Assembly (NCBI GenBank): GCA_028571685.1
Contig: CM053141.1
Coordinates: forward strand, 133,638,833-133,702,832
Reading direction: 5' to 3'
Origin: Heterohyrax brucei
Taxonomy: Eukaryota; Chordata; Mammalia; Hyracoidea; Procaviidae
Length of the DNA stretch: 64,000 nt
Shown here: positions 1 to 64,000 of the stretch, in pieces
Layout: every line of letters begins with the position of its first letter
How positions within the stretch are numbered: the stretch's first letter is position 1
Notes under the pieces: generated by a model
Seen by the model: the letters and a program-made list of their open reading frames with translations, nothing else
Databases searched by the model: none
Told to the model about the DNA's origin: nothing
Translations under genes and position numbers: made by a program

Positions 1-393
1 ACTTTTATTCAACATTGTGCTGGAAGCTCTAGCCACAGCAACAGGCTAGAAAAAAATAAAGAGCATCCAAATTGGTAGGAAAGTAGTGAAAGTATCTATT
101 TGCAGATCATATGATCTTATACACAGAGAACCCTAAAGAATCCACACCAAAAATAAAAATCCCAAAATACTGAACTAATAGGATACTTTAGGAAAGGCTC
201 AGGACACAAGATAAACATGGAAAATCAATTAGATTCCTCTACACCAACAAAGAGAATATCAAAGAAGAAGTCACTGAATCAATATAATTTGTAATGCTTT
301 TCAAGAAGATGGAATACTTAAGAATAAATCTAACCAGAGATGTAAAATCCCTATACAAAGAAAGCTACAAGAAACTACTGCAAGAAACCAAAA

Positions 394-399
394 GAGACC
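394..399. repeat. Provirus target-site duplication, left copy (GAGACC)
   Basis: GAGACC lies directly before the TG of the left LTR and again directly after the CA of the right LTR at 7527-7532. Six bases is the duplication size typical of betaretroviral and IAP-type integrases. Confidence 0.93.
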
Positions 400-478
400 T
401 GTCGCAGCCCAAGTTCCCCTTTGCCCGCAAAGGAGAGGACCGAGACACTGTTTCAGCAGGAGACGAGAAGCGGAACAC

Positions 479-484
479 TTTATT
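479..484 (-). terminator. Polyadenylation signal AATAAA in the 3' LTR
   Basis: AATAAA on the minus strand, about 15 bases downstream of the TATA box. A transcription start 25-30 bases after the TATA would place this signal in late U3, at or just before R. It would then be copied only at the 3' end of the genomic RNA, as in MMTV-like viruses. The exact R boundary is not visible. Confidence 0.6.
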
Positions 485-623
485 TCCTGTTACCACTGCT
501 TTTATACCAAAGGGAGCGAGGCGCCGATAGGATGGGTACTGTCCAATGGGCGATGAGCTGGCTTAGTTGCTGGGCAGACACTGCCGTGGTGAGGGCTTGA
601 GGCAGGGCGCGGTCCTTCCGGTC

Positions 624-636
624 GGCGCCATTTTGG
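624..636 (-). promoter_or_regulatory. YY1-like motif in U3
   Basis: The minus strand reads CCAAAATGGCGCC, close to the YY1 core (AAAATGG/AANATGGCG). It is present in both LTRs (the other copy is at 7487-7499). YY1 sites are known in several retroviral and L1 promoters. Binding here is inference. Confidence 0.35.
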
Positions 637-663
637 TGGCGCAGTCTCCATGAGCTCCCAACA

Positions 664-676
664 TCTCCCCCCTTTT
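664..676 (-). promoter_or_regulatory. 3' polypurine tract of the provirus
   Basis: The minus strand reads AAAAGGGGGGAGA directly before the TG of the 3' LTR, the standard place for plus-strand primer formation. A T/A-rich stretch lies just upstream (677-687). Confidence 0.88.
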
Positions 677-849
677 GTTTTAGTAAGGGTAGGCGAGGCT
701 GCCTGTCTTAGGTCATCCTCTGCGGAAGAACTCTTTACCCGTCATGGGGGTGGCACACAGCAAGGTGTGCTCCCTGTCTTAGGTTGGTAGTTTTCCCAGA
801 GGAGGTTGCCCGTCATTGGCTACACCTCCCTCTGTTCAGGGGGTCGAGG
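677..849 (-). other. Provirus segment between env end and polypurine tract
   Basis: About 170 bp after the last env codon with no open frame that I can assign. It includes a direct echo of pyrimidine/purine motifs near the PPT. I see no accessory gene here. Confidence 0.5.
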
Positions 850-2065
850 CTAGGAGCGATCCAATAGAGACAGCCACACCTGAGCCGATGGATCGCGCTC
901 GGCGGTGTGGGCAAATGCCTGAACAAGTAGACTATAACGGACGCTTTGTTGTCGGGACCGTCTTCTTATCCATAGAACAAGAAATAACACGCTTGCCAGC
1001 AAAGCAGCCCCCAAAAGACCGGTGCCCGCCCACTGCTGGAGGAAGCCGAGCGCACCCTTCAACCAATCACGCAACGAGGTCGCCATGGCAAGATCTACCC
1101 TGGTGGAATTAACCCGTACAATCTCTGTACGCAACTGGGTTAGGAGCAGTTCCATGCGCTGAGACCAATTGGTTTACAGTTGATGCGAAAGGAGGCGGGA
1201 TAGGTTAGCAGCTCAGGAGATATTGTCGAAATGTACCGAGGTCACACACAGGGAGGGGAGGCGCCATGCGCACCCCAACTGGGTGATTTGAACCAGAGAA
1301 TCCAATTGTTCTTGTACCAAGTCTATACGGTGATTCAGGATATGGATAGCCCCCAACACGTGGTCGCTCACAGCCGCCTGGGTCTGGAGAGCAGTAGCAG
1401 TGTTTTGCGCCATGCTATTAACAACGGTGGCAGTTTCAATATTTTGGGTGAAGGCCACAGCGGCAGTAGCGGCTGCAGCTACGGAGGCTGTGACGGCGGC
1501 TACGATCGCCGCAGTGAGGCCGAAATCACGCTTGGATCTCCACAGTTCGGCTGGCGACGGGGATTTCACAGGCCAAGGGACATATCTCGGCAGTCTGGCG
1601 ACTATCGCCGTCTGAAAGAGAGTAGCATTCCAACAAAGAGAGTAAAAGCAAGTGCTGTTGCGGCACTGAATAGAGCTTGTTTGGGAACCGTTGTGAAGCA
1701 GGAACATGAACGGGAGTTGAACACATACGGGAGTGGGGGGGAAGGTAAAAGGTGACACAGGAGTGGCCATCTGTTGTCAGGTCCGATAAGTTGCGGCATA
1801 CCGTGAAGCAGAGCAGGCCTTTCAGGGTGACATTAAGGGGGCGCTGCTCTGGGCTAATACTTTCATCCATAGGAACGGCTGGAAGTTGCAGAGAGTAATT
1901 GGTGGTAAAGAAGCGGGGTAGGAGCGGAGATGTATGATGAACAGGGATTGGTAGGGGCAGGGTGTCTAGTAAACCCCAATACTCATCTGCCCCCTCCGTT
2001 GCTCCCAGGAGGGGGATCCACAGTATCAGCAGCAGTACTGACGGGTTGCGTAGCTGCGGATCCAT
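850..2065 (-). pseudogene. env: Broken betaretroviral env
   Basis: The frame opens at 2065, overlapping the end of pol by about 80 bases as in betaretroviruses. It starts with a hydrophobic signal peptide (residues about 9-22) and has N-glycosylation sites in a short surface-subunit N-terminus. Near 1770-1780 the matching frame changes and the reading jumps to the C-terminal end of the surface subunit. A furin-type RSKR follows, then an Ala/Val-rich fusion peptide, a heptad-repeat-like helix and a C-x7-C pair. A TGA at 1213-1215 and a TAA at 1174-1176 interrupt the same frame before the membrane anchor (near 985-1060) and a cytoplasmic tail ending at 850. Total length is only about 400 codons against 600-700 in relatives, so most of the surface subunit was deleted. 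The protein cannot be made whole from this copy. Confidence 0.88.
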
Positions 2066-4589
2066 CCTTGATAGTCCGAGTGAGGCGTTCCGGGACCCAC
2101 AAAGGGCAGTCAGCGTCCTGTGGGAAGATACAGACTGCCCCTCGGGTGGCGGTTATGACGGGGGCAGGGCCCAACCATTTTCCCGAAATGGTATCCTTCC
2201 ACATTGCCAAGCGGGATCGATGTGTCTCTGTCCCCGAATGGCGCTCTGCCGCCGACTGCCCCTCCCGATCGAGTGAAAGAAAATTTAATGTGAACAGGGC
2301 CAGGGCTAGTCTGTTCTGTGGGGAATGGCCCTCACCAATTCCCCCTTTTTGTTTTAGTAAGCAAGCCTTGAGAGTGTGATGTGCTCGTTCCACTATGCCC
2401 TGGCCTTGAGGATTGTAAGGGATGCCATGGGAGCAGTGGACACGCATGGCAGCTAGGAAAGCCATGAAGGCTTGGCTAGTGTAAGCAGGACCATTATCTG
2501 TTTTAAGAGTGGAAGGGGCTCCCCATGCTGCCCAAGCAGCAAGGCAATGGGAGATAACATGCCGGGCGGTTTCACCTGTATGGGCACTGGCAAAAATGAT
2601 CCCAGAACAGGTGTCCACAGAGACATGCACGTATTTCAATCTGCCAAATTCAGCAATATGTGTGACATCCATCTGCCAGAGGTGACAGGGGCGAAGGCCC
2701 CTTGGATTGACCCCCATCGGCAAGGCCGGGAGATGTGGGGCACAAGCAGTACAGTTGCGGACGATGCCGCGCGCGGCCTCCCGAGAAATGTGAAAATGAC
2801 TAGCAAGGGTTTTAGAATTAACGTGGAATTGTTTGTGGAATTGCAGAGCTTGCTCTAGGGCAGACAGGATAAGGGGAACACGGGTCAAACGGTCTGCAGC
2901 AGCATTACCTTCGGTAATGGGACCCGGAAGGGATTGGTGAGCTCTATGTTGAACAATAAAAAAGGGATGAGTGCGGGAATGAATGAGGTCCTGAATGTTA
3001 CGGAAAACAGCTGCGGCGGGGGAGGCAGAGTTAATTAAGCCAGCTGCCTCCAGACAGAGCACTGCTTGCACTACATAGGCAGAGTCAGAGATTAAATTGA
3101 ATGGGAGGTGAACTTGCTGGAACACCAACTCAACTGCCTTCAATTCTACAATTTGAGCTGAACAGTTAGGGAACAAGTGGGTCTGAGAGGACTGGCCAGG
3201 GATATGAATACTGCCTAGACCAGAGCTAGACCCATCAGTATAGATGGAGATGGCATTTGGGATTGGTTTATTGGAGGTTATCTTGGGGAAGATAACTGGG
3301 TGCCGAGAATAAAATTGTAAAAATGGGTCTTTTGGGTAGTGATTGTCTACGATTCCAGAGAAGGAGCATAGGAGGATGGCCCAGTCATCAGAGGTGGCGG
3401 CCAGGGTCTGGACTTGGGTCTTATCATATGGGATAATGAGCTGCGAGGGGCTGTGTCCCATGAATTGAATAGCTTCAGACAATCCAATAAAGCCCAGTCG
3501 GGCTACAGCGCCAGGGTACCATTCAATACTACGCTGCGGTGACAGGCGGGGATGGATCCAGCGGAGGGGGCCACCCTGCCATAACACCCCGGTAGGTTGG
3601 CGCTGAGTTGGAATAATACATAATAAAAGAGGGAGGGCAGGGTCCCGACGGCTGAGCGAGGCTACGGAGAGGGTACTTTCCACCCGTTCCAGGGCCTCTC
3701 TTGCCTCAGGAGTCAACTCTCGAGGAGAGGACAGGTGGGGGTCGCCCTTAAGAATGTCATATAACGGGGAAAGTTCAAAGTTTGCGAGCGGTAAATAGGG
3801 CCGCACCCACTGAATATCTCCAAGGAGTTTTTGAAAGTCATTGAGTGTGTTGAGGCAATCTTTTCTAAGGGTGACCTTTTGAGGTTGAATAGCCTGAGGT
3901 GAAATTTTCGCCCCCAAGAAGTCTGCTTTATCTCCTCTCTGCACCTTCTCTGGGGCAAGGTGAAGCCCCGCACAGGCCATCGCTTCAGAAAGGGCCATGA
4001 AACATTGCTCCAAAGGAGCAATGGAAGCGGCGGTAAGGAGAATATCATCCATATAATGGATGCAAGTGACTTGGGGCCATTTCAGGAGCACTGGGTACAG
4101 GACCTTGTAAACGAACAGTTGACATAGTGTGGGGCTGTTGGCCATGCCCTGCGGCAGCACAACCCATTCATACCGCTGGTCTGGGGTGGTATGATTTACA
4201 GCCGGCAGGGTAAAAGCAAAATGTGATGAGTCATCTGGATGCAGTGGGATGGAGAAAAAGCAATCTTTAATATCCATCACTATGATCTTCCATCCTTTGG
4301 GGATGGCCGCTAAGCTGGGCAGGCCACGCTGAATGGGGCCCATGACCTCCATAACTGCATTGACAGCACGAAGGTCTTGTAATAGTCTCCATTTTCCTGA
4401 TTTCTTCCTAATAACAAAAATTGGGGTATTCCAAGGGGAATTGGAGGGCTGCAAATGGCCCTTCATGACCTGTTCCTCAACCAGAACGCGAGCAGTTTCC
4501 AGCTTTTCTTTAGGAAGGGGCCACTGAGCCACCCACACCGGCTGTGTGGTAATCCACTTTATCTTTATCTGCTCAGTGGCCCCTACCGA
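1983..4589 (-). CDS. pol: Pol polyprotein: reverse transcriptase, RNase H, integrase
   Basis: An open frame of 868 codons entered by -1 frameshift from pro. It makes the enzymes that copy the RNA genome to DNA and insert it. Numbering from 4538: the RT palm shows D89 in a VMDIKD motif and YMDD at 162-165. RNase H has TDGS (434), an ELKAV glutamate (about 466), SDSAYV (484) and a GNAAAD aspartate (549), so its D-E-D-D set is complete. Integrase has an HHCC zinc site (about 568-599) and a DD35E triad (D624, D681, E717), followed by a C-terminal DNA-binding region. No stop or missing catalytic residue is visible. Add 17 for numbering from the frameshift. The last 80 bases overlap env. No start codon of its own is expected, since it should be made as part of Gag-Pro-Pol. 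Confidence 0.95.
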   Translation of the reverse strand, partial: SVGATEQIKIKWITTQPVWVAQWPLPKEKLETARVLVEEQVMKGHLQPSNSPWNTPIFVIRKKSGKWRLLQDLRAVNAVMEVMGPIQRGLPSLAAIPKGWKIIVMDIKDCFFSIPLHPDDSSHFAFTLPAVNHTTPDQRYEWVVLPQGMANSPTLCQLFVYKVLYPVLLKWPQVTCIHYMDDILLTAASIAPLEQCFMALSEAMACAGLHLAPEKVQRGDKADFLGAKISPQAIQPQKVTLRKDCLNTLNDFQKLLGDIQWVRPYLPLANFELSPLYDILKGDPHLSSPRELTPEAREALERVESTLSVASLSRRDPALPLLLCIIPTQRQPTGVLWQGGPLRWIHPRLSPQRSIEWYPGAVARLGFIGLSEAIQFMGHSPSQLIIPYDKTQVQTLAATSDDWAILLCSFSGIVDNHYPKDPFLQFYSRHPVIFPKITSNKPIPNAISIYTDGSSSGLGSIHIPGQSSQTHLFPNCSAQIVELKAVELVFQQVHLPFNLISDSAYVVQAVLCLEAAGLINSASPAAAVFRNIQDLIHSRTHPFFIVQHRAHQSLPGPITEGNAAADRLTRVPLILSALEQALQFHKQFHVNSKTLASHFHISREAARGIVRNCTACAPHLPALPMGVNPRGLRPCHLWQMDVTHIAEFGRLKYVHVSVDTCSGIIFASAHTGETARHVISHCLAAWAAWGAPSTLKTDNGPAYTSQAFMAFLAAMRVHCSHGIPYNPQGQGIVERAHHTLKACLLKQKGGIGEGHSPQNRLALALFTLNFLSLDREGQSAAERHSGTETHRSRLAMWKDTISGKWLGPAPVITATRGAVCIFPQDADCPLWVPERLTRTIKDGSAATQPVSTAADTVDPPPGSNGGGR
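2341..2361 (-). promoter_or_regulatory. Second, internal polypurine tract inside integrase
   Basis: The minus strand reads CTTACTAAAACAAAAAGGGGG, nearly the same as the true PPT with its upstream flank (CTTACTAAAACAAAAGGGGGG at 667-687). It encodes a lysine/glycine-rich motif late in integrase. It could act as a central PPT, or be only a coding motif. See findings. Confidence 0.45.
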
Positions 4590-4595
4590 AAACCC
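4517..4595 (-). promoter_or_regulatory. pro-pol -1 ribosomal frameshift signal
   Basis: Slippery heptamer GGGTTTT (4589-4595) sits in the pro frame as G GGT TTT, 3 bases before the pro stop. After a 5-base spacer a perfect 13-bp stem follows: arm 4571-4583 GCTCAGTGGCCCC on the plus strand pairs with 4517-4529. Its 41-base loop contains a second perfect 6-bp hairpin (4533-4538 with 4544-4549). The -1 frame after the heptamer is the pol frame. Order, spacing and frame are exactly those of a -1 frameshift site. Confidence 0.85.
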
Positions 4596-5527
4596 AGACC
4601 CTTTCTGCCTACAACACCCTGGGTCTCAATCGGCTCGGGTTTTCCCTGGAGGGTTTTTCCTAGACCCTTCCCTGGAGAATAACCAAATTTCTTCATAATC
4701 TGTTGGGCCACACTCTGGGCTGAGCCCGTATCTGTGTTTTCATTGGTGAGCCGGAGACCCAGGCAATTAAGGACCTCTCTCCCCCACAATGTGATGGGTG
4801 TATCGAGGACATATGGCTGAAAAATCCCATTATGTCCCTCAGCATCTGCCCAGTGTAATTGTTGAGCACTTTTTTGAGGGGTAGAGGCGTAGCCGAGGCC
4901 CCTTAGCAGGTCAGTTGAGGAGCTTAAAGGCCAGGCTGTAGGCCAATCCCTTAAGGAGATGACACTCACATCGGCCCCGGTGTCAAGCAATCCAGTCATA
5001 CTGTGACCATTTACTTGAAGGCTGTAGACAGGACGCTTTCCCAATTCTAGCGATAGCATGGCCAATGTGTTTCCCGTAGATCCAAAGCCTTGGGTTCCCC
5101 GAGAACAAGAGTTGGCCGGAAACAGGGAATGGCAACTAGGAAGTACAAGTAATTGGGCTATCCGGTCCCCTGGACAGAGGGCAGCGATGCCTTTTGGGGA
5201 AGAAACCATAATTCTAATTATGCCAGTGTAGTCGGAGTCAATCACACCCGGGTGGATTACTAGCCCCTTCATGGTGGCACTGCTGCGACCCATGACGATC
5301 CCCACCGTATCTTGTGGGAGGGGACCGGACATGTCAGAAGGCAATGCCTGGACCCCCATCTCGGGGGTTAGTATGAGTCTGGTGGTGTTACGGAGGTCCA
5401 GTCCTGCACTTCCTGCTGTCGCTCTTCTAGGGGTGTGATGGGTAGGGGGTGTCCCTTCCTCGGTTTCTGGACTAGTTGAGCACCGCAAATTTGGGCGGGG
5501 CCCTGGTGCGGAGGGCCCCTCTGGGGG
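4583..5527 (-). CDS. pro: Pro frame: dUTPase, aspartic protease and G-patch
   Basis: An open frame of 314 codons read after a -1 shift from gag; the first shifted codon starts at 5527. Residue numbers here count from 5488. The dUTPase comes first (about 25-140), with AGSAGLDL, a GVIDSDYTG-type uridine-binding segment (about 81-89) and the glycine-rich RGTQGFGSTG end motif (130-139). It lowers dUTP during reverse transcription. The retroviral aspartic protease follows, with LLDTGAD (catalytic D169) working as a dimer to cut the polyproteins. A glycine-rich G-patch (about 263-300) ends the protein, as in betaretroviruses. All key motifs are present. The frame ends at a TAG beside the pro-pol frameshift site. 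Confidence 0.94.
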   Translation of the reverse strand, partial: PPEGPSAPGPRPNLRCSTSPETEEGTPPTHHTPRRATAGSAGLDLRNTTRLILTPEMGVQALPSDMSGPLPQDTVGIVMGRSSATMKGLVIHPGVIDSDYTGIIRIMVSSPKGIAALCPGDRIAQLLVLPSCHSLFPANSCSRGTQGFGSTGNTLAMLSLELGKRPVYSLQVNGHSMTGLLDTGADVSVISLRDWPTAWPLSSSTDLLRGLGYASTPQKSAQQLHWADAEGHNGIFQPYVLDTPITLWGREVLNCLGLRLTNENTDTGSAQSVAQQIMKKFGYSPGKGLGKTLQGKPEPIETQGVVGRKGLGFR

Positions 5528-7125
5528 TTTTTTGGCCTGGCGCCTGGGCCACCAGGGGTGGGTAGGGGTCGCCCATCCTTGGTAGTTTTAGAATAGCAGT
5601 CTGAAGCAAGGTGGCGACCCCGTTCACAGCGGGGGCACAGTGGAGTGTCCGAGGAAGGGCTCCCCTCCCCGGGCGGTGGCTTGCGCCCCTTAAGGGGGCA
5701 GTTTCTTCGGAAGTGATCAGGTTGCCCACAATTAAAGCATCCCGAGGGTTTTTGAGGCCCCCGGGAGGGGACGGTAGATGAGGCTTGTATAGCCGCAACC
5801 ACAGCGGCTGCCAACCCAGAGTTAGCAGGGTTGACATCTCGGCAGAGGCGGAGCCACACTTCTAAACCCTTATTCTTATGGGCTGTGATAATCTTCCTGC
5901 ACTCCTCTGAGCATTGCTCAAAAACCAACTGCTTCAAGAAAACAGTGGTATTAGGGGATTCACCCATGACCTTTTGGACAGAGTCAGACATACGTGCTAC
6001 GAAGTCGGAGAAGGTTTCTGTGGGTTTCTGAAAAATTTTTGTAAGCTGTCCAGCGCCTTCTCCCCTGTGAGGGAGGGCCTGCCAAGCTCTTATTGCTAAC
6101 TTGCCTACCTGCTCATAAACCTGAGGGGGATATTCAGCTTGCTGGTTCACATATGGGCCATACCCCATCAGCATTTCAACCGTCCATTCAGGCTGACGAA
6201 GGACACTAGCGTTCTTCGCTGCTTGTTCAGTGGCATAATCATACATAAGAGACCTCCAGTCGAGGAATTGACCCGGAGACAGACAGGTACGGGCCAAGTT
6301 AGTCCAATCACTGGGCGTCAGGGCGGTCTCCGCCAGGGATCGTAACATACCCAGTACAAAAGGGGAACTGGCCCCATAGGCCCTTACACCATCTGCTAGG
6401 TTTTTGACTAATTTAAAGTCTAGAGGTTCGTGATGGCGATCTCCCTGATCGTCAATAAAAACCGGGAAGGCGGCGGCGTTAAAGCCTCGCCAGAAATTCT
6501 TCCCCAATAGGCTACGCCGCGGGGTGCTGCCATTGTCAGTATTGTTGGGGTTGTAAGGGGGGGGGGCAGAAGGCGAGGGGCAGGGAAGATTGAGCCTCAG
6601 GCCTGATAGTCCTTCCCCTAAACCTGAGGCAGGGTCCCCGTCCGGGGGTTTATCCTTAACCGGAGGGGTCTTTCCCTCAACTCCCCGTGAGCGGTTGCTC
6701 CTATCTCGCGGGTGATAATCTTCGGGGCCATTGTCTGTGCTGCTCCCAGACTCATCGCTGTCTGAGTTTTGAGGAGAGTCGCCTCTCCTCGAGGCCTCCT
6801 CCTGTACCTGTTCAAACGCATCCTGTCCCTGTGTCAATAGCCTTTCGAAGATTCCAGTCTCATCCTGCAAACAGGTTAACACCAGAATCCAGACGCTCAT
6901 CACCCCAGGGGCGAGGCGGCCTTGAGCGTCCTCTCTAGTGAGGTCTCCCCCCAATTTATTCCAGGCGCCCAAGGTGAGGTGGCCCGAAACAAGGAACCAC
7001 GGGGCCGCCTGTTCTACTGCTCTTAAGAAGGCCTCTATGGTTCTTGACTTTATCCCCACTCCCTTGCATTTAAACAAGCCTTTCAGGGAGTGTACCAATT
7101 TCTGGCTAGAAGGTTGATTCCCCAT
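5368..7125 (-). CDS. gag: Gag polyprotein (matrix, capsid, nucleocapsid)
   Basis: A 585-residue open frame, the structural polyprotein that builds the particle. The start at 7125 has a good context (G at -3, G at +4), and MGNQPSS gives a myristoylation-type glycine 2. Matrix occupies about residues 1-110, then an acidic, serine-rich linker. PSAP and PPPY late-domain motifs overlap at 185-191. Capsid starts near residue 220, with a major homology region at 366-378 (Q, E, F and R in place). The nucleocapsid has two intact CCHC zinc knuckles (463-476 and 497-510). The frame overlaps pro by about 160 bases, with the slippery site at 5527-5533 near the end. No frameshift or stop is seen, which is unusual for an endogenous copy. 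Confidence 0.96.
   Translation of the reverse strand: MGNQPSSQKLVHSLKGLFKCKGVGIKSRTIEAFLRAVEQAAPWFLVSGHLTLGAWNKLGGDLTREDAQGRLAPGVMSVWILVLTCLQDETGIFERLLTQGQDAFEQVQEEASRRGDSPQNSDSDESGSSTDNGPEDYHPRDRSNRSRGVEGKTPPVKDKPPDGDPASGLGEGLSGLRLNLPCPSPSAPPPYNPNNTDNGSTPRRSLLGKNFWRGFNAAAFPVFIDDQGDRHHEPLDFKLVKNLADGVRAYGASSPFVLGMLRSLAETALTPSDWTNLARTCLSPGQFLDWRSLMYDYATEQAAKNASVLRQPEWTVEMLMGYGPYVNQQAEYPPQVYEQVGKLAIRAWQALPHRGEGAGQLTKIFQKPTETFSDFVARMSDSVQKVMGESPNTTVFLKQLVFEQCSEECRKIITAHKNKGLEVWLRLCRDVNPANSGLAAAVVAAIQASSTVPSRGPQKPSGCFNCGQPDHFRRNCPLKGRKPPPGEGSPSSDTPLCPRCERGRHLASDCYSKTTKDGRPLPTPGGPGARPKNPQRGPPHQGPAQICGAQLVQKPRKGHPLPITPLEERQQEVQDWTSVTPPDSY
5483..5533 (-). promoter_or_regulatory. gag-pro -1 ribosomal frameshift signal with likely pseudoknot
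   Basis: Slippery heptamer AAAAAAC (5527-5533) lies in the gag frame as A AAA AAC. After a 7-base spacer a perfect 8-bp GC-rich stem follows (5512-5519 with 5497-5504) around a 7-base loop. Five loop bases (5507-5511) can pair with 5483-5487 downstream, giving an H-type pseudoknot. The shifted frame is pro. This matches the betaretroviral gag-pro arrangement. Confidence 0.9.
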
Positions 7126-7242
7126 GTCTATGTGATTTCAGGCTATCTACAAGCCTCCGGTTAATACCGACCCGGTAAATACCGTCCCAGGCAACTGCCT
7201 GCTCACCTGTCCGGGCGTCCCCGCGGTGAGGGTCGCTTCAGG
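7126..7242 (-). other. Provirus 5' leader between primer site and gag
   Basis: About 117 bases of untranslated leader. Packaging and splice-donor signals are expected here in this family, but I cannot pinpoint them by eye. Confidence 0.5.
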
Positions 7243-7260
7243 CCCCACGTTCGGGCGCCA
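7243..7260 (-). promoter_or_regulatory. Primer-binding site, tRNA-Lys(1,2)-like
   Basis: The minus strand reads TGGCGCCCGAACGTGGGG, two bases after the end of the 5' LTR. It pairs with the 3' end of a lysine tRNA. It fits the Lys-1,2 type (ending in ACGTGGGG) better than Lys-3, with one extra base in the middle compared with the common Lys-1,2 site. Confidence 0.8.
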
Positions 7261-7262
7261 GA

Positions 7263-7526
7263 TGTCGCAGCCCAAGTTCCCCTTTGCCCGCAAAGGAGAG
7301 GACCGAGACACTGTTTCAGCAGGAGACGAGAAGCGGAACACTTTATTTCCTGTTACCACTGCTTTTATACCAAAGGGAGCGAGGCGCCGATAGGATGGGT
7401 ACTGTCCAATGGGCGATGAGCTGGCTTAGTTGCTGGGCAGACACTGCCGTGGTGAGGGCTTGAGGCAGGGCGCGGTCCTTCCGGTCGGCGCCATTTTGGT
7501 GGCGCAGTCTCCATGAGCTCCCAACA
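7263..7526 (-). repeat. Provirus 5' LTR (264 bp)
   Basis: TG...CA ended and identical by eye to 400-663. It would drive the proviral transcript leftward. The TATA box is at 7362-7369 and the AATAAA at 7342-7347. Confidence 0.94.
7362..7369 (-). promoter_or_regulatory. Proviral TATA box
   Basis: The minus strand reads TATAAAAG in the 5' LTR, with a CCAAT-type motif about 40 bases upstream. It should place transcription start near 7335-7342. Confidence 0.7.
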
Positions 7527-7532
7527 GAGACC
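7527..7532. repeat. Provirus target-site duplication, right copy (GAGACC)
   Basis: Perfect match to 394-399, with L1 sequence resuming right after it. Confidence 0.93.
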
Positions 7533-10284
7533 TACCTAAGTGGAGAAGCTACCTTGCTGATGGACAGGAAGACTCAAAATTGTGAAAATATCTATTCTTC
7601 CCACAGTGATCTTTAGATACAATGCAACCCCAGTCCAAATTCCACTGGCATTTTTAATGGGATCAAGAAACAAATCACCAACTTCATATGGAAAGGGAAG
7701 CAGCCAGATGAGTAAAGCATTACTGAAGAAGAACAAGATGAGTCAAGTATTTCTGAAGAAGAAGAAGAAAGTGGGAGGCCTCACACAACCTCCCTTTAGC
7801 ACCTATTATGCCACCATGATAGTCAAAACAGGCTGGTACTTGGACAACAGATACATAGACCATTTGGAACATAAATGAGAAGCCAGACATAAAATCATCC
7901 ACCTATGAGCAGCTGATACTTGACGGAAAGCCCAAAATCTGTAAATTGGGGAAAAGACAATCTCTTTAACAAACGATATTGGCATAAGTTGATACCCATC
8001 TGCAAAAAAAATGAAACAAGATGCATGTCACTCATCATGCACAAAAACTAACTCAAAATGGATTAAAAACATAAATATCAAATCTACAATGATAAAGATC
8101 ATGGAGGAAAAACTAGTGGCAACGATGGAGCCCTAACACAAGGCATAAGCAGAGTACAAAACACTACTAACAATGTACAAACACAAGAAAATAGATAATC
8201 AGGAACTCCTGAAAATCAAACATTTATTCTTATTGAAAGACTTCACCGAAAGAGTAAAAAGACTACCTACAGACTGAAAAAGTTTTGGATATGACAAATC
8301 AATCAGTGTCTGATCTCTAAAATGCACAAATACTGCAAAACCTCAACAACAAAAAGACAATTAAACCAATTAAAAAATGGGCAAAGGATATGAACAGACT
8401 CTTCAGCAAAGAACCCATTCAGTTGGTTAACAGATACATGAGGAAATGTTCATGATCATTAGCCATTAGGGAAATGCAAATTAAATCTACAATGAGATAC
8501 CGTCTCACCCCAACTAGGTTGACATTAATCCAAAAAACACAAAATAATAAATGTTGGAGAGGCTGTGGAGAGACTGGAATACTTACGCACTGGCAGTGGC
8601 ATCATAAAATGGTACAACCACTTTGTGAATCAATTTGGCACTTTCTTAAACAATTAGAAATAGAAATACCATAGGAACCAGCAATCCTACTTCTGGGAAT
8701 ATAACCTAGAGAAGTAAGAGCTGCCACACAAATAGATAGACGCACACCAACATTTGGTGCAGCACTGTTCACAACAGTAAAAAGATGGAATCAACCTAGC
8801 CACTCATCAACAAAAAAATGGATAAACTATGGTGTATTCACACAACAGAAAATTATGCAGTGATAAAGAGCAATGACAAGTTTGGGAAATGCCTCATAAG
8901 GCATTATGCTAAGCAAAATTAGTTGCCAATGAAATACCATTATGACACTATTATTATAAGATCTAAGAAGAGTTTTGAACACAAAAGATAACGTCCTTTG
9001 ATAGTTACAGGAAGTGGGGTGGGAGGGAGAGAGTGGTATTCACTAATTAAATAATTGACAAGAATTATTTTATGTCAATGAAGAGACAATACATAGCACA
9101 GGTGAAGTCAGCACAATGGATGAAAACCAAAGCTTGGAAGTAGTCTAAATAAAATCAAACACTTCAAGGGATGCAATAGCAGGATCAGGGGTCTAGGGAC
9201 CATGGTTTCACAATACCTCTAGGTCAGCTGGCATAGCAGAGTTTGTTAAAATGCACAGTGTCCCACTTTGGTGAGTAGCATCTGGGGTCTTGAAAGTTAG
9301 CAAGCATTTGCCTAAAATCATCAATTTGTCTCAACCCACCTGGAGCAAACAAGAAAGAAGACTATCAAAGGCATAAGGAAAGTGCGAGCCTAAGAGACAG
9401 AAAGGGCCACGTATACCAGAAGGACTACATTGTCATGAGACTGGAAGAACTAGATGATGCCAGGCCACCATCAAAGGCTCTCCTTACAGGGAACTCAATA
9501 AAGCAATCTTAATGGAGTCAGGGAAATGTAGGGTGCATTACTCAAATCTAGTAAGATTAGACTTGGTGGTCCAACAGACAGGAAAGTCCCCTGAAGACAT
9601 GGCCCAAGACTCTATTAGCCCAGAACCAAAGCCATTCCAGAAGCCAACTCCACAGACAAATATTAAATGGCTCTATAAGACATAAAATGTTACTGGTGAA
9701 GAGTGTTTCTTAGCTTGGGTAAATAAAGGAGACTATCTGGGCAGCTCCTGTCCAGAGGCAAGAGGAGAAGACAGAGGGGGATAGGATCTGGTTGAATGGA
9801 CATGTAAAATTCAGAGTGGAGGGGACGGGTGTGCTGTAATGGTGTTGGGGGATCAGTAAGGGTCACATGGCAAAGTGTGTAAGTTTGTGTGTGAGAAACT
9901 CACTAGAACTGCAAACTTTCACTTGAAACACATTGAAAAAATTAAAATTAAAAAGTAATAAAATACCTTGAAATATATCTGACCAAAAAAAAAGCTTAAC
10001 AAAGAAAAAGAAGATTGAGCATGTCACTGAATCGTACATGTTAAAACTTTTATTGGTGTATATTCTGCTGCTTGTAGTCTCAACAAATAAATTAATAAAA
10101 GAAAAAATAACTACTTGGGCAAATAGCGAATTTTCCTTTATACTGAAGGCAGTAAAAGTAATAATTTTTTGTTTCTAATGTAAGAGCATAGAGGTGGGAA
10201 AAAATATATTTGGAAATAAGAAAGAGTAGTTTATAAGGACAGAGAAAAAGAGTGTGAATTCTAGGGCAAGGAGCCAGTACCAGT

Positions 10285-10481
10285 TGGCACTAAATCAATT
10301 CCAGCTGATGGTTACCCCACCTATGTCAGAGTAGAACTATGCTCCATAAGGTTTTCAGTGGTTGATTTTTCAGAAGTAGATCACCAGGGCTTTCTTCCGA
10401 GGCATCTTTGGGTACACTCTACCTTCCAACCTCTCACTTAGAAACCAAGTGCATTAACTATTTGCATTACTCAGAGCAAGG
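10285..10481 (-). mobile_element. AfroSINE-type tRNA SINE
   Basis: Reverse-strand copy. It reads from a SINE tail (a CAGTTGGCACTAAATCAATTC-like start) through the body with GTAGATCACCAGGGC to the tRNA-like head (AACTATTTGCATTACTC). Confidence 0.75.
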
Positions 10482-10482
10482 A

Positions 10483-10635
10483 AAAAGCCACTGTTATCGA
10501 GTGAATTCCAACTAATAGAGACGCTACAGAAGAGAGTAGAACTGCCCCACATAGTTTCCGAGGAGCACCTCGTAGATTCAAACGGCCGACCTTCTGGCTA
10601 ACAGTGACTTAACCACATCACCAGGGTTTCCAGAG
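10483..10635 (-). mobile_element. AfroSINE, second subtype
   Basis: Adjacent to the previous SINE. In reverse complement it has the GGAAACCCTGGTGATGTGGTT head, box-B-like GTTTGAATC and the GGTGCTCCTCGGAAAC body. Confidence 0.75.
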
Positions 10636-11792
10636 AAATGAAAGAGTGCCTAAAATAATAGGAGATTAGGGGAAAAGAGACTAGAAAGGCAAACGATCTG
10701 GACTCATACTGAGTCATGGTAGAAGCAGATTCAGAGAACTGAGCCAAACATGTTCTTGAAACCAGAACTGGCTAGGATGAAAGGAGAGGTTCAGAAAGTG
10801 AGATCATAAAACCAATTTCAAGTAGGCACAGTATTTATACATAGATGTAAAATAGATTCTACGAGATTTCAAATGCCCCTAAACTAGAGCTGTGATGCCC
10901 AAAAGGGGCACTTTAAAGCAATAAGAAAGCACATTCCCCTTTATTAGTCCTAGTACACAAAATATTTGTGTGTGTTTTATATATGTTGAGGTTTTCCTTA
11001 GACACACAACTATAGATAAGACATTCAGGTAGGAAGCAACCATTACAGTCTTGTAGTAGAAACATTATGTTCTACTTAGCTAAGAAGCTGGCTTAAATGA
11101 TGTACTTTGTATTGACTTTAAAATACCAGTGAAATAGATGGCCCCCTCACGGACTTGAGGCTATCTCAGGAGTTCACAGGCAAAAGCAGATACATGTCCA
11201 CACAGTTAGTAAATATTATGTTCTCCTTATCTGCCTGGCCAGTCTTTACGCAAGCCGAGCAAATAAGGAGAACACGGTATTGACCAACTGTGTGGAGTGG
11301 ACACCTTATTTTACAGCATGTTAGTACTGCTAAAAGATAAAAATCAGCAATAACTAAAGAGAAAAAGAATGGTTATAAAGTGAAATTTTTGGAATATAAA
11401 ATGAAATACGCTATGCAAACATATATTGATTTCTAAAAACATTCTTTCCAATTTATCTTTCTCAATTATGGATTTCAGTATCCTTTTCTATATCTATGGT
11501 AAGAACTGGGAAATTATCCCAGTGACTGATACAACGTGAATTATCAAAAAGATCACTAGAATTAAGCTAGAATGTCTATTGTAGTATTTGTTCACAAACA
11601 GAATAGTTGTAATACCATTGCCTAGCTATACACCCTTGTACAAATTATTTAATCTGACTCTGTTTATCATCTTGAAATACAGAATAAAAATATCTTCTTT
11701 ATCTATACACATGATATAAGAGCAAATAACATATATATGGAAGTTTACCAAAAACTACCAAGCGAAGTGAAGGCATTCAGTTTGGTTAAAGC
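10636..11792. other. No gene; mostly unassigned sequence with a 100-base inverted repeat
   Basis: AT-rich, with no supported coding frame and no repeat family that I recognise. The one structured element is the inverted repeat at 11197-11296, listed separately. Confidence 0.5.
11197..11296. repeat. Inverted repeat, 38-base arms with 24-base loop
   Basis: Arm 11197-11234 pairs with 11259-11296 at 32 of 38 positions, counted by eye, including runs of 11 and 13 bases. It lies outside any repeat family I recognise. It could be a decayed palindromic DNA transposon (MITE) or a hairpin RNA source. Confidence 0.7.
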
Positions 11793-12635
11793 TGCTACCT
11801 TCGTTACCAGTGCTGATATAACCAAAGCACGGAAGTGGGTGACTTTAACAAACATAAATTTACTCTCACTGTTCAGGAGGCCAGACGTCCAAATTCAGGC
11901 ACTAGCTCTAGAGGAAGGCTCTCCCTGTCGTCAGGCTCTGGGGGAAGGCCGCTGTCTCTTTTCAGCATCTGTTCCTCTCTGTTCCTTGGTGGTTTCAAGG
12001 TGGCATGGCACCTGTCATCCTCTCTCTGTGCTTCCCTTGCTTCAGTGCCTGGCCTGCTCTCTGTATCTCTAAAGTGACTGGCTTAACACACACCTGTTAT
12101 GGATTAAATTGTGTCTCCTAAAAGTATGTTTTAAATCCTCCCTTCTAAACCTGTGGTTAAAATCCCATTTGGGAATGGATTGTCTTTGTTACGTTAGTGA
12201 AACAGAATTAGTGTAGGGTATGTCTTGAGTTACTCTCTCTGAGATCTAAAAAAGATTAAACAAGTAAGTGAGCAGGGATGGGAGTAAAAGAGTTGCCAAG
12301 ACACGTGCAGATCTCCAAGGAACAAGAAAACAGAAGCTGAAGAGACAAGCACCTTCCCTTAAAGACAACAGAGAAAGCCTTCCCCTAGAACTGGCACTCT
12401 GAATTCAGACGTACAGTCTCCTAAACTGTGAGAAAATAAATTTGTTTGTTAAAGCCATCCATTTGTGATATACATCTGCTATAGCAGTTCTAGATAACTA
12501 AGACAACACTCTACACTGACATGGTTTCTTTAACATTACAAAGAAAATCTTATTTCCAAATGGGATCATATCAAAGAGTAGAGAGGTTACAATTGTACAA
12601 CACATATTTTTAAGAACACAATTCAATCCATAACA
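11793..12635 (-). mobile_element. MaLR-type (ERVL-MaLR) LTR, split by a second MaLR LTR
   Basis: In reverse complement it begins TGTTATGGATTGAA (12635) and ends with the family's GCTTTAAC... stretch near 11793. The part between 12095 and 12505 is a younger insertion. Confidence 0.65.
12095..12505 (+). mobile_element. MaLR-type solo LTR nested in an inverted MaLR
   Basis: A full LTR from TGTTATGGATTAAATTG to CTAAGACA with an AATAAA near its 3' end. The flanks ACACC/ACACT are a 5-base target duplication with one mismatch. Confidence 0.8.
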
Positions 12636-12854
12636 GCTGCCTTTTCAAACAGCAAGCAAATTTCCAAGCTCTTTTTCTTGCCCAGCTCCATTCAAATCAT
12701 GCCAATCTCCCTTATTGCCTTCTGAGTTCATACATTTTCTGTAGTTTCACTATTATTGTGTGAGAGTGAGCACTCCAGCATCTATCTTATGGAATTCAGG
12801 TAGGCCAACCTGGAAAATTCTTGGTGAAGAGTTTAGCACATTGAAAAACTATAA

Positions 12855-13052
12855 ACCATATTAGGTGCCTTCAAGTTGATTCCAGCTCATGGCAGGCCAT
12901 GTGTTTCCGATCAGAACTGTGTTACATAGAGCTTTCAAAGGTTAATCTTTTGGAAGCTGATCACCTGGCCTTTCTTGATGGTACCGCTGGGCAGATTCAA
13001 ACTGCTAACCTTTCAGTTAATGGCTGAGTGCTTGACCACATATCCCACCCAG
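12855..13052 (-). mobile_element. AfroSINE-type tRNA SINE
   Basis: Reverse copy from the tail GTGCCTTCAAGTTGATTCCAG to the tRNA-like head TGACCACATATCCCACCCAG. Confidence 0.75.
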
Positions 13053-13569
13053 GGACACCCTTGGCACATGGTAGACTTTCAGTGAACCCAAGTAGAGATT
13101 GACAATCCACCTCTTCCTCTGCAAATCAGGAAACTGGAGTTCAGGGAAATAAGGAAATTAACCAATAGATGAGATCCCTAGCCTCAGAATTCACAGGGCT
13201 CTTTCCACAGCAGCAAGCTTATGGATCTGCAGATTGCAACAGTGTAAAAAACAAACAAATAGATCAAGGAGAAAATCTTCAGGCTGTGTTTCTTAGTTGA
13301 GTCATCTAACGAATCACAGAAGAGAATGAATGAAGTGGGAGGAGACATAAAATAATCTTTTACCTAATATGTTCAGTGAAGTATTATGGCCCCACTCCAA
13401 CCAAATCTTCTAATTAAAGTTTATTGTTTGGTAAAATACATTCTAACACCACTACACATTGCAATATTATTTAGGCATTAAAAAGAATGAAGTAGGTCAA
13501 CATGTACTTGCATAGCTGTGCCCAAAAGATTTAGTGAAGAAAGAAAATTGCCCATCCCCACAAATTATG
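13053..13569. other. No gene; possible MIR remnants
   Basis: CTCTGCAAATCAGGAAACTG near 13118 resembles a MIR in reverse, but is too decayed to bound. Nothing else is recognised. Confidence 0.35.
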
Positions 13570-13735
13570 GACCCCAGGTGGTACAGTGATTAAGAGCTTG
13601 GCTGCTCATCAAAAGACTTGCAGTTCGAATCCACCAGGTGCTCCTTGGAAACCGAACGGGGCAGTTTTATTCTGTCCTATAGGATCTCTATAAAGCAGAA
13701 CTGACTTAATGGAAACAGGTTAACAGATAGCACGC
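13570..13735 (+). mobile_element. AfroSINE
   Basis: CCCAGGTGGTACAGTGATTAAG head, GTTCGAATCCACCAGGTGCT box-B region and a GGGGCAGTTTTATTCTGTCC body. Confidence 0.85.
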
Positions 13736-13764
13736 TATAGTTACACTTTTGTTTTATGTGTATA

Positions 13765-13953
13765 AAAACGAAAACCAGTTGCCATGAAGTCAACTCCAAC
13801 TCGTGGTTACGCCATGTGTGTCAGAGTAAAACTGCTCCACAGGATTTTTGATGGCTAATTTTTGGAAGTAAATTATCAGGCTTTTCTTCTGAGACACCTG
13901 CAAGAGGATTCAAATCAGCTGAGTCCCTTAACCATTTGCCTCACCCAGGGACC
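13765..13953 (-). mobile_element. AfroSINE
   Basis: Reverse copy from ACCAGTTGCCATGAAGTCAAC to the head AACCATTTGCCTCACCCAGG. Confidence 0.8.
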
Positions 13954-14806
13954 ACTATATACACCTGGCTGTAAGACTTGAAGGATACCTCTCCACATTC
14001 CAAAGACTTTACTCCTCCTATCTTGTTTTAGTATTGTTTAAATTCTCAAAGTGTCTGTGACTTTGATAATCAGGGGAAAAGAAAACTTTTTTTAAAGAAA
14101 GTCACTATTGAAACAACTAAAAATTAATTGCATAGAAGTGCAAGTATTCATGTATACATGAAATTAAAAAGAAAAAGCTTAATAATGAAACCAGGGGGGA
14201 AATTTTTTTTTAATGAAAGTACTGTGCGAGATTGAAAATGCTGACAATAAAGAAACTTCACCCCTTCCTTTCTCAAACATAACTTACGTCTCATGGCATT
14301 TCCTTCATAAGAACGGGGAACAAAAAAAAAAAAACAGGAAGTAACTTTTAATGAAGCATCTCATGCCCACGTTTCCATCTTAACAATAACAAAAAAAGCA
14401 AAGCTATATATCTTGAAAGGAGACACGAAAACTCTCCCAAGCCCCAGATCTTAAAAAGAAGTTCAAATTATTCCCCACAGCACGTGCACAGAAGGCCCTG
14501 CAGAATTTTCATTTACCGTCACTCAGTGTCTTAGTGCTGGGAATCATAACCACAACTACAGGATATTAAATGTGTGTTCTTTTAAGTTACTAAATTTATG
14601 ATAATTTGTACAGCAGCAATGGAAAACAAAAATTGCAAGTTTGTGAACAAAATAAATAATTGCTAATGGTTTATGCCACTAAGTTTAGAAGCGGTTTGTT
14701 CCTCAGCAACATATGTAACTGAAAAAAAGAAAACTAAGGCTCAAGGCAATTAAATAACCTCTTCAAGTGACTCAACCACGTTTAATTATACGGGCTCTAC
14801 TATCCC
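13954..14806. other. No gene seen
   Basis: AT-rich unassigned sequence with A-rich runs. No coding frame or recognisable repeat. Confidence 0.45.
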
Positions 14807-16080
14807 TTTTTTTTTTTATTTTAAGTTTATTTATTTATTTAATATGACTGAGTGAAAATGTACATTCCCATATAAATTTACATGCCCACCTCTATGCAGC
14901 TTCCACTGCTCTCCCTGTCCGGTGACAGCACACTATTCGTCTCTGCTCCATACATGTCTCAACCTCCCAACAGTCTCCTTTCCCCTCCTCTCCACCTATT
15001 CTCCTTCCTCCAGCCAGAGGTCAGTAGGATGATATCCTATAGATGTATAGAACCATAAAGTGCATCCAATATTCGGTCACTCTGCATCGCCAAGTCCAAT
15101 CCATTTGTGTCCAAAGAGTGGACCTTCGTTATGATTTATGGGCAAGGGCAGCATCAGGGCCAGTGGTCATGCTCCCATGCTCCCAGGGGAACCCCAAAAC
15201 CTTTGGACCATCAACTGAGGTCTTTTAGTGGAGATCTCAGGATGCATCCCTTTTTATTCTTGTTCTGCCAGTGAGTCTCAACTTAGTGAGCTCCATTGCG
15301 GCTATCACTGGTGGTGGCCGGGCACCTTCCGGTTCTTCCAGTCCCAAGTCGATGTAGGCACCCACTCATGTGGGTCTCTCTATCTTCTGGGTTGTCTTTC
15401 CCCCATGTCATTTTGGTCCTCAGTGAGCATCCGTTCCTGCTGAGTTCAGACCATTTGCTGTGCCCTCGGATAGCAGCTTGGCAGCTTTTAAGACCCCAGA
15501 CACCACTCACCAATGTGGGGTGCAGAGAGCCCTCTTAGCAAAACACTAGTTGTGCCAATTGGCCTCGATTTCACCTAAGAGCATGATCCCCTGCCCCCTG
15601 CCCCAGCTACTCTATCCTTGCAATATTGGGTTAAGATGGAAGGAGTACTCAAGTTATGCTGAAGTCCACTTAATGTTGTTCTTGTTTCTAATGTGTGCTA
15701 TCACTGATTTCACCCAACCAGATTTCTAGCAACTATCCTCCCTCCCTCCCTTCCCTTGCCGCTGTCAAAGAGTCTTTTCTTCTATACACAAGTCTCTTTT
15801 TGAGATCTTATCATAGAGGTCTCATACAATATTTGTCCTTTTGTCACTGACTACTTTCACCCAACATAATGTCTTCCAGTTGAAACCAGGTTAGGAGATG
15901 TTTCCTGGAATCATCGTTATTCTTCGTCATTGCGTAGTGCTCCGTTGAGTATATGTACCATAGTTTACCTATCCATTCTTCTGTTGTTGGGCATCTGGGT
16001 TGATTCCATCTTTTTGCTGTCGTGGACTGTGCTGCGATAAACATTCTTGTGCATGTGTCCGTTGGTGTGAAAGGCCTTGG
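14807..16080 (-). mobile_element. 5'-truncated L1 (3' UTR and ORF2 end)
   Basis: Starts with a T-run (the reversed poly-A), then the reversed lineage L1 3' UTR (GTGACAGCACACT motif), then the reversed ORF2 end (CCATTCTTCTGTTGTTGGGCA). It is truncated near 16080. Confidence 0.85.
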
Positions 16081-16344
16081 TATCCCTTTTTGTTGTTGTT
16101 ATGATGAAAATTCTCAAATGCCTCTGCTGACAAAACTTCACCAGCACTTTCCTTCTGTAACTGGGTATCACCTCGAGTGTCACCTGTTTTTCTTCCACCG
16201 CCCAAGTCTGCTAGCCCAGGGGACCCTACTGCCCTAGCTCGTACTAATCCCCAAGGGCTCATTCCTAGCACTTGTTGCTGCCCACAGCTTTTCTTTCCCC
16301 AGAAAGAGGTTCTTACAACATTACTTACAAAACCAAACCTGCTG

Positions 16345-16478
16345 TCGTTTAGTCAATTAGCAACCTTAACAAACAGAACAGAACTGCCTCATTGAGTTTC
16401 CAAGGAGCACCTGTAGATTCAGCTGCCTACCTTTTGGCAATCGTAGCTCTTAACTACTATGCTACCAGAGTTTCTCCA
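16345..16478 (-). mobile_element. AfroSINE fragment
   Basis: In reverse complement it shows AACTCTGGTAGCATAGTAGTT and CACCTGTAGATTC-type body motifs. Confidence 0.75.
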
Positions 16479-16635
16479 TTAAAGAACAACATATTTAAAT
16501 CCAAACTTAGGATTTTTTAAAAATGAGGACTGTTTAAAAAATTCATAGTACATAAGAGAAAACCTAAAGATGTCTTAGTAAGGCCTTTGAACTTTTTTAT
16601 GAAGTATAATGTAACCCATTTGAAGATGCTTTAGA

Positions 16636-16957
16636 GTATTGCTTCAGTATGAATTACAACTCAACACAAAGGAAGCAAAAACCCTCACAACCAGGCCAGT
16701 AAGCAACATCGTGATAAGTGGAGAAAAGCTTGAAGCTGTTAAGGATTTCATTCTACTTGGATCTGATCAGCACCCATGGAAGTAGCAGTCAAGAACATAA
16801 ACAACATTGCATTGGGCAAACCTGCAGCAAAAGACCACTTTAAAGCATAAAACAGCAAAGATGTCACTTAGACTGACCCAAGCCATGTTATTTTCAATGG
16901 CCTCATATTCACGTGAAAGTCGGGCAGTGAATAAGGAAGATTTAAAAAGAATTTAAG
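16636..16957 (+). mobile_element. RTE LINE fragment
   Basis: Matches the other RTE copies in the window from the CAGTATGAATTACAACTC region through AAAGATGTCACTTAGACTGA to GTGAATAAGGAAGA. It is the region after the RT domain. Confidence 0.8.
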
Positions 16958-16961
16958 CCTT

Positions 16962-19900
16962 TCAAAAAATACTTTATTGTGCTTTAAGTGAAAGTTTACT
17001 AGCCAAGCAAATTTTCCATATAAAACCCCACACCACACTGCTACGCAATCTAGCTGCTCTCCCCACCCTGTGACAGCACACTCCTACTTTCCACCCTGTG
17101 TTTCCCATATCCAGTCAACCTAGTCGTGTCCTCCTCCATCCTCCCATCTTGCCTCTGGACAGGAGCTGCTGAGACAGCTTCATGTATATACTTAAGCCAA
17201 GAAGTACACTCTCCACCTACATCACTGTCTTATAGTGCAGTCTGAACTTAGTTTGAAGAGTTGGCCTTGGTAATGGTTTCAGCTCTGAGCTAATAGACAG
17301 CCTGGGGGCCATATCCTCAGAAGATCCCCCAGTCTGGTCTTCTAACAGAGTTCTATGTCCACACCCTCATTTTTCTCCCACTGCTTCAGGGACTTTACGT
17401 TGTATTCCCTGTCAGGGCAGTCATTGGTGGCAGCTAGGCACCACCTAGTTCTGGTCTCCTGTTGATGAAGTCTCTGGATCATATGGCCCTTTCTGTCTCC
17501 TGGGCTTGTATTTTTCTCGTATCTTTGATGTCCTTCATTCTCCTCTGCTCCAGGTGGACTGGGACAAATTGATGCTACTTAGATTGGTGATTGCTAGCTC
17601 TCAGACCCCAGAAACCACTCACCAAAGTGAGATGCAGACATTTTCTTTAAAAAACTTAGTTATTCCAAGTGACCTAGATGTCCCAGACTCCTGACCCTGC
17701 TACTCTCTTTCAAAATGTTGGGCTATATTAAGAAAACTTAGCTTTTGGTTCAGTCCGACTGAGCTAACCTGCCTTCTACGGCATGCTGTCAGTCCCTTCA
17801 TTTAACCCAATTCCTGTCTACTGTCTAATCTATGAATCCCTCTCCCTCCCTCCCCAGCTTTGTAAACACCAAAGATTATTTTCTTCCAGGCTTAAACCTT
17901 TTCTTGAATCCTTTTAATAGTGGCCTCAAACAATATTTGTCCTTTGGCAAATGACTAATTTCACTCAGCATAATGTCTTCCAGGTGACTCCATGTTATGA
18001 GATGTTTGCTTACATCATCTTTGCTCTTTACCATTAATTATCATTCCATTGTGTGAATGAATATACCATAGTTTATTTATCCATTCATCTATTGATGGGC
18101 ACATAGGTTGCTTCCATTTTTTTGCTATTGTGGACAATGCTTCCACAAATCAATATTTGTGTACATATATCTATTTGTGTGACATCTCTTATTTATTTCT
18201 CTAGGATATATTCCAAGAAGTGGGATTGCTAGATCATGTGTTTCTACTTCTAGCTTTTTAGAAAGCATCAAAGTGATTTCCAAAGTGGTTGCATCATTTT
18301 ACATCCTCACCATCAGCATAAAAGTGTTCCAGTCTCTCTACAAGCTCCCCAACATTTGTAATTTTGTGGGGTTTTTTGATCAATACTAACCTTGTTGAGG
18401 TGAGATGGTATATCATTGTAGTTTTTATTTGCATTTCTCTAATGTCTACTGCTCATGAGCATTTCCTCATGTATCTGTTAGCTGCCTGGATGTCTTTGGT
18501 GAAGTGTCTGTTCATCTCCTTTGCCCATGTTTAATTGTGTCATTTGTCTTTTTCTTGTTGAGGTTTTGCAGTACTTTGTAGCTTATAGAGATTAGACATC
18601 AAATGGATTCATGGTAGCCAAAAAGTCTTTCCCAGTCTGTAGGTAGTCTTTTTATTCTTTCGGTGAAGTCTTTGGGTGAGCATATGTAAGTGTTGATTTT
18701 TAGTAGTTCCTAGTTACTATTTTATCTTCTGTCATGTATTCATTGTTAAGAATATTTTGTAGACTGTTTATGCCATGTATTAGGGCTCCCAGCATGATCT
18801 CTATTTCTCCTTCCATGGTCTTCATTGTTTTAGATTTTATATTCAGGTCTTTGATCCATTTTGAGGTAGTTTTTCGGCACAGTGTGAGATATGGGTCTTG
18901 TTTTATTGTTTTGCAGATGGATATCCAGTTATGCTAACACAATTTATTAAAGAGACTGTCTTTTCCCCTGTTTAAGGACTGTAGATCTTTCTCAAATATC
19001 AGGTGGATTATGTTATATCTGTATTCTCAGTTCTTTTCCATTGACCTATGTATCTGTGTTTGTACCATTACCAAGCATTTTCACATTGTTAAGTCTTCGT
19101 ATCCATGAGCAAGGTAGGTTTTGCCACTTACGTAGACTTCTGGTTTCTTGCAATAGAATCTTGTAATTTTCTTTGTATAGGTCCTTGGTCTGTGGTTAGA
19201 TATATTCCTAAGTATGTTATCTTCATAGTGGCTATTGTAAATTGCATTGATCGCTTGATTTCCTCTTGATGCTCTCTTTGTTGATGTAAAGGAATCCAAC
19301 CAATTTATGTATGTTTGTCTTGTATCCTAATACCTTGCTAAATTTTTAGGTCCAATAGTTTTTCTTAAGGATTCTTTAGAGTTTTCTGTGTATAAAATTG
19401 TCTCTTCTGCAGAGATAATTCTACTTCTTCCTTACGGATTTGTATGTATTTTATTCTTTATCTTGCCTGACTGCGCTTGCTAGAACCTCCAGCACAATGC
19501 TGAATAAAAGTGATAACAATGAGCATCCTTGTCTGATTCTAATTCTCAAGGGGAATGTTTTCAGATTCTCTACATTTAGAATGATTTTGACTGTTGGCTT
19601 TACAGAGATGCCCCTTATTGTGCTGAGGAATTTTCCTTCTATTCCTATTTTTCTGAGAGTTTTTAACATGAATGGGTGTTGGACTTTGTCAAATGCCTTT
19701 TCTGCATCAATTGATAAAATCAAGTGGTTTTGTCTTTCTTTTTTTAAATGTAGTTGATACAGTCATGATTTTTCTAATGTTGAACCATCCCTACATCTCT
19801 AGCATGAATTCCAGTTGGTCATGGTAAATTATTTTTTTGATAGGTTGTTGAATTCTGTTGGCTAGAAATTTGCTGGATACTTTTGCATCTAAGTTCATGA

Positions 19901-22900
19901 AAGATTTTGGTCTGTAATTTTCCTTTTTTGTGGTGTCTTCACCTGATCTTGTTGTCAGAGTTATCTGGCTTCATAGAATAAATTTGGGAGTGTTCCATCC
20001 TTCCCTATATGCTGAAACACCTTCAGTAATAGTGGTGTTAACACTTCTATAAAAGTTTGTGGAATTCTCCAGTGAATACATAAGGACCAGGGCTTTCATT
20101 TGGTTGTGAGTTTTTAAATTACCTTTTCAATGTCTTCTTTTGTGATGAGTTTATTTAGTTTTTCTATTTCTGTTTGTATTAGTTTTAGTAGGCAATGTAT
20201 CTCTAGAAATTTGTCCATTTCTTCTGTTTTTTAATTTATTACAGTACGATTTTTCATAACATTCCCTTATGATTCTTTTAATTTCAGTTGAGTCTGTTAT
20301 GATATCACCCATCTCATTTTTTATTCAAGTTATTTGCATTCTTTTGTCAATTTGGCCAATGGTTTGTAAATTTTGTTGATCTTGGTCTTGTTAACTCTTT
20401 CAGTCATTTTTCTGTTCTCTAATTCATTTAGTTCTGCTCTCACTTTTATTGTTTGTTTCCATATTGTCCTTGAAGGCTTCTTTTTGCTGCTGTCTTTCTA
20501 TTTATTCAAGCTGTAGGGTTAACATTTTGATGTGGGCCATTCTTTCTTTTGGGATGTGTGCATATCTTGAGGTTAGATTGACCTGTGAGCACTCCTTTTG
20601 CTATGTCCTTTAAATTCTGGTAGGATGTGTTTTCATTCTCATTTGATTCTATGAATTTCTTTATTCCTTCCTTGATTTCTTCTATAACCCCCTTGTTTAT
20701 GAGCAAGGCATTGTTCACTTTCCATGTGTTTGATTTTCTTTCCTTCTTTCTCTGCTACTGATTTCTATTTCTATGGCTTTATGGTCTGAAAAGATACTTT
20801 GTAATACTGCAATACTTTGAATTTTGTTACAGATTGCTTTGTGGCCTACTATGCGGTCAATTCTGGAGAATGTTTTGGGTGCATTAGAAAAGAAAGTATA
20901 CTTGGCTGCTGTTGGGAAGAGTGTTCTGTATGTGATTATGAGGTTAAGTTGGCTGATTGTGGCATTTAGATCTTCTGTATGTCTGTTCATCTTTTTTCTA
21001 GGTGTTCTGTCCTTCACTGAAAGTGGTGCATTGAACTCTCCTAGTATTATTATAGAGTGTCTATTTCTATTTTCAGTGCAATTAGTGTTTGTTTCATGTA
21101 TTTTCAAGCCCTATCATTGGGTATATAGATATTTAACATGGTTACATCCTTTTGTAGTGTTGATCCTTTAATCATTATATATGGTCCTTCTTTATCCAAC
21201 ATGATAGACTTGACTTTAAAGTCTGTTTTATCAGACATTAATATTGCCACTTCTGCTCTTTTTTGAATGTTTGTTAGCTTGATACATTGTTTCCCATCCT
21301 TTGAGTTTTAGTTTGTTCATGTCTTTGAGCCTAAGGTGTGTCTCCTGATGGCAGCATATAGATGAGCCATGTTTTGGTTATCCACTCTGCCACTCTCTGT
21401 CTCTTTACTGGTGTATTTAAGCCATTTACACTCAGCATGATTATTGATATATATGAGTTTAGTGTTGTCATTTTCATGTCTTTTTTTTGTGCATTGTAGA
21501 CAGTTGCTTTTTTCTGTTCAATTTTATGTGTTGAGTCTTTTTTCTGTATATGTTTTCTTTTCATGTTTTTCTATGTTGGTGGCTTTGTGTTAGCTGAGAC
21601 TTCAGGCTTTTCTTATTTTTTATTTTGATGCTTAGAGCTGATAGTTTTCTTTGTGGCTACCTTAATATCTACCCATATTTTTTCTAAATTTTAAGCAGTC
21701 CTTAATCTCTTTGTATCATCTTGACTTCTTTTCCATGTGAAAGATCTATGACTAGATTTTCCTTTAAGTTCCTCTTTTTTTGTTATAATGTTTGCATAAT
21801 GACATCTCTGTTTCCCTATCTGATTTATTTTGTGATTCCTCCTGTTTAGTTTGATATCCAGTTGCTCTGTTCTGTGTTCTAGTGCTGGTTGTTAACTGGT
21901 GGTATTGTTTTCCTAACCAAAGGATTTCCTTTATTATTTCTTGTAGTTTAAGTTTGGTTTTCACAAACTCCCTAACTTTCTGTTTATCCGGTATCTTAGT
22001 CATCCAGTACTGCTCTAACACAAATATGACAAAGTGGATGTCTTTAACAAAAAAAAAAAAAGTTTATTCTTACACAGTCCAGGAGGCTGTAAGTTGAAAT
22101 TCAGGGTGTCCACTCCACGTGAAGGCTTTCCCTCTTTGTCAGTGTGGGAGGAAGCTCCTCGTGTTGCAGTAATCTTTTGGCAGGTTGCATCTTGGCACAA
22201 GAACCTCTGGTCTGAAGGACACACTCCAATCCTGGCACTGCTTTCTTGATGGTATGAGATTCCCTACTCTCTGCTTGCTTCCCTTTCTTTTTATCTCTTG
22301 TATGATAAAAGGATAAAAGGTGGTGCAAGCCACACTCTGAGGAAACTCTTTACACTGCAGCAGGGAGGTGGCCTTAGGAAGAGTTTTACGGTCCCACCAT
22401 AATGCTCTCTAACATATCCACTCTATTAACCACAGCCAGAGATTAGGGTTTACAGTGTAAGAAAACCACAAAATGGAGGACAATCACAAAATAGTGGGAA
22501 TGATGGCCCAGACAAATGGCTACACACATTTTGGGAGGGCACAGTCAATCCATGACATAGAGAAATGTTCTAATTTCACCATGATACTTGAGACACAGTT
22601 TTGCTGGATATATAATTATTGGCTTGCAACTATGTTCCTTCAAGTGCTTGTATATGTCATCCCATTGCCTTCTTGCCTACATGGTTTCTGCCAAGTTGGT
22701 CTGAGCTTAGTCATAATACTCTCTTTTGTAGGTTATTTTTTATTTTTCCCTAGACAGTTAAAATTGTCTCTTTATCTTTAGTTTTGGCAAGTTTGATAAT
22801 AATATGTCTTGATGTTTTTCTTTTGGAATCTACCTTATATCAAGTTCCATGATCATCTTGAATATTTTCTTGTACTTCATGATACCAGGATGTTTTCTGG

Positions 22901-24403
22901 CAGCAAATCTTGAGCAATTCTCTATGTTTTCTGTTATTTTCCACCCCTTCTGGTACTCCAATAACTTATAGATTATTATTTTTGATAGAGTCCCACATAA
23001 TTCTTAGTGTTTCTTGATTCTTTTAAATTCCTTTATCTGATTATTTCCTCAAATATGTTGCTGTCACATGTTTTATCTTCAGTCTCACTAATTAAGCCTT
23101 CCATTGCCTCAATTCTGTTCCTTTGGCTTTGTATTGAGTTGCCTAGTTCAGTCATTGTATTGTTGATCTTCTGCATTTCTGTTTGGTATCTCTCTATGCT
23201 TTCTCACGGCATATTCAGTTTGTCCTTACGCTCCATTGCATTTTGCCTTATCTGCTTCCTGATCTCCTGAAGAGCTCGAAATAGTAACCTTTTGTATTCT
23301 ACCTCTTACAATTCCAGGAAGTTCTCTTTCTCTAGAAAACTTGAATCCCTGTTTGGGGAGCTTTCTGAAGCCATTGTGTTTTGTCTCTTTAAGTGACTGT
23401 TGTCTCCAAACCATTATTAAGTTGCCAAATTTATTTATTTTATGTTTGTTTACTGTGTTGTAGCTTCTTGTTTTGTCTTGTTTTAAAATGTCCAAATAGC
23501 CTGATCATGTTTGTTACTTGGATTATTGGTACATTTGAAGCTCTAACGTCCTGTCACCATATGGTTAGAGCAGTTGCTACACATGTGAACCCAGGAGTCC
23601 ATTTACTCTTTTCATAAGGATTCCACTCAGGTGTCCAAGTAGTCGGGAGCTAAGCGTGTAGTGGAGGCTCTTACGTACTGTCATAGATGGATCGGGTTGA
23701 TAGGTGGAGGCACAGACATCTGATACAGCCACAGAGAAAGGCAGGGGGCTAACATCCATCTCTGAGTGTCTGTGAGGATATCCTACCTCCTTATGTCTGA
23801 ATGTAGGTGAAGGAAGACTTTTCACCCTGAATGTACAGCTGAGGGGGTGCAGATTTTTTTTTATTTCCCCCTCCCTCCTGTTTGTTAAACTTTTCCCTCT
23901 CCAACTCTTGGAGAATAGCTTAGAGTAGGCTTAAGGAGTTCTACTACAGTCTCCATTAATGGCATCAGACTCAAGAGCCTGACACAGTTGAGAGAAAGGA
24001 GAGGGAAGTACTGGGAGAAGGGAGAAAAGTATATCCTGAGGGGTATACTTTTAGACCGTGCACAGCAGATTATATGCCAAGACTTAGCTTTTGACAGTCT
24101 GATGCTGTTCTTCACTGATTCTGGAGGCATAAGTGGATTCTCCAGGGAGCTTCTTTGATTGGCAAGGATGCCCTCCAACCACCACACTCAGCTCACCACA
24201 CTGGCAGCAGCCATTTCCCAGTAGGTCAGTTGTGGCAAGTCCTACTTTCTATTCCCCATTGTTCAGTCCAATATCTCAACTTTCCCTTTTACACCCTGGG
24301 CTCCAAGGATGTCATATGTGGTAGATTCATTTGTTCTTTGGGGTCTTTCTTGTCACAGGGGTCAGAGGAAGCATCTGACTACTCTGCCATTTTGTCCCAG
24401 CAT
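16962..24403 (-). mobile_element. Near full-length L1, degenerate
   Basis: From 3' to 5' it reads: reversed 3' UTR (16962-17950), ORF2 (about 17950-21500), ORF1 and 5' UTR to 24403. The 5' end is GGGACAAAATGGCAGAG in reverse. A MaLR LTR splits it at 21992-22557. Without that LTR it is about 6.9 kb, the same as the L1 at 28885-43343. Reading frames are broken throughout; the longest remnants are 90-130 codons (for example 20715-21107, endonuclease region). Confidence 0.85.
21992..22557 (-). mobile_element. MaLR-type LTR inserted in the L1
   Basis: In reverse complement it runs from TGTCATGGATTGACTGTG to the CTGGATGACTAAGATA end. It holds an A-run near 22050. L1 sequence resumes on both sides. 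Confidence 0.8.
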
Positions 24404-24620
24404 GAATTGATGCCATTAAATTATGGTTTGGTCAAAGAACATTGGATATACCATAGACTGCAGGAAGAAAGGACAAATCTGTCTTGAAAGAAGTACAGCC
24501 ATTACTCACTAGAGGTAAGGGTGGCATGTTAGAAGAGATCAGTCCCTGGAGAAGGACATCAGGTTTGGTAAAGTGGAGGGTCAGCAAAAAAGAGTTAAGA
24601 AGACTAATTTCTAAAATGAG
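24404..24620 (+). mobile_element. RTE LINE fragment (3' region)
   Basis: ATGGTTTGGTCAAAGAACATTG and AGATCAGTCCCTGGAGAAGG match the 3' coding region of the other RTE copies. It abuts the L1 5' end. Confidence 0.8.
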
Positions 24621-25609
24621 CACTTAAAATGTGAGAAATCAGAGTTTCCTTTCCCACACAGTGTTTTCACAATACATGAAATAAACCCTTAATGTCCATA
24701 AAAGCTTCCTCTTAGGAAATGTCTGGAAATACTTCAAACAAAATACTAGCATTTAACTATTTCTTTTCCTAAGAAATAAAATATTTTAACAGATTCATTT
24801 AGGAAATATCATATGTTGTAGGTGATACATTAGAGGAGAAGTGAAAAAATCCATCCTCATACCCAGATGTGGCTGGGAATTCTTTCTGGAGTTGTAGACA
24901 ATTACTGTGTATATTTTTAACCATGATTTTAGATGACCTTATAGCATTGGGAATTGCACCATTTTATAGCCCAGAAGTGATTATATAAAATTGTGTTAAG
25001 GTGATTATAATAAGAACTACATAGGCAGTAATGTTTGCTGCTTTGCAAAACATTTAGCCCAGGAGACCCTTTAAAGCTGAATGGAATGAAAAATGCTGGT
25101 GGTCATATTACACCTGCTACTCAAGTAAAAGTTAGCTCATTGGCAGCCACCACCTAGCACTATTTTCTTTGACTCTTATGTCTCATTTACCACTTGACAC
25201 GAGAGTAGATATTTATATCCTTGAAGAATATAAAACTGATTAGTTACTTAGTATCACATTCTAAACCTTTTCCCACTGTACCTGTATGTCATTTTAATTT
25301 AAAATTTTCTTATTTGAAGACAGTGATTCTTGATTCATTTAGGAACATCAGTGAAGGTGACATAAAAACAAAAATAAATTAATAATTTTAAAGTGACTCT
25401 TCAGACTAATATTAAAGTAAATTTATTTTAGTAGGAAATTTGTCTCTTAATGCATAAAAACCTTTGAGTTTTTAAGCATTTTTCAATATTGAAATAATTA
25501 GGTCTTTGTAATTTTTCTATACTTGTCATTAAGAAACTCATAAAAAGGACATTTATCATGTTTTTCCTTATACAAAGAGTATTTCCATGACTCCATACAG
25601 TTGATATGG
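24621..25609. other. No gene or recognised repeat
   Basis: About 1 kb of AT-rich sequence with no supported frame. It is probably unique or very old repeat sequence. Confidence 0.45.
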
Positions 25610-27112
25610 AAGAATTGATGAAGTAAAAGGGATGAATAGAAGATATCAAAGGGCAGCTTGAGAAGCTGAAGTATTATAATAAAACCTGCAAAGACCTAGA
25701 GTTAAAAAAAGCCAAAAGGGGAAGAACCAGCTCAGCATTTCTCAAGCTGAAAGATTTGAAGAAAAAACTCAAGCCTTAAGTTCAACACTGAAGGATTCTA
25801 CATGCAGTAGTTAAAGGGATCAATTGTTAGCTGGAAGGCTGGTGATTCAAATCTACTAGCAGCTTTGGCTCTGCAGGAGAAAAATGTGGAAGTCTACTTC
25901 CATAGAGATTTATAGGCTTGGAAACTCTATGGGGTTGCTATGTGTTAGAATTGACTTAATGGTGATGGGATTTTTCTTATGGGCAAACTATTGAATGTCA
26001 CAGGAAGAATCACAAGAAGGTGGAAGGAATAAGCCTAGTCACTGTTTCAAAAAGAATTGTCTGACATTCAACCATTTCAGGTGGTAGCATCTAATCAAGA
26101 ACCAATGGTACTGAAGGAAAAAGTCCACACTGTGCTAGGAAGCATTAGTAAAACACAAAGCTTTGGGAATTGACAGAATACCAACTGAGATGCTTCAACA
26201 AATGGATGTAACACTGGAAGCACTCAGTCCTCTATTCCAAGAAATTTGGAAGACAGCTACTTGGCCAACAAACTGGAAGAGACTCATATTTGTGCCTATT
26301 TCCCCCCCCCCAAAAAGATCCAGTGGAATGTGGAAATGATCAAACAATATCATTAACATTACATGCAAGCAAAATTGTTGAGGATAACTCAAAACTGGCT
26401 GCCAGAAATTCAAGTTGGATTCAGCAGAGGGCATGGAACAAGGGATATTATTGCTGATACCCAGTAGATCCTGGATAAATGCATAAATACCAGAGAGATG
26501 TTGACTTGTGTATTGTGGACTACACAAAGTCTCTCCACTATGTTAATCATAACAAATTATGTGTAACCCTGAAAAGAATGGGAATTCTGGAATACTTAAT
26601 TGTGCTCATGCAGAACCTGTACACAGACTAAGAAAGTAATTCAAACAGAACAAGAGGATACGGCATGGTTTAAAATCAGGAAAGGAGTGCATCAGGGGTG
26701 TATCCTTTCAATGTATTTATTCAATCTGTATGCTGAATAAACAAAAAATCTGGTCTACAGGAAGAGGAAAATAGCATCAAGATTGGAGAAAATCTTGTTA
26801 ATAACCTGCAATATGCAGATGAAACAACTTTGCTTGCTAAAAATGAAGAGGACTTGAAGCACATACTGCTGAAGATCAAAGACTACAGTCTTCAGTGTGG
26901 ATTACACCTTAATATAAAGAAAACAAAAATCCTTACAGCTGGACCAATAAACAGCAGTATGATAAATGGAAGGTAATTAAAGTTGTGGAAGACTTCATTT
27001 TACTCAAAGTCACCACAATCAATGTCCATGGAAGTAGCAGTCAAGAAGTCAAACATATCATACTGAACAAATTTACTGCAAGAGGCCACTTTAAGATGTT
27101 AAAAAGCAACTA
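25610..27112 (+). mobile_element. RTE LINE (endonuclease linker and RT region), with a SINE inside
   Basis: Includes the RT stretch AATATGCAGATGAAACAACT (the YADD-type motif region, about 26812). It is interrupted by a SINE at 25799-25985 and has stops in all frames. Confidence 0.8.
25799..25985 (+). mobile_element. AfroSINE inside RTE
   Basis: ATGCAGTAGTTAAAGG head remnant, TTCAAATCTACTAGCAGC and an ATGTGTTAGAATTGAC tail. RTE sequence continues on both sides. Confidence 0.75.
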
Positions 27113-27606
27113 ATGGTGCCCAGCTACCACTATTAATCATTCTGATCAGGGCCACAATAGATGAACCCTAATACAATGGGAGAAAAGTACTGAACAGAAT
27201 CCAAATTCTTAAAAAGTCCACACTTGTTGGACCAGTTGAGACTCAGACTCCCTGAGACAACTGCCTAGAATACTCTTTAAGTCTTGAACATAAACTATCC
27301 CCAGAGATCATCTTTTAGTGAAAGAATAGAGCAACACATAAAATAAAAGATATTATCCAGCGGTACAGTGATCTAACAACAACGACAAATAAAAAGTCTT
27401 CATGAGACCAAAAAGTCAATAATTACTCTAAAGCAAAGATGAGAACAGGGCAGGGAAGCAGGAAAAACAGAACCCAATGAAAGAGTATTGACTCGCTGTG
27501 AAAAATTTAATTAATGCATGCAACTGAACAAATTGTACAGAAATTGTGAAACAGGAATCTAATTTAATGGTAAACTTTCACCAAATATAATTTTTTTTTT
27601 TTAGAA
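27113..27606 (+). mobile_element. L1 3' UTR fragment
   Basis: Resembles the end of an L1 3' UTR (AACTTTCACCAAATATAAT just before an A/T run). 5' truncated. The family assignment is from general resemblance. Confidence 0.5.
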
Positions 27607-27611
27607 TAAAG

Positions 27612-27835
27612 AAGAAGTTGCACTAGCTTTAGAATCAGGCAGGCCTGGTTTTTAATCCTGGCTCTGACCTCACTAGCTTCAGGCCCAAGAGCATGCAATG
27701 GAAGCTCTTTGAGTCTCAGTTTCCCCATAAGCAAAGAGAAACTGAACGTATCTGTTTCATAGAGTTGTGACAATTCAATAAGATACTATATGTAAAGCTA
27801 GACTTAGCATAGCTGCAGGTGCAATAATTTTTCTA
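27612..27835 (+). repeat. MIR (ancient tRNA SINE)
   Basis: Core motifs of MIR: AATCCTGGCTCTGACCTCACT, GAGTCTCAGTTTCCCCATAAG and TAGAGTTGTGACAATTCAATAAG. This family is shared by all mammals. Confidence 0.85.
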
Positions 27836-27875
27836 AAATGTTAGTTTTTGTCCAGATGTTTATATATATATATCT

Positions 27876-28032
27876 GGAAACCCTGGTTGCAAAGTGGTTA
27901 AGGGCTATGACTGCTAATCAAAAGGTCAGCAGTTCAAATCTACCAGGACCTCCTTGGAAACTCTATGGGGCAGTTCCACTGTATCTATAGGGTTGCTGTG
28001 AGTTGGAATTGACAGCCGTGGGTTTGGATTTT
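27876..28032 (+). mobile_element. AfroSINE
   Basis: GGAAACCCTGGTTGCAAAGTGG head, GTTCAAATCTACCAGG box B and a GGTTGCTGTGAGTTGG tail. TA and CA microsatellites lie on either side. Confidence 0.9.
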
Positions 28033-28072
28033 TTTTTTTTTTGGTTTACATATATATACACACACACAATTA

Positions 28073-28232
28073 TGAAAACCCTGGTGTCATAGTGGTTAAG
28101 AGCCTCAGCTGCTAACCAAGCAGTTTGAATCCACCAGGTGCTCCTTGCAAACTTAGTGGGGCAGTTCTACCCCATGCTAGAGGGTCACTATGAGTTGGCA
28201 TCAACTTGATGGCAACAGGTTTGGGTTTTTTG
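28073..28232 (+). mobile_element. AfroSINE
   Basis: GAAAACCCTGGTGTCATAGTGG head and a CACTATGAGTTGGCATC tail. Confidence 0.9.
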
Positions 28233-28479
28233 TTGTTGTTTTATACACAATCACAACTGCATCACTCCCTGTACCAACTCAGAATAGTAACCAGAGAAGC
28301 ACTGAAAAAAAGTGCCTCAGTTTGGATAACATGACTCACCTTCTTTGAAAAGCGTTGTGGAAGCTTGGATCAGGAAGAGACCTTAGACGTTGTCTAGTTC
28401 AATCTCATTGCTTAGATTCCTTCTAGAACATTCTCCTGTTTACATGCCTCTCATAAAGGGTGGCTCAGTATTTCTTCCA

Positions 28480-28835
28480 CCACCCGTTTGTCAGTTTGTT
28501 GTAATGTGGTGGCTTTCACGTAGTTGTGATGCTAAAAGCCATGTCACCAGTATGTCAACCAGCAGGTTCACTTATGGTGAATAGATTTCAGCTAAGACAG
28601 AATAGGAAAATAAGTATTGTGATCTACTTCTGAAAATTAGCCAATGGAAGCCCTATGGAGCACAAAAGAACATTGCCTGATACAGTGATGGAAGATTTAC
28701 CACCTAATTTAGAAAGTAGTGAAAGATACATAGTAGACCACGGAGATGCCACAGGATGGGCAACCTTTCTTTCTATTGTATGTGGTTTCACCATTAGTGA
28801 AACCAACAGATGACTGAAAGCAAGTAAAAATAACA
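28480..28835 (+). mobile_element. RTE LINE 5' end fragment
   Basis: TCAGTTTGTTGTAATGTGGTG begins the RTE 5' region, as at 29931 and 46462. 3' truncated. Confidence 0.75.
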
Positions 28836-29944
28836 ACATTTTCTTGTTTGTTCCATTTTCAAATGGTTATTAATCTGATCTGTTTTTTAAAAAAATATTT
28901 TACTGTGCTTTAATTGAAAGTTTAAAATCTAACTTAATTTGTGATACAAAAACTTACACACACACAACTATGTATCTAGCTTTCTCCCCACCCTGTGACA
29001 GCACATGCCTTCTTTCCACCCTGTATGTCCCTTGCCCATTCAACTGGCTGCATTCCCCCGTTCCCTCTCATCTTACCTCTAGACAGGAACTGTCTGGTTA
29101 GCCTCATGTATCTAGTTAAGCCAAGAAGCACATGCTTTAGCAGTACCATTTTATGTCTTATACTCCAGTCCAATCTTTGTCTGAAGAACTGGTTTCAATA
29201 CTAGTTGCAGTTCTGGGCTAACAAAGAGTTACAGGGGGCATATCCTCCAGTTTGCAGACCATCAAGTCTAGCCTTTATAAATTAGAGTTCAAGTTCTGCA
29301 ACCTCATCTTTCTCCCCCTACATCAAGAATGCTATGTTGTGTTCCCTGTCAGGCAGTCACTAGTGGTGGCTAGGCACCATCTAGTTCGTATGGTCTCATG
29401 CTAATGTAGTCTGTGGATTATATGGCCCTTTCTGTCTCTTGGGATCATATTTTCCTTATGTCTTTGATGTCCTTCATTCTTCTCTGCTCTTGGTGTGTAG
29501 CGACCAATTGGTGCTACATAAGATGACTACTTGACAACTTTTAAGACCTTAGATGCCACTCACCAAAGTGGGTTGTAGAATATATTCTTAATAAATTTTG
29601 TTTTGTCAGTTGACCTAGAAGTCCCCTGAAACCATGGTCCCCAGACCACTACCTCTATTACTCTGTCCTTCGAAGTATGTTGGGTTGCACTTAGGAAAAT
29701 TCCTAACTTTTGGTTCAGTCCTGTTTTGCCTACTTCTCCTTTAATATGTGATGTCCCTCCTTTCACCTAATGTAATTCTACTGTCCAAATAATGAATACG
29801 CTTCTCCTTCCTCCTCATCCTTATAATCATCAAAGATTGCTTTCTTCTGTGTTTAAATCATTCCTTGAGTCCTTATAAAATAGTGGTTACATACAATATT
29901 TGTCTTTTTGAAACTGATTAATTTCGCTCCCACTTGTCTGTCAG

Positions 29945-30145
29945 TGGAAACCCTGGTGGCATAGTAGGCTAAGTGCTATGTCTGCTAACAAAAGGTCAGC
30001 AGTTCAAATATACCAGGCACTCCTTGAAACTCTATGGGGCAGTTCTACTCTGACCTCTAGGGTCAGTATGAGTCTGACCCCACTCAATGGTAGTGGGTTT
30101 GGGGTTTTTTTTTTCTTGTTTTACTTATTTATTTATTTATTTTTA
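29945..30145 (+). mobile_element. AfroSINE inside the RTE 5' end
   Basis: GGAAACCCTGGTGGCATAG head, box B GTTCAAATATACCAGG, and a tail ending in TTTATTTATTTATTT. The flanks TGTCTGTCAGTGG / TTATCTATCGGTGG resemble a target duplication. Confidence 0.85.
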
Positions 30146-32763
30146 GTTATCTATCGGTGGAGGCCTGCTTGTTGCTGTGATGTTGGAAGCTAAGCCACTG
30201 GTATTTAGGTACCAGTAGGGTAACCCATAGTAGGAAGGTTTCAGCTGAGCTTCCAGATTAAGACAGGCTATAAAGAAGGACCCAGTGGTCTATGTCTGAA
30301 AAGAATTAGCCAGGCAAAACCTTACGCATAGCAGCTGAACATTGTCAGATACAGTGCTGGAAAGTGAGCCCAACAGGCTGGAAGACAGAAGATGACTGGA
30401 GAACGAGCTGCCTCTTCAAAGGAGAGCGGACCTTAATGACACGGATGGAGAAAGACCTCTGGAATCTTCCTTTGCTGATGTAGTACAACTCGAAATGAGA
30501 AAAAACAGCTTCAAACATCCATTAATAATCAGGACATGGAAAGCACGAAGTATGAATCTAGGAAAATTGGAAATCATCAAAAATGAAATGGAATGAATAT
30601 AAAGCAATATCCTAGGCATTAGTGAGCTGAAATGGACCAGTATTGGCCATTTTGAATCCAATAGTCACATGGTCTACTATGCTGGGGACAAAAACTTGAA
30701 GAGGAATGGCGTTGCATTCATCATCAAAAAGAACACTTTAAGATCTGTCCTGAAGTACAATACCATCAGTGATAGGATAATATTCACATGCCTGCAAGGA
30801 AAGCCAGTGAATACGACTATTCAAATTTCTGCACCAACCACCAAGGCCAAAGATGAAGACACTGAAGATTTTTACCAGCTTCTGCAGCCTGAAAGTGATT
30901 GAACATGTAATCAGGATTCATTGATAATTACAGGTGACTGGACTGCAAAAGTTGGAAACAAAGAAGAATGATCAGTAGTTGCAAAATAAGGCCTTGGTGA
31001 CAGAAATAATGCCGGAGATTGCATGATAGAATTTTGCAAGACTAATGACTTCTACACTGCAAATATATTTTTTAACCAAAACAAATATCAACTGTAAGCA
31101 TGGACCTCACCAGATGGAATACACAGGAACCAAATCAATTACATCTGTGGAAAAAGACAATAGAAAAGCTCTATATCAGCCATCAGAACAAGATCAGGTG
31201 CTGAACACAGCACAGAGCAATTGCTCATAAGCAAATTCAAATTGAAACTGAAGAAAATTAGAATAAGCCCACTAGAGCCAAAGTATGGCCTTCAGAATAT
31301 CCCTCCTGGGTTTAAAGACCATCTCAAGAACAGATTAGATGTGCTGGTCACTAGTGACTGAAGACCAGATGAATTGTGGAATGATATCAAAGACATCATC
31401 CATGAAGAGAGCAAGAGGTCATTAAAAGGACAGGAAAGAAAGAAAAAGACCAAATTAGATGTCAGAAAAGACTCTGAAACTTGCTCTGGAACCTCAAGCA
31501 GCTAAAGCAACAGGAAGGAATGGTGAAATAAAAGACCTAAACAGAAGATTTCAAAGAGCAGCTTGAGAAGACAAACTATTATAATGACGTGTGCAAAGAG
31601 CTAGAAATGGAAAACCAGAAATGAAGAACGTGTTCTGGATTTCTCAAGCTCAGAGAACTGAACAAAAAATTCACGTCCCAAGTTGCAATAGTGAAGGATT
31701 CTACAGGGAAACTATTAAATGACTCAGGGAGCATCAAAAGGAGATGGAAGAAATACATGGAGTCATCATACCAGAAAGAACAGGTCAGCATCCAGCCATT
31801 TGAAGAGGTAGCGTATGACTAGGAACCAATGGTACTGAAAGAATAAGAAGAAGCTGCATTGAAGGCACTTTCAAAAAAAAGGCTTCAGGAATTGATGGAA
31901 TATCAACTGAAATATTTCAGTGAACAGATGCAGTGCTGAAAGTGCTCACTCATCTATGCCAAAAAACTTAGAGAACAGCTACCTGGCCAACTGACTAGAA
32001 GAGATCCACGTTCATGCCCATTCCAAAGAAAGGTGATCCAACAGAATGCAGAAATTACTGAACAATATCATTAATATCACATACAAGTAAAATTTTGCTC
32101 AAGATCATTCAAAAGCGACGGCAACAGTATACTGACGAGGAACTGCCAGAAATACAAGCTGAATTAGAAGAGGACATGGAACCAGGGACATCATTGCTGG
32201 TGTCAGATGGATCTTGGCTGAAAGTAGAGAATATCAGAAAAATGTTTACATGTGTTTCATTGATTATGCGAAGGCATTTGACTATGTAGATCATAATAAA
32301 TTATGGCTAACATTGTGGAGAATGGGAATTCCAGAACACCTAATTGTGCTCTTAAGGAGTCTATATATGGGTCAAGAGGCAGTCATGCAAACAGAACAAG
32401 GGCACACTTTATGGTTTAAAATGAGGAAAGGTATGCATCAGGACTCTATCCTTTTACTGTACCTTTTCAATGTATAGGCTGAGCAAATAAACTGAGAAAC
32501 TGAGTTCTGCAAAGAAGAATGAGGCATTAGGATTGGAGGATGACTTATTAACAACCTGTGTTATGCAGACAACACCACCTTTCTTGCTGAAGTGAAGATT
32601 TGAAACACTGATGAAGATCAAGGACCACAACCTTCAGTCTGTACTGCACCTCAACATCAAGAAAACAAAATTCCTCACCACTGGACCAGTAAGCAACATT
32701 GTCATACATACAGAAAGGATTGAAGTTCTCAAAGATTTCATTTTTCTTGGGTCCACAATTGTT

Positions 32764-32825
32764 TCAGTCAGCTAGTGCTGCTCTAACAGAAATACCACAG
32801 AGTGGATGGCTTTAATAAAGGAATT
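32764..32825 (-). repeat. MaLR LTR end fragment inside RTE
   Basis: TGTTTCAGTCAGCTAGTGCTG...GGCTTTAATAAAG is the reversed 3' end of the MaLR LTRs seen elsewhere in this window. RTE sequence lies on both sides. Confidence 0.65.
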
Positions 32826-33849
32826 ATGGTGTTGGAGAAGAATGTTGAATGTAAATACCATGGGCTGCCAAAAGAACAAACAGATCTGTTCTGGACGAAG
32901 TATAACCAGAGTGCTCCATGGAAGGAAAGATGGCAAGACTGCATCTTACATACTTTGGATGTATCATCAGGAAAGATCAGTCCCTGGAGAAGGATATCAT
33001 GCTTGGTAGAGTGGAGGGTCAGCAAAAAGAGGTAGACCCTTGACAAGATGGATTGACACAGTGGCCACAACAACAGGCTTAAGTATAAAAACAATTGTGG
33101 ACATGGTGCAAGACCGGGCAGCATTTCATTTTGTTATTGATAGAATTGCTATGAGTCAGAACTAACTCAATTGTATCTAGCAACAACAATTTCATTCAGC
33201 ATAATACCTTCCTGATTCTTCCAAGTTATGAAACATAACTTGCACTTTATCCTTTATCTTTGTGTAGCATTCCATTGTGTGACAATACCAGTTTGATAAT
33301 CCATTCATCAGTTGATGGGCACCTAGGTTGAGTTCATCTTTTTGCTACTCTAGACAGTGCTGCCGTAAATATTGGTGTGTATGTATCTATTCATGTGATA
33401 GCCCTTATTTCTCTAGGATATATTCCACGTGGATTGTTGATCATGTATTTCCATTTCTAGCTTTTTAAGAAAGCACCAAGTTGATTTCCAAAGTGGTTGT
33501 ATCATTTTACATTCCTACCATTAGTGCATAAGTGTTCTAGTCTCTCCGCAGCCTCTCCAACACTTATTATTTTGTGGTTTTTGGACTAATGCCAGCCTTG
33601 TTGGGGTGAGATGGTGTGTAGTTTTGATCTGGATTTCTCCAATAGCTAATGATAGCGAGCATTTCTTCATGTGTCTGTTAGCCACCTGAATGTCTTCTTC
33701 AGTGAAGTTGTATTCATATCCTTTGCCCATTTTTTAATTGGATTATTAGTCTGTCTTGTTGAGGTTTTGTAATATATTGGAGATTATGGAGGTAAAATAC
33801 CAGATTGGTCATAGCCAAATTTTTTTCACCAGTCTATATATTGTATTTT

Positions 33850-34528
33850 TATTCTTTTTTTATACATACTATTTTGTGTGTGTGTCATTAAGTGAAAGCA
33901 TACAATGAAAGCCACTTTTGCATGCCTGCCTGTCTGCAGCTCCATCTGGTCTCCTCACCCAGTGACAGCATAAACTCACTCTATATTTCTAGTATTGTCT
34001 TAAAAGGCATCTGTCACCTCCTCTCCACTCTCTTCTCTTCCATCTAGAAAGAAACTAGTAAGACAGCCTCTTATAAATGTATAGACTCATAAAGTACATA
34101 CACCATATGGTCACACTGTGTCCTCAAGTCCAGTCCCCTCTTGTCTGAAGAGTTGACCTCAGTATTAGTTTCCAGTCAGGCCCTACAGTGGATCTAAGGG
34201 CCATGTTCCCAGGAGATCCTCTAGGATGTCAGACCATTGGTTGTGTCTTTTAGTAAAGTTCTTGAGCTGTATCCATTTTTCTCGTGTTGCCTCAGGGATT
34301 CTACATTGTGTCTGACATCATGGCTGCCTTGGTGGTAGCCAGGCATCATCTGGTTCTTCTAGTCTCATGCTGATACAGCTTCTCATTCATACATGTGTCT
34401 CTTGGGCCCCTTTTTGCTCATGTCTTTGTTGTTCTTAGTCATCACCTATTCCAGATGAGTTGGGACCATTTGATGTACCTCAGAGGGCAGCTTGCTAGTT
34501 TTTAAGAACTCCAATGCCACTCACCAAT
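33850..34528 (-). mobile_element. 5'-truncated L1 tail inserted in the L1
   Basis: Reversed L1 3' UTR only (GTGACAGCATAAACTCAC). TTTTTATTCTT flanks it on both sides (about 33840 and 34528), fitting a target duplication. Host ORF2 resumes at ATGGTGAAGTATTTGG. Confidence 0.8.
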
Positions 34529-35074
34529 ATGCATCTTTTTATTCTTATGGTGAAGTATTTGGATGGGCATAAGGGTTTGATTTGTAGGAATTCCCAGTTA
34601 TCTAGTTTCTCTTCTGGTCTTTGTACATTGTTACTAATATTTTGTATTCTCTTTATTCCAAGTATTAGGACTCCCAACATTGTCCTGTAGTTTTCTTCCA
34701 TGATCTTCATCATTTTGGATTTTTATATTTAGATCTGTGATCCATTTTGAGTTAGTTTTTGTGCATGGTGTGAGATATGGGTCTTCTTTCTTTCTTTTTC
34801 TTTTTTTTGGAGATGGATATCCAGTTATACCAAGACCATTTATTAAGGAGACTATCTATCCTCCAATTTATGGACTTTAGGCCTTTGTAAAATATCACCT
34901 GCATGTAGGTAGATGATTTAGGTGATTTTGTGTCTGGATTCTCAGTTCTGTTCCATTGGTCTATGTATTGCTTTTGTACCAGTATCAGGCTGTTTTCAAT
35001 ACCATGGCAGTGTAATGTGTTCTAAACTTAGATAGTGTGAGGCCTACCACCTCATTCTTCTTCTTCAGTAATGC

Positions 35075-35587
35075 TGTCATGGATTGAATTGTGTCCACTG
35101 CCACCAAAATATGGGTAGCCATGTGGTTGGGCCATGATTCCCAGTATCTTGTCACTGTCCTCCATTTTGTGGTTTTTCTATGCTGTGTGTTAAAGGATTA
35201 GGGTGGGGCTGTAAATCCCTTCATAGGATTACCTCCTTGCTCCACTGTAAAGGGAATTTCCCTGGAGTATGGCTTGCCCCACCCTTAATCTTTTCATCCT
35301 ATGACAGATAAAAGGACAGAGAAGCAGGCAGAGAAATGGGAACCTCTTACCATCAAGCAAGCAGCACCAGGAGAAGAGCATGTCCTTCAGACCTGAGGTT
35401 CCTGGGCCAAGATGCTTTCTGGACAAAGACTGATGCAATACCAGATTTTCCTCCAGAGCCGACAAGGGGAAAGCCTTCCCCTGGAGTAGGCACCCTGAAT
35501 ATGGAATTGCAGCCTACCAGACTATGTAGGAATAAACTTTCCTTTATTAAAGCCATCCATGCTGTGGTATTCCTGTTGACTAAAACA
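35075..35587 (+). mobile_element. MaLR-type solo LTR with perfect 5-bp duplication
   Basis: From TGTCATGGATTGAATTGTG to GACTAAAACA, 513 bp, flanked by AATGC on both sides (35070-35074 and 35588-35592). It carries an AATAAA near the 3' end. Confidence 0.9.
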
Positions 35588-36746
35588 AATGCTTTACTTA
35601 TTTGAGGCTTCTTCCCTTTCCATGTGAAGTTGGTGATGTATTTCTATGTCATATTAAAAAATGTCATTGGAATCTGGATCAAGATTGCATTATATCTACA
35701 GATCACTTCAGGTAGAATGGACACTTTCACAAAACTGAATCTTGCCATCCATCAGCAACATAGGTTTCTGCACTTATGTATGTGTCTTTTGGTTTCTTGC
35801 AATAGTGTCTTGTAATTTTCATTGTATAGGTTTTTTATGTCTCTCATTAGATTTTTTCCCAAGTATTTTTATCTTCTTGGGAGCTATTTTAACTGGCATT
35901 GATTCAGTAATTTCTCCTCTGATGCTCTCTTTGACAGTGTAAAAAAATCCAACTCGGAGGTGGAGTCCAGATGGTGGGCCAAACACATGTCTCCCTAAAT
36001 GCCTCTGGAAACCAAGACATGAATTAATAATTAAACAGAGCCTCTGGACACCTAGAGAATCCTAGGATACATCATAGGTCTGTTAATTTGGACTTCATAC
36101 CACTGAATGCAAAACCTCCTCTTTCCCTGACCCCACTCTCAGCGAGCGCAGGCTTACACAAATTGAAGGTAACTCGCCATTTTAATTGTTTTTTCTCTGT
36201 CTTAGCCAGTGGGCAGAGCTGGGACTCAACTAGCCACTAATTACAGATGCACTGCTGGTGGGATTGGCAAGCAAAAATGCCCTATTTTGAGAGTCTGGCT
36301 TTAGACTCTGTGCATCTCATCACCTTTGGCCTCTCTGTTGGTCCCAGCCAGGTGGCAAGCTTGTTCCATCTTGTTCCACTGGGAGGTGGAGATAACCACA
36401 CGGAAGCTTCAGCTGGACCTAATTTCTGGGCTGGGAGGTAGTACCTGCCCGGAGGACACTTTTCTGACAGAAAAGCAGTATTCTACACAGTGTCGCCTAC
36501 ATCTGGAGCCTGACAGCAGAGGCCAGCAGGGCAGTAGCCGTTCTGTATTTTGAGCTAATTTATAATATCTAGGGTTCAATACAGAGGTGCTTATTTTGCC
36601 AACTGGAAAGAGGGACCTATACACCTGAAAACCTGACTGACTTTGTAAGTTGTCAAATAATTTTTACCCCTCATTTTAAGATTGCATAGAGAAACAACTG
36701 TAGTCTGTTCTCACAGCATCTCTCCTAGCCTCTATTGACTTACATA

Positions 36747-37880
36747 ATGCCCAAAAAGCAACAAGCCCTGGAGAAAACCATAAACAAGAAATCACTCATG
36801 GTTTCAGAAGGCCCTCAAAAGAAATCACTTCAGAACTTGCCAGACGAAGAAGCTTTTCTGAAACTATCAGAAGGTGAATACAAAAGGATTATATATAGAG
36901 CCCTCCTAGACCTTGTACAAAATGCAGCAGAGCAAAATGAAAAATTAAGAAAGCCGTTCGATCTAATGGAACACCAAGACTCTGAAATCCAACAGATCAA
37001 GAACAAAATCAAAGATATAGAAACTTCAGTTTAAAACCAAGAAAACAGACTGGAATAAATAGAAAATGGACTTTCTGACTTGGAAGACAGAGTTACTGAC
37101 TACAGCATCTATGAGTAGAAATCAGAAAAAAGAACTCTATGAAGAGGAACAACATACAATCTGGAGTTCCTGAACAGGGCGAGACACTTGAGAACACAGA
37201 GAGTATTGTTGTGGAGCTGCAAAAAGAAAACTTCCCAGAAATTAAGAAAGAAGAAAATATAGATATCCAAGATGCATACTGAACACCACTCAATATAGAT
37301 CTCAAAAGAAAGACTTCAAGACATATTATCATCAAGCTTAACCGAATGAAACATAAGCAGAAACTCTTAAAGGCAGGGAGACTCAAAGCAAAGCTAACAT
37401 TGAGAGGAAAACCTTGTGGGCTTTCATCAGACTTCTCAGCAAAAACAATGCTGGCACAGAGATAGTGGCATGACACTTTCAAAGCCTTGAAGGAGAAGAA
37501 TTTCCAACCAAGGTTATACATCCTGCAAAACTATCTTTCAAATATGAAAATGAAATTAAGACATTTGCAGATAAACAGAACTCAGAGACTTTGTAAAAAA
37601 CAAACCAAAGCTACAAGAAATACTGAAAGCATCTCTTGGCTTAAAAGAACAAAACCACTAACTTTATATTTTAGAAGCAAATACAGGACACATCACCCAG
37701 AATCCTACTCAGTTAGGGAAGGCTCCAAACTCAATCAAAGCTATCATGCCAAGTGCCGTCAAGTCGGATCCAACTCATGGCGACCCTACAGTGAAAGAAA
37801 TAATCCAGGGATCATATCATGAAAACTATGATGTCATCATATTAAAAAGAGGGATGTACTACAGTTGTTACAGTCCTTCC
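36747..37880 (+). pseudogene. L1 ORF1 remnant
   Basis: The ATG at 36747 opens MPKKQQALEKTINKK, a typical lysine-rich L1 ORF1p start, followed by coiled-coil-like heptads to a stop at 37034. ORF1 homology continues in shifted frames to about 37750. L1 ORF1p is the RNA-binding trimer that packages L1 RNA; this copy cannot make it. A short SINE-tail-like piece lies at 37745-37785. Confidence 0.75.
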
Positions 37881-38835
37881 AGATGAAGAGGAAATTAATA
37901 CGAATGGTAGTAACTGAAATTGGGTTTATAAATAGCTTACTAAGGGGGACTTTAGGGACAGCTGTAAAGCACAATAAAGATGCAACATATCAAATCAAGA
38001 AACATAATACAGGAGTCTTAACAACCACAAAACCAACCCTGAAAAAGGTGAAAAATCAACTTACAATGAAGAATATCCCAGAACAGATTAATAAGAACAA
38101 CAGAGAAAACATCAACACAAAAATAAACATATCACAATGGCAGCACAATGAATACACTCCTATCAATAATCACATTGAATGTGAATGGACTGAACATTCC
38201 AGTAAAGAGACATTGAGGGACATCTTGGATCAAAAGACACGATCCATCCATATGTTGCCTACAAAAAATTCACCTTAAACTTAAAGATAGGAACAAACTG
38301 AAAAGTAAAGGATGGAAGAATATATATAAAGCTAACAATAACACAAAGAAGAGAAGGTGTGGCAATTCTAATCTCAGATAACATAGATTTTAATGTAAAA
38401 TATACCATGATGGACAAAGGTGGACACTACTGGTAAAAAGTTCAATACACAAACAAGACTTAACAATATTAAATATTTACACACTTAATATTAGAGCACC
38501 TAAATATATGGAAGAAACACTAACTACACTAAAAAAATGAGATAGATCACTCCACAATAATAGTGGGAGACTTCAGCACTCCACTCTCAATATTGGACAG
38601 ATCATCTAGAAAAATCTCAATAAAGACACAGAAGACCTTATTGCCACAATTAACCAACTAGACCTCATCGACATATACAGAAATTTCTGTCCGTCAGTGG
38701 ATAACTACACCTTCTTCTCCAGTGCACATGGAACATTCTCCATAATAGACCAGGTGTTAGGACATAAAGCAATTCTCAACAAAATTCATACTATTGGCTT
38801 AATGCAAAGCATCTTCTCAGATCATAAAGTCATAA
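37865..38835 (+). pseudogene. Start of L1 ORF2 (endonuclease region), broken
   Basis: Short frames match the N-terminal endonuclease of L1 ORF2 (38161-38278 and the SDH region near 38815). It is cut off at 38835 and has stops. Confidence 0.6.
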
Positions 38836-38858
38836 AAGAATCCAACTGATTTCCCTGT

Positions 38859-38985
38859 GTCTGCTAACCAAAAGGCTGGCAGTTGAAATCCACCAGACAC
38901 TCCTTGGAAACTCTATGGGGCAGTTCTACTCTGTCCTATAGGGCCACTATGAGTCAGAATTGACTCGACAGCAGTAAGTCTTTTT
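38859..38985 (+). mobile_element. AfroSINE, 5' truncated
   Basis: Starts within the tRNA head (TGTCTGCTAACCAAAAGG) and ends CTATGAGTCAGAATTGACTCG. Confidence 0.85.
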
Positions 38986-41489
38986 TTATCTTGTATCTTG
39001 ATCCTTTGCTGAACTCCACTGTTAGTTCTAGTGGGGTTTTCTGTGTGTCTGATCATATCTACTAGTAAAGATATTTCCATTTCTTCCTTACCAATTTGGA
39101 TGCCCTTTATTTTTTTATCTTATCTGATATGTTATTAAATTCTGTTAGCTAGAATTTGTTAAGAACTTTAGCACCAAATTTCATAAAAAGTATCAGTCTG
39201 TAATTCTCCTTTTTTGTGGTTTATCTACCTAGTTTTTTGTATCAGGGTTATGCTGGCTTCATCGAATGAGTTTGGTAGTAGTTTATCCTTCTGTATACTG
39301 TGAAATACATTAATAGTGGTGTTAACTCTTCTCTAAAACATTTGGTAGAATTCTCCAGTGAAAACATCAAGACCAAGGCTATTTGGGGTTGAGTTTTTTT
39401 AATTACTTTTTCAAGCTCTTCTTTTTTTATGAGTTATTGTTTCGTTATTCATTTACCATTATTTGTGTTAGTTTAGATAAGTAGCGTGTACCTAGAAATC
39501 TGTCTGTTTCCTCTAGGTTTCCCAGTTCATTGTAGTTTTTTATAGTATTCTCTTACGATTCTTTTAATTAGAATTGGGATTGTTTTGATATCACCCATTT
39601 CACTTCTTACTTGTGTTATTTTCTTCCTGTCCTGTTTTTCTTTCATCAGTGTGGCCAGTGGTCTATCAGTTTGTTGATCTTTTCAGAAAATCAGCTTTTG
39701 GTCTTGTTAGCTCTTTAAACTGGTTTTCGGTTCTCTAACTCATTTAGTTCTGGTCTAATTTTTATTATTTGCTTTTTTCTGCTGCCTGAGGGCTTCTTTC
39801 GCTATACTCTTTCTACTTACTCAAGTTGTAGGAGTAATGCTTTGATTTGGGCCCTGGCTTCTTTTTGTATTTGTGCATTTACTCAGATAAATTGACCTCT
39901 CAGCACTACTTCTGCTATGTTCCAAAGGTTCTGCTGGGATATGTTTTCATGCTCATTGGATTCTGTGAATTTCTTTTTTCTTTGATTTTTTTTTTAACTC
40001 AGTAGTTTTTCAGTTAGATCTTTTTCAGTTTCCACATGTTTAATTTTTTTCCCTTTTTCTGTTATTGATTTCTACTTTTATGGCTTTAAGATGCCTTGTA
40101 ATATTTCAACACTTTGAACTTTGTTAAGATTTGTTTTAATGCATGATATGTAGTCATACACTTTGTGCTATTGGGTGGAGTGTTGTATGTATATCTATGA
40201 GGTCAAGTTGGTTGATTGTGACATTTATATCATCCATGTCTTCACTGAAAATCTTTTTGTATGCTCTGTCTTTCACTGATAGTAGTGTGTTGAAGTCTCC
40301 TACTATTATTGTGGAGCTGTCTATTTCTATTTCCAGTACAGTCAGAGTTTTGTTTCCAGTGCAGTCAGAGTTTGTTTTATGTATTTTGGAGCCCTGCTGT
40401 TAAGTGTGTAAATATATTATAAAGTTATGTCCTCCTGATGGATATATTTAATCATTAAACAGTGTCCTTCCTTGTCCACTATGCTGGATTTTACTTTAAA
40501 GTCTATTTTATCGGAAATTAATATTGCTACCCCTGCTCTTTTACAATGTTGTTCACTTGGTATACATATTTTTTCCATCCTTTGGGTTTTAATTTGTTTG
40601 TGTTTTTAAGCCTACAGTATGTCTCTTGTAGACAGCATGTACACAGATAATGTATTTTTTATCTAATCTGCCACTCTCAATCTTGTTATTGGTGCATTTA
40701 ATTCATTTACATTCAGAGTATATTGATAGGTATGAATGTAGTGCTGTCATTTTGACATTCTTTTTTGTGCATTGTAGACAATTCCTTTGTTCTACTTAAT
40801 TTTCTATGCTGAGTCACTTTTGTTTGGGATAGTCTTTTCATCTTTTTCACTGTTGGTGGTTTTGTATTTGCAGGGACTTCATGTTTTCCTTGTTTTTATT
40901 TTGATGTGTAGGATTTTTTTTTTTTTTTTTTGCACAGTTACCTATATATTTACCCTTTTTCTAAGTTTAAAAGTCTTTCATTTCTTTATAGCACCTGACT
41001 TCCTCTATATTATAAAAGATCTATGATACATTTAAGTTTCTCTTTTTTGTTGTAATGTTGGCATAATAATATCTCCTTTTCCCTCTTTTCAGTGTTTTGT
41101 TTTTCTTTTATTTTTTGTGATTTTCTTGTCTGGGTTGATATCCATTTTGTCTGTTTTGTGTTCTAGTCTTGGGTTGTTATCCGATGTTACTGATTTTCCA
41201 GCTAAAAGACTACCTTTAATATTTCTTGTAGTTTTTGTTTGTTTGTTTCCAAATTCCCTAAATTTGTGTTTATCTGGAAATGTCCTAATTTTGCTGTATT
41301 TGAGAGAGAGTTTTGCTGGATATGTAATTCTTGGCTGGCCATTATTTCCCTTCAAGAGTTCATATGTATAATTCTGTTGGCTTCTTGCCTTCATGGTTTC
41401 TGCTAAGTAGTCCAGTCTTAGTCTTATTGACTTTCCTTTGTAGATTATTTTTCATTTTTCCCTAGCCATTTTATTTATTTATTTATTCA

Positions 41490-41655
41490 TTGAAACCCTG
41501 GTGGCATAATGGATAAATGCTACAGCTGCTAAATGAACAGTGGACTATTCGAATCTGCCAGGGTCTCCTTGGAAATTCTATGGAGCAGTTATACTCTGTC
41601 CCATAGGATTGCTATGAGTCAGAATCGACTCAATGACAGTGGGTTTGGTGTTTGG
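41490..41655 (+). mobile_element. AfroSINE
   Basis: GAAACCCTGGTGGCATAATGG head and tail CTATGAGTCAGAATCGACTC. A TTTA run lies just upstream. Confidence 0.9.
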
Positions 41656-43392
41656 TTTTTCTAGCCAGTTTTAAAATGGTTTCCTTATCTTTAGTTCTGA
41701 CAAGTTTGATTATAATATGTCTCAGTGTCTTTCTGTTGGGATCAACTTTAGTTAGAGTTCAATGAGCAACTTGGATGAATATTTTCTCACCCTTCATAAT
41801 ATCAGGAAAATTTCTTGTCAATAGACATTCAACAACTATCTCTGTATTTTCTCTTATCTCCACCTGTTCTGGTATTCCAATCACTCATAGATAATTATTC
41901 CTCATCATACAGTCCCACATAATTCTTAGTGTTTCTTGATTTTTTAAAAATTCTTTTATCTGATTTTTCCTCAAATATGTTGGTGTCACATGCTTTACCG
42001 TCAGTCTCACTAATTCACCCTTTCATTGCTTCAATCATGTTCTTTTAACTTTCCGTTGAGTAGTCCAATTCTGATATTTAATTATTAATTTTATTAATTT
42101 CTACTTTGTGTTTCTGTATGCTTTCTTGCAGCCTGTTCAATTTGTCATTATGCTCTGCTGCATTTTGCCTCATCTCCTTCCTGATCTCTTTAAGAGTTCT
42201 ACTTATGAATCTTTTGTATTCTCCCTCTTATAATTCCAGGAAGTTCTCTTCAACTGGAAAATGTCTTGATTCTTTGTTTTGGGAGCTTTCTGAAGCCATC
42301 ATGGTCTGCTTCTTTAAGTGATTCAATACTGATTGTTTGACATTGATAGTAACTGTAAGTTGTTGAATTTATTTGTGTTTGCTTACTATGTTCTAGCTTC
42401 TTGTTTTGTTTTCAAATGTCCAAATAGGGTGGTCATGTGCTAGTTTGGTTATTGGTGACTTTGAAGCTCTAAAATCCTGTCACTAGATGGTTAGAGCTGT
42501 TACTAGCTGTGTGAGCCCAGAATTTCATTTACTTTTGTTATATGGATTCAGCTCAAGTGTCCAGGTAGACCGTCATGAAGTGTGTGGTACAGGCTCTTCC
42601 TTAGTGTTCTGGATGGCAGGGATGATTGGTGTAGGCATAGGTATCTGGCTGCAGATGCTGAGAAAGGTAGAGAGCTAAAAGCCATCCCACTGAGCCAGAC
42701 ACTCATGAGTGTCTATGAGCAAGTTATGTCCCTTATGTCTGATTCTAAAAGAACTTTTTCTGACCTGAGTTTCAGGCTCAGAGGAGTTGTCAAATTTCTT
42801 TTCTTCCTTCCCCTACTTTGTTAAATTGTTGCCTCTTAAAGTCTAGAATACCTCGGGGTCCTAAGGCATCCTAATTCTGGCTCAGGAAATGGTGTCAGAC
42901 TCTGGAGCCAGCCACCATACAGGGAATAGATTGGGTAGTGCTGAGAGAAGGGAAAGATGTAATTCACAAAGGAACAATTTAGATCTATGAACAGTATGTT
43001 AAATACAGGCCACCTAGCTTTTGACAATCAAATGCCACTTTTCACTGGTTCTGGAGAAACTCTATGTTGCTCTGTCTCTCCATTTGAGGAGAACCCCCTC
43101 CAAACTCTACTGCTCTGTTCACCTTGCTGGCTGCAGCTGATTTCCAGTGGCTCTGGTCTAGCCAGTCCTAAGTACTTCTGGACTCTCCCTTTCCTGTTAC
43201 TCAATCCAATCCCTCAAGTTCCCCTTTGATGTTTAAGGCTCCTAGAATGTCACATATAATCAATTCATTTGTTCTTTGGGGGCTTCATTGTTATAGGGAT
43301 CATAGGACACATCCAATACTCCACCATCTTGGCCCTGCCCCCTCATGTCTGTTTTGAACCACCTCCCCCTGCCAAAAAAAAAAAAAAAAATG

Positions 43393-43870
43393 TGCTAAAG
43401 AGTAAAGATGTCATTTTGATGAGTGAATTGTACCTGACCCAAGCCATGGTATTTCCAATTGATTCATATACACACAAAAGTTGGAAAGTGAAAAATGAGG
43501 AATGGAGAATAAACATATTTGAATTGTCTTGTTGATAAAGAATATTGAAAATGCCGAGGATTCTCAGAAGAATGAACAAAAGTTTCTTGGTGAAAGTACA
43601 GCCAAAATACTCCTTAGAAACAAGGGTGGTGAGACTTCATCTCATATACTTCGGACACATTATCAAGAGGGACAAAAGGACATCATGTTCAGCTGAGAGT
43701 CAGCAGAAAAGAGGAAGATCCTCAACCAGATAGACTGACATAGTAACTGCAACATTGGGCTCAAACATAGCAACAATTGTGAGAATGACAGCTGACTCAG
43801 AAACATTTCATTCTGTTGTATATAGGACAACTATGAGTCAGAGCCATCTTAAGGGTACTCAACAACAATA
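43393..43870 (+). mobile_element. RTE LINE 3' fragment
   Basis: From AAAGAGTAAAGATGTCATTTT to the tail ACTATGAGTCAGAGCCATC and CAACAACAA. An A-run (43374-43391) lies directly before it. Confidence 0.8.
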
Positions 43871-43884
43871 TGTGTTTTAACAAG

Positions 43885-44055
43885 ATCCCTGGAAACTCTA
43901 GTGGTATAGAGGCTAAGTGCTAAAGTTGCTAACCAAAGGGTCAGCAGTTCGAATCCACCAGGCACTCCTTGGAAACTGTGTGGGAAATATTCTACTGTAT
44001 CTTCTAGGGTCACTATGAGTCAAAACAGACTTCATGGCAAAAAGTTTGTTTTGTG
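43885..44055 (+). mobile_element. AfroSINE
   Basis: CCTGGAAACTCTAGTGGTATAG head, box B GTTCGAATCCACCAGGCACT and tail CACTATGAGTC. Confidence 0.85.
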
Positions 44056-44684
44056 GGGGTTTCACAAAAACATACAGTTGATGAAAGGGCATTTTCCTTT
44101 ATAGAAAAATGCAAACTAATAAATACAGAAGAAATTATATTAAATCCCTAATCAAACAGTGAATCTAGTTAACGATTACTGCTAACAACATTAGGAGAAA
44201 TGTTTGTGGGAACTTTAAAATAGATGAATCCAGTTGACAACATTTGAGTCTACTGATCAATCTTAGCATCACTGAAAGTGGCTCAGACCAATCAGTGTCA
44301 CTGAACTATACATACAGAAACTCTGGAATTCGTGTATGTTTTGCTGTGTATGTTCTCCACAAGCACAGGACAATAAATTTTTTAAACAGATACGGAAATA
44401 TTAACATTAGGAAGACAAAATTCATATTACACATCAATTAGTTAAAACAAAGTTGACCATGCTATTTTAGTATTAGGCAAAGTAAACTTGAAGGTAGTAA
44501 AAATTGCCAGAGCTAAAGAAAAGAAAAAGCCTCAAAATCATAAGGGATCAATTTGGAAACAGATAGTGGTGATGGATACAAAATTGTTGAAATGCCAAAT
44601 ATTTTGTTATATACATTTTCACCACAATAAAAAAAAAAAGATAACAATAAAAAAAGTCAGATTATGTAGTAAAATGATATATTC
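44056..44684. other. No gene; old L1-like 3' end near 44560-44640
   Basis: The stretch ending TTTTCACCACAATAAAAAAA resembles the 3' end of an old L1. The rest is unassigned. Confidence 0.4.
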
Positions 44685-45187
44685 ATTATCTACTGCTGCG
44701 TAACAGATTATTCCAAAACTTAGTGGCTTGAAATAACAGTGAACATTTATTTTCTCATACAATTTCTCTGGACTAGGATTCAATAGTGGTTTAGCTGGGC
44801 AGTTCTGGCTCAAGAAATCTCGTGAGGTTGCAGTCAAGGCTATGACTATCTACATGCTCACCTATAGCTTGAAGATTCATTTCCTACATGACTCACTCAC
44901 ATAGCTATTGCCAGGAGTTCTCAGTTGCTCAACACATTGACTTCTCCACAGAACTGCTTCAGTTTGCTGCTGACATGACAGCCAGCTTCCTCCAATTAAG
45001 TGATACAAGAGTCAGAGAGGAAGAAGCCAAAATGTCTTTGATGATTTAGTGATATATTATCCTTTCTGCTATATCCCATTGGTTCTCAATTTGGTTCTCA
45101 GGTGCAGTAAAAGAGGGAAATACACAATAGTATGAATACAAGAAAAAAAGGATCATTGGGGCCATCTTCGAGGGTGCCTACCACAAA
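44685..45187 (-). mobile_element. Old MLT-like (ERVL-MaLR) LTR
   Basis: CTACTGCTGCGTAACAGATTA...CTTAGTGGCTTGAAATAACA at the left and CATTGGGGCCATCTTCGAGGG at the right match the reversed pattern of a widespread old mammalian LTR. The subfamily is not certain. Confidence 0.6.
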
Positions 45188-46461
45188 TGGGAAGAATCTT
45201 GTAACATGTCCTTGCCCTCATACTCTAGATCTAACTATCAATTTATAGCTAATGAAGGAAGAATGAGGAACAAATTAAACATCACCACAAAAAAGCAATC
45301 AGCCCATTACAGAATGTGGGGAGATTTGAAGAACAAGACCCAATTTCTTTACCCAGTAAATGATGAGGAGAAAAAGTGGAGAAACAGTTACAGGTTTAAA
45401 AATACTTAAGACACATAACAGCAAGAGGTAATGTGGTTCTGCTTGGATGAGATTCAAATAAACCACTTGTAAAGTATGGAAAAACAAATTGTAAAAGGTC
45501 TTTTTTTTGTACAGTCAGGAACATTTCAAGGGCTGGGTATCAAATGACATTAAGAAGTTCTTTTCAAGCATGTTAAACAGAATAATGCCATAGTATGTAA
45601 GTGTATATTTAATGTCCTCTTATCTCATAGACACATGCTGAAATATTTACAGTTGAAATGTTATCATGTCTGGGACTAGCTTTAAAATAAACTAACAAAA
45701 ATTTGGAAGGATAGATGAAAGAAAACTGACAAAAAGTTGAAACTTGTGGAAATTCAAGTTATTCTCTAATTCTGAATGTTTGAAAAATGTTCATAGTTTT
45801 AAGTTGCTGAAAGTTTGAGTTCAGTTATAACTAGTATTAGCTTAATAATACAGTACCAAAAAATCTGCTGCAGGATTTCAGTCAAATTAAGGAAGGGAGG
45901 GACGGTCTGCAGTTGCAGTTAGAGGTATGAATCTATGCGACAAGAGAGAAGATAGACTGGAAGATGACTAGAATACACAACAGTGGTGTGGGGAAGGCAG
46001 AATGTCAATTTGGAATCATGCAAAACATCTGTACTTCACGGAAATAATAGTCTCTTCTAGAAAGTGGCAGTAAGACTAGAAAGGAAGGAAAATCCTAAAC
46101 TGGTGGATGACCACATCCTGTGATTATCTACAGTTGTTTCCTGTCAAATCTCCATGATTTCCTGTGTACTTAACTTCCCTTTTGTGGGTAATGCTTTATT
46201 TTTGCCTATGAGTAAATTTCTTAGCATTTCAACTCAATTTCCCCTAATCTTTATAAAAGTTTTTGATAAGTTTAGAGTATAAAATTTGTTTTCAAGGGCG
46301 CTAGAGAAGATAGGTCAAGGAGAGGTAATAAAACTTGATTTTGTGCTTTCTTTCCATCTATATTTCTCAGAGAGCTATTGTGATAATAAATATTTATTTT
46401 TTAAAGTGTCTGTATATTGGAAAACATGTAAAACACCACTAAGTAAATGTTAGGTACCTCA
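45188..46461. other. No gene or recognised repeat
   Basis: 1.3 kb of AT-rich sequence. The short frames have no recognisable motif. Confidence 0.45.
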
Positions 46462-49400
46462 AGTGTCAGTCAGTTTGTTGTATTGTGGGGGCTGTGTGTT
46501 GCTGTGATACTGCAAACTATGCCTCCAGTATTCAGATAGCAGCAGAGTCACGCATGGTGGGCAGATTTCAGCTGAACTTCCAAACCAAGTTGGACTAGGA
46601 AGAGGGACCCAACAGTCCACTTTTGGAAAGAGTTAGCAAGAGAAAAACTCATGAATAGAAGTGGAGAATTGTCTGAAACAATGCTAAAAGTCATGCCACC
46701 CAGGTGGGAAGGTACTCAAAAGATGACTGGGGAAGACCTGATTCCTAAAAACACAGGCAACATTAATAACGTGTAAACAGTCAAGCTTTCAGGACATTAT
46801 TTGATAACATGGCATGACTCAAAATGAGAAAACATCCACCAATAATTGGAAAGTGGAATGTAGGAAATACAAATCTAGAAAAACTGAAAGTCATAAGGAA
46901 ATTGAATGCATAAATTTTGATATCATAGGCATTAGTGAGCTGAAATGGACTGGTATTGGCCGTTTTGGATTAAAGAGTCGTATAGTCTACTATGCAGGGA
47001 ATGACATCCTGAAGAGGAATTGTGTTGTACTCATTATCAAAAAGAACATTTCAAGATTCATCATGAAATACAATGCTGTCAGTGACAGGATAATATCTGT
47101 ATGCCCTACAAGGAAGACCAGTTAATACAACCATTATTCAAATTTATGCACCAACCACTAAGGCAAAAGATGACAAAACTGAAGATTTTTACCAACTTCT
47201 GCAGTCTGAAATTGATCAAACATGCAATCACAATGCATTGATAATTACTGAGGATTAGATTGCAAAAGTTGGAAACAAAAAGAAGGAAGATGGCACTGGT
47301 AATAGAAGTGATGCCAGAGATCATATGATGGAATTTTGCAAGACTAACAGCCTCTTCATTGCAAATCTTTTTCACTAGCATGAATAGTGAATACACCCGT
47401 GGAACTTGCAAGATGGAATACAAAATTGAATACATTTGTGTAAAGAAATGATGAAAAAGCTCAATATCATCAGTCACAAGAAGGCTAGGTGCTGACTGTG
47501 GCACAGACCATCAACTGCTCATATGCAAGTTCAAATTGAAACTGAGGAAAATTAGAAAAAGTCCATTAGAGCCCAAGTATAACCTTGAGTATATTCTGCC
47601 TGAGTTTGGAGACCATCTCTGGAAGAGATTTGATGTGCTGAGCACCGATGACTGAAGACCAGCCAGGTTGTGGAATGGCATCAAAGACGTCAAGCACAGA
47701 AAAAGCAAGAGGTCATTAAAAAATCAGGAAAGAAAGAAAAGACCAAATTGGATGTCAGAAGAGACTCTAAAATTTGTTCTTGAACATCGAGCAGCTAAAG
47801 CAAAAGGAAGAAATGATGAAGTAAAAGAACTGAATGCAGGATTTCAAAGGACAGCCTCAGAAGAAAAAGTAAAGTATTGTAATGACATGTACAGATAACT
47901 GAAGATAGAAAACCAAAAGGCATTTCTCCAGCTGAGAGAACTGAATAAAAAATTCAAGCCTTACCTTGCAATAGTGATGGATTCTACAGCAAAAATATTA
48001 AATGATTCAGGAAGCATCAAAGGTAGACGAAAGGAATACACAGAGTAATTATACCAGAAAAAACTGGTCAGTGTTCAGCCATTACAAGAGGTAGCATGTG
48101 GTCAGGAACCAATTGTATAGAAGGAAGAAGTACAAGCTGAGCTGAAGCCACTGATAAAAAAATAAGGCTCCAGGAACAGGTGTTTCAACGAACAGATGCA
48201 GCACTGAAAGTCTTCACTCGTCCATGCCAAGAAATTTGGAAGACAGCTACCTGGCTAATAGACTGAAGCAGATCCACATTTACACCTATACACAAGAAAG
48301 GTGATCCAATCAAATGTGTAAATTATTAAGCAATATCATTAATATCATGTGCAAGTAAAACTTTGCTAAAGATCATTTGAAAGGGGTTACAGCAGTGTGT
48401 TAATAGGGAACTGCATGAAATTCATGCCAGATTCAGAAGAGGATGTGGAACCAGGATATCATTGCCGATCTCAGATGGACTTGGCTGAAAACAAAGAATA
48501 CCAGAAAGATTTTACCTGTGTTTTATTGACTATGCAAAGACATTTAACTGTGGGATCATAACAAATTATGGATAACATTGCAGAGAACGGGAATTCCAGA
48601 ACATTCAACTATGTTCATGAGGAATCTTTACACAGATCAAGAGGCAGTCATTCAGACAGAACAAAGGGACACTGCATGGTTTAAAGTCAGGAAAGATGTG
48701 TGTCCGAGTTACGTCCTTTCACTACCCATTCAGTTTGTAGACCGAGTAAATAATCTGAGAAACTGGGCTATGCGAGGAAGAACGGGGCATCAGAATTGGA
48801 AGAAATCTCACGACAAACGTGTGGTACATGGATGGCACAACCTTGCTTGTTGAAAGTGAAGAGGAGCTGATGAAGACAGAAGACTACAGCCTTCAGTATG
48901 GGTTACACATCAACATAAAGACACCAAAAATCTTTACACTAGACCAATAAGTAACATCACGATAAACAGAGAAAAGATTGAGATTGTCAAGGATTTCATT
49001 TATGAGGATCCACAGTCATCCATAGAAATAGCAATCACGAAATCAAAAGAAGCATTGCGTTGGGAAAATCTGCTGCAAAACACCTCTTTAAAGTGTTGAA
49101 AAGCAAAGATGTCACCTTGCAGACTAAGGCATGCCTGATTCAAGTAATGGTATTCTCAGTTGCATTGTATGCATACAAAAGCTGGACAATGAATAAGGAA
49201 GACAGAAGAAGACACCTTTGAATTGTGGGCCTGGAAGTGAATACTGAATACACCACAGACCACCAAAAGAATGAACCTATCTGTCTTGGAAGAAGTACAA
49301 CTGGAGCGCTCCTTAGAAACAGGATGGTGAGAATACATCTTACATACTTTAGAAATGTTGTCAGAAGGGCTCAGTCCCTGGAAAAGGACATCTTGCTTGG

Positions 49401-49600
49401 TCAAGTAGATCATAAGCAAAAAAGAAGACCTTCACTGAGGTGGACTAACACACTGGCTACAACAGTAGACTCAAGCATAAGCACAATTTTAAGCATGGCA
49501 CAGCACCAGGCAGTATTTTGATCTGTTGTGCACAGGGTTGCTATGAGTCAGAACTATCCTATCAAAACCATGCTACTAACTGGTTGTATTTTATCTCAAA
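46462..49600 (+). mobile_element. Near full-length RTE LINE, degenerate
   Basis: 5' end GTCAGTCAGTTTGTTGTATTG. The endonuclease region is at about 46860-47400 (AGTGAGCTGAAATGGACTGG motif, 46935) and RT at about 48380-48900, with the 3' tail TTGCTATGAGTCAGAACTATCC. RTE encodes one protein, an AP endonuclease plus reverse transcriptase. Here it is split into short frames (46814-47125, 47668-47898, 48578-48853). Confidence 0.85.
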
Positions 49601-49860
49601 ATAGAATAAGGCTTGGTAGCTATTCATGGCTCAGAAAGAGAATCATTCCTGATGCCTGGCCTCTGATGTGATTTATTATTGGAAATGATAGATAAGAAAG
49701 AGGAAAATTAGCAAAATTCAGTTTCCATAACTGAAATAAAGATAATTACATGACCAAATGTTCATGAACACGTCAAAACACTTCATTGTATATAAGTGCT
49801 TACATTTGGTGATTTGTTTTAAGTTCTTTCTATACTTTCTACATAACAATAGATTAGTAA

Positions 49861-52205
49861 TTTTTTTTATTGTGATTAAGTGAAAGTACATAATCCAAAT
49901 TAATTTTTGGTGCCTGCCAATCTGCAGCTCCTTCTGCTCCCCTTGCCCTGTGACAGCACACTCCTCTTTTTCATTCTATACTTGTTGTATCCTCTTAGCA
50001 ACCTCCTTCCCCTCCTCCCCACCCTCTTCTCTCCCTTCTAGACAAGTAGGACAGCATCCTATAAACACATAGAACCATAAAGTACATGCGCCATATGGTC
50101 ACATTGTGTCCCCAGGGCCCATCCATTTTTGTCCATCAATTTTGATCTTTTAGTAGAGTTCTTGAGCTGCACCCCTTCTACTTGTGTTGCCACAGAGACT
50201 CAACATAGTATGCCCTGTCACAGCTGTCTTTGATGGTGGGCGGATACCACCTGGTTCTTCTAGTCACATGTTGATACGGTCTCCCATTCCCATGAGTCCT
50301 TCTGTCTCCTGAGCTCTTTTTCCCTTGTGTCTCTGTTGTTCTCAGTGATCATCTGTTTCAGATGAATTGGGACCATTTAGTGTACCTCAGACGGCAGCTT
50401 GCTGGCTTTTAAGACTCCAGATGCTGTTCACCAATATGGGGTGGAGGAGACTCTCTTAGTAATAGACTGGTTATGACAATTGTCTTCAATGTCCCCTGAG
50501 AGCATGGGCCCCAGACCCTGCCACTACTACCCTATCCTTGCAATATTTGGTTGAGATTAGAAGAGTTTTTAGTTTATGTTGAAGTCCAGTTAAGTTGATC
50601 TGCTTTCTACTGTGTGCTATCACTGCTTTAACCTAACCGAATTTCAACAATCTAATCTATGACCAACCCTCTCCCTCCCTCTCTACCCTTGTAGCTGTCA
50701 GAGTTTTTACTTCTGTACATAAGTCTATTTTTAAGTCTTTATAGCAGGAGTCTCATATAATACTTGTCCTTTTGCCTCTGACCTATTTTACTCAGCATAA
50801 TGTCTTCCAGTTGAAACCAGGTTATGAGATGCTTACTAAAATCATCAATGTTCTTTATCATTGCATAGTATTCCATTGAGTATATGTACCATAGTTTACT
50901 TAACCCTTCATCTGTTGATGGGCATCTAGGCTGATTCCATCTTTTTGCTATTGAACTGTGCTGCAATAAACATTTGTGTGCCTGAATCTGTTCATGTGAC
51001 TGCCTTTGTTGCTGTAGGATATATGAAGTGGGGTTACTGGATTGAATGGTATATCTATTTCCAGCTTTTTAAGGAAGTGCCAGATTACTTTCCAAAGAGA
51101 TTGTACCATTTTACAATCCCACCAGCATAGGATAGTTGCCATCTCTCCACAGCTTCTCCAGCATTTGTAATTTTGTGTTTTTAGGATCATGGCTGTCATG
51201 GATTGAACTGTGTTCCCCAAAAAATATGTGTAGCCATGTGGCTGGGCCATGATTCCCTGTGTTCTATGATTGTCCCCCATTTTATGATTTTGCTGTGCTG
51301 TATGTTAAAGGATTAGGGCGGGACTGTAAGTCCCTTTATAAGATCACTTCCCTGCTCCATTGTAAAGGGAGTTTCCCTGGAGTATGACTTGCCCGACTCA
51401 TAATCCTTTCATCCTAGAAAAGATAAAAGGAAAGGGAAGCAGGCAGAGAATTGGGAGCATCACAGCATCAGGAAAGAGCACCAGGAGAAGAGCATGTCCT
51501 TTAGACCTGAGGTTCCTGCACCAAGACACTCCCTGGACAAAGACTGATGCAATACTGGCCCTTCTTCTAGAGCCGAGAAGGCGGAAAGCCTTGCCCTGAA
51601 TTTGGACTTGTAGCCTACCGGACTGTGTAAGAATAAACGTTCCTTTGTTAAAGCTATCCACTCTGTGGTATTTCTCTCAGAGCAGCACTAGCTGACTAAA
51701 ACAATGGCCAACCTCACTAGGGTGAGATGGTATTTCATTGTAGTATTGACTTGGATTTCTCTGATAGCTAATGATTGTGAACACCTCATGTGTCTTTTGG
51801 CTGCGTGGATGTCCTCTTTGGTAAAATGTCCGTCAGTCTCCTTGGCCCATTGCTCAGTTGGGCTATTTACCTTTTTCTTGTTGATATTTTACAGTACCCT
51901 GTAGATTATGGAGAGCAGACATCAGTCTGACATGTAGTTGCCAAATATTTTTTTCCCATTCTGTAGGCAATCTTTTAAGTCTTTTGATAAAGTCTTTGGA
52001 TAAGCAAAAAATGTTTACTTCTTAGTAGTTCCCATTTATCTATTTTCTCTTCTGTTGATCATTCTGTCAGTTTTTGAAGTCTGTCTAAGCTGTGTATTAG
52101 AACTTCCATTGTTGACTCTATTTTTTCTTTCACAGTCTTTATCATTTTAGGTTTGACATTTAGGTCTCTGATCCATTTTGAGTTAGTTTTTGTGTAAGGT
52201 ATGAG
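49861..52205 (-). mobile_element. 5'-truncated L1, split by a MaLR LTR
   Basis: T-run start, reversed 3' UTR (GTGACAGCACACTCC), then the ORF2 end to about 52205. ORF2 resumes after the LTR at 51709. Confidence 0.85.
51194..51703 (+). mobile_element. MaLR-type solo LTR with perfect 5-bp duplication
   Basis: From TGTCATGGATTGAACTGTG to GACTAAAACA, 510 bp, flanked by ATGGC at 51189-51193 and 51704-51708. It is close in sequence to the copy at 35075. Confidence 0.92.
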
Positions 52206-52529
52206 GATATCTCAATAATTTCACATAAAAGAGTCAAAAGCTGGACCTTCATGAAAATAAAAAACAAATCAGTCATGAAATTTAGAATTCTGTCAAGGTG
52301 TCATTTGGGGTTACGTAGAACCATGTAGCCTGACTTAATTAAACCATGGTGTTTAATAAGGAATACTTCAATAAAAAATGTTTTTCTTACCAAAGGGGCC
52401 CTGTTTCCTAACTTCATTGTGAGCTATATTATATGTTTGCAGAAGATCAGTGCTTTTAGCTGTGTCCTCTGTGAGCTGTGGATTGGGGGAACCCAAATGA
52501 GACAAGTACTGCAGCTGCTATCTAATCCC
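52206..52529. other. No gene or recognised repeat
   Basis: Unassigned sequence between the L1 and MER5A. Confidence 0.4.
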
Positions 52530-52692
52530 ACATCATTTCAAAGATGGTCCCTGGACTGGCAGATTACACACTACCTGAGCTTATTAAAAATGCATGCAGT
52601 CAGGCCCCACATGAGATCTATGAATCAGAATCTGCATTTTAAAAGACCCCCCAGGTGATTTGTAAGCATAGCACACTTTAGAAACACGGCTC
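52530..52692 (+). repeat. MER5A-like DNA transposon remnant
   Basis: Matches the MER5A pattern: AAAGATGGTCCCTGGACTGG, TGAGCTTATTAAAAATGCA, GAATCAGAATCTGCATTTTA and CCCCAGGTGATTTGTAAGCA. A non-autonomous hAT-Charlie element, old and shared among mammals. Confidence 0.85.
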
Positions 52693-53019
52693 CAGGATAC
52701 AAACGAATTGTTTCAGAGTCTATGTCTCACCGTTCACTTCAAATCTTACCCACTTCGATGCTTCCATCTCTGTCTTTGAGATGTTTCCACCTCAACTGCT
52801 GGTCTTTCAGGCTAAGTTAGGTCCAATACTTGGTTCAGGTTTACAGCTTATCATGTCCCAGCCTAGACCTCACACCTCAGGTTATGAACTCCTTGAGGGC
52901 ACAGAACAGGTCGGAATCATGTCTACATACATTTCTGTACCTGATGCATCATAGAAATGCAATTAACTATTTGAAAAATGAATACAGTGGATGACTGAGA
53001 CCCTGACCTTTGGCACAAA
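52693..53019. other. No gene or recognised repeat
   Basis: No supported frame. Confidence 0.4.
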
Positions 53020-53102
53020 ATAAAACTGTGAAGCCTGATTTCTGCTACTTACTAGCTATATGATCTTGAAAAAACTACTTGACCTATGAACTGCTTAGAC
53101 TA
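53020..53102 (+). repeat. MIR, left part, split by the RTE
   Basis: TTCTGCTACTTACTAGCTAT followed by GATCTTGAAAAAACTACTTG is the MIR core. The same MIR resumes at 55745. Confidence 0.75.
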
Positions 53103-55740
53103 TGTTGTTGTTGTTAGGTGCCATCAAGTTAATTCCAACTCATAGTGACCCCATGCACGAGGAAACGCTGCCTGATCTTATGCCAAATTCACAATCATTT
53201 TTAAGCTTATACCCATTGTTGCAGCTACCGCCTTGATCCATCTCATTGAGGGTCTTCCTCTTTTTTGCTGACCCTCCACTCTAGCAAGCATGATGTCCTT
53301 CTCCAGGGACTGACCCCTGTGATAACATGTAGAAAGTATGTGACAGTCTCAACATCTTTGCTTCCAAGGAGCACTCTGGTTGTACTTCTTCAAGAACAGA
53401 TCTTCTTGCTCTTTTCGTGACCCATGGTACATTCAATATTCTTCTCTAACATCACAATTCAACAGCATCTATTCTTCTGTCTTCCTTATTCATTGTCCAG
53501 TTTTACCACACATATGATGCAACTGAAAATAACGTGGCTTCAATCAGGTGCACTTTCGTCTTCAAAGTGACATCTTTACTTTTCAATACATTAAAGAGAT
53601 CCTTTGCAGTAGATTTTCCCAATGAAATGCTTTTGATTTCTTGGCTGCTGTTTCCATGAGTGTGGTTTGTGGAACTAAGTAAAATGAAATCCTTGACAAA
53701 CTCAATTCTCTCTCTGTTTATCACGACATAGCTTACTGGTCTAGCGGTGAGAACTTTTGTTTTCTTGATGTTGAGATGCAATCCACACCGAAGCTGTGGT
53801 CTTTGATCTTCATCAGTAAGTGGTTCAAATTTTCTTCACTTCCAGCAAGCATGGTTGTGTCATCTGTATAACATAGGTTGTTAAACGAGTCTTCCTCCAA
53901 TCCTGATGCCTCATTCTTCTTCATATATTCCAGGTTCTCAGATTATTTGATCAGCATACAGATTGAAAAAGTATGGTGAAGAAATACAATACTGACTCAC
54001 ACCTTTCCTGACTTTAAACCATGCAGAGTCCCTTGTCCTGTTTGCATGACTGCCTCTTGTTCCATGTACAGATTCCTTAAGAGCATGATTAAGTGTTCTG
54101 AAATTCCCATTCTCCACAATGTTAGCCACAATTTGTCATGATACACATGGTCAAATGTCTTTGCATAGTCAATAAAACACAGGTAAACATCTTTCCAGTA
54201 TTCTCAGCTTTCAGCCAAGATCCATCTGACATCATCAGTGATACCCCTGGTTCCATGTCCCCCTTTGAATCAGAGTTGAATTGCTGGAAGTTCCCTGTCA
54301 ATGTACTGTTGCAGTCACTTTTCAGTGATCTAGAATAAAACTTTATTTGCGTGTTGTGGTGGTCAAGATGGTGTCACCTTGGCAACTCCACATTTGGCTG
54401 CTGTATGCAGGGGTGTGGCCTGTGGTGGCTTCCCTCTCTTAGCTCTCATCTCTTTGCCTTCCACCACCTACTTCCTGTCTGCTCACATTGCCAGAGCTCC
54501 TGCTCTGTTTCGCATCTTGCTCCTGGGCCTACTCTAGCCGCAGTTGGATTCATCAAACCTTACAGCCAGCGAGTGAAAGTCCTGTTCCCTGACCTGCCAA
54601 CTCTGGGTTTATCAGCAACTGCAGCTCCACAAGTCAGCAGAAACCTAGAGGTCTCACCAGCAGCTTCAGATCCACAGACTTACGCAGCTGGTGATCTGGA
54701 GCTCTGGTCTCTGACCTGCTGACCTTGGTTTCACCAGCTCCCATGGCCATGTGAAGCTTGTGCCAGGACATGAGACATTCAGCTTTTACAATTGTGTGAG
54801 CAGTTTCCTTTATATATAACTCTTTCCTTGTACATATATGTATTACTGGTTTTGTTCCCTAGAAAGCCCAGCCTGAGACAATATGATACTGTTCAGTAAC
54901 TTTCACATTCAGTTGGTTTACTTTTCTTGGGAATAAGCATAAATATGGCTCTCTTCCAATCAGTTGGCTAGGTAGCTCTCTTCCACATTTCTTGGCATAG
55001 ATGCATGAGCACTTACGGTGCCACATCCATTTGTTGAAATACCTCAACTGATATTCCATCAGTTCCTGGAATCTTGTTTTTCAACAATGACTTCAATGTA
55101 ATTTCTACTTCTTCCTTCAGTACCATTGGTTCCTGATCATACACTACCTCTTCAGATGGCTGAACATCAACCAGTTCTTTCTGGTATAATGAGTCTGTGT
55201 ATTCCCTCCATATTCTTTTGATGCTTCCTGAGATGTTTAATATTTTCCCTGTAAAATCCTTCACTACTGCAATTTGAGACTTGAATTTTTTCTTCAGTTC
55301 TTTCAACTCGAGAAATACAGAATGTGTTTTTCTCTTTTGGTTTTCTATCTCTAGCTCTTTGCACATGTCATTATAGTACTTTATTTTGTCTTCTCGAGCT
55401 GCCCTTTGAAATCTTGTGTTCAGTACTTTTACTTTATCATTCTTTCCTTTGGCTTTAGCTGCTCAACATTCAAGAACAAGTTTCAGAGTCTGTTGTGATA
55501 TCCAGTTTGGTCTTGTCTTTGTTTTCTGTCTTTTTCATGACCTCTTTCTTTCTTCATGAATGTCTTTGACGTCATTCCACAGTTTGTCTGGTCTTCAATC
55601 ATTAGTGTTCAGCACATCGAATCTGTTCTTGGGATAGTCTCTAAACTCAGGTGGGAGATACATAAGGTCATATTTTGGATCTTGTGGACGTGTTCTAATT
55701 TTCTTCAGTTTCAGTTCGAACTTGCATATGAGCAATGAAC
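53103..55740 (-). mobile_element. RTE LINE, 5' truncated, inserted in a MIR
   Basis: Starts with the reversed tail (TTGTTGTTGTTAGGTGCCATC) and runs through reversed RT (about 53750-54340) and the linker to 55740. It contains an LTR-like insertion at 54352-54880. Remnant frames at 53503-53924 and 55013-55366 match RTE coding parts but hold stops. Confidence 0.85.
54352..54880 (+). mobile_element. LTR-like insertion, family not recognised
   Basis: A 529-bp block with TG start and CA end (TGTTGTGGTGG...CCTGAGACA) that interrupts the RTE. The 3' part TATATGTATTACTGGTTTTG...CTAGAAAGCCCAGCC resembles ends of ERV/MaLR LTRs. I see no clear duplication. A 123-codon open frame inside (54351-54722) has no motif I recognise. 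Confidence 0.5.
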
Positions 55741-55845
55741 CTTAAAATATGAACCTCATTAAAATGGGAATCATCATGCTTATCTCAAAGAATTCTTGTG
55801 AGGATTAATAAAGAAATTAAACGTGTCTGGTGTAATATATACTTT
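55741..55845 (+). repeat. MIR, right part
   Basis: AACCTCATTAAAATGGGAATC and CTTGTGAGGATTAATAAAG continue the MIR begun at 53020. Confidence 0.75.
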
Positions 55846-55904
55846 CCATTCTAAAAGTTCTATTTTTTTTTTATTTTTGTGAGATTGTTTTTGTTTGATA
55901 CATT

Positions 55905-56105
55905 ACCAAACTACCACTTACCATCAGTTACTATCAAGTGATTCTGAGTTATGAAGACTCGTGTGTGTAGGAGTAGAGCTGTGCTCTGTAGAGTTTTCAG
56001 TGGCTGATTTTTAGAAGCAGATAACCAGGCCCTTCTTCTGTGGCATCTCTGGATGGATTCGAACCTTTAAATTTTTAGTTAGCAGTCAGGTGTGGTAACC
56101 ACTTT
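55905..56105 (-). mobile_element. AfroSINE-type tRNA SINE
   Basis: Reverse copy with GAGTAGAGCTGTGCTCTGTAG body and GATTCGAACC near the head. Confidence 0.75.
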
Positions 56106-56544
56106 CATGTTCCAAAGATACATCAAAAATAGTATTGGACCATGAGAACAGAGAACTAGATATGCCTAGCTACCATTTTCATCAAAGATTATGTAGAAAA
56201 GTGATGAAATAGGGCAAAATGCAGAACAGAATTTCAAATTCTCATGACATCCAGGCATGCTAGAGTCATCGAGGTTGGCTGCTTCCCAAAAACTACTGTT
56301 CTAAGGAAATATTTAAACCTTAAACCAAAAAAAAATGTTTTTTAATCCCCTGAAGTCATTTTTAAACCAAAGAATAGTCTGTCTTAAAGTAAGAAAGAAT
56401 ATCTGCCTTGAGCATTATGCTGTTTTAAAAAATTATGTATGTGTGATCAGATTGATAACAGCAACTTTAGTTACTGCATTTGTTTAATTCACAGCTTTAC
56501 TAAAGTCAAATACTTTCTTGAGTTTCAGTTCTTATCTTACAAAG
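56106..56544. other. No gene or recognised repeat
   Basis: AT-rich unassigned sequence. Confidence 0.4.
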
Positions 56545-56893
56545 ATAGAATGAGAGAGAAGCAAACAGAGAGGAGAGGGACCTTGTTACTACTAAGAAAG
56601 AAGAGCCAGGAGTGGAGCACATCCTTTGGACTCAGAGTTTCTGCACTTGGAACTTCTTAGACCCAAGAGAAGATAGATACCAAGACAAGCTGAGATCTCC
56701 AAGGAATGCCTCGGCCCAGAGATATGGAATGGAGACTTATATGTTCCCCCAGAGTAAACACAGAGAGAAAGTCTTCCCTGAGAGCTGGCACCTTGAATTC
56801 AGACTTCTAGAAACTATGAGAGCATAAATTCCTATTTGTTCAAGTTATCCATTTATGGTGTTTGTTTTATAGCAGCACTAGATAACTAAGACA
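56545..56893 (+). mobile_element. MaLR-type LTR, 5' truncated
   Basis: GAGAGAAGCAAACAGAGAGG to CTAGATAACTAAGACA, the 3' two thirds of the family. Confidence 0.75.
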
Positions 56894-56896
56894 CCC

Positions 56897-57391
56897 TGTC
56901 ATAGATTGAATTGTGTTCCCCAAAAAAATCCATGTAACAATTTCACAGGGCCGTGATTCCTGGTATAGTGTGATGCCCTCCGTATTGTAAAACCTGCTTC
57001 TATAATGTTAATGAGGATGGATGAGTGGCAGTTGCTTTGGTGGGGCAAGACTCAGTGGATAAGATTATTTTGTGCCCTGAGGCAGTCTCTTGAGATATAA
57101 AGAAGGTAGCAGAGAGGTTTGGAGGCCTTGTTCCACCAAGAAGCTGTGCCAGAAGCTGAATGCGTTGTTGGGAAAGAACTGGGGTCCCTTCTTGTCAGAA
57201 GCTTCTAGTTAGAACAGGAGAAGACAGACAACAAAGACCTTCCTACAGATCCAGCAAAGGAAGACATCCCCCTAAGGTGACACCCTGGATTTGGACTTTT
57301 AGTCTCCCGGACTGTGACAAAATAAAATTTCTCTCTTTAAAGCCATCCACTTGTGATATTTATGTTAGAGTAGCACTAGCCGACTGAGACA
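56897..57391 (+). mobile_element. MaLR-type LTR
   Basis: TGTCATAGATTGAATTGTG to CCGACTGAGACA, lying 3 bases after the previous LTR. Confidence 0.85.
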
Positions 57392-58085
57392 CATCTGTAA
57401 TACATGACATTGCAATGTTCACCTTGTAACAAATATTTTCTTTGTTAAATAAATCTACATTGATTATAGCCACCCTATTTCTTTGGCTCTATAATATCTT
57501 GATATTCCCCTCATTCCAATCTTTGTTTTCTCAGTGGTTTTCATCCATCTTACTTATAAAGTTTCATATGGGTCTCTCATCTAACAGTCACTAGCATTTC
57601 TTCTAGGTTCTTCCAAGTTCTAACAACATAATTCAGCTTTTTTTTTATGCCTCTTAAAATTTTAAACATTTGATTAATAAGCTGTTACAAATGCAAATGA
57701 TACATGTAAATATTTTCCTATGGTGCATCAAAATTAAATACATTAAACATATAATTACCAAAATCCTAAGCTTATTTTCCAAAAAGATTACACAATCTAG
57801 TATCACCACTTTACCTTTGTGAATTTAGCTCTTATTATACTTCTGGTTTCCTTATTCTGATCCAGAAAAGCATATAACTCTTTAAAAAGAGCAACTAACC
57901 TACTTCCCATCTGTAACTAGCAATGTTTATAAAAGAATAACAGACTTTTGTATAATCCCTGTATGTAGATGTGTTCTTTAACTTCTATGATCATATGAAA
58001 GCCAAGCCCACTTGAACTCCTAAATATTCCCAAGCAGTCTGTGGAGATAAATGAAGCATTTAGCTCAGAGAAAAAGGTCAACAGA
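57392..58085. other. No gene or recognised repeat
   Basis: AT-rich, with no supported frame. Confidence 0.4.
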
Positions 58086-58280
58086 AGATAACTTTTGCCC
58101 AAGAGACGGAAAGGGTCACATAATCCAGAGACTACATCAGCATGAAACCAGAAGAATTGTATGGTGCCTGGCCACAAACAATGACTGCCCTGACAACACA
58201 ACAAAGAGTCTCTGACAGTGAGAGAAAAATTTGGTACAGAACTGAATCCCTATTAGAAAGACCACATTTGACGATCCAAC
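58086..58280 (+). mobile_element. L1 3' UTR fragment
   Basis: CAAGAGACGGAAAGGGTCAC and TGAAACCAGAAGAATTGTATG match the 3' UTR of the L1 at 9385-9460. Confidence 0.7.
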
Positions 58281-58831
58281 AAAAATTAAATAAAATGCCG
58301 TCATTGATTCTCTAATGGAAGTGTTTGTAAAATACAATTGATTGGTGTTGTTTCAAATACACTTTTGTATGCGGTTATAAACTGATATCGATGACACGAA
58401 AACTCCAGAGCATGCCTAGATTTGCTATCTTCAGTTCTTCTCCTCCCATTTTCTCTTGAATACATGCCAGGTAGGCTTTGATCTCCACAATACCACCACC
58501 ACAAAAACAGCCCCTGCTGGAGTCACTATAATCCTCCTGTTACCATATCCAATGGATAAGCCTCTGTCCACAGCTGGCTTGTTAACTAAGCACACATGAC
58601 ACAGCTGATCCATCCTCAGCTTCTGGCATAATGTGTTTACCTTGTTTGCCTCCCACCTCACAGGTACTGCCTCTCCTGGATCGAAATGTTAGGTGGTCCT
58701 TGGGTTCTGCCTTTAGATCTGTTCTCTAGTTTTTCTTTATAGCTGTACCCTAGGTAATTTCAGTGGGACCTATAGTTTCTATCCCACTGTAATGTCTTGG
58801 GAAGACACCTGTACAGCCAGGTCTTCTCCAT
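58281..58831. other. No gene; probably old repeat
   Basis: A stretch rich in CCTCC and CCACC. It looks repeat-derived, but I cannot assign a family. Confidence 0.35.
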
Positions 58832-59728
58832 TGTCATGGATTGAATTGTGTTTCCAAAAAAACCTGTGTGGTGGTTTGGCTGGGCCATGGTTCTTGGTAT
58901 TGCATGATGTTCCCCCATGTTGTAAATCGTGGCTTCTACTACGTTAATGAGGAAGGATGAGTGGCAGCTGTGTTTGTAGGGCAAGACTCAAGGTGTAAGA
59001 TTGTTTTGTGTCTTGAGGCAGAAGATAGCAGAAAGATTGTGGACTTCATACCATCAAGAAAGCAACACCAGGAGCAGAGCATGTCCTTCAGACTATAGGT
59101 TCCTGTGGTGAGATGCTGTCAGACCATATTAAGACTGATATTGTTGAAATGAGGAAGGGCGCTGTAAAAATTGGAGGTATTAAGGAAAGCCCCAGGAAAC
59201 AACTTAATAGCAGAAAATACCGTAGAATAATCTCACCCTAGTCTTACAAAACACTGTCACAAGACAAGCCTGGGGGCAACCTTGCAAGTGACAGCCTGCA
59301 AGTGACCCCTAGACCTTGACCACATTTTACAACTAATAGGCGTTAACCAATCAATGTAAAGGTCAGTTCACCCTCCCTGCTTTGCAATCTCACGACTTAA
59401 ATACTGGGCTCTGAGGAAACTCGTCATCGCCCCCTGCTCTGTGTAGCTTGGGGTGCGTCCCTGGTGCACCAGTATTTTTCCTATTGGTTATATTTTTTTA
59501 ATAAAATTTAACCTTTAAAGTAACAGTGTCGCATCTTGAAAATTGCGGACCCTAACAATATGATACATGAAACTTCCTCCATAGCCAACAAAGAGGGAAA
59601 GCCTTCCCGTGGAGCACATACCCTGAATTGCACTTGTAGCCTGCTGGACTGTGTAAGAATAAACCTTTCTTTGTTAAAGCCATCCACTCCTTGTATTTCT
59701 GTGAGGGCAGTTCCAGATCACTAAGACA
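58832..59728 (+). mobile_element. MaLR-type LTR split by a solo LTR
   Basis: TGTCATGGATTGAATTGTG to CACTAAGACA. The middle (59142-59557) is another LTR. Confidence 0.85.
59142..59557 (+). mobile_element. Solo LTR, gammaretrovirus-like (class I), copy 1
   Basis: 416 bp with TGTTGAAATGAGG start and CCTAACA end, flanked by ATAT on both sides (4 bp, as in class I elements). It contains TACTTAAATACTGGGC-type TATA-like and TTTAATAAAATTT polyadenylation-like motifs. Confidence 0.85.
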
Positions 59729-59739
59729 CTCACCTTCAA

Positions 59740-60255
59740 ATAACATCCCAAATCCAGCACTTTCTGTCACCACCAGTGCTCCCACTGCTCCAAACCATCA
59801 CTGCCTTTCACCTTGGTCCTACAACAGTCTCTCACCTCAACAGTCTCTCACCTGGTCTCTCTGCATCCATTTTTCTTCTTAGGATTCTTTTCCCACACAG
59901 CCACCAGAAGCACCCTGCTACAGTTTCAGCCAAATCATAGCACTCATCTGTCTTAAAATCTTCCAATAACTCCCCACCTCATTCCCCGTAAAAGCCAAAA
60001 TATCCGCCACAAGTCCCCATAGTCTAGCATGGTCCCTCATCTCTGCCTTTACCTCTGTGAATCTCTCCCACTCCTGCTGCCCACCCTTATTCCAACCCCA
60101 TCCTACTGGCTTCCTAGTTGTTCCTCAGCCACACCAGACATGTTGCCACTTTAGGACCTTTACTAAAATGCTCTTACCTTGGGTAGCTGTCTGCATAGAT
60201 GGCTCCCTCACCATTTTAGATCTTGGCTCAGATATCCTTTTTAATTAGTCCTGTT
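59740..60255. repeat. L2-like ancient LINE remnant
   Basis: A diverged match to the well-known pattern CAGCCACCAGAAGCACCC, TCAGCCACACCAGACATGTT, ACTTTAGGACCTTTACTAAAA and CTCAGATATCC. The strand is not assigned. Confidence 0.5.
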
Positions 60256-61169
60256 TCAACAGGGTTCAATCACAGAATTAGAATTACCCTCAATTAGATG
60301 GATAAATAAACAGCCTGATAGGTACACAGACAGATTTGTTAAAGGGATCTGACTTCATGCAATCATGGGAACTGGTTGAATAGTCTCTGTAAGACTATTT
60401 TATGTATATCTCATGCTGGAACTTGAAGTCCACAGGTCAGAGAGCAGAAAGGAAAAGTGGATGTAAAGGTGGAAAGAAAAAGGACAAGCAGGAACCCTCC
60501 AGAACACACTAGAACCCCTGTCAGTTCCCAATGCCTCCAGCCTTGATGATGTAGACATCCTGCAGGAGACGCTGACACCCTTTTTCTTGGAGCTCTACAT
60601 AGACCTTCAGAAGCTGAAGAAGAATCCAGGGGATAGAGCAATGGTTGCAGGCTTGCCTATTGCCTCATATTAATGATGGAGTCAGCAGACAAGCTACAAT
60701 GGGCCTGAGCTATAATAATAATATCTACCCTGCCCTGATATTCCAAGCATTAAAAAACCAAATGAATCCTGTTTTACATCCTACCTCCAAACAATACACA
60801 AAAAACATACAGAGGAGGGAGACAGTCTATCCAGGTTACACACTACAAAGTCGCCAAACTCTCCATCGTCAGTCTAACATCACAACCTCTGTTCCCGCAC
60901 TCACTATCCTTCCCCCAGTGTTGTCTCCACAGCACCAACATTCTATATATTTTAGTTATTGACTTGGTTTACTGTCAGTACCCTCTCTCATGAATTTAAA
61001 TGTGGGCTTCAGGAACACAGTGATTTTTATGTTTGTCCAGGGCTCTGTGTCTACTGCTCAGAGAGTACATGGTGTTTAGAAGACCTTCTGTAAGTATTTG
61101 AAAAGACAAATTACCTAAGCATTCTGGTGAACATTTTTAATAGATCTGTAGTTATGATTTTTTGTTTAT
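60256..61169. other. No gene or recognised repeat
   Basis: Some repeat-like phrasing (60490-60660), but no family recognised. The 105-codon frame at 60645-60962 has no domain or homologue that I can see. Confidence 0.4.
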
Positions 61170-61345
61170 CTTCTTTTTGCCTGCCTACTGTCATCCAGTC
61201 CACTCCAACTGGGACCCTAACTGACAGAGTAGACAGACAGAATACAGGACCGAGTAGAACTGCCCTATAGGGTTTCCAAGGAGCAGCTGGCAGATTCAAA
61301 CTGCTGATCTTCTGGTTATCAGATGAGCTCTTAACCACTGTACAT
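61170..61345 (-). mobile_element. AfroSINE
   Basis: Reverse copy with GGGTTTCCAAGGAGCAGC and head TCTTAACCACTGTACATCCAGG. Confidence 0.8.
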
Positions 61346-61400
61346 CCAGGGCTTGTTTTTTACTACCAAAAAAAATTACAAAGAGATTTTCTAACAAGAG

Positions 61401-62338
61401 TATCATGGATTGAATTTTGTCACCCCAAAAATATTTATAGAAATTGGGTTAGGTTGTTATTGTTTGATTGCCCTCCATTTTGTGATTTTCTTGTGATGTA
61501 TGTTAAAGAGAATTAGGGCGGGACATAAATCTCTTCTGAATTCACCCCCTTTCTCCATTGTAAAGGGATTTTCCCCAGAGTGTGGTTTATACTATCTTTT
61601 ATCTTACAAGAAATAAAGGGAAAGGGAAGCAAGCAGAGAGCTGGGATTTTCACCTAATCAAGAAAGCAGCACCAGGAGCGTAGAGCGCATCTTTCAGACC
61701 TAACTTTCCTGTGCCAAGATGCTCCCTGCACAAAGAAAGACTGATGCAACACAAGGACCTCCCTCCGGAGCCAACAAAGAGGGAAAGCCTTCCCCTGGAG
61801 CAGACACCCAGAATTAGCACTTGTAGCCTGCTGGACTGTGTACAGATAAACTTTTCCTTGCTAAAGCAGTCCACTCGTGGTACTGGTATTGTTGAAATGA
61901 GGAAGGGCGCGGTAAAAATTGGAGGTATTAAAGAAAGCCCCAAGAAACAACTTAATAGCAGAAAATACCATAGAATAATCTCACCTTTGTCACAAAACAC
62001 TGTCACAAGACAAGCCTGGGGGCAACCTTGCAAGTGACAGCCTGCAAGTGACCCCTAGACCTTGACCACATCTTACAACTAATAGGAGTTAACCAATCAA
62101 TGTAAAGGTCAGTTCACCCTCCCTGCTTTGCAATCTCACGACTTAAATACTGGGCGCTGAGGAAACTCGTCATCGCCCCCTGCTCTGTGTAGCTTGGGGT
62201 GCGTCCCTGGTGCGCCACTATTTTTCCTATTGGGCATATTTTTTAATAAAATTTAAACTTTAAAGTGACAGTGTCGCATCTTGAAAATCGCGGACCCCAG
62301 CAGTATTTCTGTCTGAGCAGTACCAGGTGACTAAAACA
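61401..62338 (+). mobile_element. MaLR-type LTR split by a solo LTR, perfect duplication
   Basis: TATCATGGATTGAATTTTG to GACTAAAACA, flanked by AAGAG at 61396-61400 and 62339-62343. Confidence 0.9.
61890..62302 (+). mobile_element. Solo LTR, gammaretrovirus-like (class I), copy 2
   Basis: 413 bp, nearly the same as the LTR at 59142, flanked by GTAT on both sides (61886-61889 and 62303-62306). Confidence 0.9.
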
Positions 62339-63479
62339 AAGAGCAAGTGAGAATTAGAGGTGTAGGCAATGAATTCACATCCCATGAAATAGTGAGTCAG
62401 TTAAAGAACTAATGGGTTATAACTCATTCCCATTCCCTACCCCTTAGAAACAGGAAATAAGATTATAGAAAACAGTGTAGGAGTAATAGGATGTTTTGTA
62501 GCACCTTTCAGTACCCTGTTAGGGAGGATGTAGCACAGTGAAGACTTGGTTAATGTAAAAAGTAACATTTATTTAAGTTAGGTACTTGATAAATATATTC
62601 GGCTGCTACTGATAACTACCTTTTAACACTCTTGTCTTCCATTTTTTTTCAACATATATACACAAGGAGTGGAGACATGTGCTCAAATAGGATAACGATA
62701 GATTAGTGTTCCATTTTCTTCTACACAATGTTCAACCCTTTCCAAAAAAAAATTCCTCCATAACCCCAACAGTAGCGTGAATTGCTCCTCTTTATAGAAC
62801 TTTTTTATATTGACTGACCTGTAACACAATTTATCCCCTTATAAATTTTCATATATGTGTCCTACATGCCCACTGTGATGAGGTCCCTATACAAACAAAC
62901 AGGACACACAAATTGGGATAACAAGAACTTGTTACACAGTTTGGGCAGTTATAGGTGAACCACAAGAGATATTCTAGGAATTTGGGTCTATCTAAGTAGA
63001 ACTGTTACATCCTAGATGCAAAGAGAGGACATGTTATCTAGACCTGGAAGGACAGAAGATTGTAGAGACCGGGCCTCCTGTAACAGCTGGTCCAAGGTTA
63101 CATTCCAGGCAGTTCACTACAGTCATAAATACTTGTATCTCACTGTCCTCCATCTCCCTAATTTTCTGCCATGATTTCGTATTGGCTGATCTCAAACAGT
63201 AACCAGAAACCACTGGAACTCCTTGATGGAATCCCTACCAGTCAGCCTCCTGGAGCAAGCAGCAGATTGAAGAGTGTGGAATGACCCTGAAATGGCATAT
63301 AGAAGTTATCCACACAGTCGTTGGAAGCAAGGACTGGATCTTCTACTCCTCTTTTTATCCTCTAGACCACCTTTCCCCATTTAATTGTGTATACATATAT
63401 ATTGTATGTATATAATACATGCCTGCAGGTTTGCTAATCTTTCAAAACAAGAATGTGAGGTAGATCTCAGTCACATCTG
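62339..63479. other. No gene or recognised repeat
   Basis: Holds a short ATGTGTATAC-type microsatellite near 63390-63420. The stretch 62870-63360 looks LTR-like in composition but is not assigned. Confidence 0.4.
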
Positions 63480-63488
63480 TGGAAGACA

Positions 63489-64000
63489 TCATATGAGTTC
63501 TGACAATTGTATTTGCAAACTCACCCTAGAAAACGTGCTACATACCTCATTGCTGAATATCACTGCAATCACCTTCAAAGTACACCCCCGGGGAGATACC
63601 CACCAGTGCCGACCCCTAGTCTGTGTTTCAAAGCAATTTTGGAATTCCTTTTCGGAAATGGCCAGCAGAGACGTTGTCATATTACCCTTGATGTCCTGAA
63701 TGTCATAAAAACATCTTTCCTTTCAACACTTCTTTTATCTTTGGGTAAAGAAAAAAGTCACTGGAGGCCAGAGCAGGTGAGCAGGGTTGGTGTTCCAATA
63801 AAGTTACACATTTACTGGCTAAAATTTCCCTCACAGACAGTGCCGTGTAAGCTGGTACGTTGTTGTGATACAAGAGCCTTGAGTTGTTGGCAAAAGTTCA
63901 GGTCATTTTGTGTTTGCCTTTTCAGCACTTCCAAATAGTAAACTTGGTTAACTGTTTGTCCAGTTGGTACAAATTCATAATGAACTATCCCACTAATATC
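63489..64000 (-). pseudogene. Mariner-type transposase remnant, running off the window
   Basis: Reverse-strand reading gives QTVNQVYYLEVLKR near 63940-63980 and SDFFLYPKIK near 63740-63770, which includes the last catalytic aspartate. The frame 63489-63680 then gives TTSLLAISEKEFQNCFE. These are hallmark stretches of Tc1/mariner transposases, the enzymes that cut and paste the element at TA sites. Stops and frame changes separate them, so the copy is dead. Its N-terminus lies beyond 64000. Confidence 0.8.

What the first reader, a model, noticed from the sequence alone, without database searches (positions are those of the whole stretch)
400..7526. Young betaretroviral provirus with identical LTRs and intact gag, pro and pol
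Both 264-bp LTRs match base for base by eye, the GAGACC duplication is perfect, and gag, pro and pol have all catalytic motifs without stops. By contrast every other LINE and LTR in the window is decayed. This suggests recent insertion, perhaps still polymorphic in the species, and possibly a family with active members.
Basis: partly seen in the sequence, partly recalled or inferred. Interest (0 to 1): 0.88.

Follow-up and report, generated by a model that had tools for sequence, protein, structure and literature searches.

The report
Young retrovirus family with dead envelope
A recently inserted, IAP-like betaretrovirus relic with open gag, pro and pol but a broken envelope gene belongs to a young family found at about 90 places in its host genome, probably a hyrax, next to a rarer sister family that still has an open envelope gene.

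Summary
In detail: two identical 264-bp LTRs, a perfect 6-bp duplication inside an L1, and open gag, pro and pol, on the minus strand. A pattern across that join occurs 90 times in the host genome (some places are duplicates), so env died before the spread. Thirty-seven insertions with distinct flanks have LTR pairs differing at 0.27% of sites (21 identical): roughly 0.3-0.6 Myr. Of the 52 best pol matches, 48 have no stop. A sister family has an open 571-codon env in 6 of 6 loci read, but only 9 close copies were found. This is the IAP/IAPE "env-less superspreader" pattern in an afrotherian, probably a hyrax. Gag keeps myristoylation and late-domain motifs, unlike mouse-type IAP Gags but like a hamster one. 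In 48 of 68 family Gag matches the match starts only near codon 152-185; in 22 of 23 such copies read there, a single-base run differs in length, so most copies may need Gag in trans. Assembly error is not excluded. Polymorphism and present activity are untested. New member of a known kind.

The parts
394..399 (.). target-site duplication GAGACC (3' side of provirus)
7527..7532 (.). target-site duplication GAGACC (5' side of provirus)
7263..7526 (-). 5' LTR, 264 bp, TG...CA, TATAAA at LTR position 158, AATAAA at 180
400..663 (-). 3' LTR, identical to the 5' LTR
7242..7260 (-). primer-binding site, lysine-tRNA type (assignment recalled; one extra base against the recalled Lys1,2 site)
   Evidence: sequence
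7201..7209 (-). splice-donor-like sequence CAG/GTGAGC in the leader (consensus only)
5368..7125 (-). gag: MGNQ start, p10 matrix, PSAPPPY late domains, p24 capsid, two zinc knuckles
5527..5533 (-). gag/pro -1 frameshift heptamer A AAA AAC in frame (downstream stem not better than shuffles, z -0.08)
4583..5587 (-). pro frame: dUTPase, aspartic protease, G-patch
4589..4595 (-). pro/pol -1 frameshift heptamer G GGT TTT in frame, followed by a stem (z -4.41); another in-phase heptamer at 4640-4646 lies outside the overlap
1983..4625 (-). pol frame: RT, thumb, RNase H, integrase
853..2065 (-). env remnant: signal peptide and N-terminal SU in one frame; C-terminal SU, RSKR cleavage site, fusion peptide and TM in another; about 0.5 kb of SU missing against the sister family, two stops in TM
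664..681 (-). polypurine tract next to the 3' LTR
   Evidence: sequence

Best explanation
A young provirus of a class II (betaretrovirus-like, IAP-like) endogenous retrovirus family. Its env was destroyed in a common source element by a frame-shifting deletion in SU; two stops in TM came before or after. The family then spread by reverse transcription, packaging RNA into particles made of its own Gag, Pro and Pol, and now occupies about 90 places, part of them later segmental duplicates. Shown: shared env lesion, youth, 37 insertions at distinct sites, open pol, partly open gag. Inferred: new copies arise mostly inside germ-line or early embryonic cells without leaving them (about 0.6), with occasional escape in particles dressed by a sister family's Env (about 0.25). 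Copies whose gag is broken at the length-variable run are probably moved by Gag from continuous copies. Whether it moves today is not known.
For: Identical LTRs and 6-bp duplication. 90 genome places carry the 51-nt env-join pattern, 84 without mismatch; reversed-pattern control 0. The env remnant spans its full 1130 nt in 40 of 40 scored matches of 256 candidates. Pol: 52 of 52 scored matches full length at 99-100%, 48 without stop. LTR pairs: 37 insertions with distinct flanks, 26 differences in 37 x 264 sites, 35 of 37 with a matching 6-bp duplication. The window's LTR has one private change, in both of its LTRs and in 0 of 72 others, as expected if both were copied from one template. 186 LTR-piece places against 90 env joins suggest few solo LTRs (115, 110; not counted directly). 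The env-bearing sister family has 9 copies at 99% or more.
Against: No transcript, particle or new germ-line event was seen. Gag keeps MG and PSAPPPY (44), which would also fit particles that bud at the cell surface; but the named hamster IAP Gag in the same list keeps both too, so the motif does not decide. Gag matching starts only near codon 152-185 in 48 of 68 family matches (82), so many copies may be dead. One group of five copies on C18 shares the same 20-nt flank and a second five share the 6 bases downstream (79): duplicates, not new insertions. The most similar matches were scored first, so the share of open pol frames is biased upward.
Confidence: 0.87

Rival explanations
1. The family spreads by reinfection, using the Env of the co-resident sister family in trans.
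For: The sister family's env is an open 571-codon frame in 6 of 6 loci, with a furin-like site in 5 of 6; the one frame scanned scores above the GP41 cut-off. Its LTR pairs are 301/301, 302/302 and 299/301, and in the fourth locus 306 positions with 1 mismatch and 1 gap. The window's Gag keeps membrane and budding motifs.
Against: The two families are far apart (integrase 82% identical, Ks about 1.6; Gag 57-58%), and close copies of the sister family are few (9). Sequence alone shows no sign of co-packaging.
Confidence: 0.25
2. LTR identity comes from gene conversion, assembly collapse or duplication, and the insertion is old.
For: Segmental duplicates of the family do exist on C18 (79).
Against: 37 insertions with distinct flanks show the same low divergence; the window's LTR pair shares a private change; CpG is high in the whole provirus, not only in the LTRs.
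Confidence: 0.03
3. The gag length differences are sequencing or assembly errors in a single-base run, and most copies really have an open gag.
For: In 22 of 23 broken copies read there, the length of one single-base run differs from the window's (93), and assemblies err at such runs (recalled). Copies that look like duplicates of one insertion on C18 have different downstream gag frames (79, 82).
Against: A few lengths recur across many loci, and in the same 20 pieces no other indel appeared in about 700 nt, apart from a 71-nt insertion in 2 of 20. One broken copy has the window's run length, with its length change a few codons away.
Confidence: 0.4

Closest known systems
Mouse IAP with its env-bearing relative IAPE (PMC2531183: abstract and passages; Ribet 2008 not held, known from citing passages)
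   Same: Pol groups with IAP-like elements (42-row clade, 100/98); env lost; young, many copies; an env-bearing relative persists in the same genome.
   Different: Pol branches at the base of the clade, at no more than 59% identity to the 120 relatives listed of 677 found. Gag keeps MG and PSAPPPY; of 20 MNSELF-start Gags in the list (one named Mus musculus) none has MG and one has PPxY, but the named hamster IAP Gag has both. The env-bearing family is a distant sister, not a direct parent.
MEBrv 3 of dasyurid marsupials (PMC11334065, passages)
   Same: About 7.3 kb, gag-pro-pol open, env degraded, identical LTRs, amplified in the genome.
   Different: Placed basal to extant mammalian betaretroviruses, with a class I-type env trace; here TM resembles the HERV-K/GP41 type. 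LTR 469 there, 264 here.
HERV-K (HML-2)
   Same: dUTPase-protease-G-patch, RT and integrase organisation. RT best PDB match 7sr6, titled 'Polymerase' (HERV-K origin recalled). The TM piece matches 9nnd, titled 'Endogenous retrovirus group K member 7 Pol protein', which I take to be an Env chain.
   Different: HERV-K has much longer LTRs and an env-dependent history (recalled).
Env-less superspreader families such as FcERV gamma 6 and MLERV1_3 (PMC4643047, passages)
   Same: Env loss tied to amplification.
   Different: Those are gammaretrovirus-like (recalled from the names); this is class II.

Membership tests
Betaretrovirus-like (class II) ERV | gag, pro with dUTPase, pol in three frames joined by two -1 frameshifts | tested here: met
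   (frames and heptamers; frameshifting itself not measured)
Betaretrovirus-like (class II) ERV | Gag p10 matrix, p24 capsid and two CCHC knuckles | tested here: met
Betaretrovirus-like (class II) ERV | 6-bp target duplication, TG...CA LTR | tested here: met
Betaretrovirus-like (class II) ERV | lysine-tRNA primer-binding site | tested here: inconclusive
   Sequence read; tRNA 3' ends recalled, one extra base against Lys1,2
IAP-like clade | Pol groups with IAP to the exclusion of simian type D viruses | tested here: met
   42 rows, 100/98, window at its base (next fork 91/85); midpoint root; 52 rows kept of 121, one named type D virus
IAP (intracellular type) | env lost or dead | tested here: met
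IAP (intracellular type) | Gag without myristoylation signal, targeted to the endoplasmic reticulum (mouse IAP) | tested here: not met
   MG start and PSAPPPY kept; the named hamster IAP Gag keeps both too; targeting itself not testable. Not filed as IAP proper.
IAPE (env-bearing type) | open env | tested here: not met
   Window env broken; sister family env open in 6 of 6
Env-less superspreader | shared env loss before amplification | tested here: met
   90 places, 84 exact, control 0
Env-less superspreader | more copies than the env-bearing relative | tested here: met
   90 join places (duplicates included) against 9 (40 of 97 candidates scored); different query types
Active element | new insertions or transcripts today | not testable with these tools
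   No reads or second genome of the host

The most novel reading that the evidence does not exclude
A hypermutable single-base run at the Gag late-domain codons acts as a random on/off switch. Slippage in reverse transcription or replication turns most progeny into Gag-broken but pol-competent copies, so the family behaves as a mixed population in which a minority of Gag-continuous copies moves the rest in trans, with an env-bearing sister family as an optional helper.
Probability: 0.2. Interest if true: 0.68.

Novelty: new member of a known kind. Interest (0 to 1): 0.56.

Why it matters
Env loss followed by amplification is known from mouse IAP and some other mammals. Here both states, env-dead and common against env-open and rare, sit as young families in one genome that looks afrotherian. 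That makes a natural test of what env loss does, and of whether Gag must change first: here Gag still carries the motifs of a budding virus. It also suggests insertions that may still segregate in living hyraxes.

Tried and rejected
Old insertion with converted LTRs: rejected (CpG, 37 insertions with distinct flanks, private change in both LTRs). Elephant host: disfavoured, because the P53 domain search (13 of 13 candidates scored, 10 matches) found three multi-exon loci and one lone hit with stops, while elephants have many TP53 copies (recalled); tenrec, golden mole and sengi karyotypes were not checked. Close kinship to the Rhynchocyon gag: rejected (40%; not its sister, 40 rows kept of 87). 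A different matrix domain in most copies, suggested: rejected, since 20 N-terminal pieces differ from the window by 0-2 substitutions, two with a 71-nt insertion in the leader, and a length change follows near codon 187-190 in 15 of the 16 broken ones and in one continuous one; the 16th was not covered there. A BovB-like frame as host marker gave no protein hit. IMG/VR gave no relative. A 22-nt SINE word was found in no paper. Rfam and tRNA scans were empty. No paper describing this family was seen in the listings, in a library that lacks most subscription journals. Ks for env between the families is saturated, so env selection could not be measured. A short LTR is not unusual: type D betaretroviruses have about 300 nt (PMC3621094, passages). 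One search's tally of 43 pairs included shortened LTRs; one search replaces it: 51 copies tried, 41 with both LTRs at 264 nt, 37 after removing shared flanks. Ten of 51 were dropped there, and one of the 52 copies was not fetched.
Full report
What is there. A provirus lies on the minus strand at 400-7526. The LTRs are equal at 264 of 264 bases, and GAGACC flanks it on both sides. With the flanks joined, 2 of 10 alignments to other L1 copies of the window span the site and run through it, one with a 3-nt gap there. A leader with a lysine-type primer site (tRNA assignment recalled) and a splice-donor-like sequence is followed by gag, pro and pol in three frames. Both overlaps carry a heptamer in the canonical phase; the pro/pol one is followed by an unusually stable stem (z -4.41), the gag/pro stem is ordinary (z -0.08). 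Pfam finds p10, p24, two knuckles, dUTPase, protease, G-patch, RT, thumb, RNase H and integrase domains above cut-off. The catalytic motifs, recalled and then located, are in place.

Behind pol lies a broken env. A signal peptide and N-terminal SU are open in one frame; C-terminal SU, an RSKR site, the fusion peptide and TM lie in another, with two stops. The TM piece matches a PDB chain titled 'Endogenous retrovirus group K member 7 Pol protein' (E 1e-5) and one titled 'Transmembrane protein, Fibritin' (1.3e-5), which I take to be Env chains, and, below the cut-off, Pfam GP41 (26 against 29.6 bits). The N-terminal SU piece matches nothing in Pfam or the PDB that I trust. Compared with the open env of a sister family, roughly 0.5 kb of SU is missing and the frame is lost at the join.

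Age and family. CpG observed/expected is 0.56 in the provirus and 0.16 in window 7533-64000, at most 0.257 in 50 overlapping blocks. Zero differences in one 264-bp pair alone allows up to 2.6 Myr (95%) at 2.2e-9 per site and year (rates recalled). The host genome (G000, 3.49 Gb) narrows this. Of 52 scored pol matches I fetched the LTRs of 50 besides the window; 41 of these 51 copies gave both LTRs at 264 nt, 37 of them with distinct upstream flanks. Pair differences: 0 in 21, 1 in 10, 2 in 3, 3 in 2, 4 in 1; mean 0.27%, about 0.6 Myr at 2.2e-9 or 0.3 at 4.5e-9; the most divergent pair would be 3.4 or 1.7 Myr old. 35 of 37 have a matching 6-bp duplication. The window's LTR carries one change found in both of its LTRs and in none of 72 others, so both were copied from one template. 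On C18 five copies share one 20-nt flank and five more share the 6 bases downstream; I take both groups as segmental duplicates, the second on thinner evidence.

Env died first. A 51-nt pattern across the deletion join occurs 90 times, 84 times without mismatch, against 0 for the reversed control; duplicates are included. The 1130-nt env remnant is full length in 40 of 40 scored matches of 256 candidates. An LTR pattern occurs 186 times, control 0; two per join would be 180, which suggests few solo LTRs, though these were not counted directly. Pol is full length at 99-100% in 52 of 52 scored matches (5737 first-look candidates) and free of stops in 48; the best were scored first.

Gag. Of 74 scored gag matches (2476 candidates), 19 cover the whole protein (15 without stops), 48 begin only near codon 152-185, one ends early, and 6 belong to another family. 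In 20 N-terminal pieces the coding start differs by 0-2 substitutions, and the window's frame is lost through a length change around codon 187-190. Of 40 pieces, 14 of the 16 from continuous copies had the window's length at one single-base run; of 24 from broken copies 22 had another length, 1 had the same length and 1 was not covered. On C18, copies that look like duplicates of one insertion have different downstream frames, so the run is either truly unstable or badly assembled. HIV-1 RT makes most of its frameshifts at such runs in vitro (PMC3185545, passages).

Sister family. Six loci with a 616-residue open Gag at 57-58% identity have integrase about 82% identical and an env frame of 571 codons in 6 of 6; a furin-like site was found in 5 of 6, and pol is interrupted in 1 of 6. 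The one env frame that I scanned scores above the GP41 cut-off. LTR pairs in four loci: 301/301, 302/302, 299/301, and in the fourth 306 positions with 1 mismatch and 1 gap. Nine copies at 99% or more were found with a C-terminal env piece; the other 31 of 40 scored (97 candidates) lie at 68-72%. Between the families integrase Ks is about 1.6 and Ka/Ks 0.07 (three loci), so they parted long ago and kept integrase under selection.

Host. The window's SINE (10 copies aligned) looks like AfroSINE (recalled). Contigs C1 to C26 fall in size order from 224 to 58 Mb, C27 is 202 Mb, C28 14 Mb, and four later ones that I probed are under 0.1 Mb: like 26 autosomes, X and Y. Hyraxes have 2n = 54, African elephant 56, manatee 48, aardvark 20 (PMC1914331, passages); other afrotherian orders were not checked. 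P53-domain hits do not suggest an elephant. I take a hyrax as likely (about 0.85), not proven.

Kinship. Of 677 Pol relatives found, the 120 listed reach at most 59% identity. In a 52-row tree the window Pol lies at the base of an IAP-like clade (100/98), apart from the group that holds SRV4; the fork that parts it from the other 41 rows is not firm (91/85). Gag sits on a long branch, so its place is unsure. Among 54 long listed Gags 18 start with MG and 28 carry PPxY; of 20 that start MNSELF (one named Mus musculus) none has MG and one has PPxY; the named hamster IAP Gag has both. The window's Gag has both.

Mechanism. Shown: env was dead before the spread, the spread is recent, and many copies keep pol open. 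Inferred: germ-line retrotransposition with Gag and Pol shared between copies, and possibly Env from the sister family. The pattern matches mouse IAP/IAPE (PMC2531183, abstract and passages) and dasyurid MEBrv 3 (PMC11334065, passages); the superspreader idea was read in PMC4643047 (passages), its source papers were not held.

Noticed in passing
59134-59561 and 61882-62306: Direct repeat pair of 428 bp at 94.6% identity, less decayed than the other repeat pairs of the window; could be LTRs of another insertion.
   Followed up: no
25608-27109, 30157-32757, 46485-49556, 53105-55736: Four related LINE copies, 66-80% alike; the frame at 55013-55462 looks RTE/BovB-like (recalled) but found no protein hit.
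   Followed up: partly
10475-10660, 13555-13725, 27870-28250, 29940-30150, 38850-38996, 41465-41700, 43870-44080: Several old copies of a tRNA-like SINE, AfroSINE-like by recall.
   Followed up: partly
G000 C18:23.6-32.4 Mb: Cluster of 12 env-join copies, two groups sharing a flank or downstream bases: probably segmental duplication that carries proviruses.
   Followed up: partly
G000 C11:50.42-50.45 Mb: Three join copies at exact 12,703-bp spacing, apparently a tandem duplication with a short provirus in each unit.
   Followed up: no
G000 C4:57.40, C4:122.21, C2:124.38, C11:50.42 Mb: Copies with the same shorter LTR-to-LTR spacing (4174-4175 bp) at several sites: perhaps an internally deleted, separately amplified subfamily.
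   Followed up: no
one search matches at 68-72% in G000: 31 older env relatives of the sister family among 40 scored, including on C27 and C28 (X and Y candidates).
   Followed up: no
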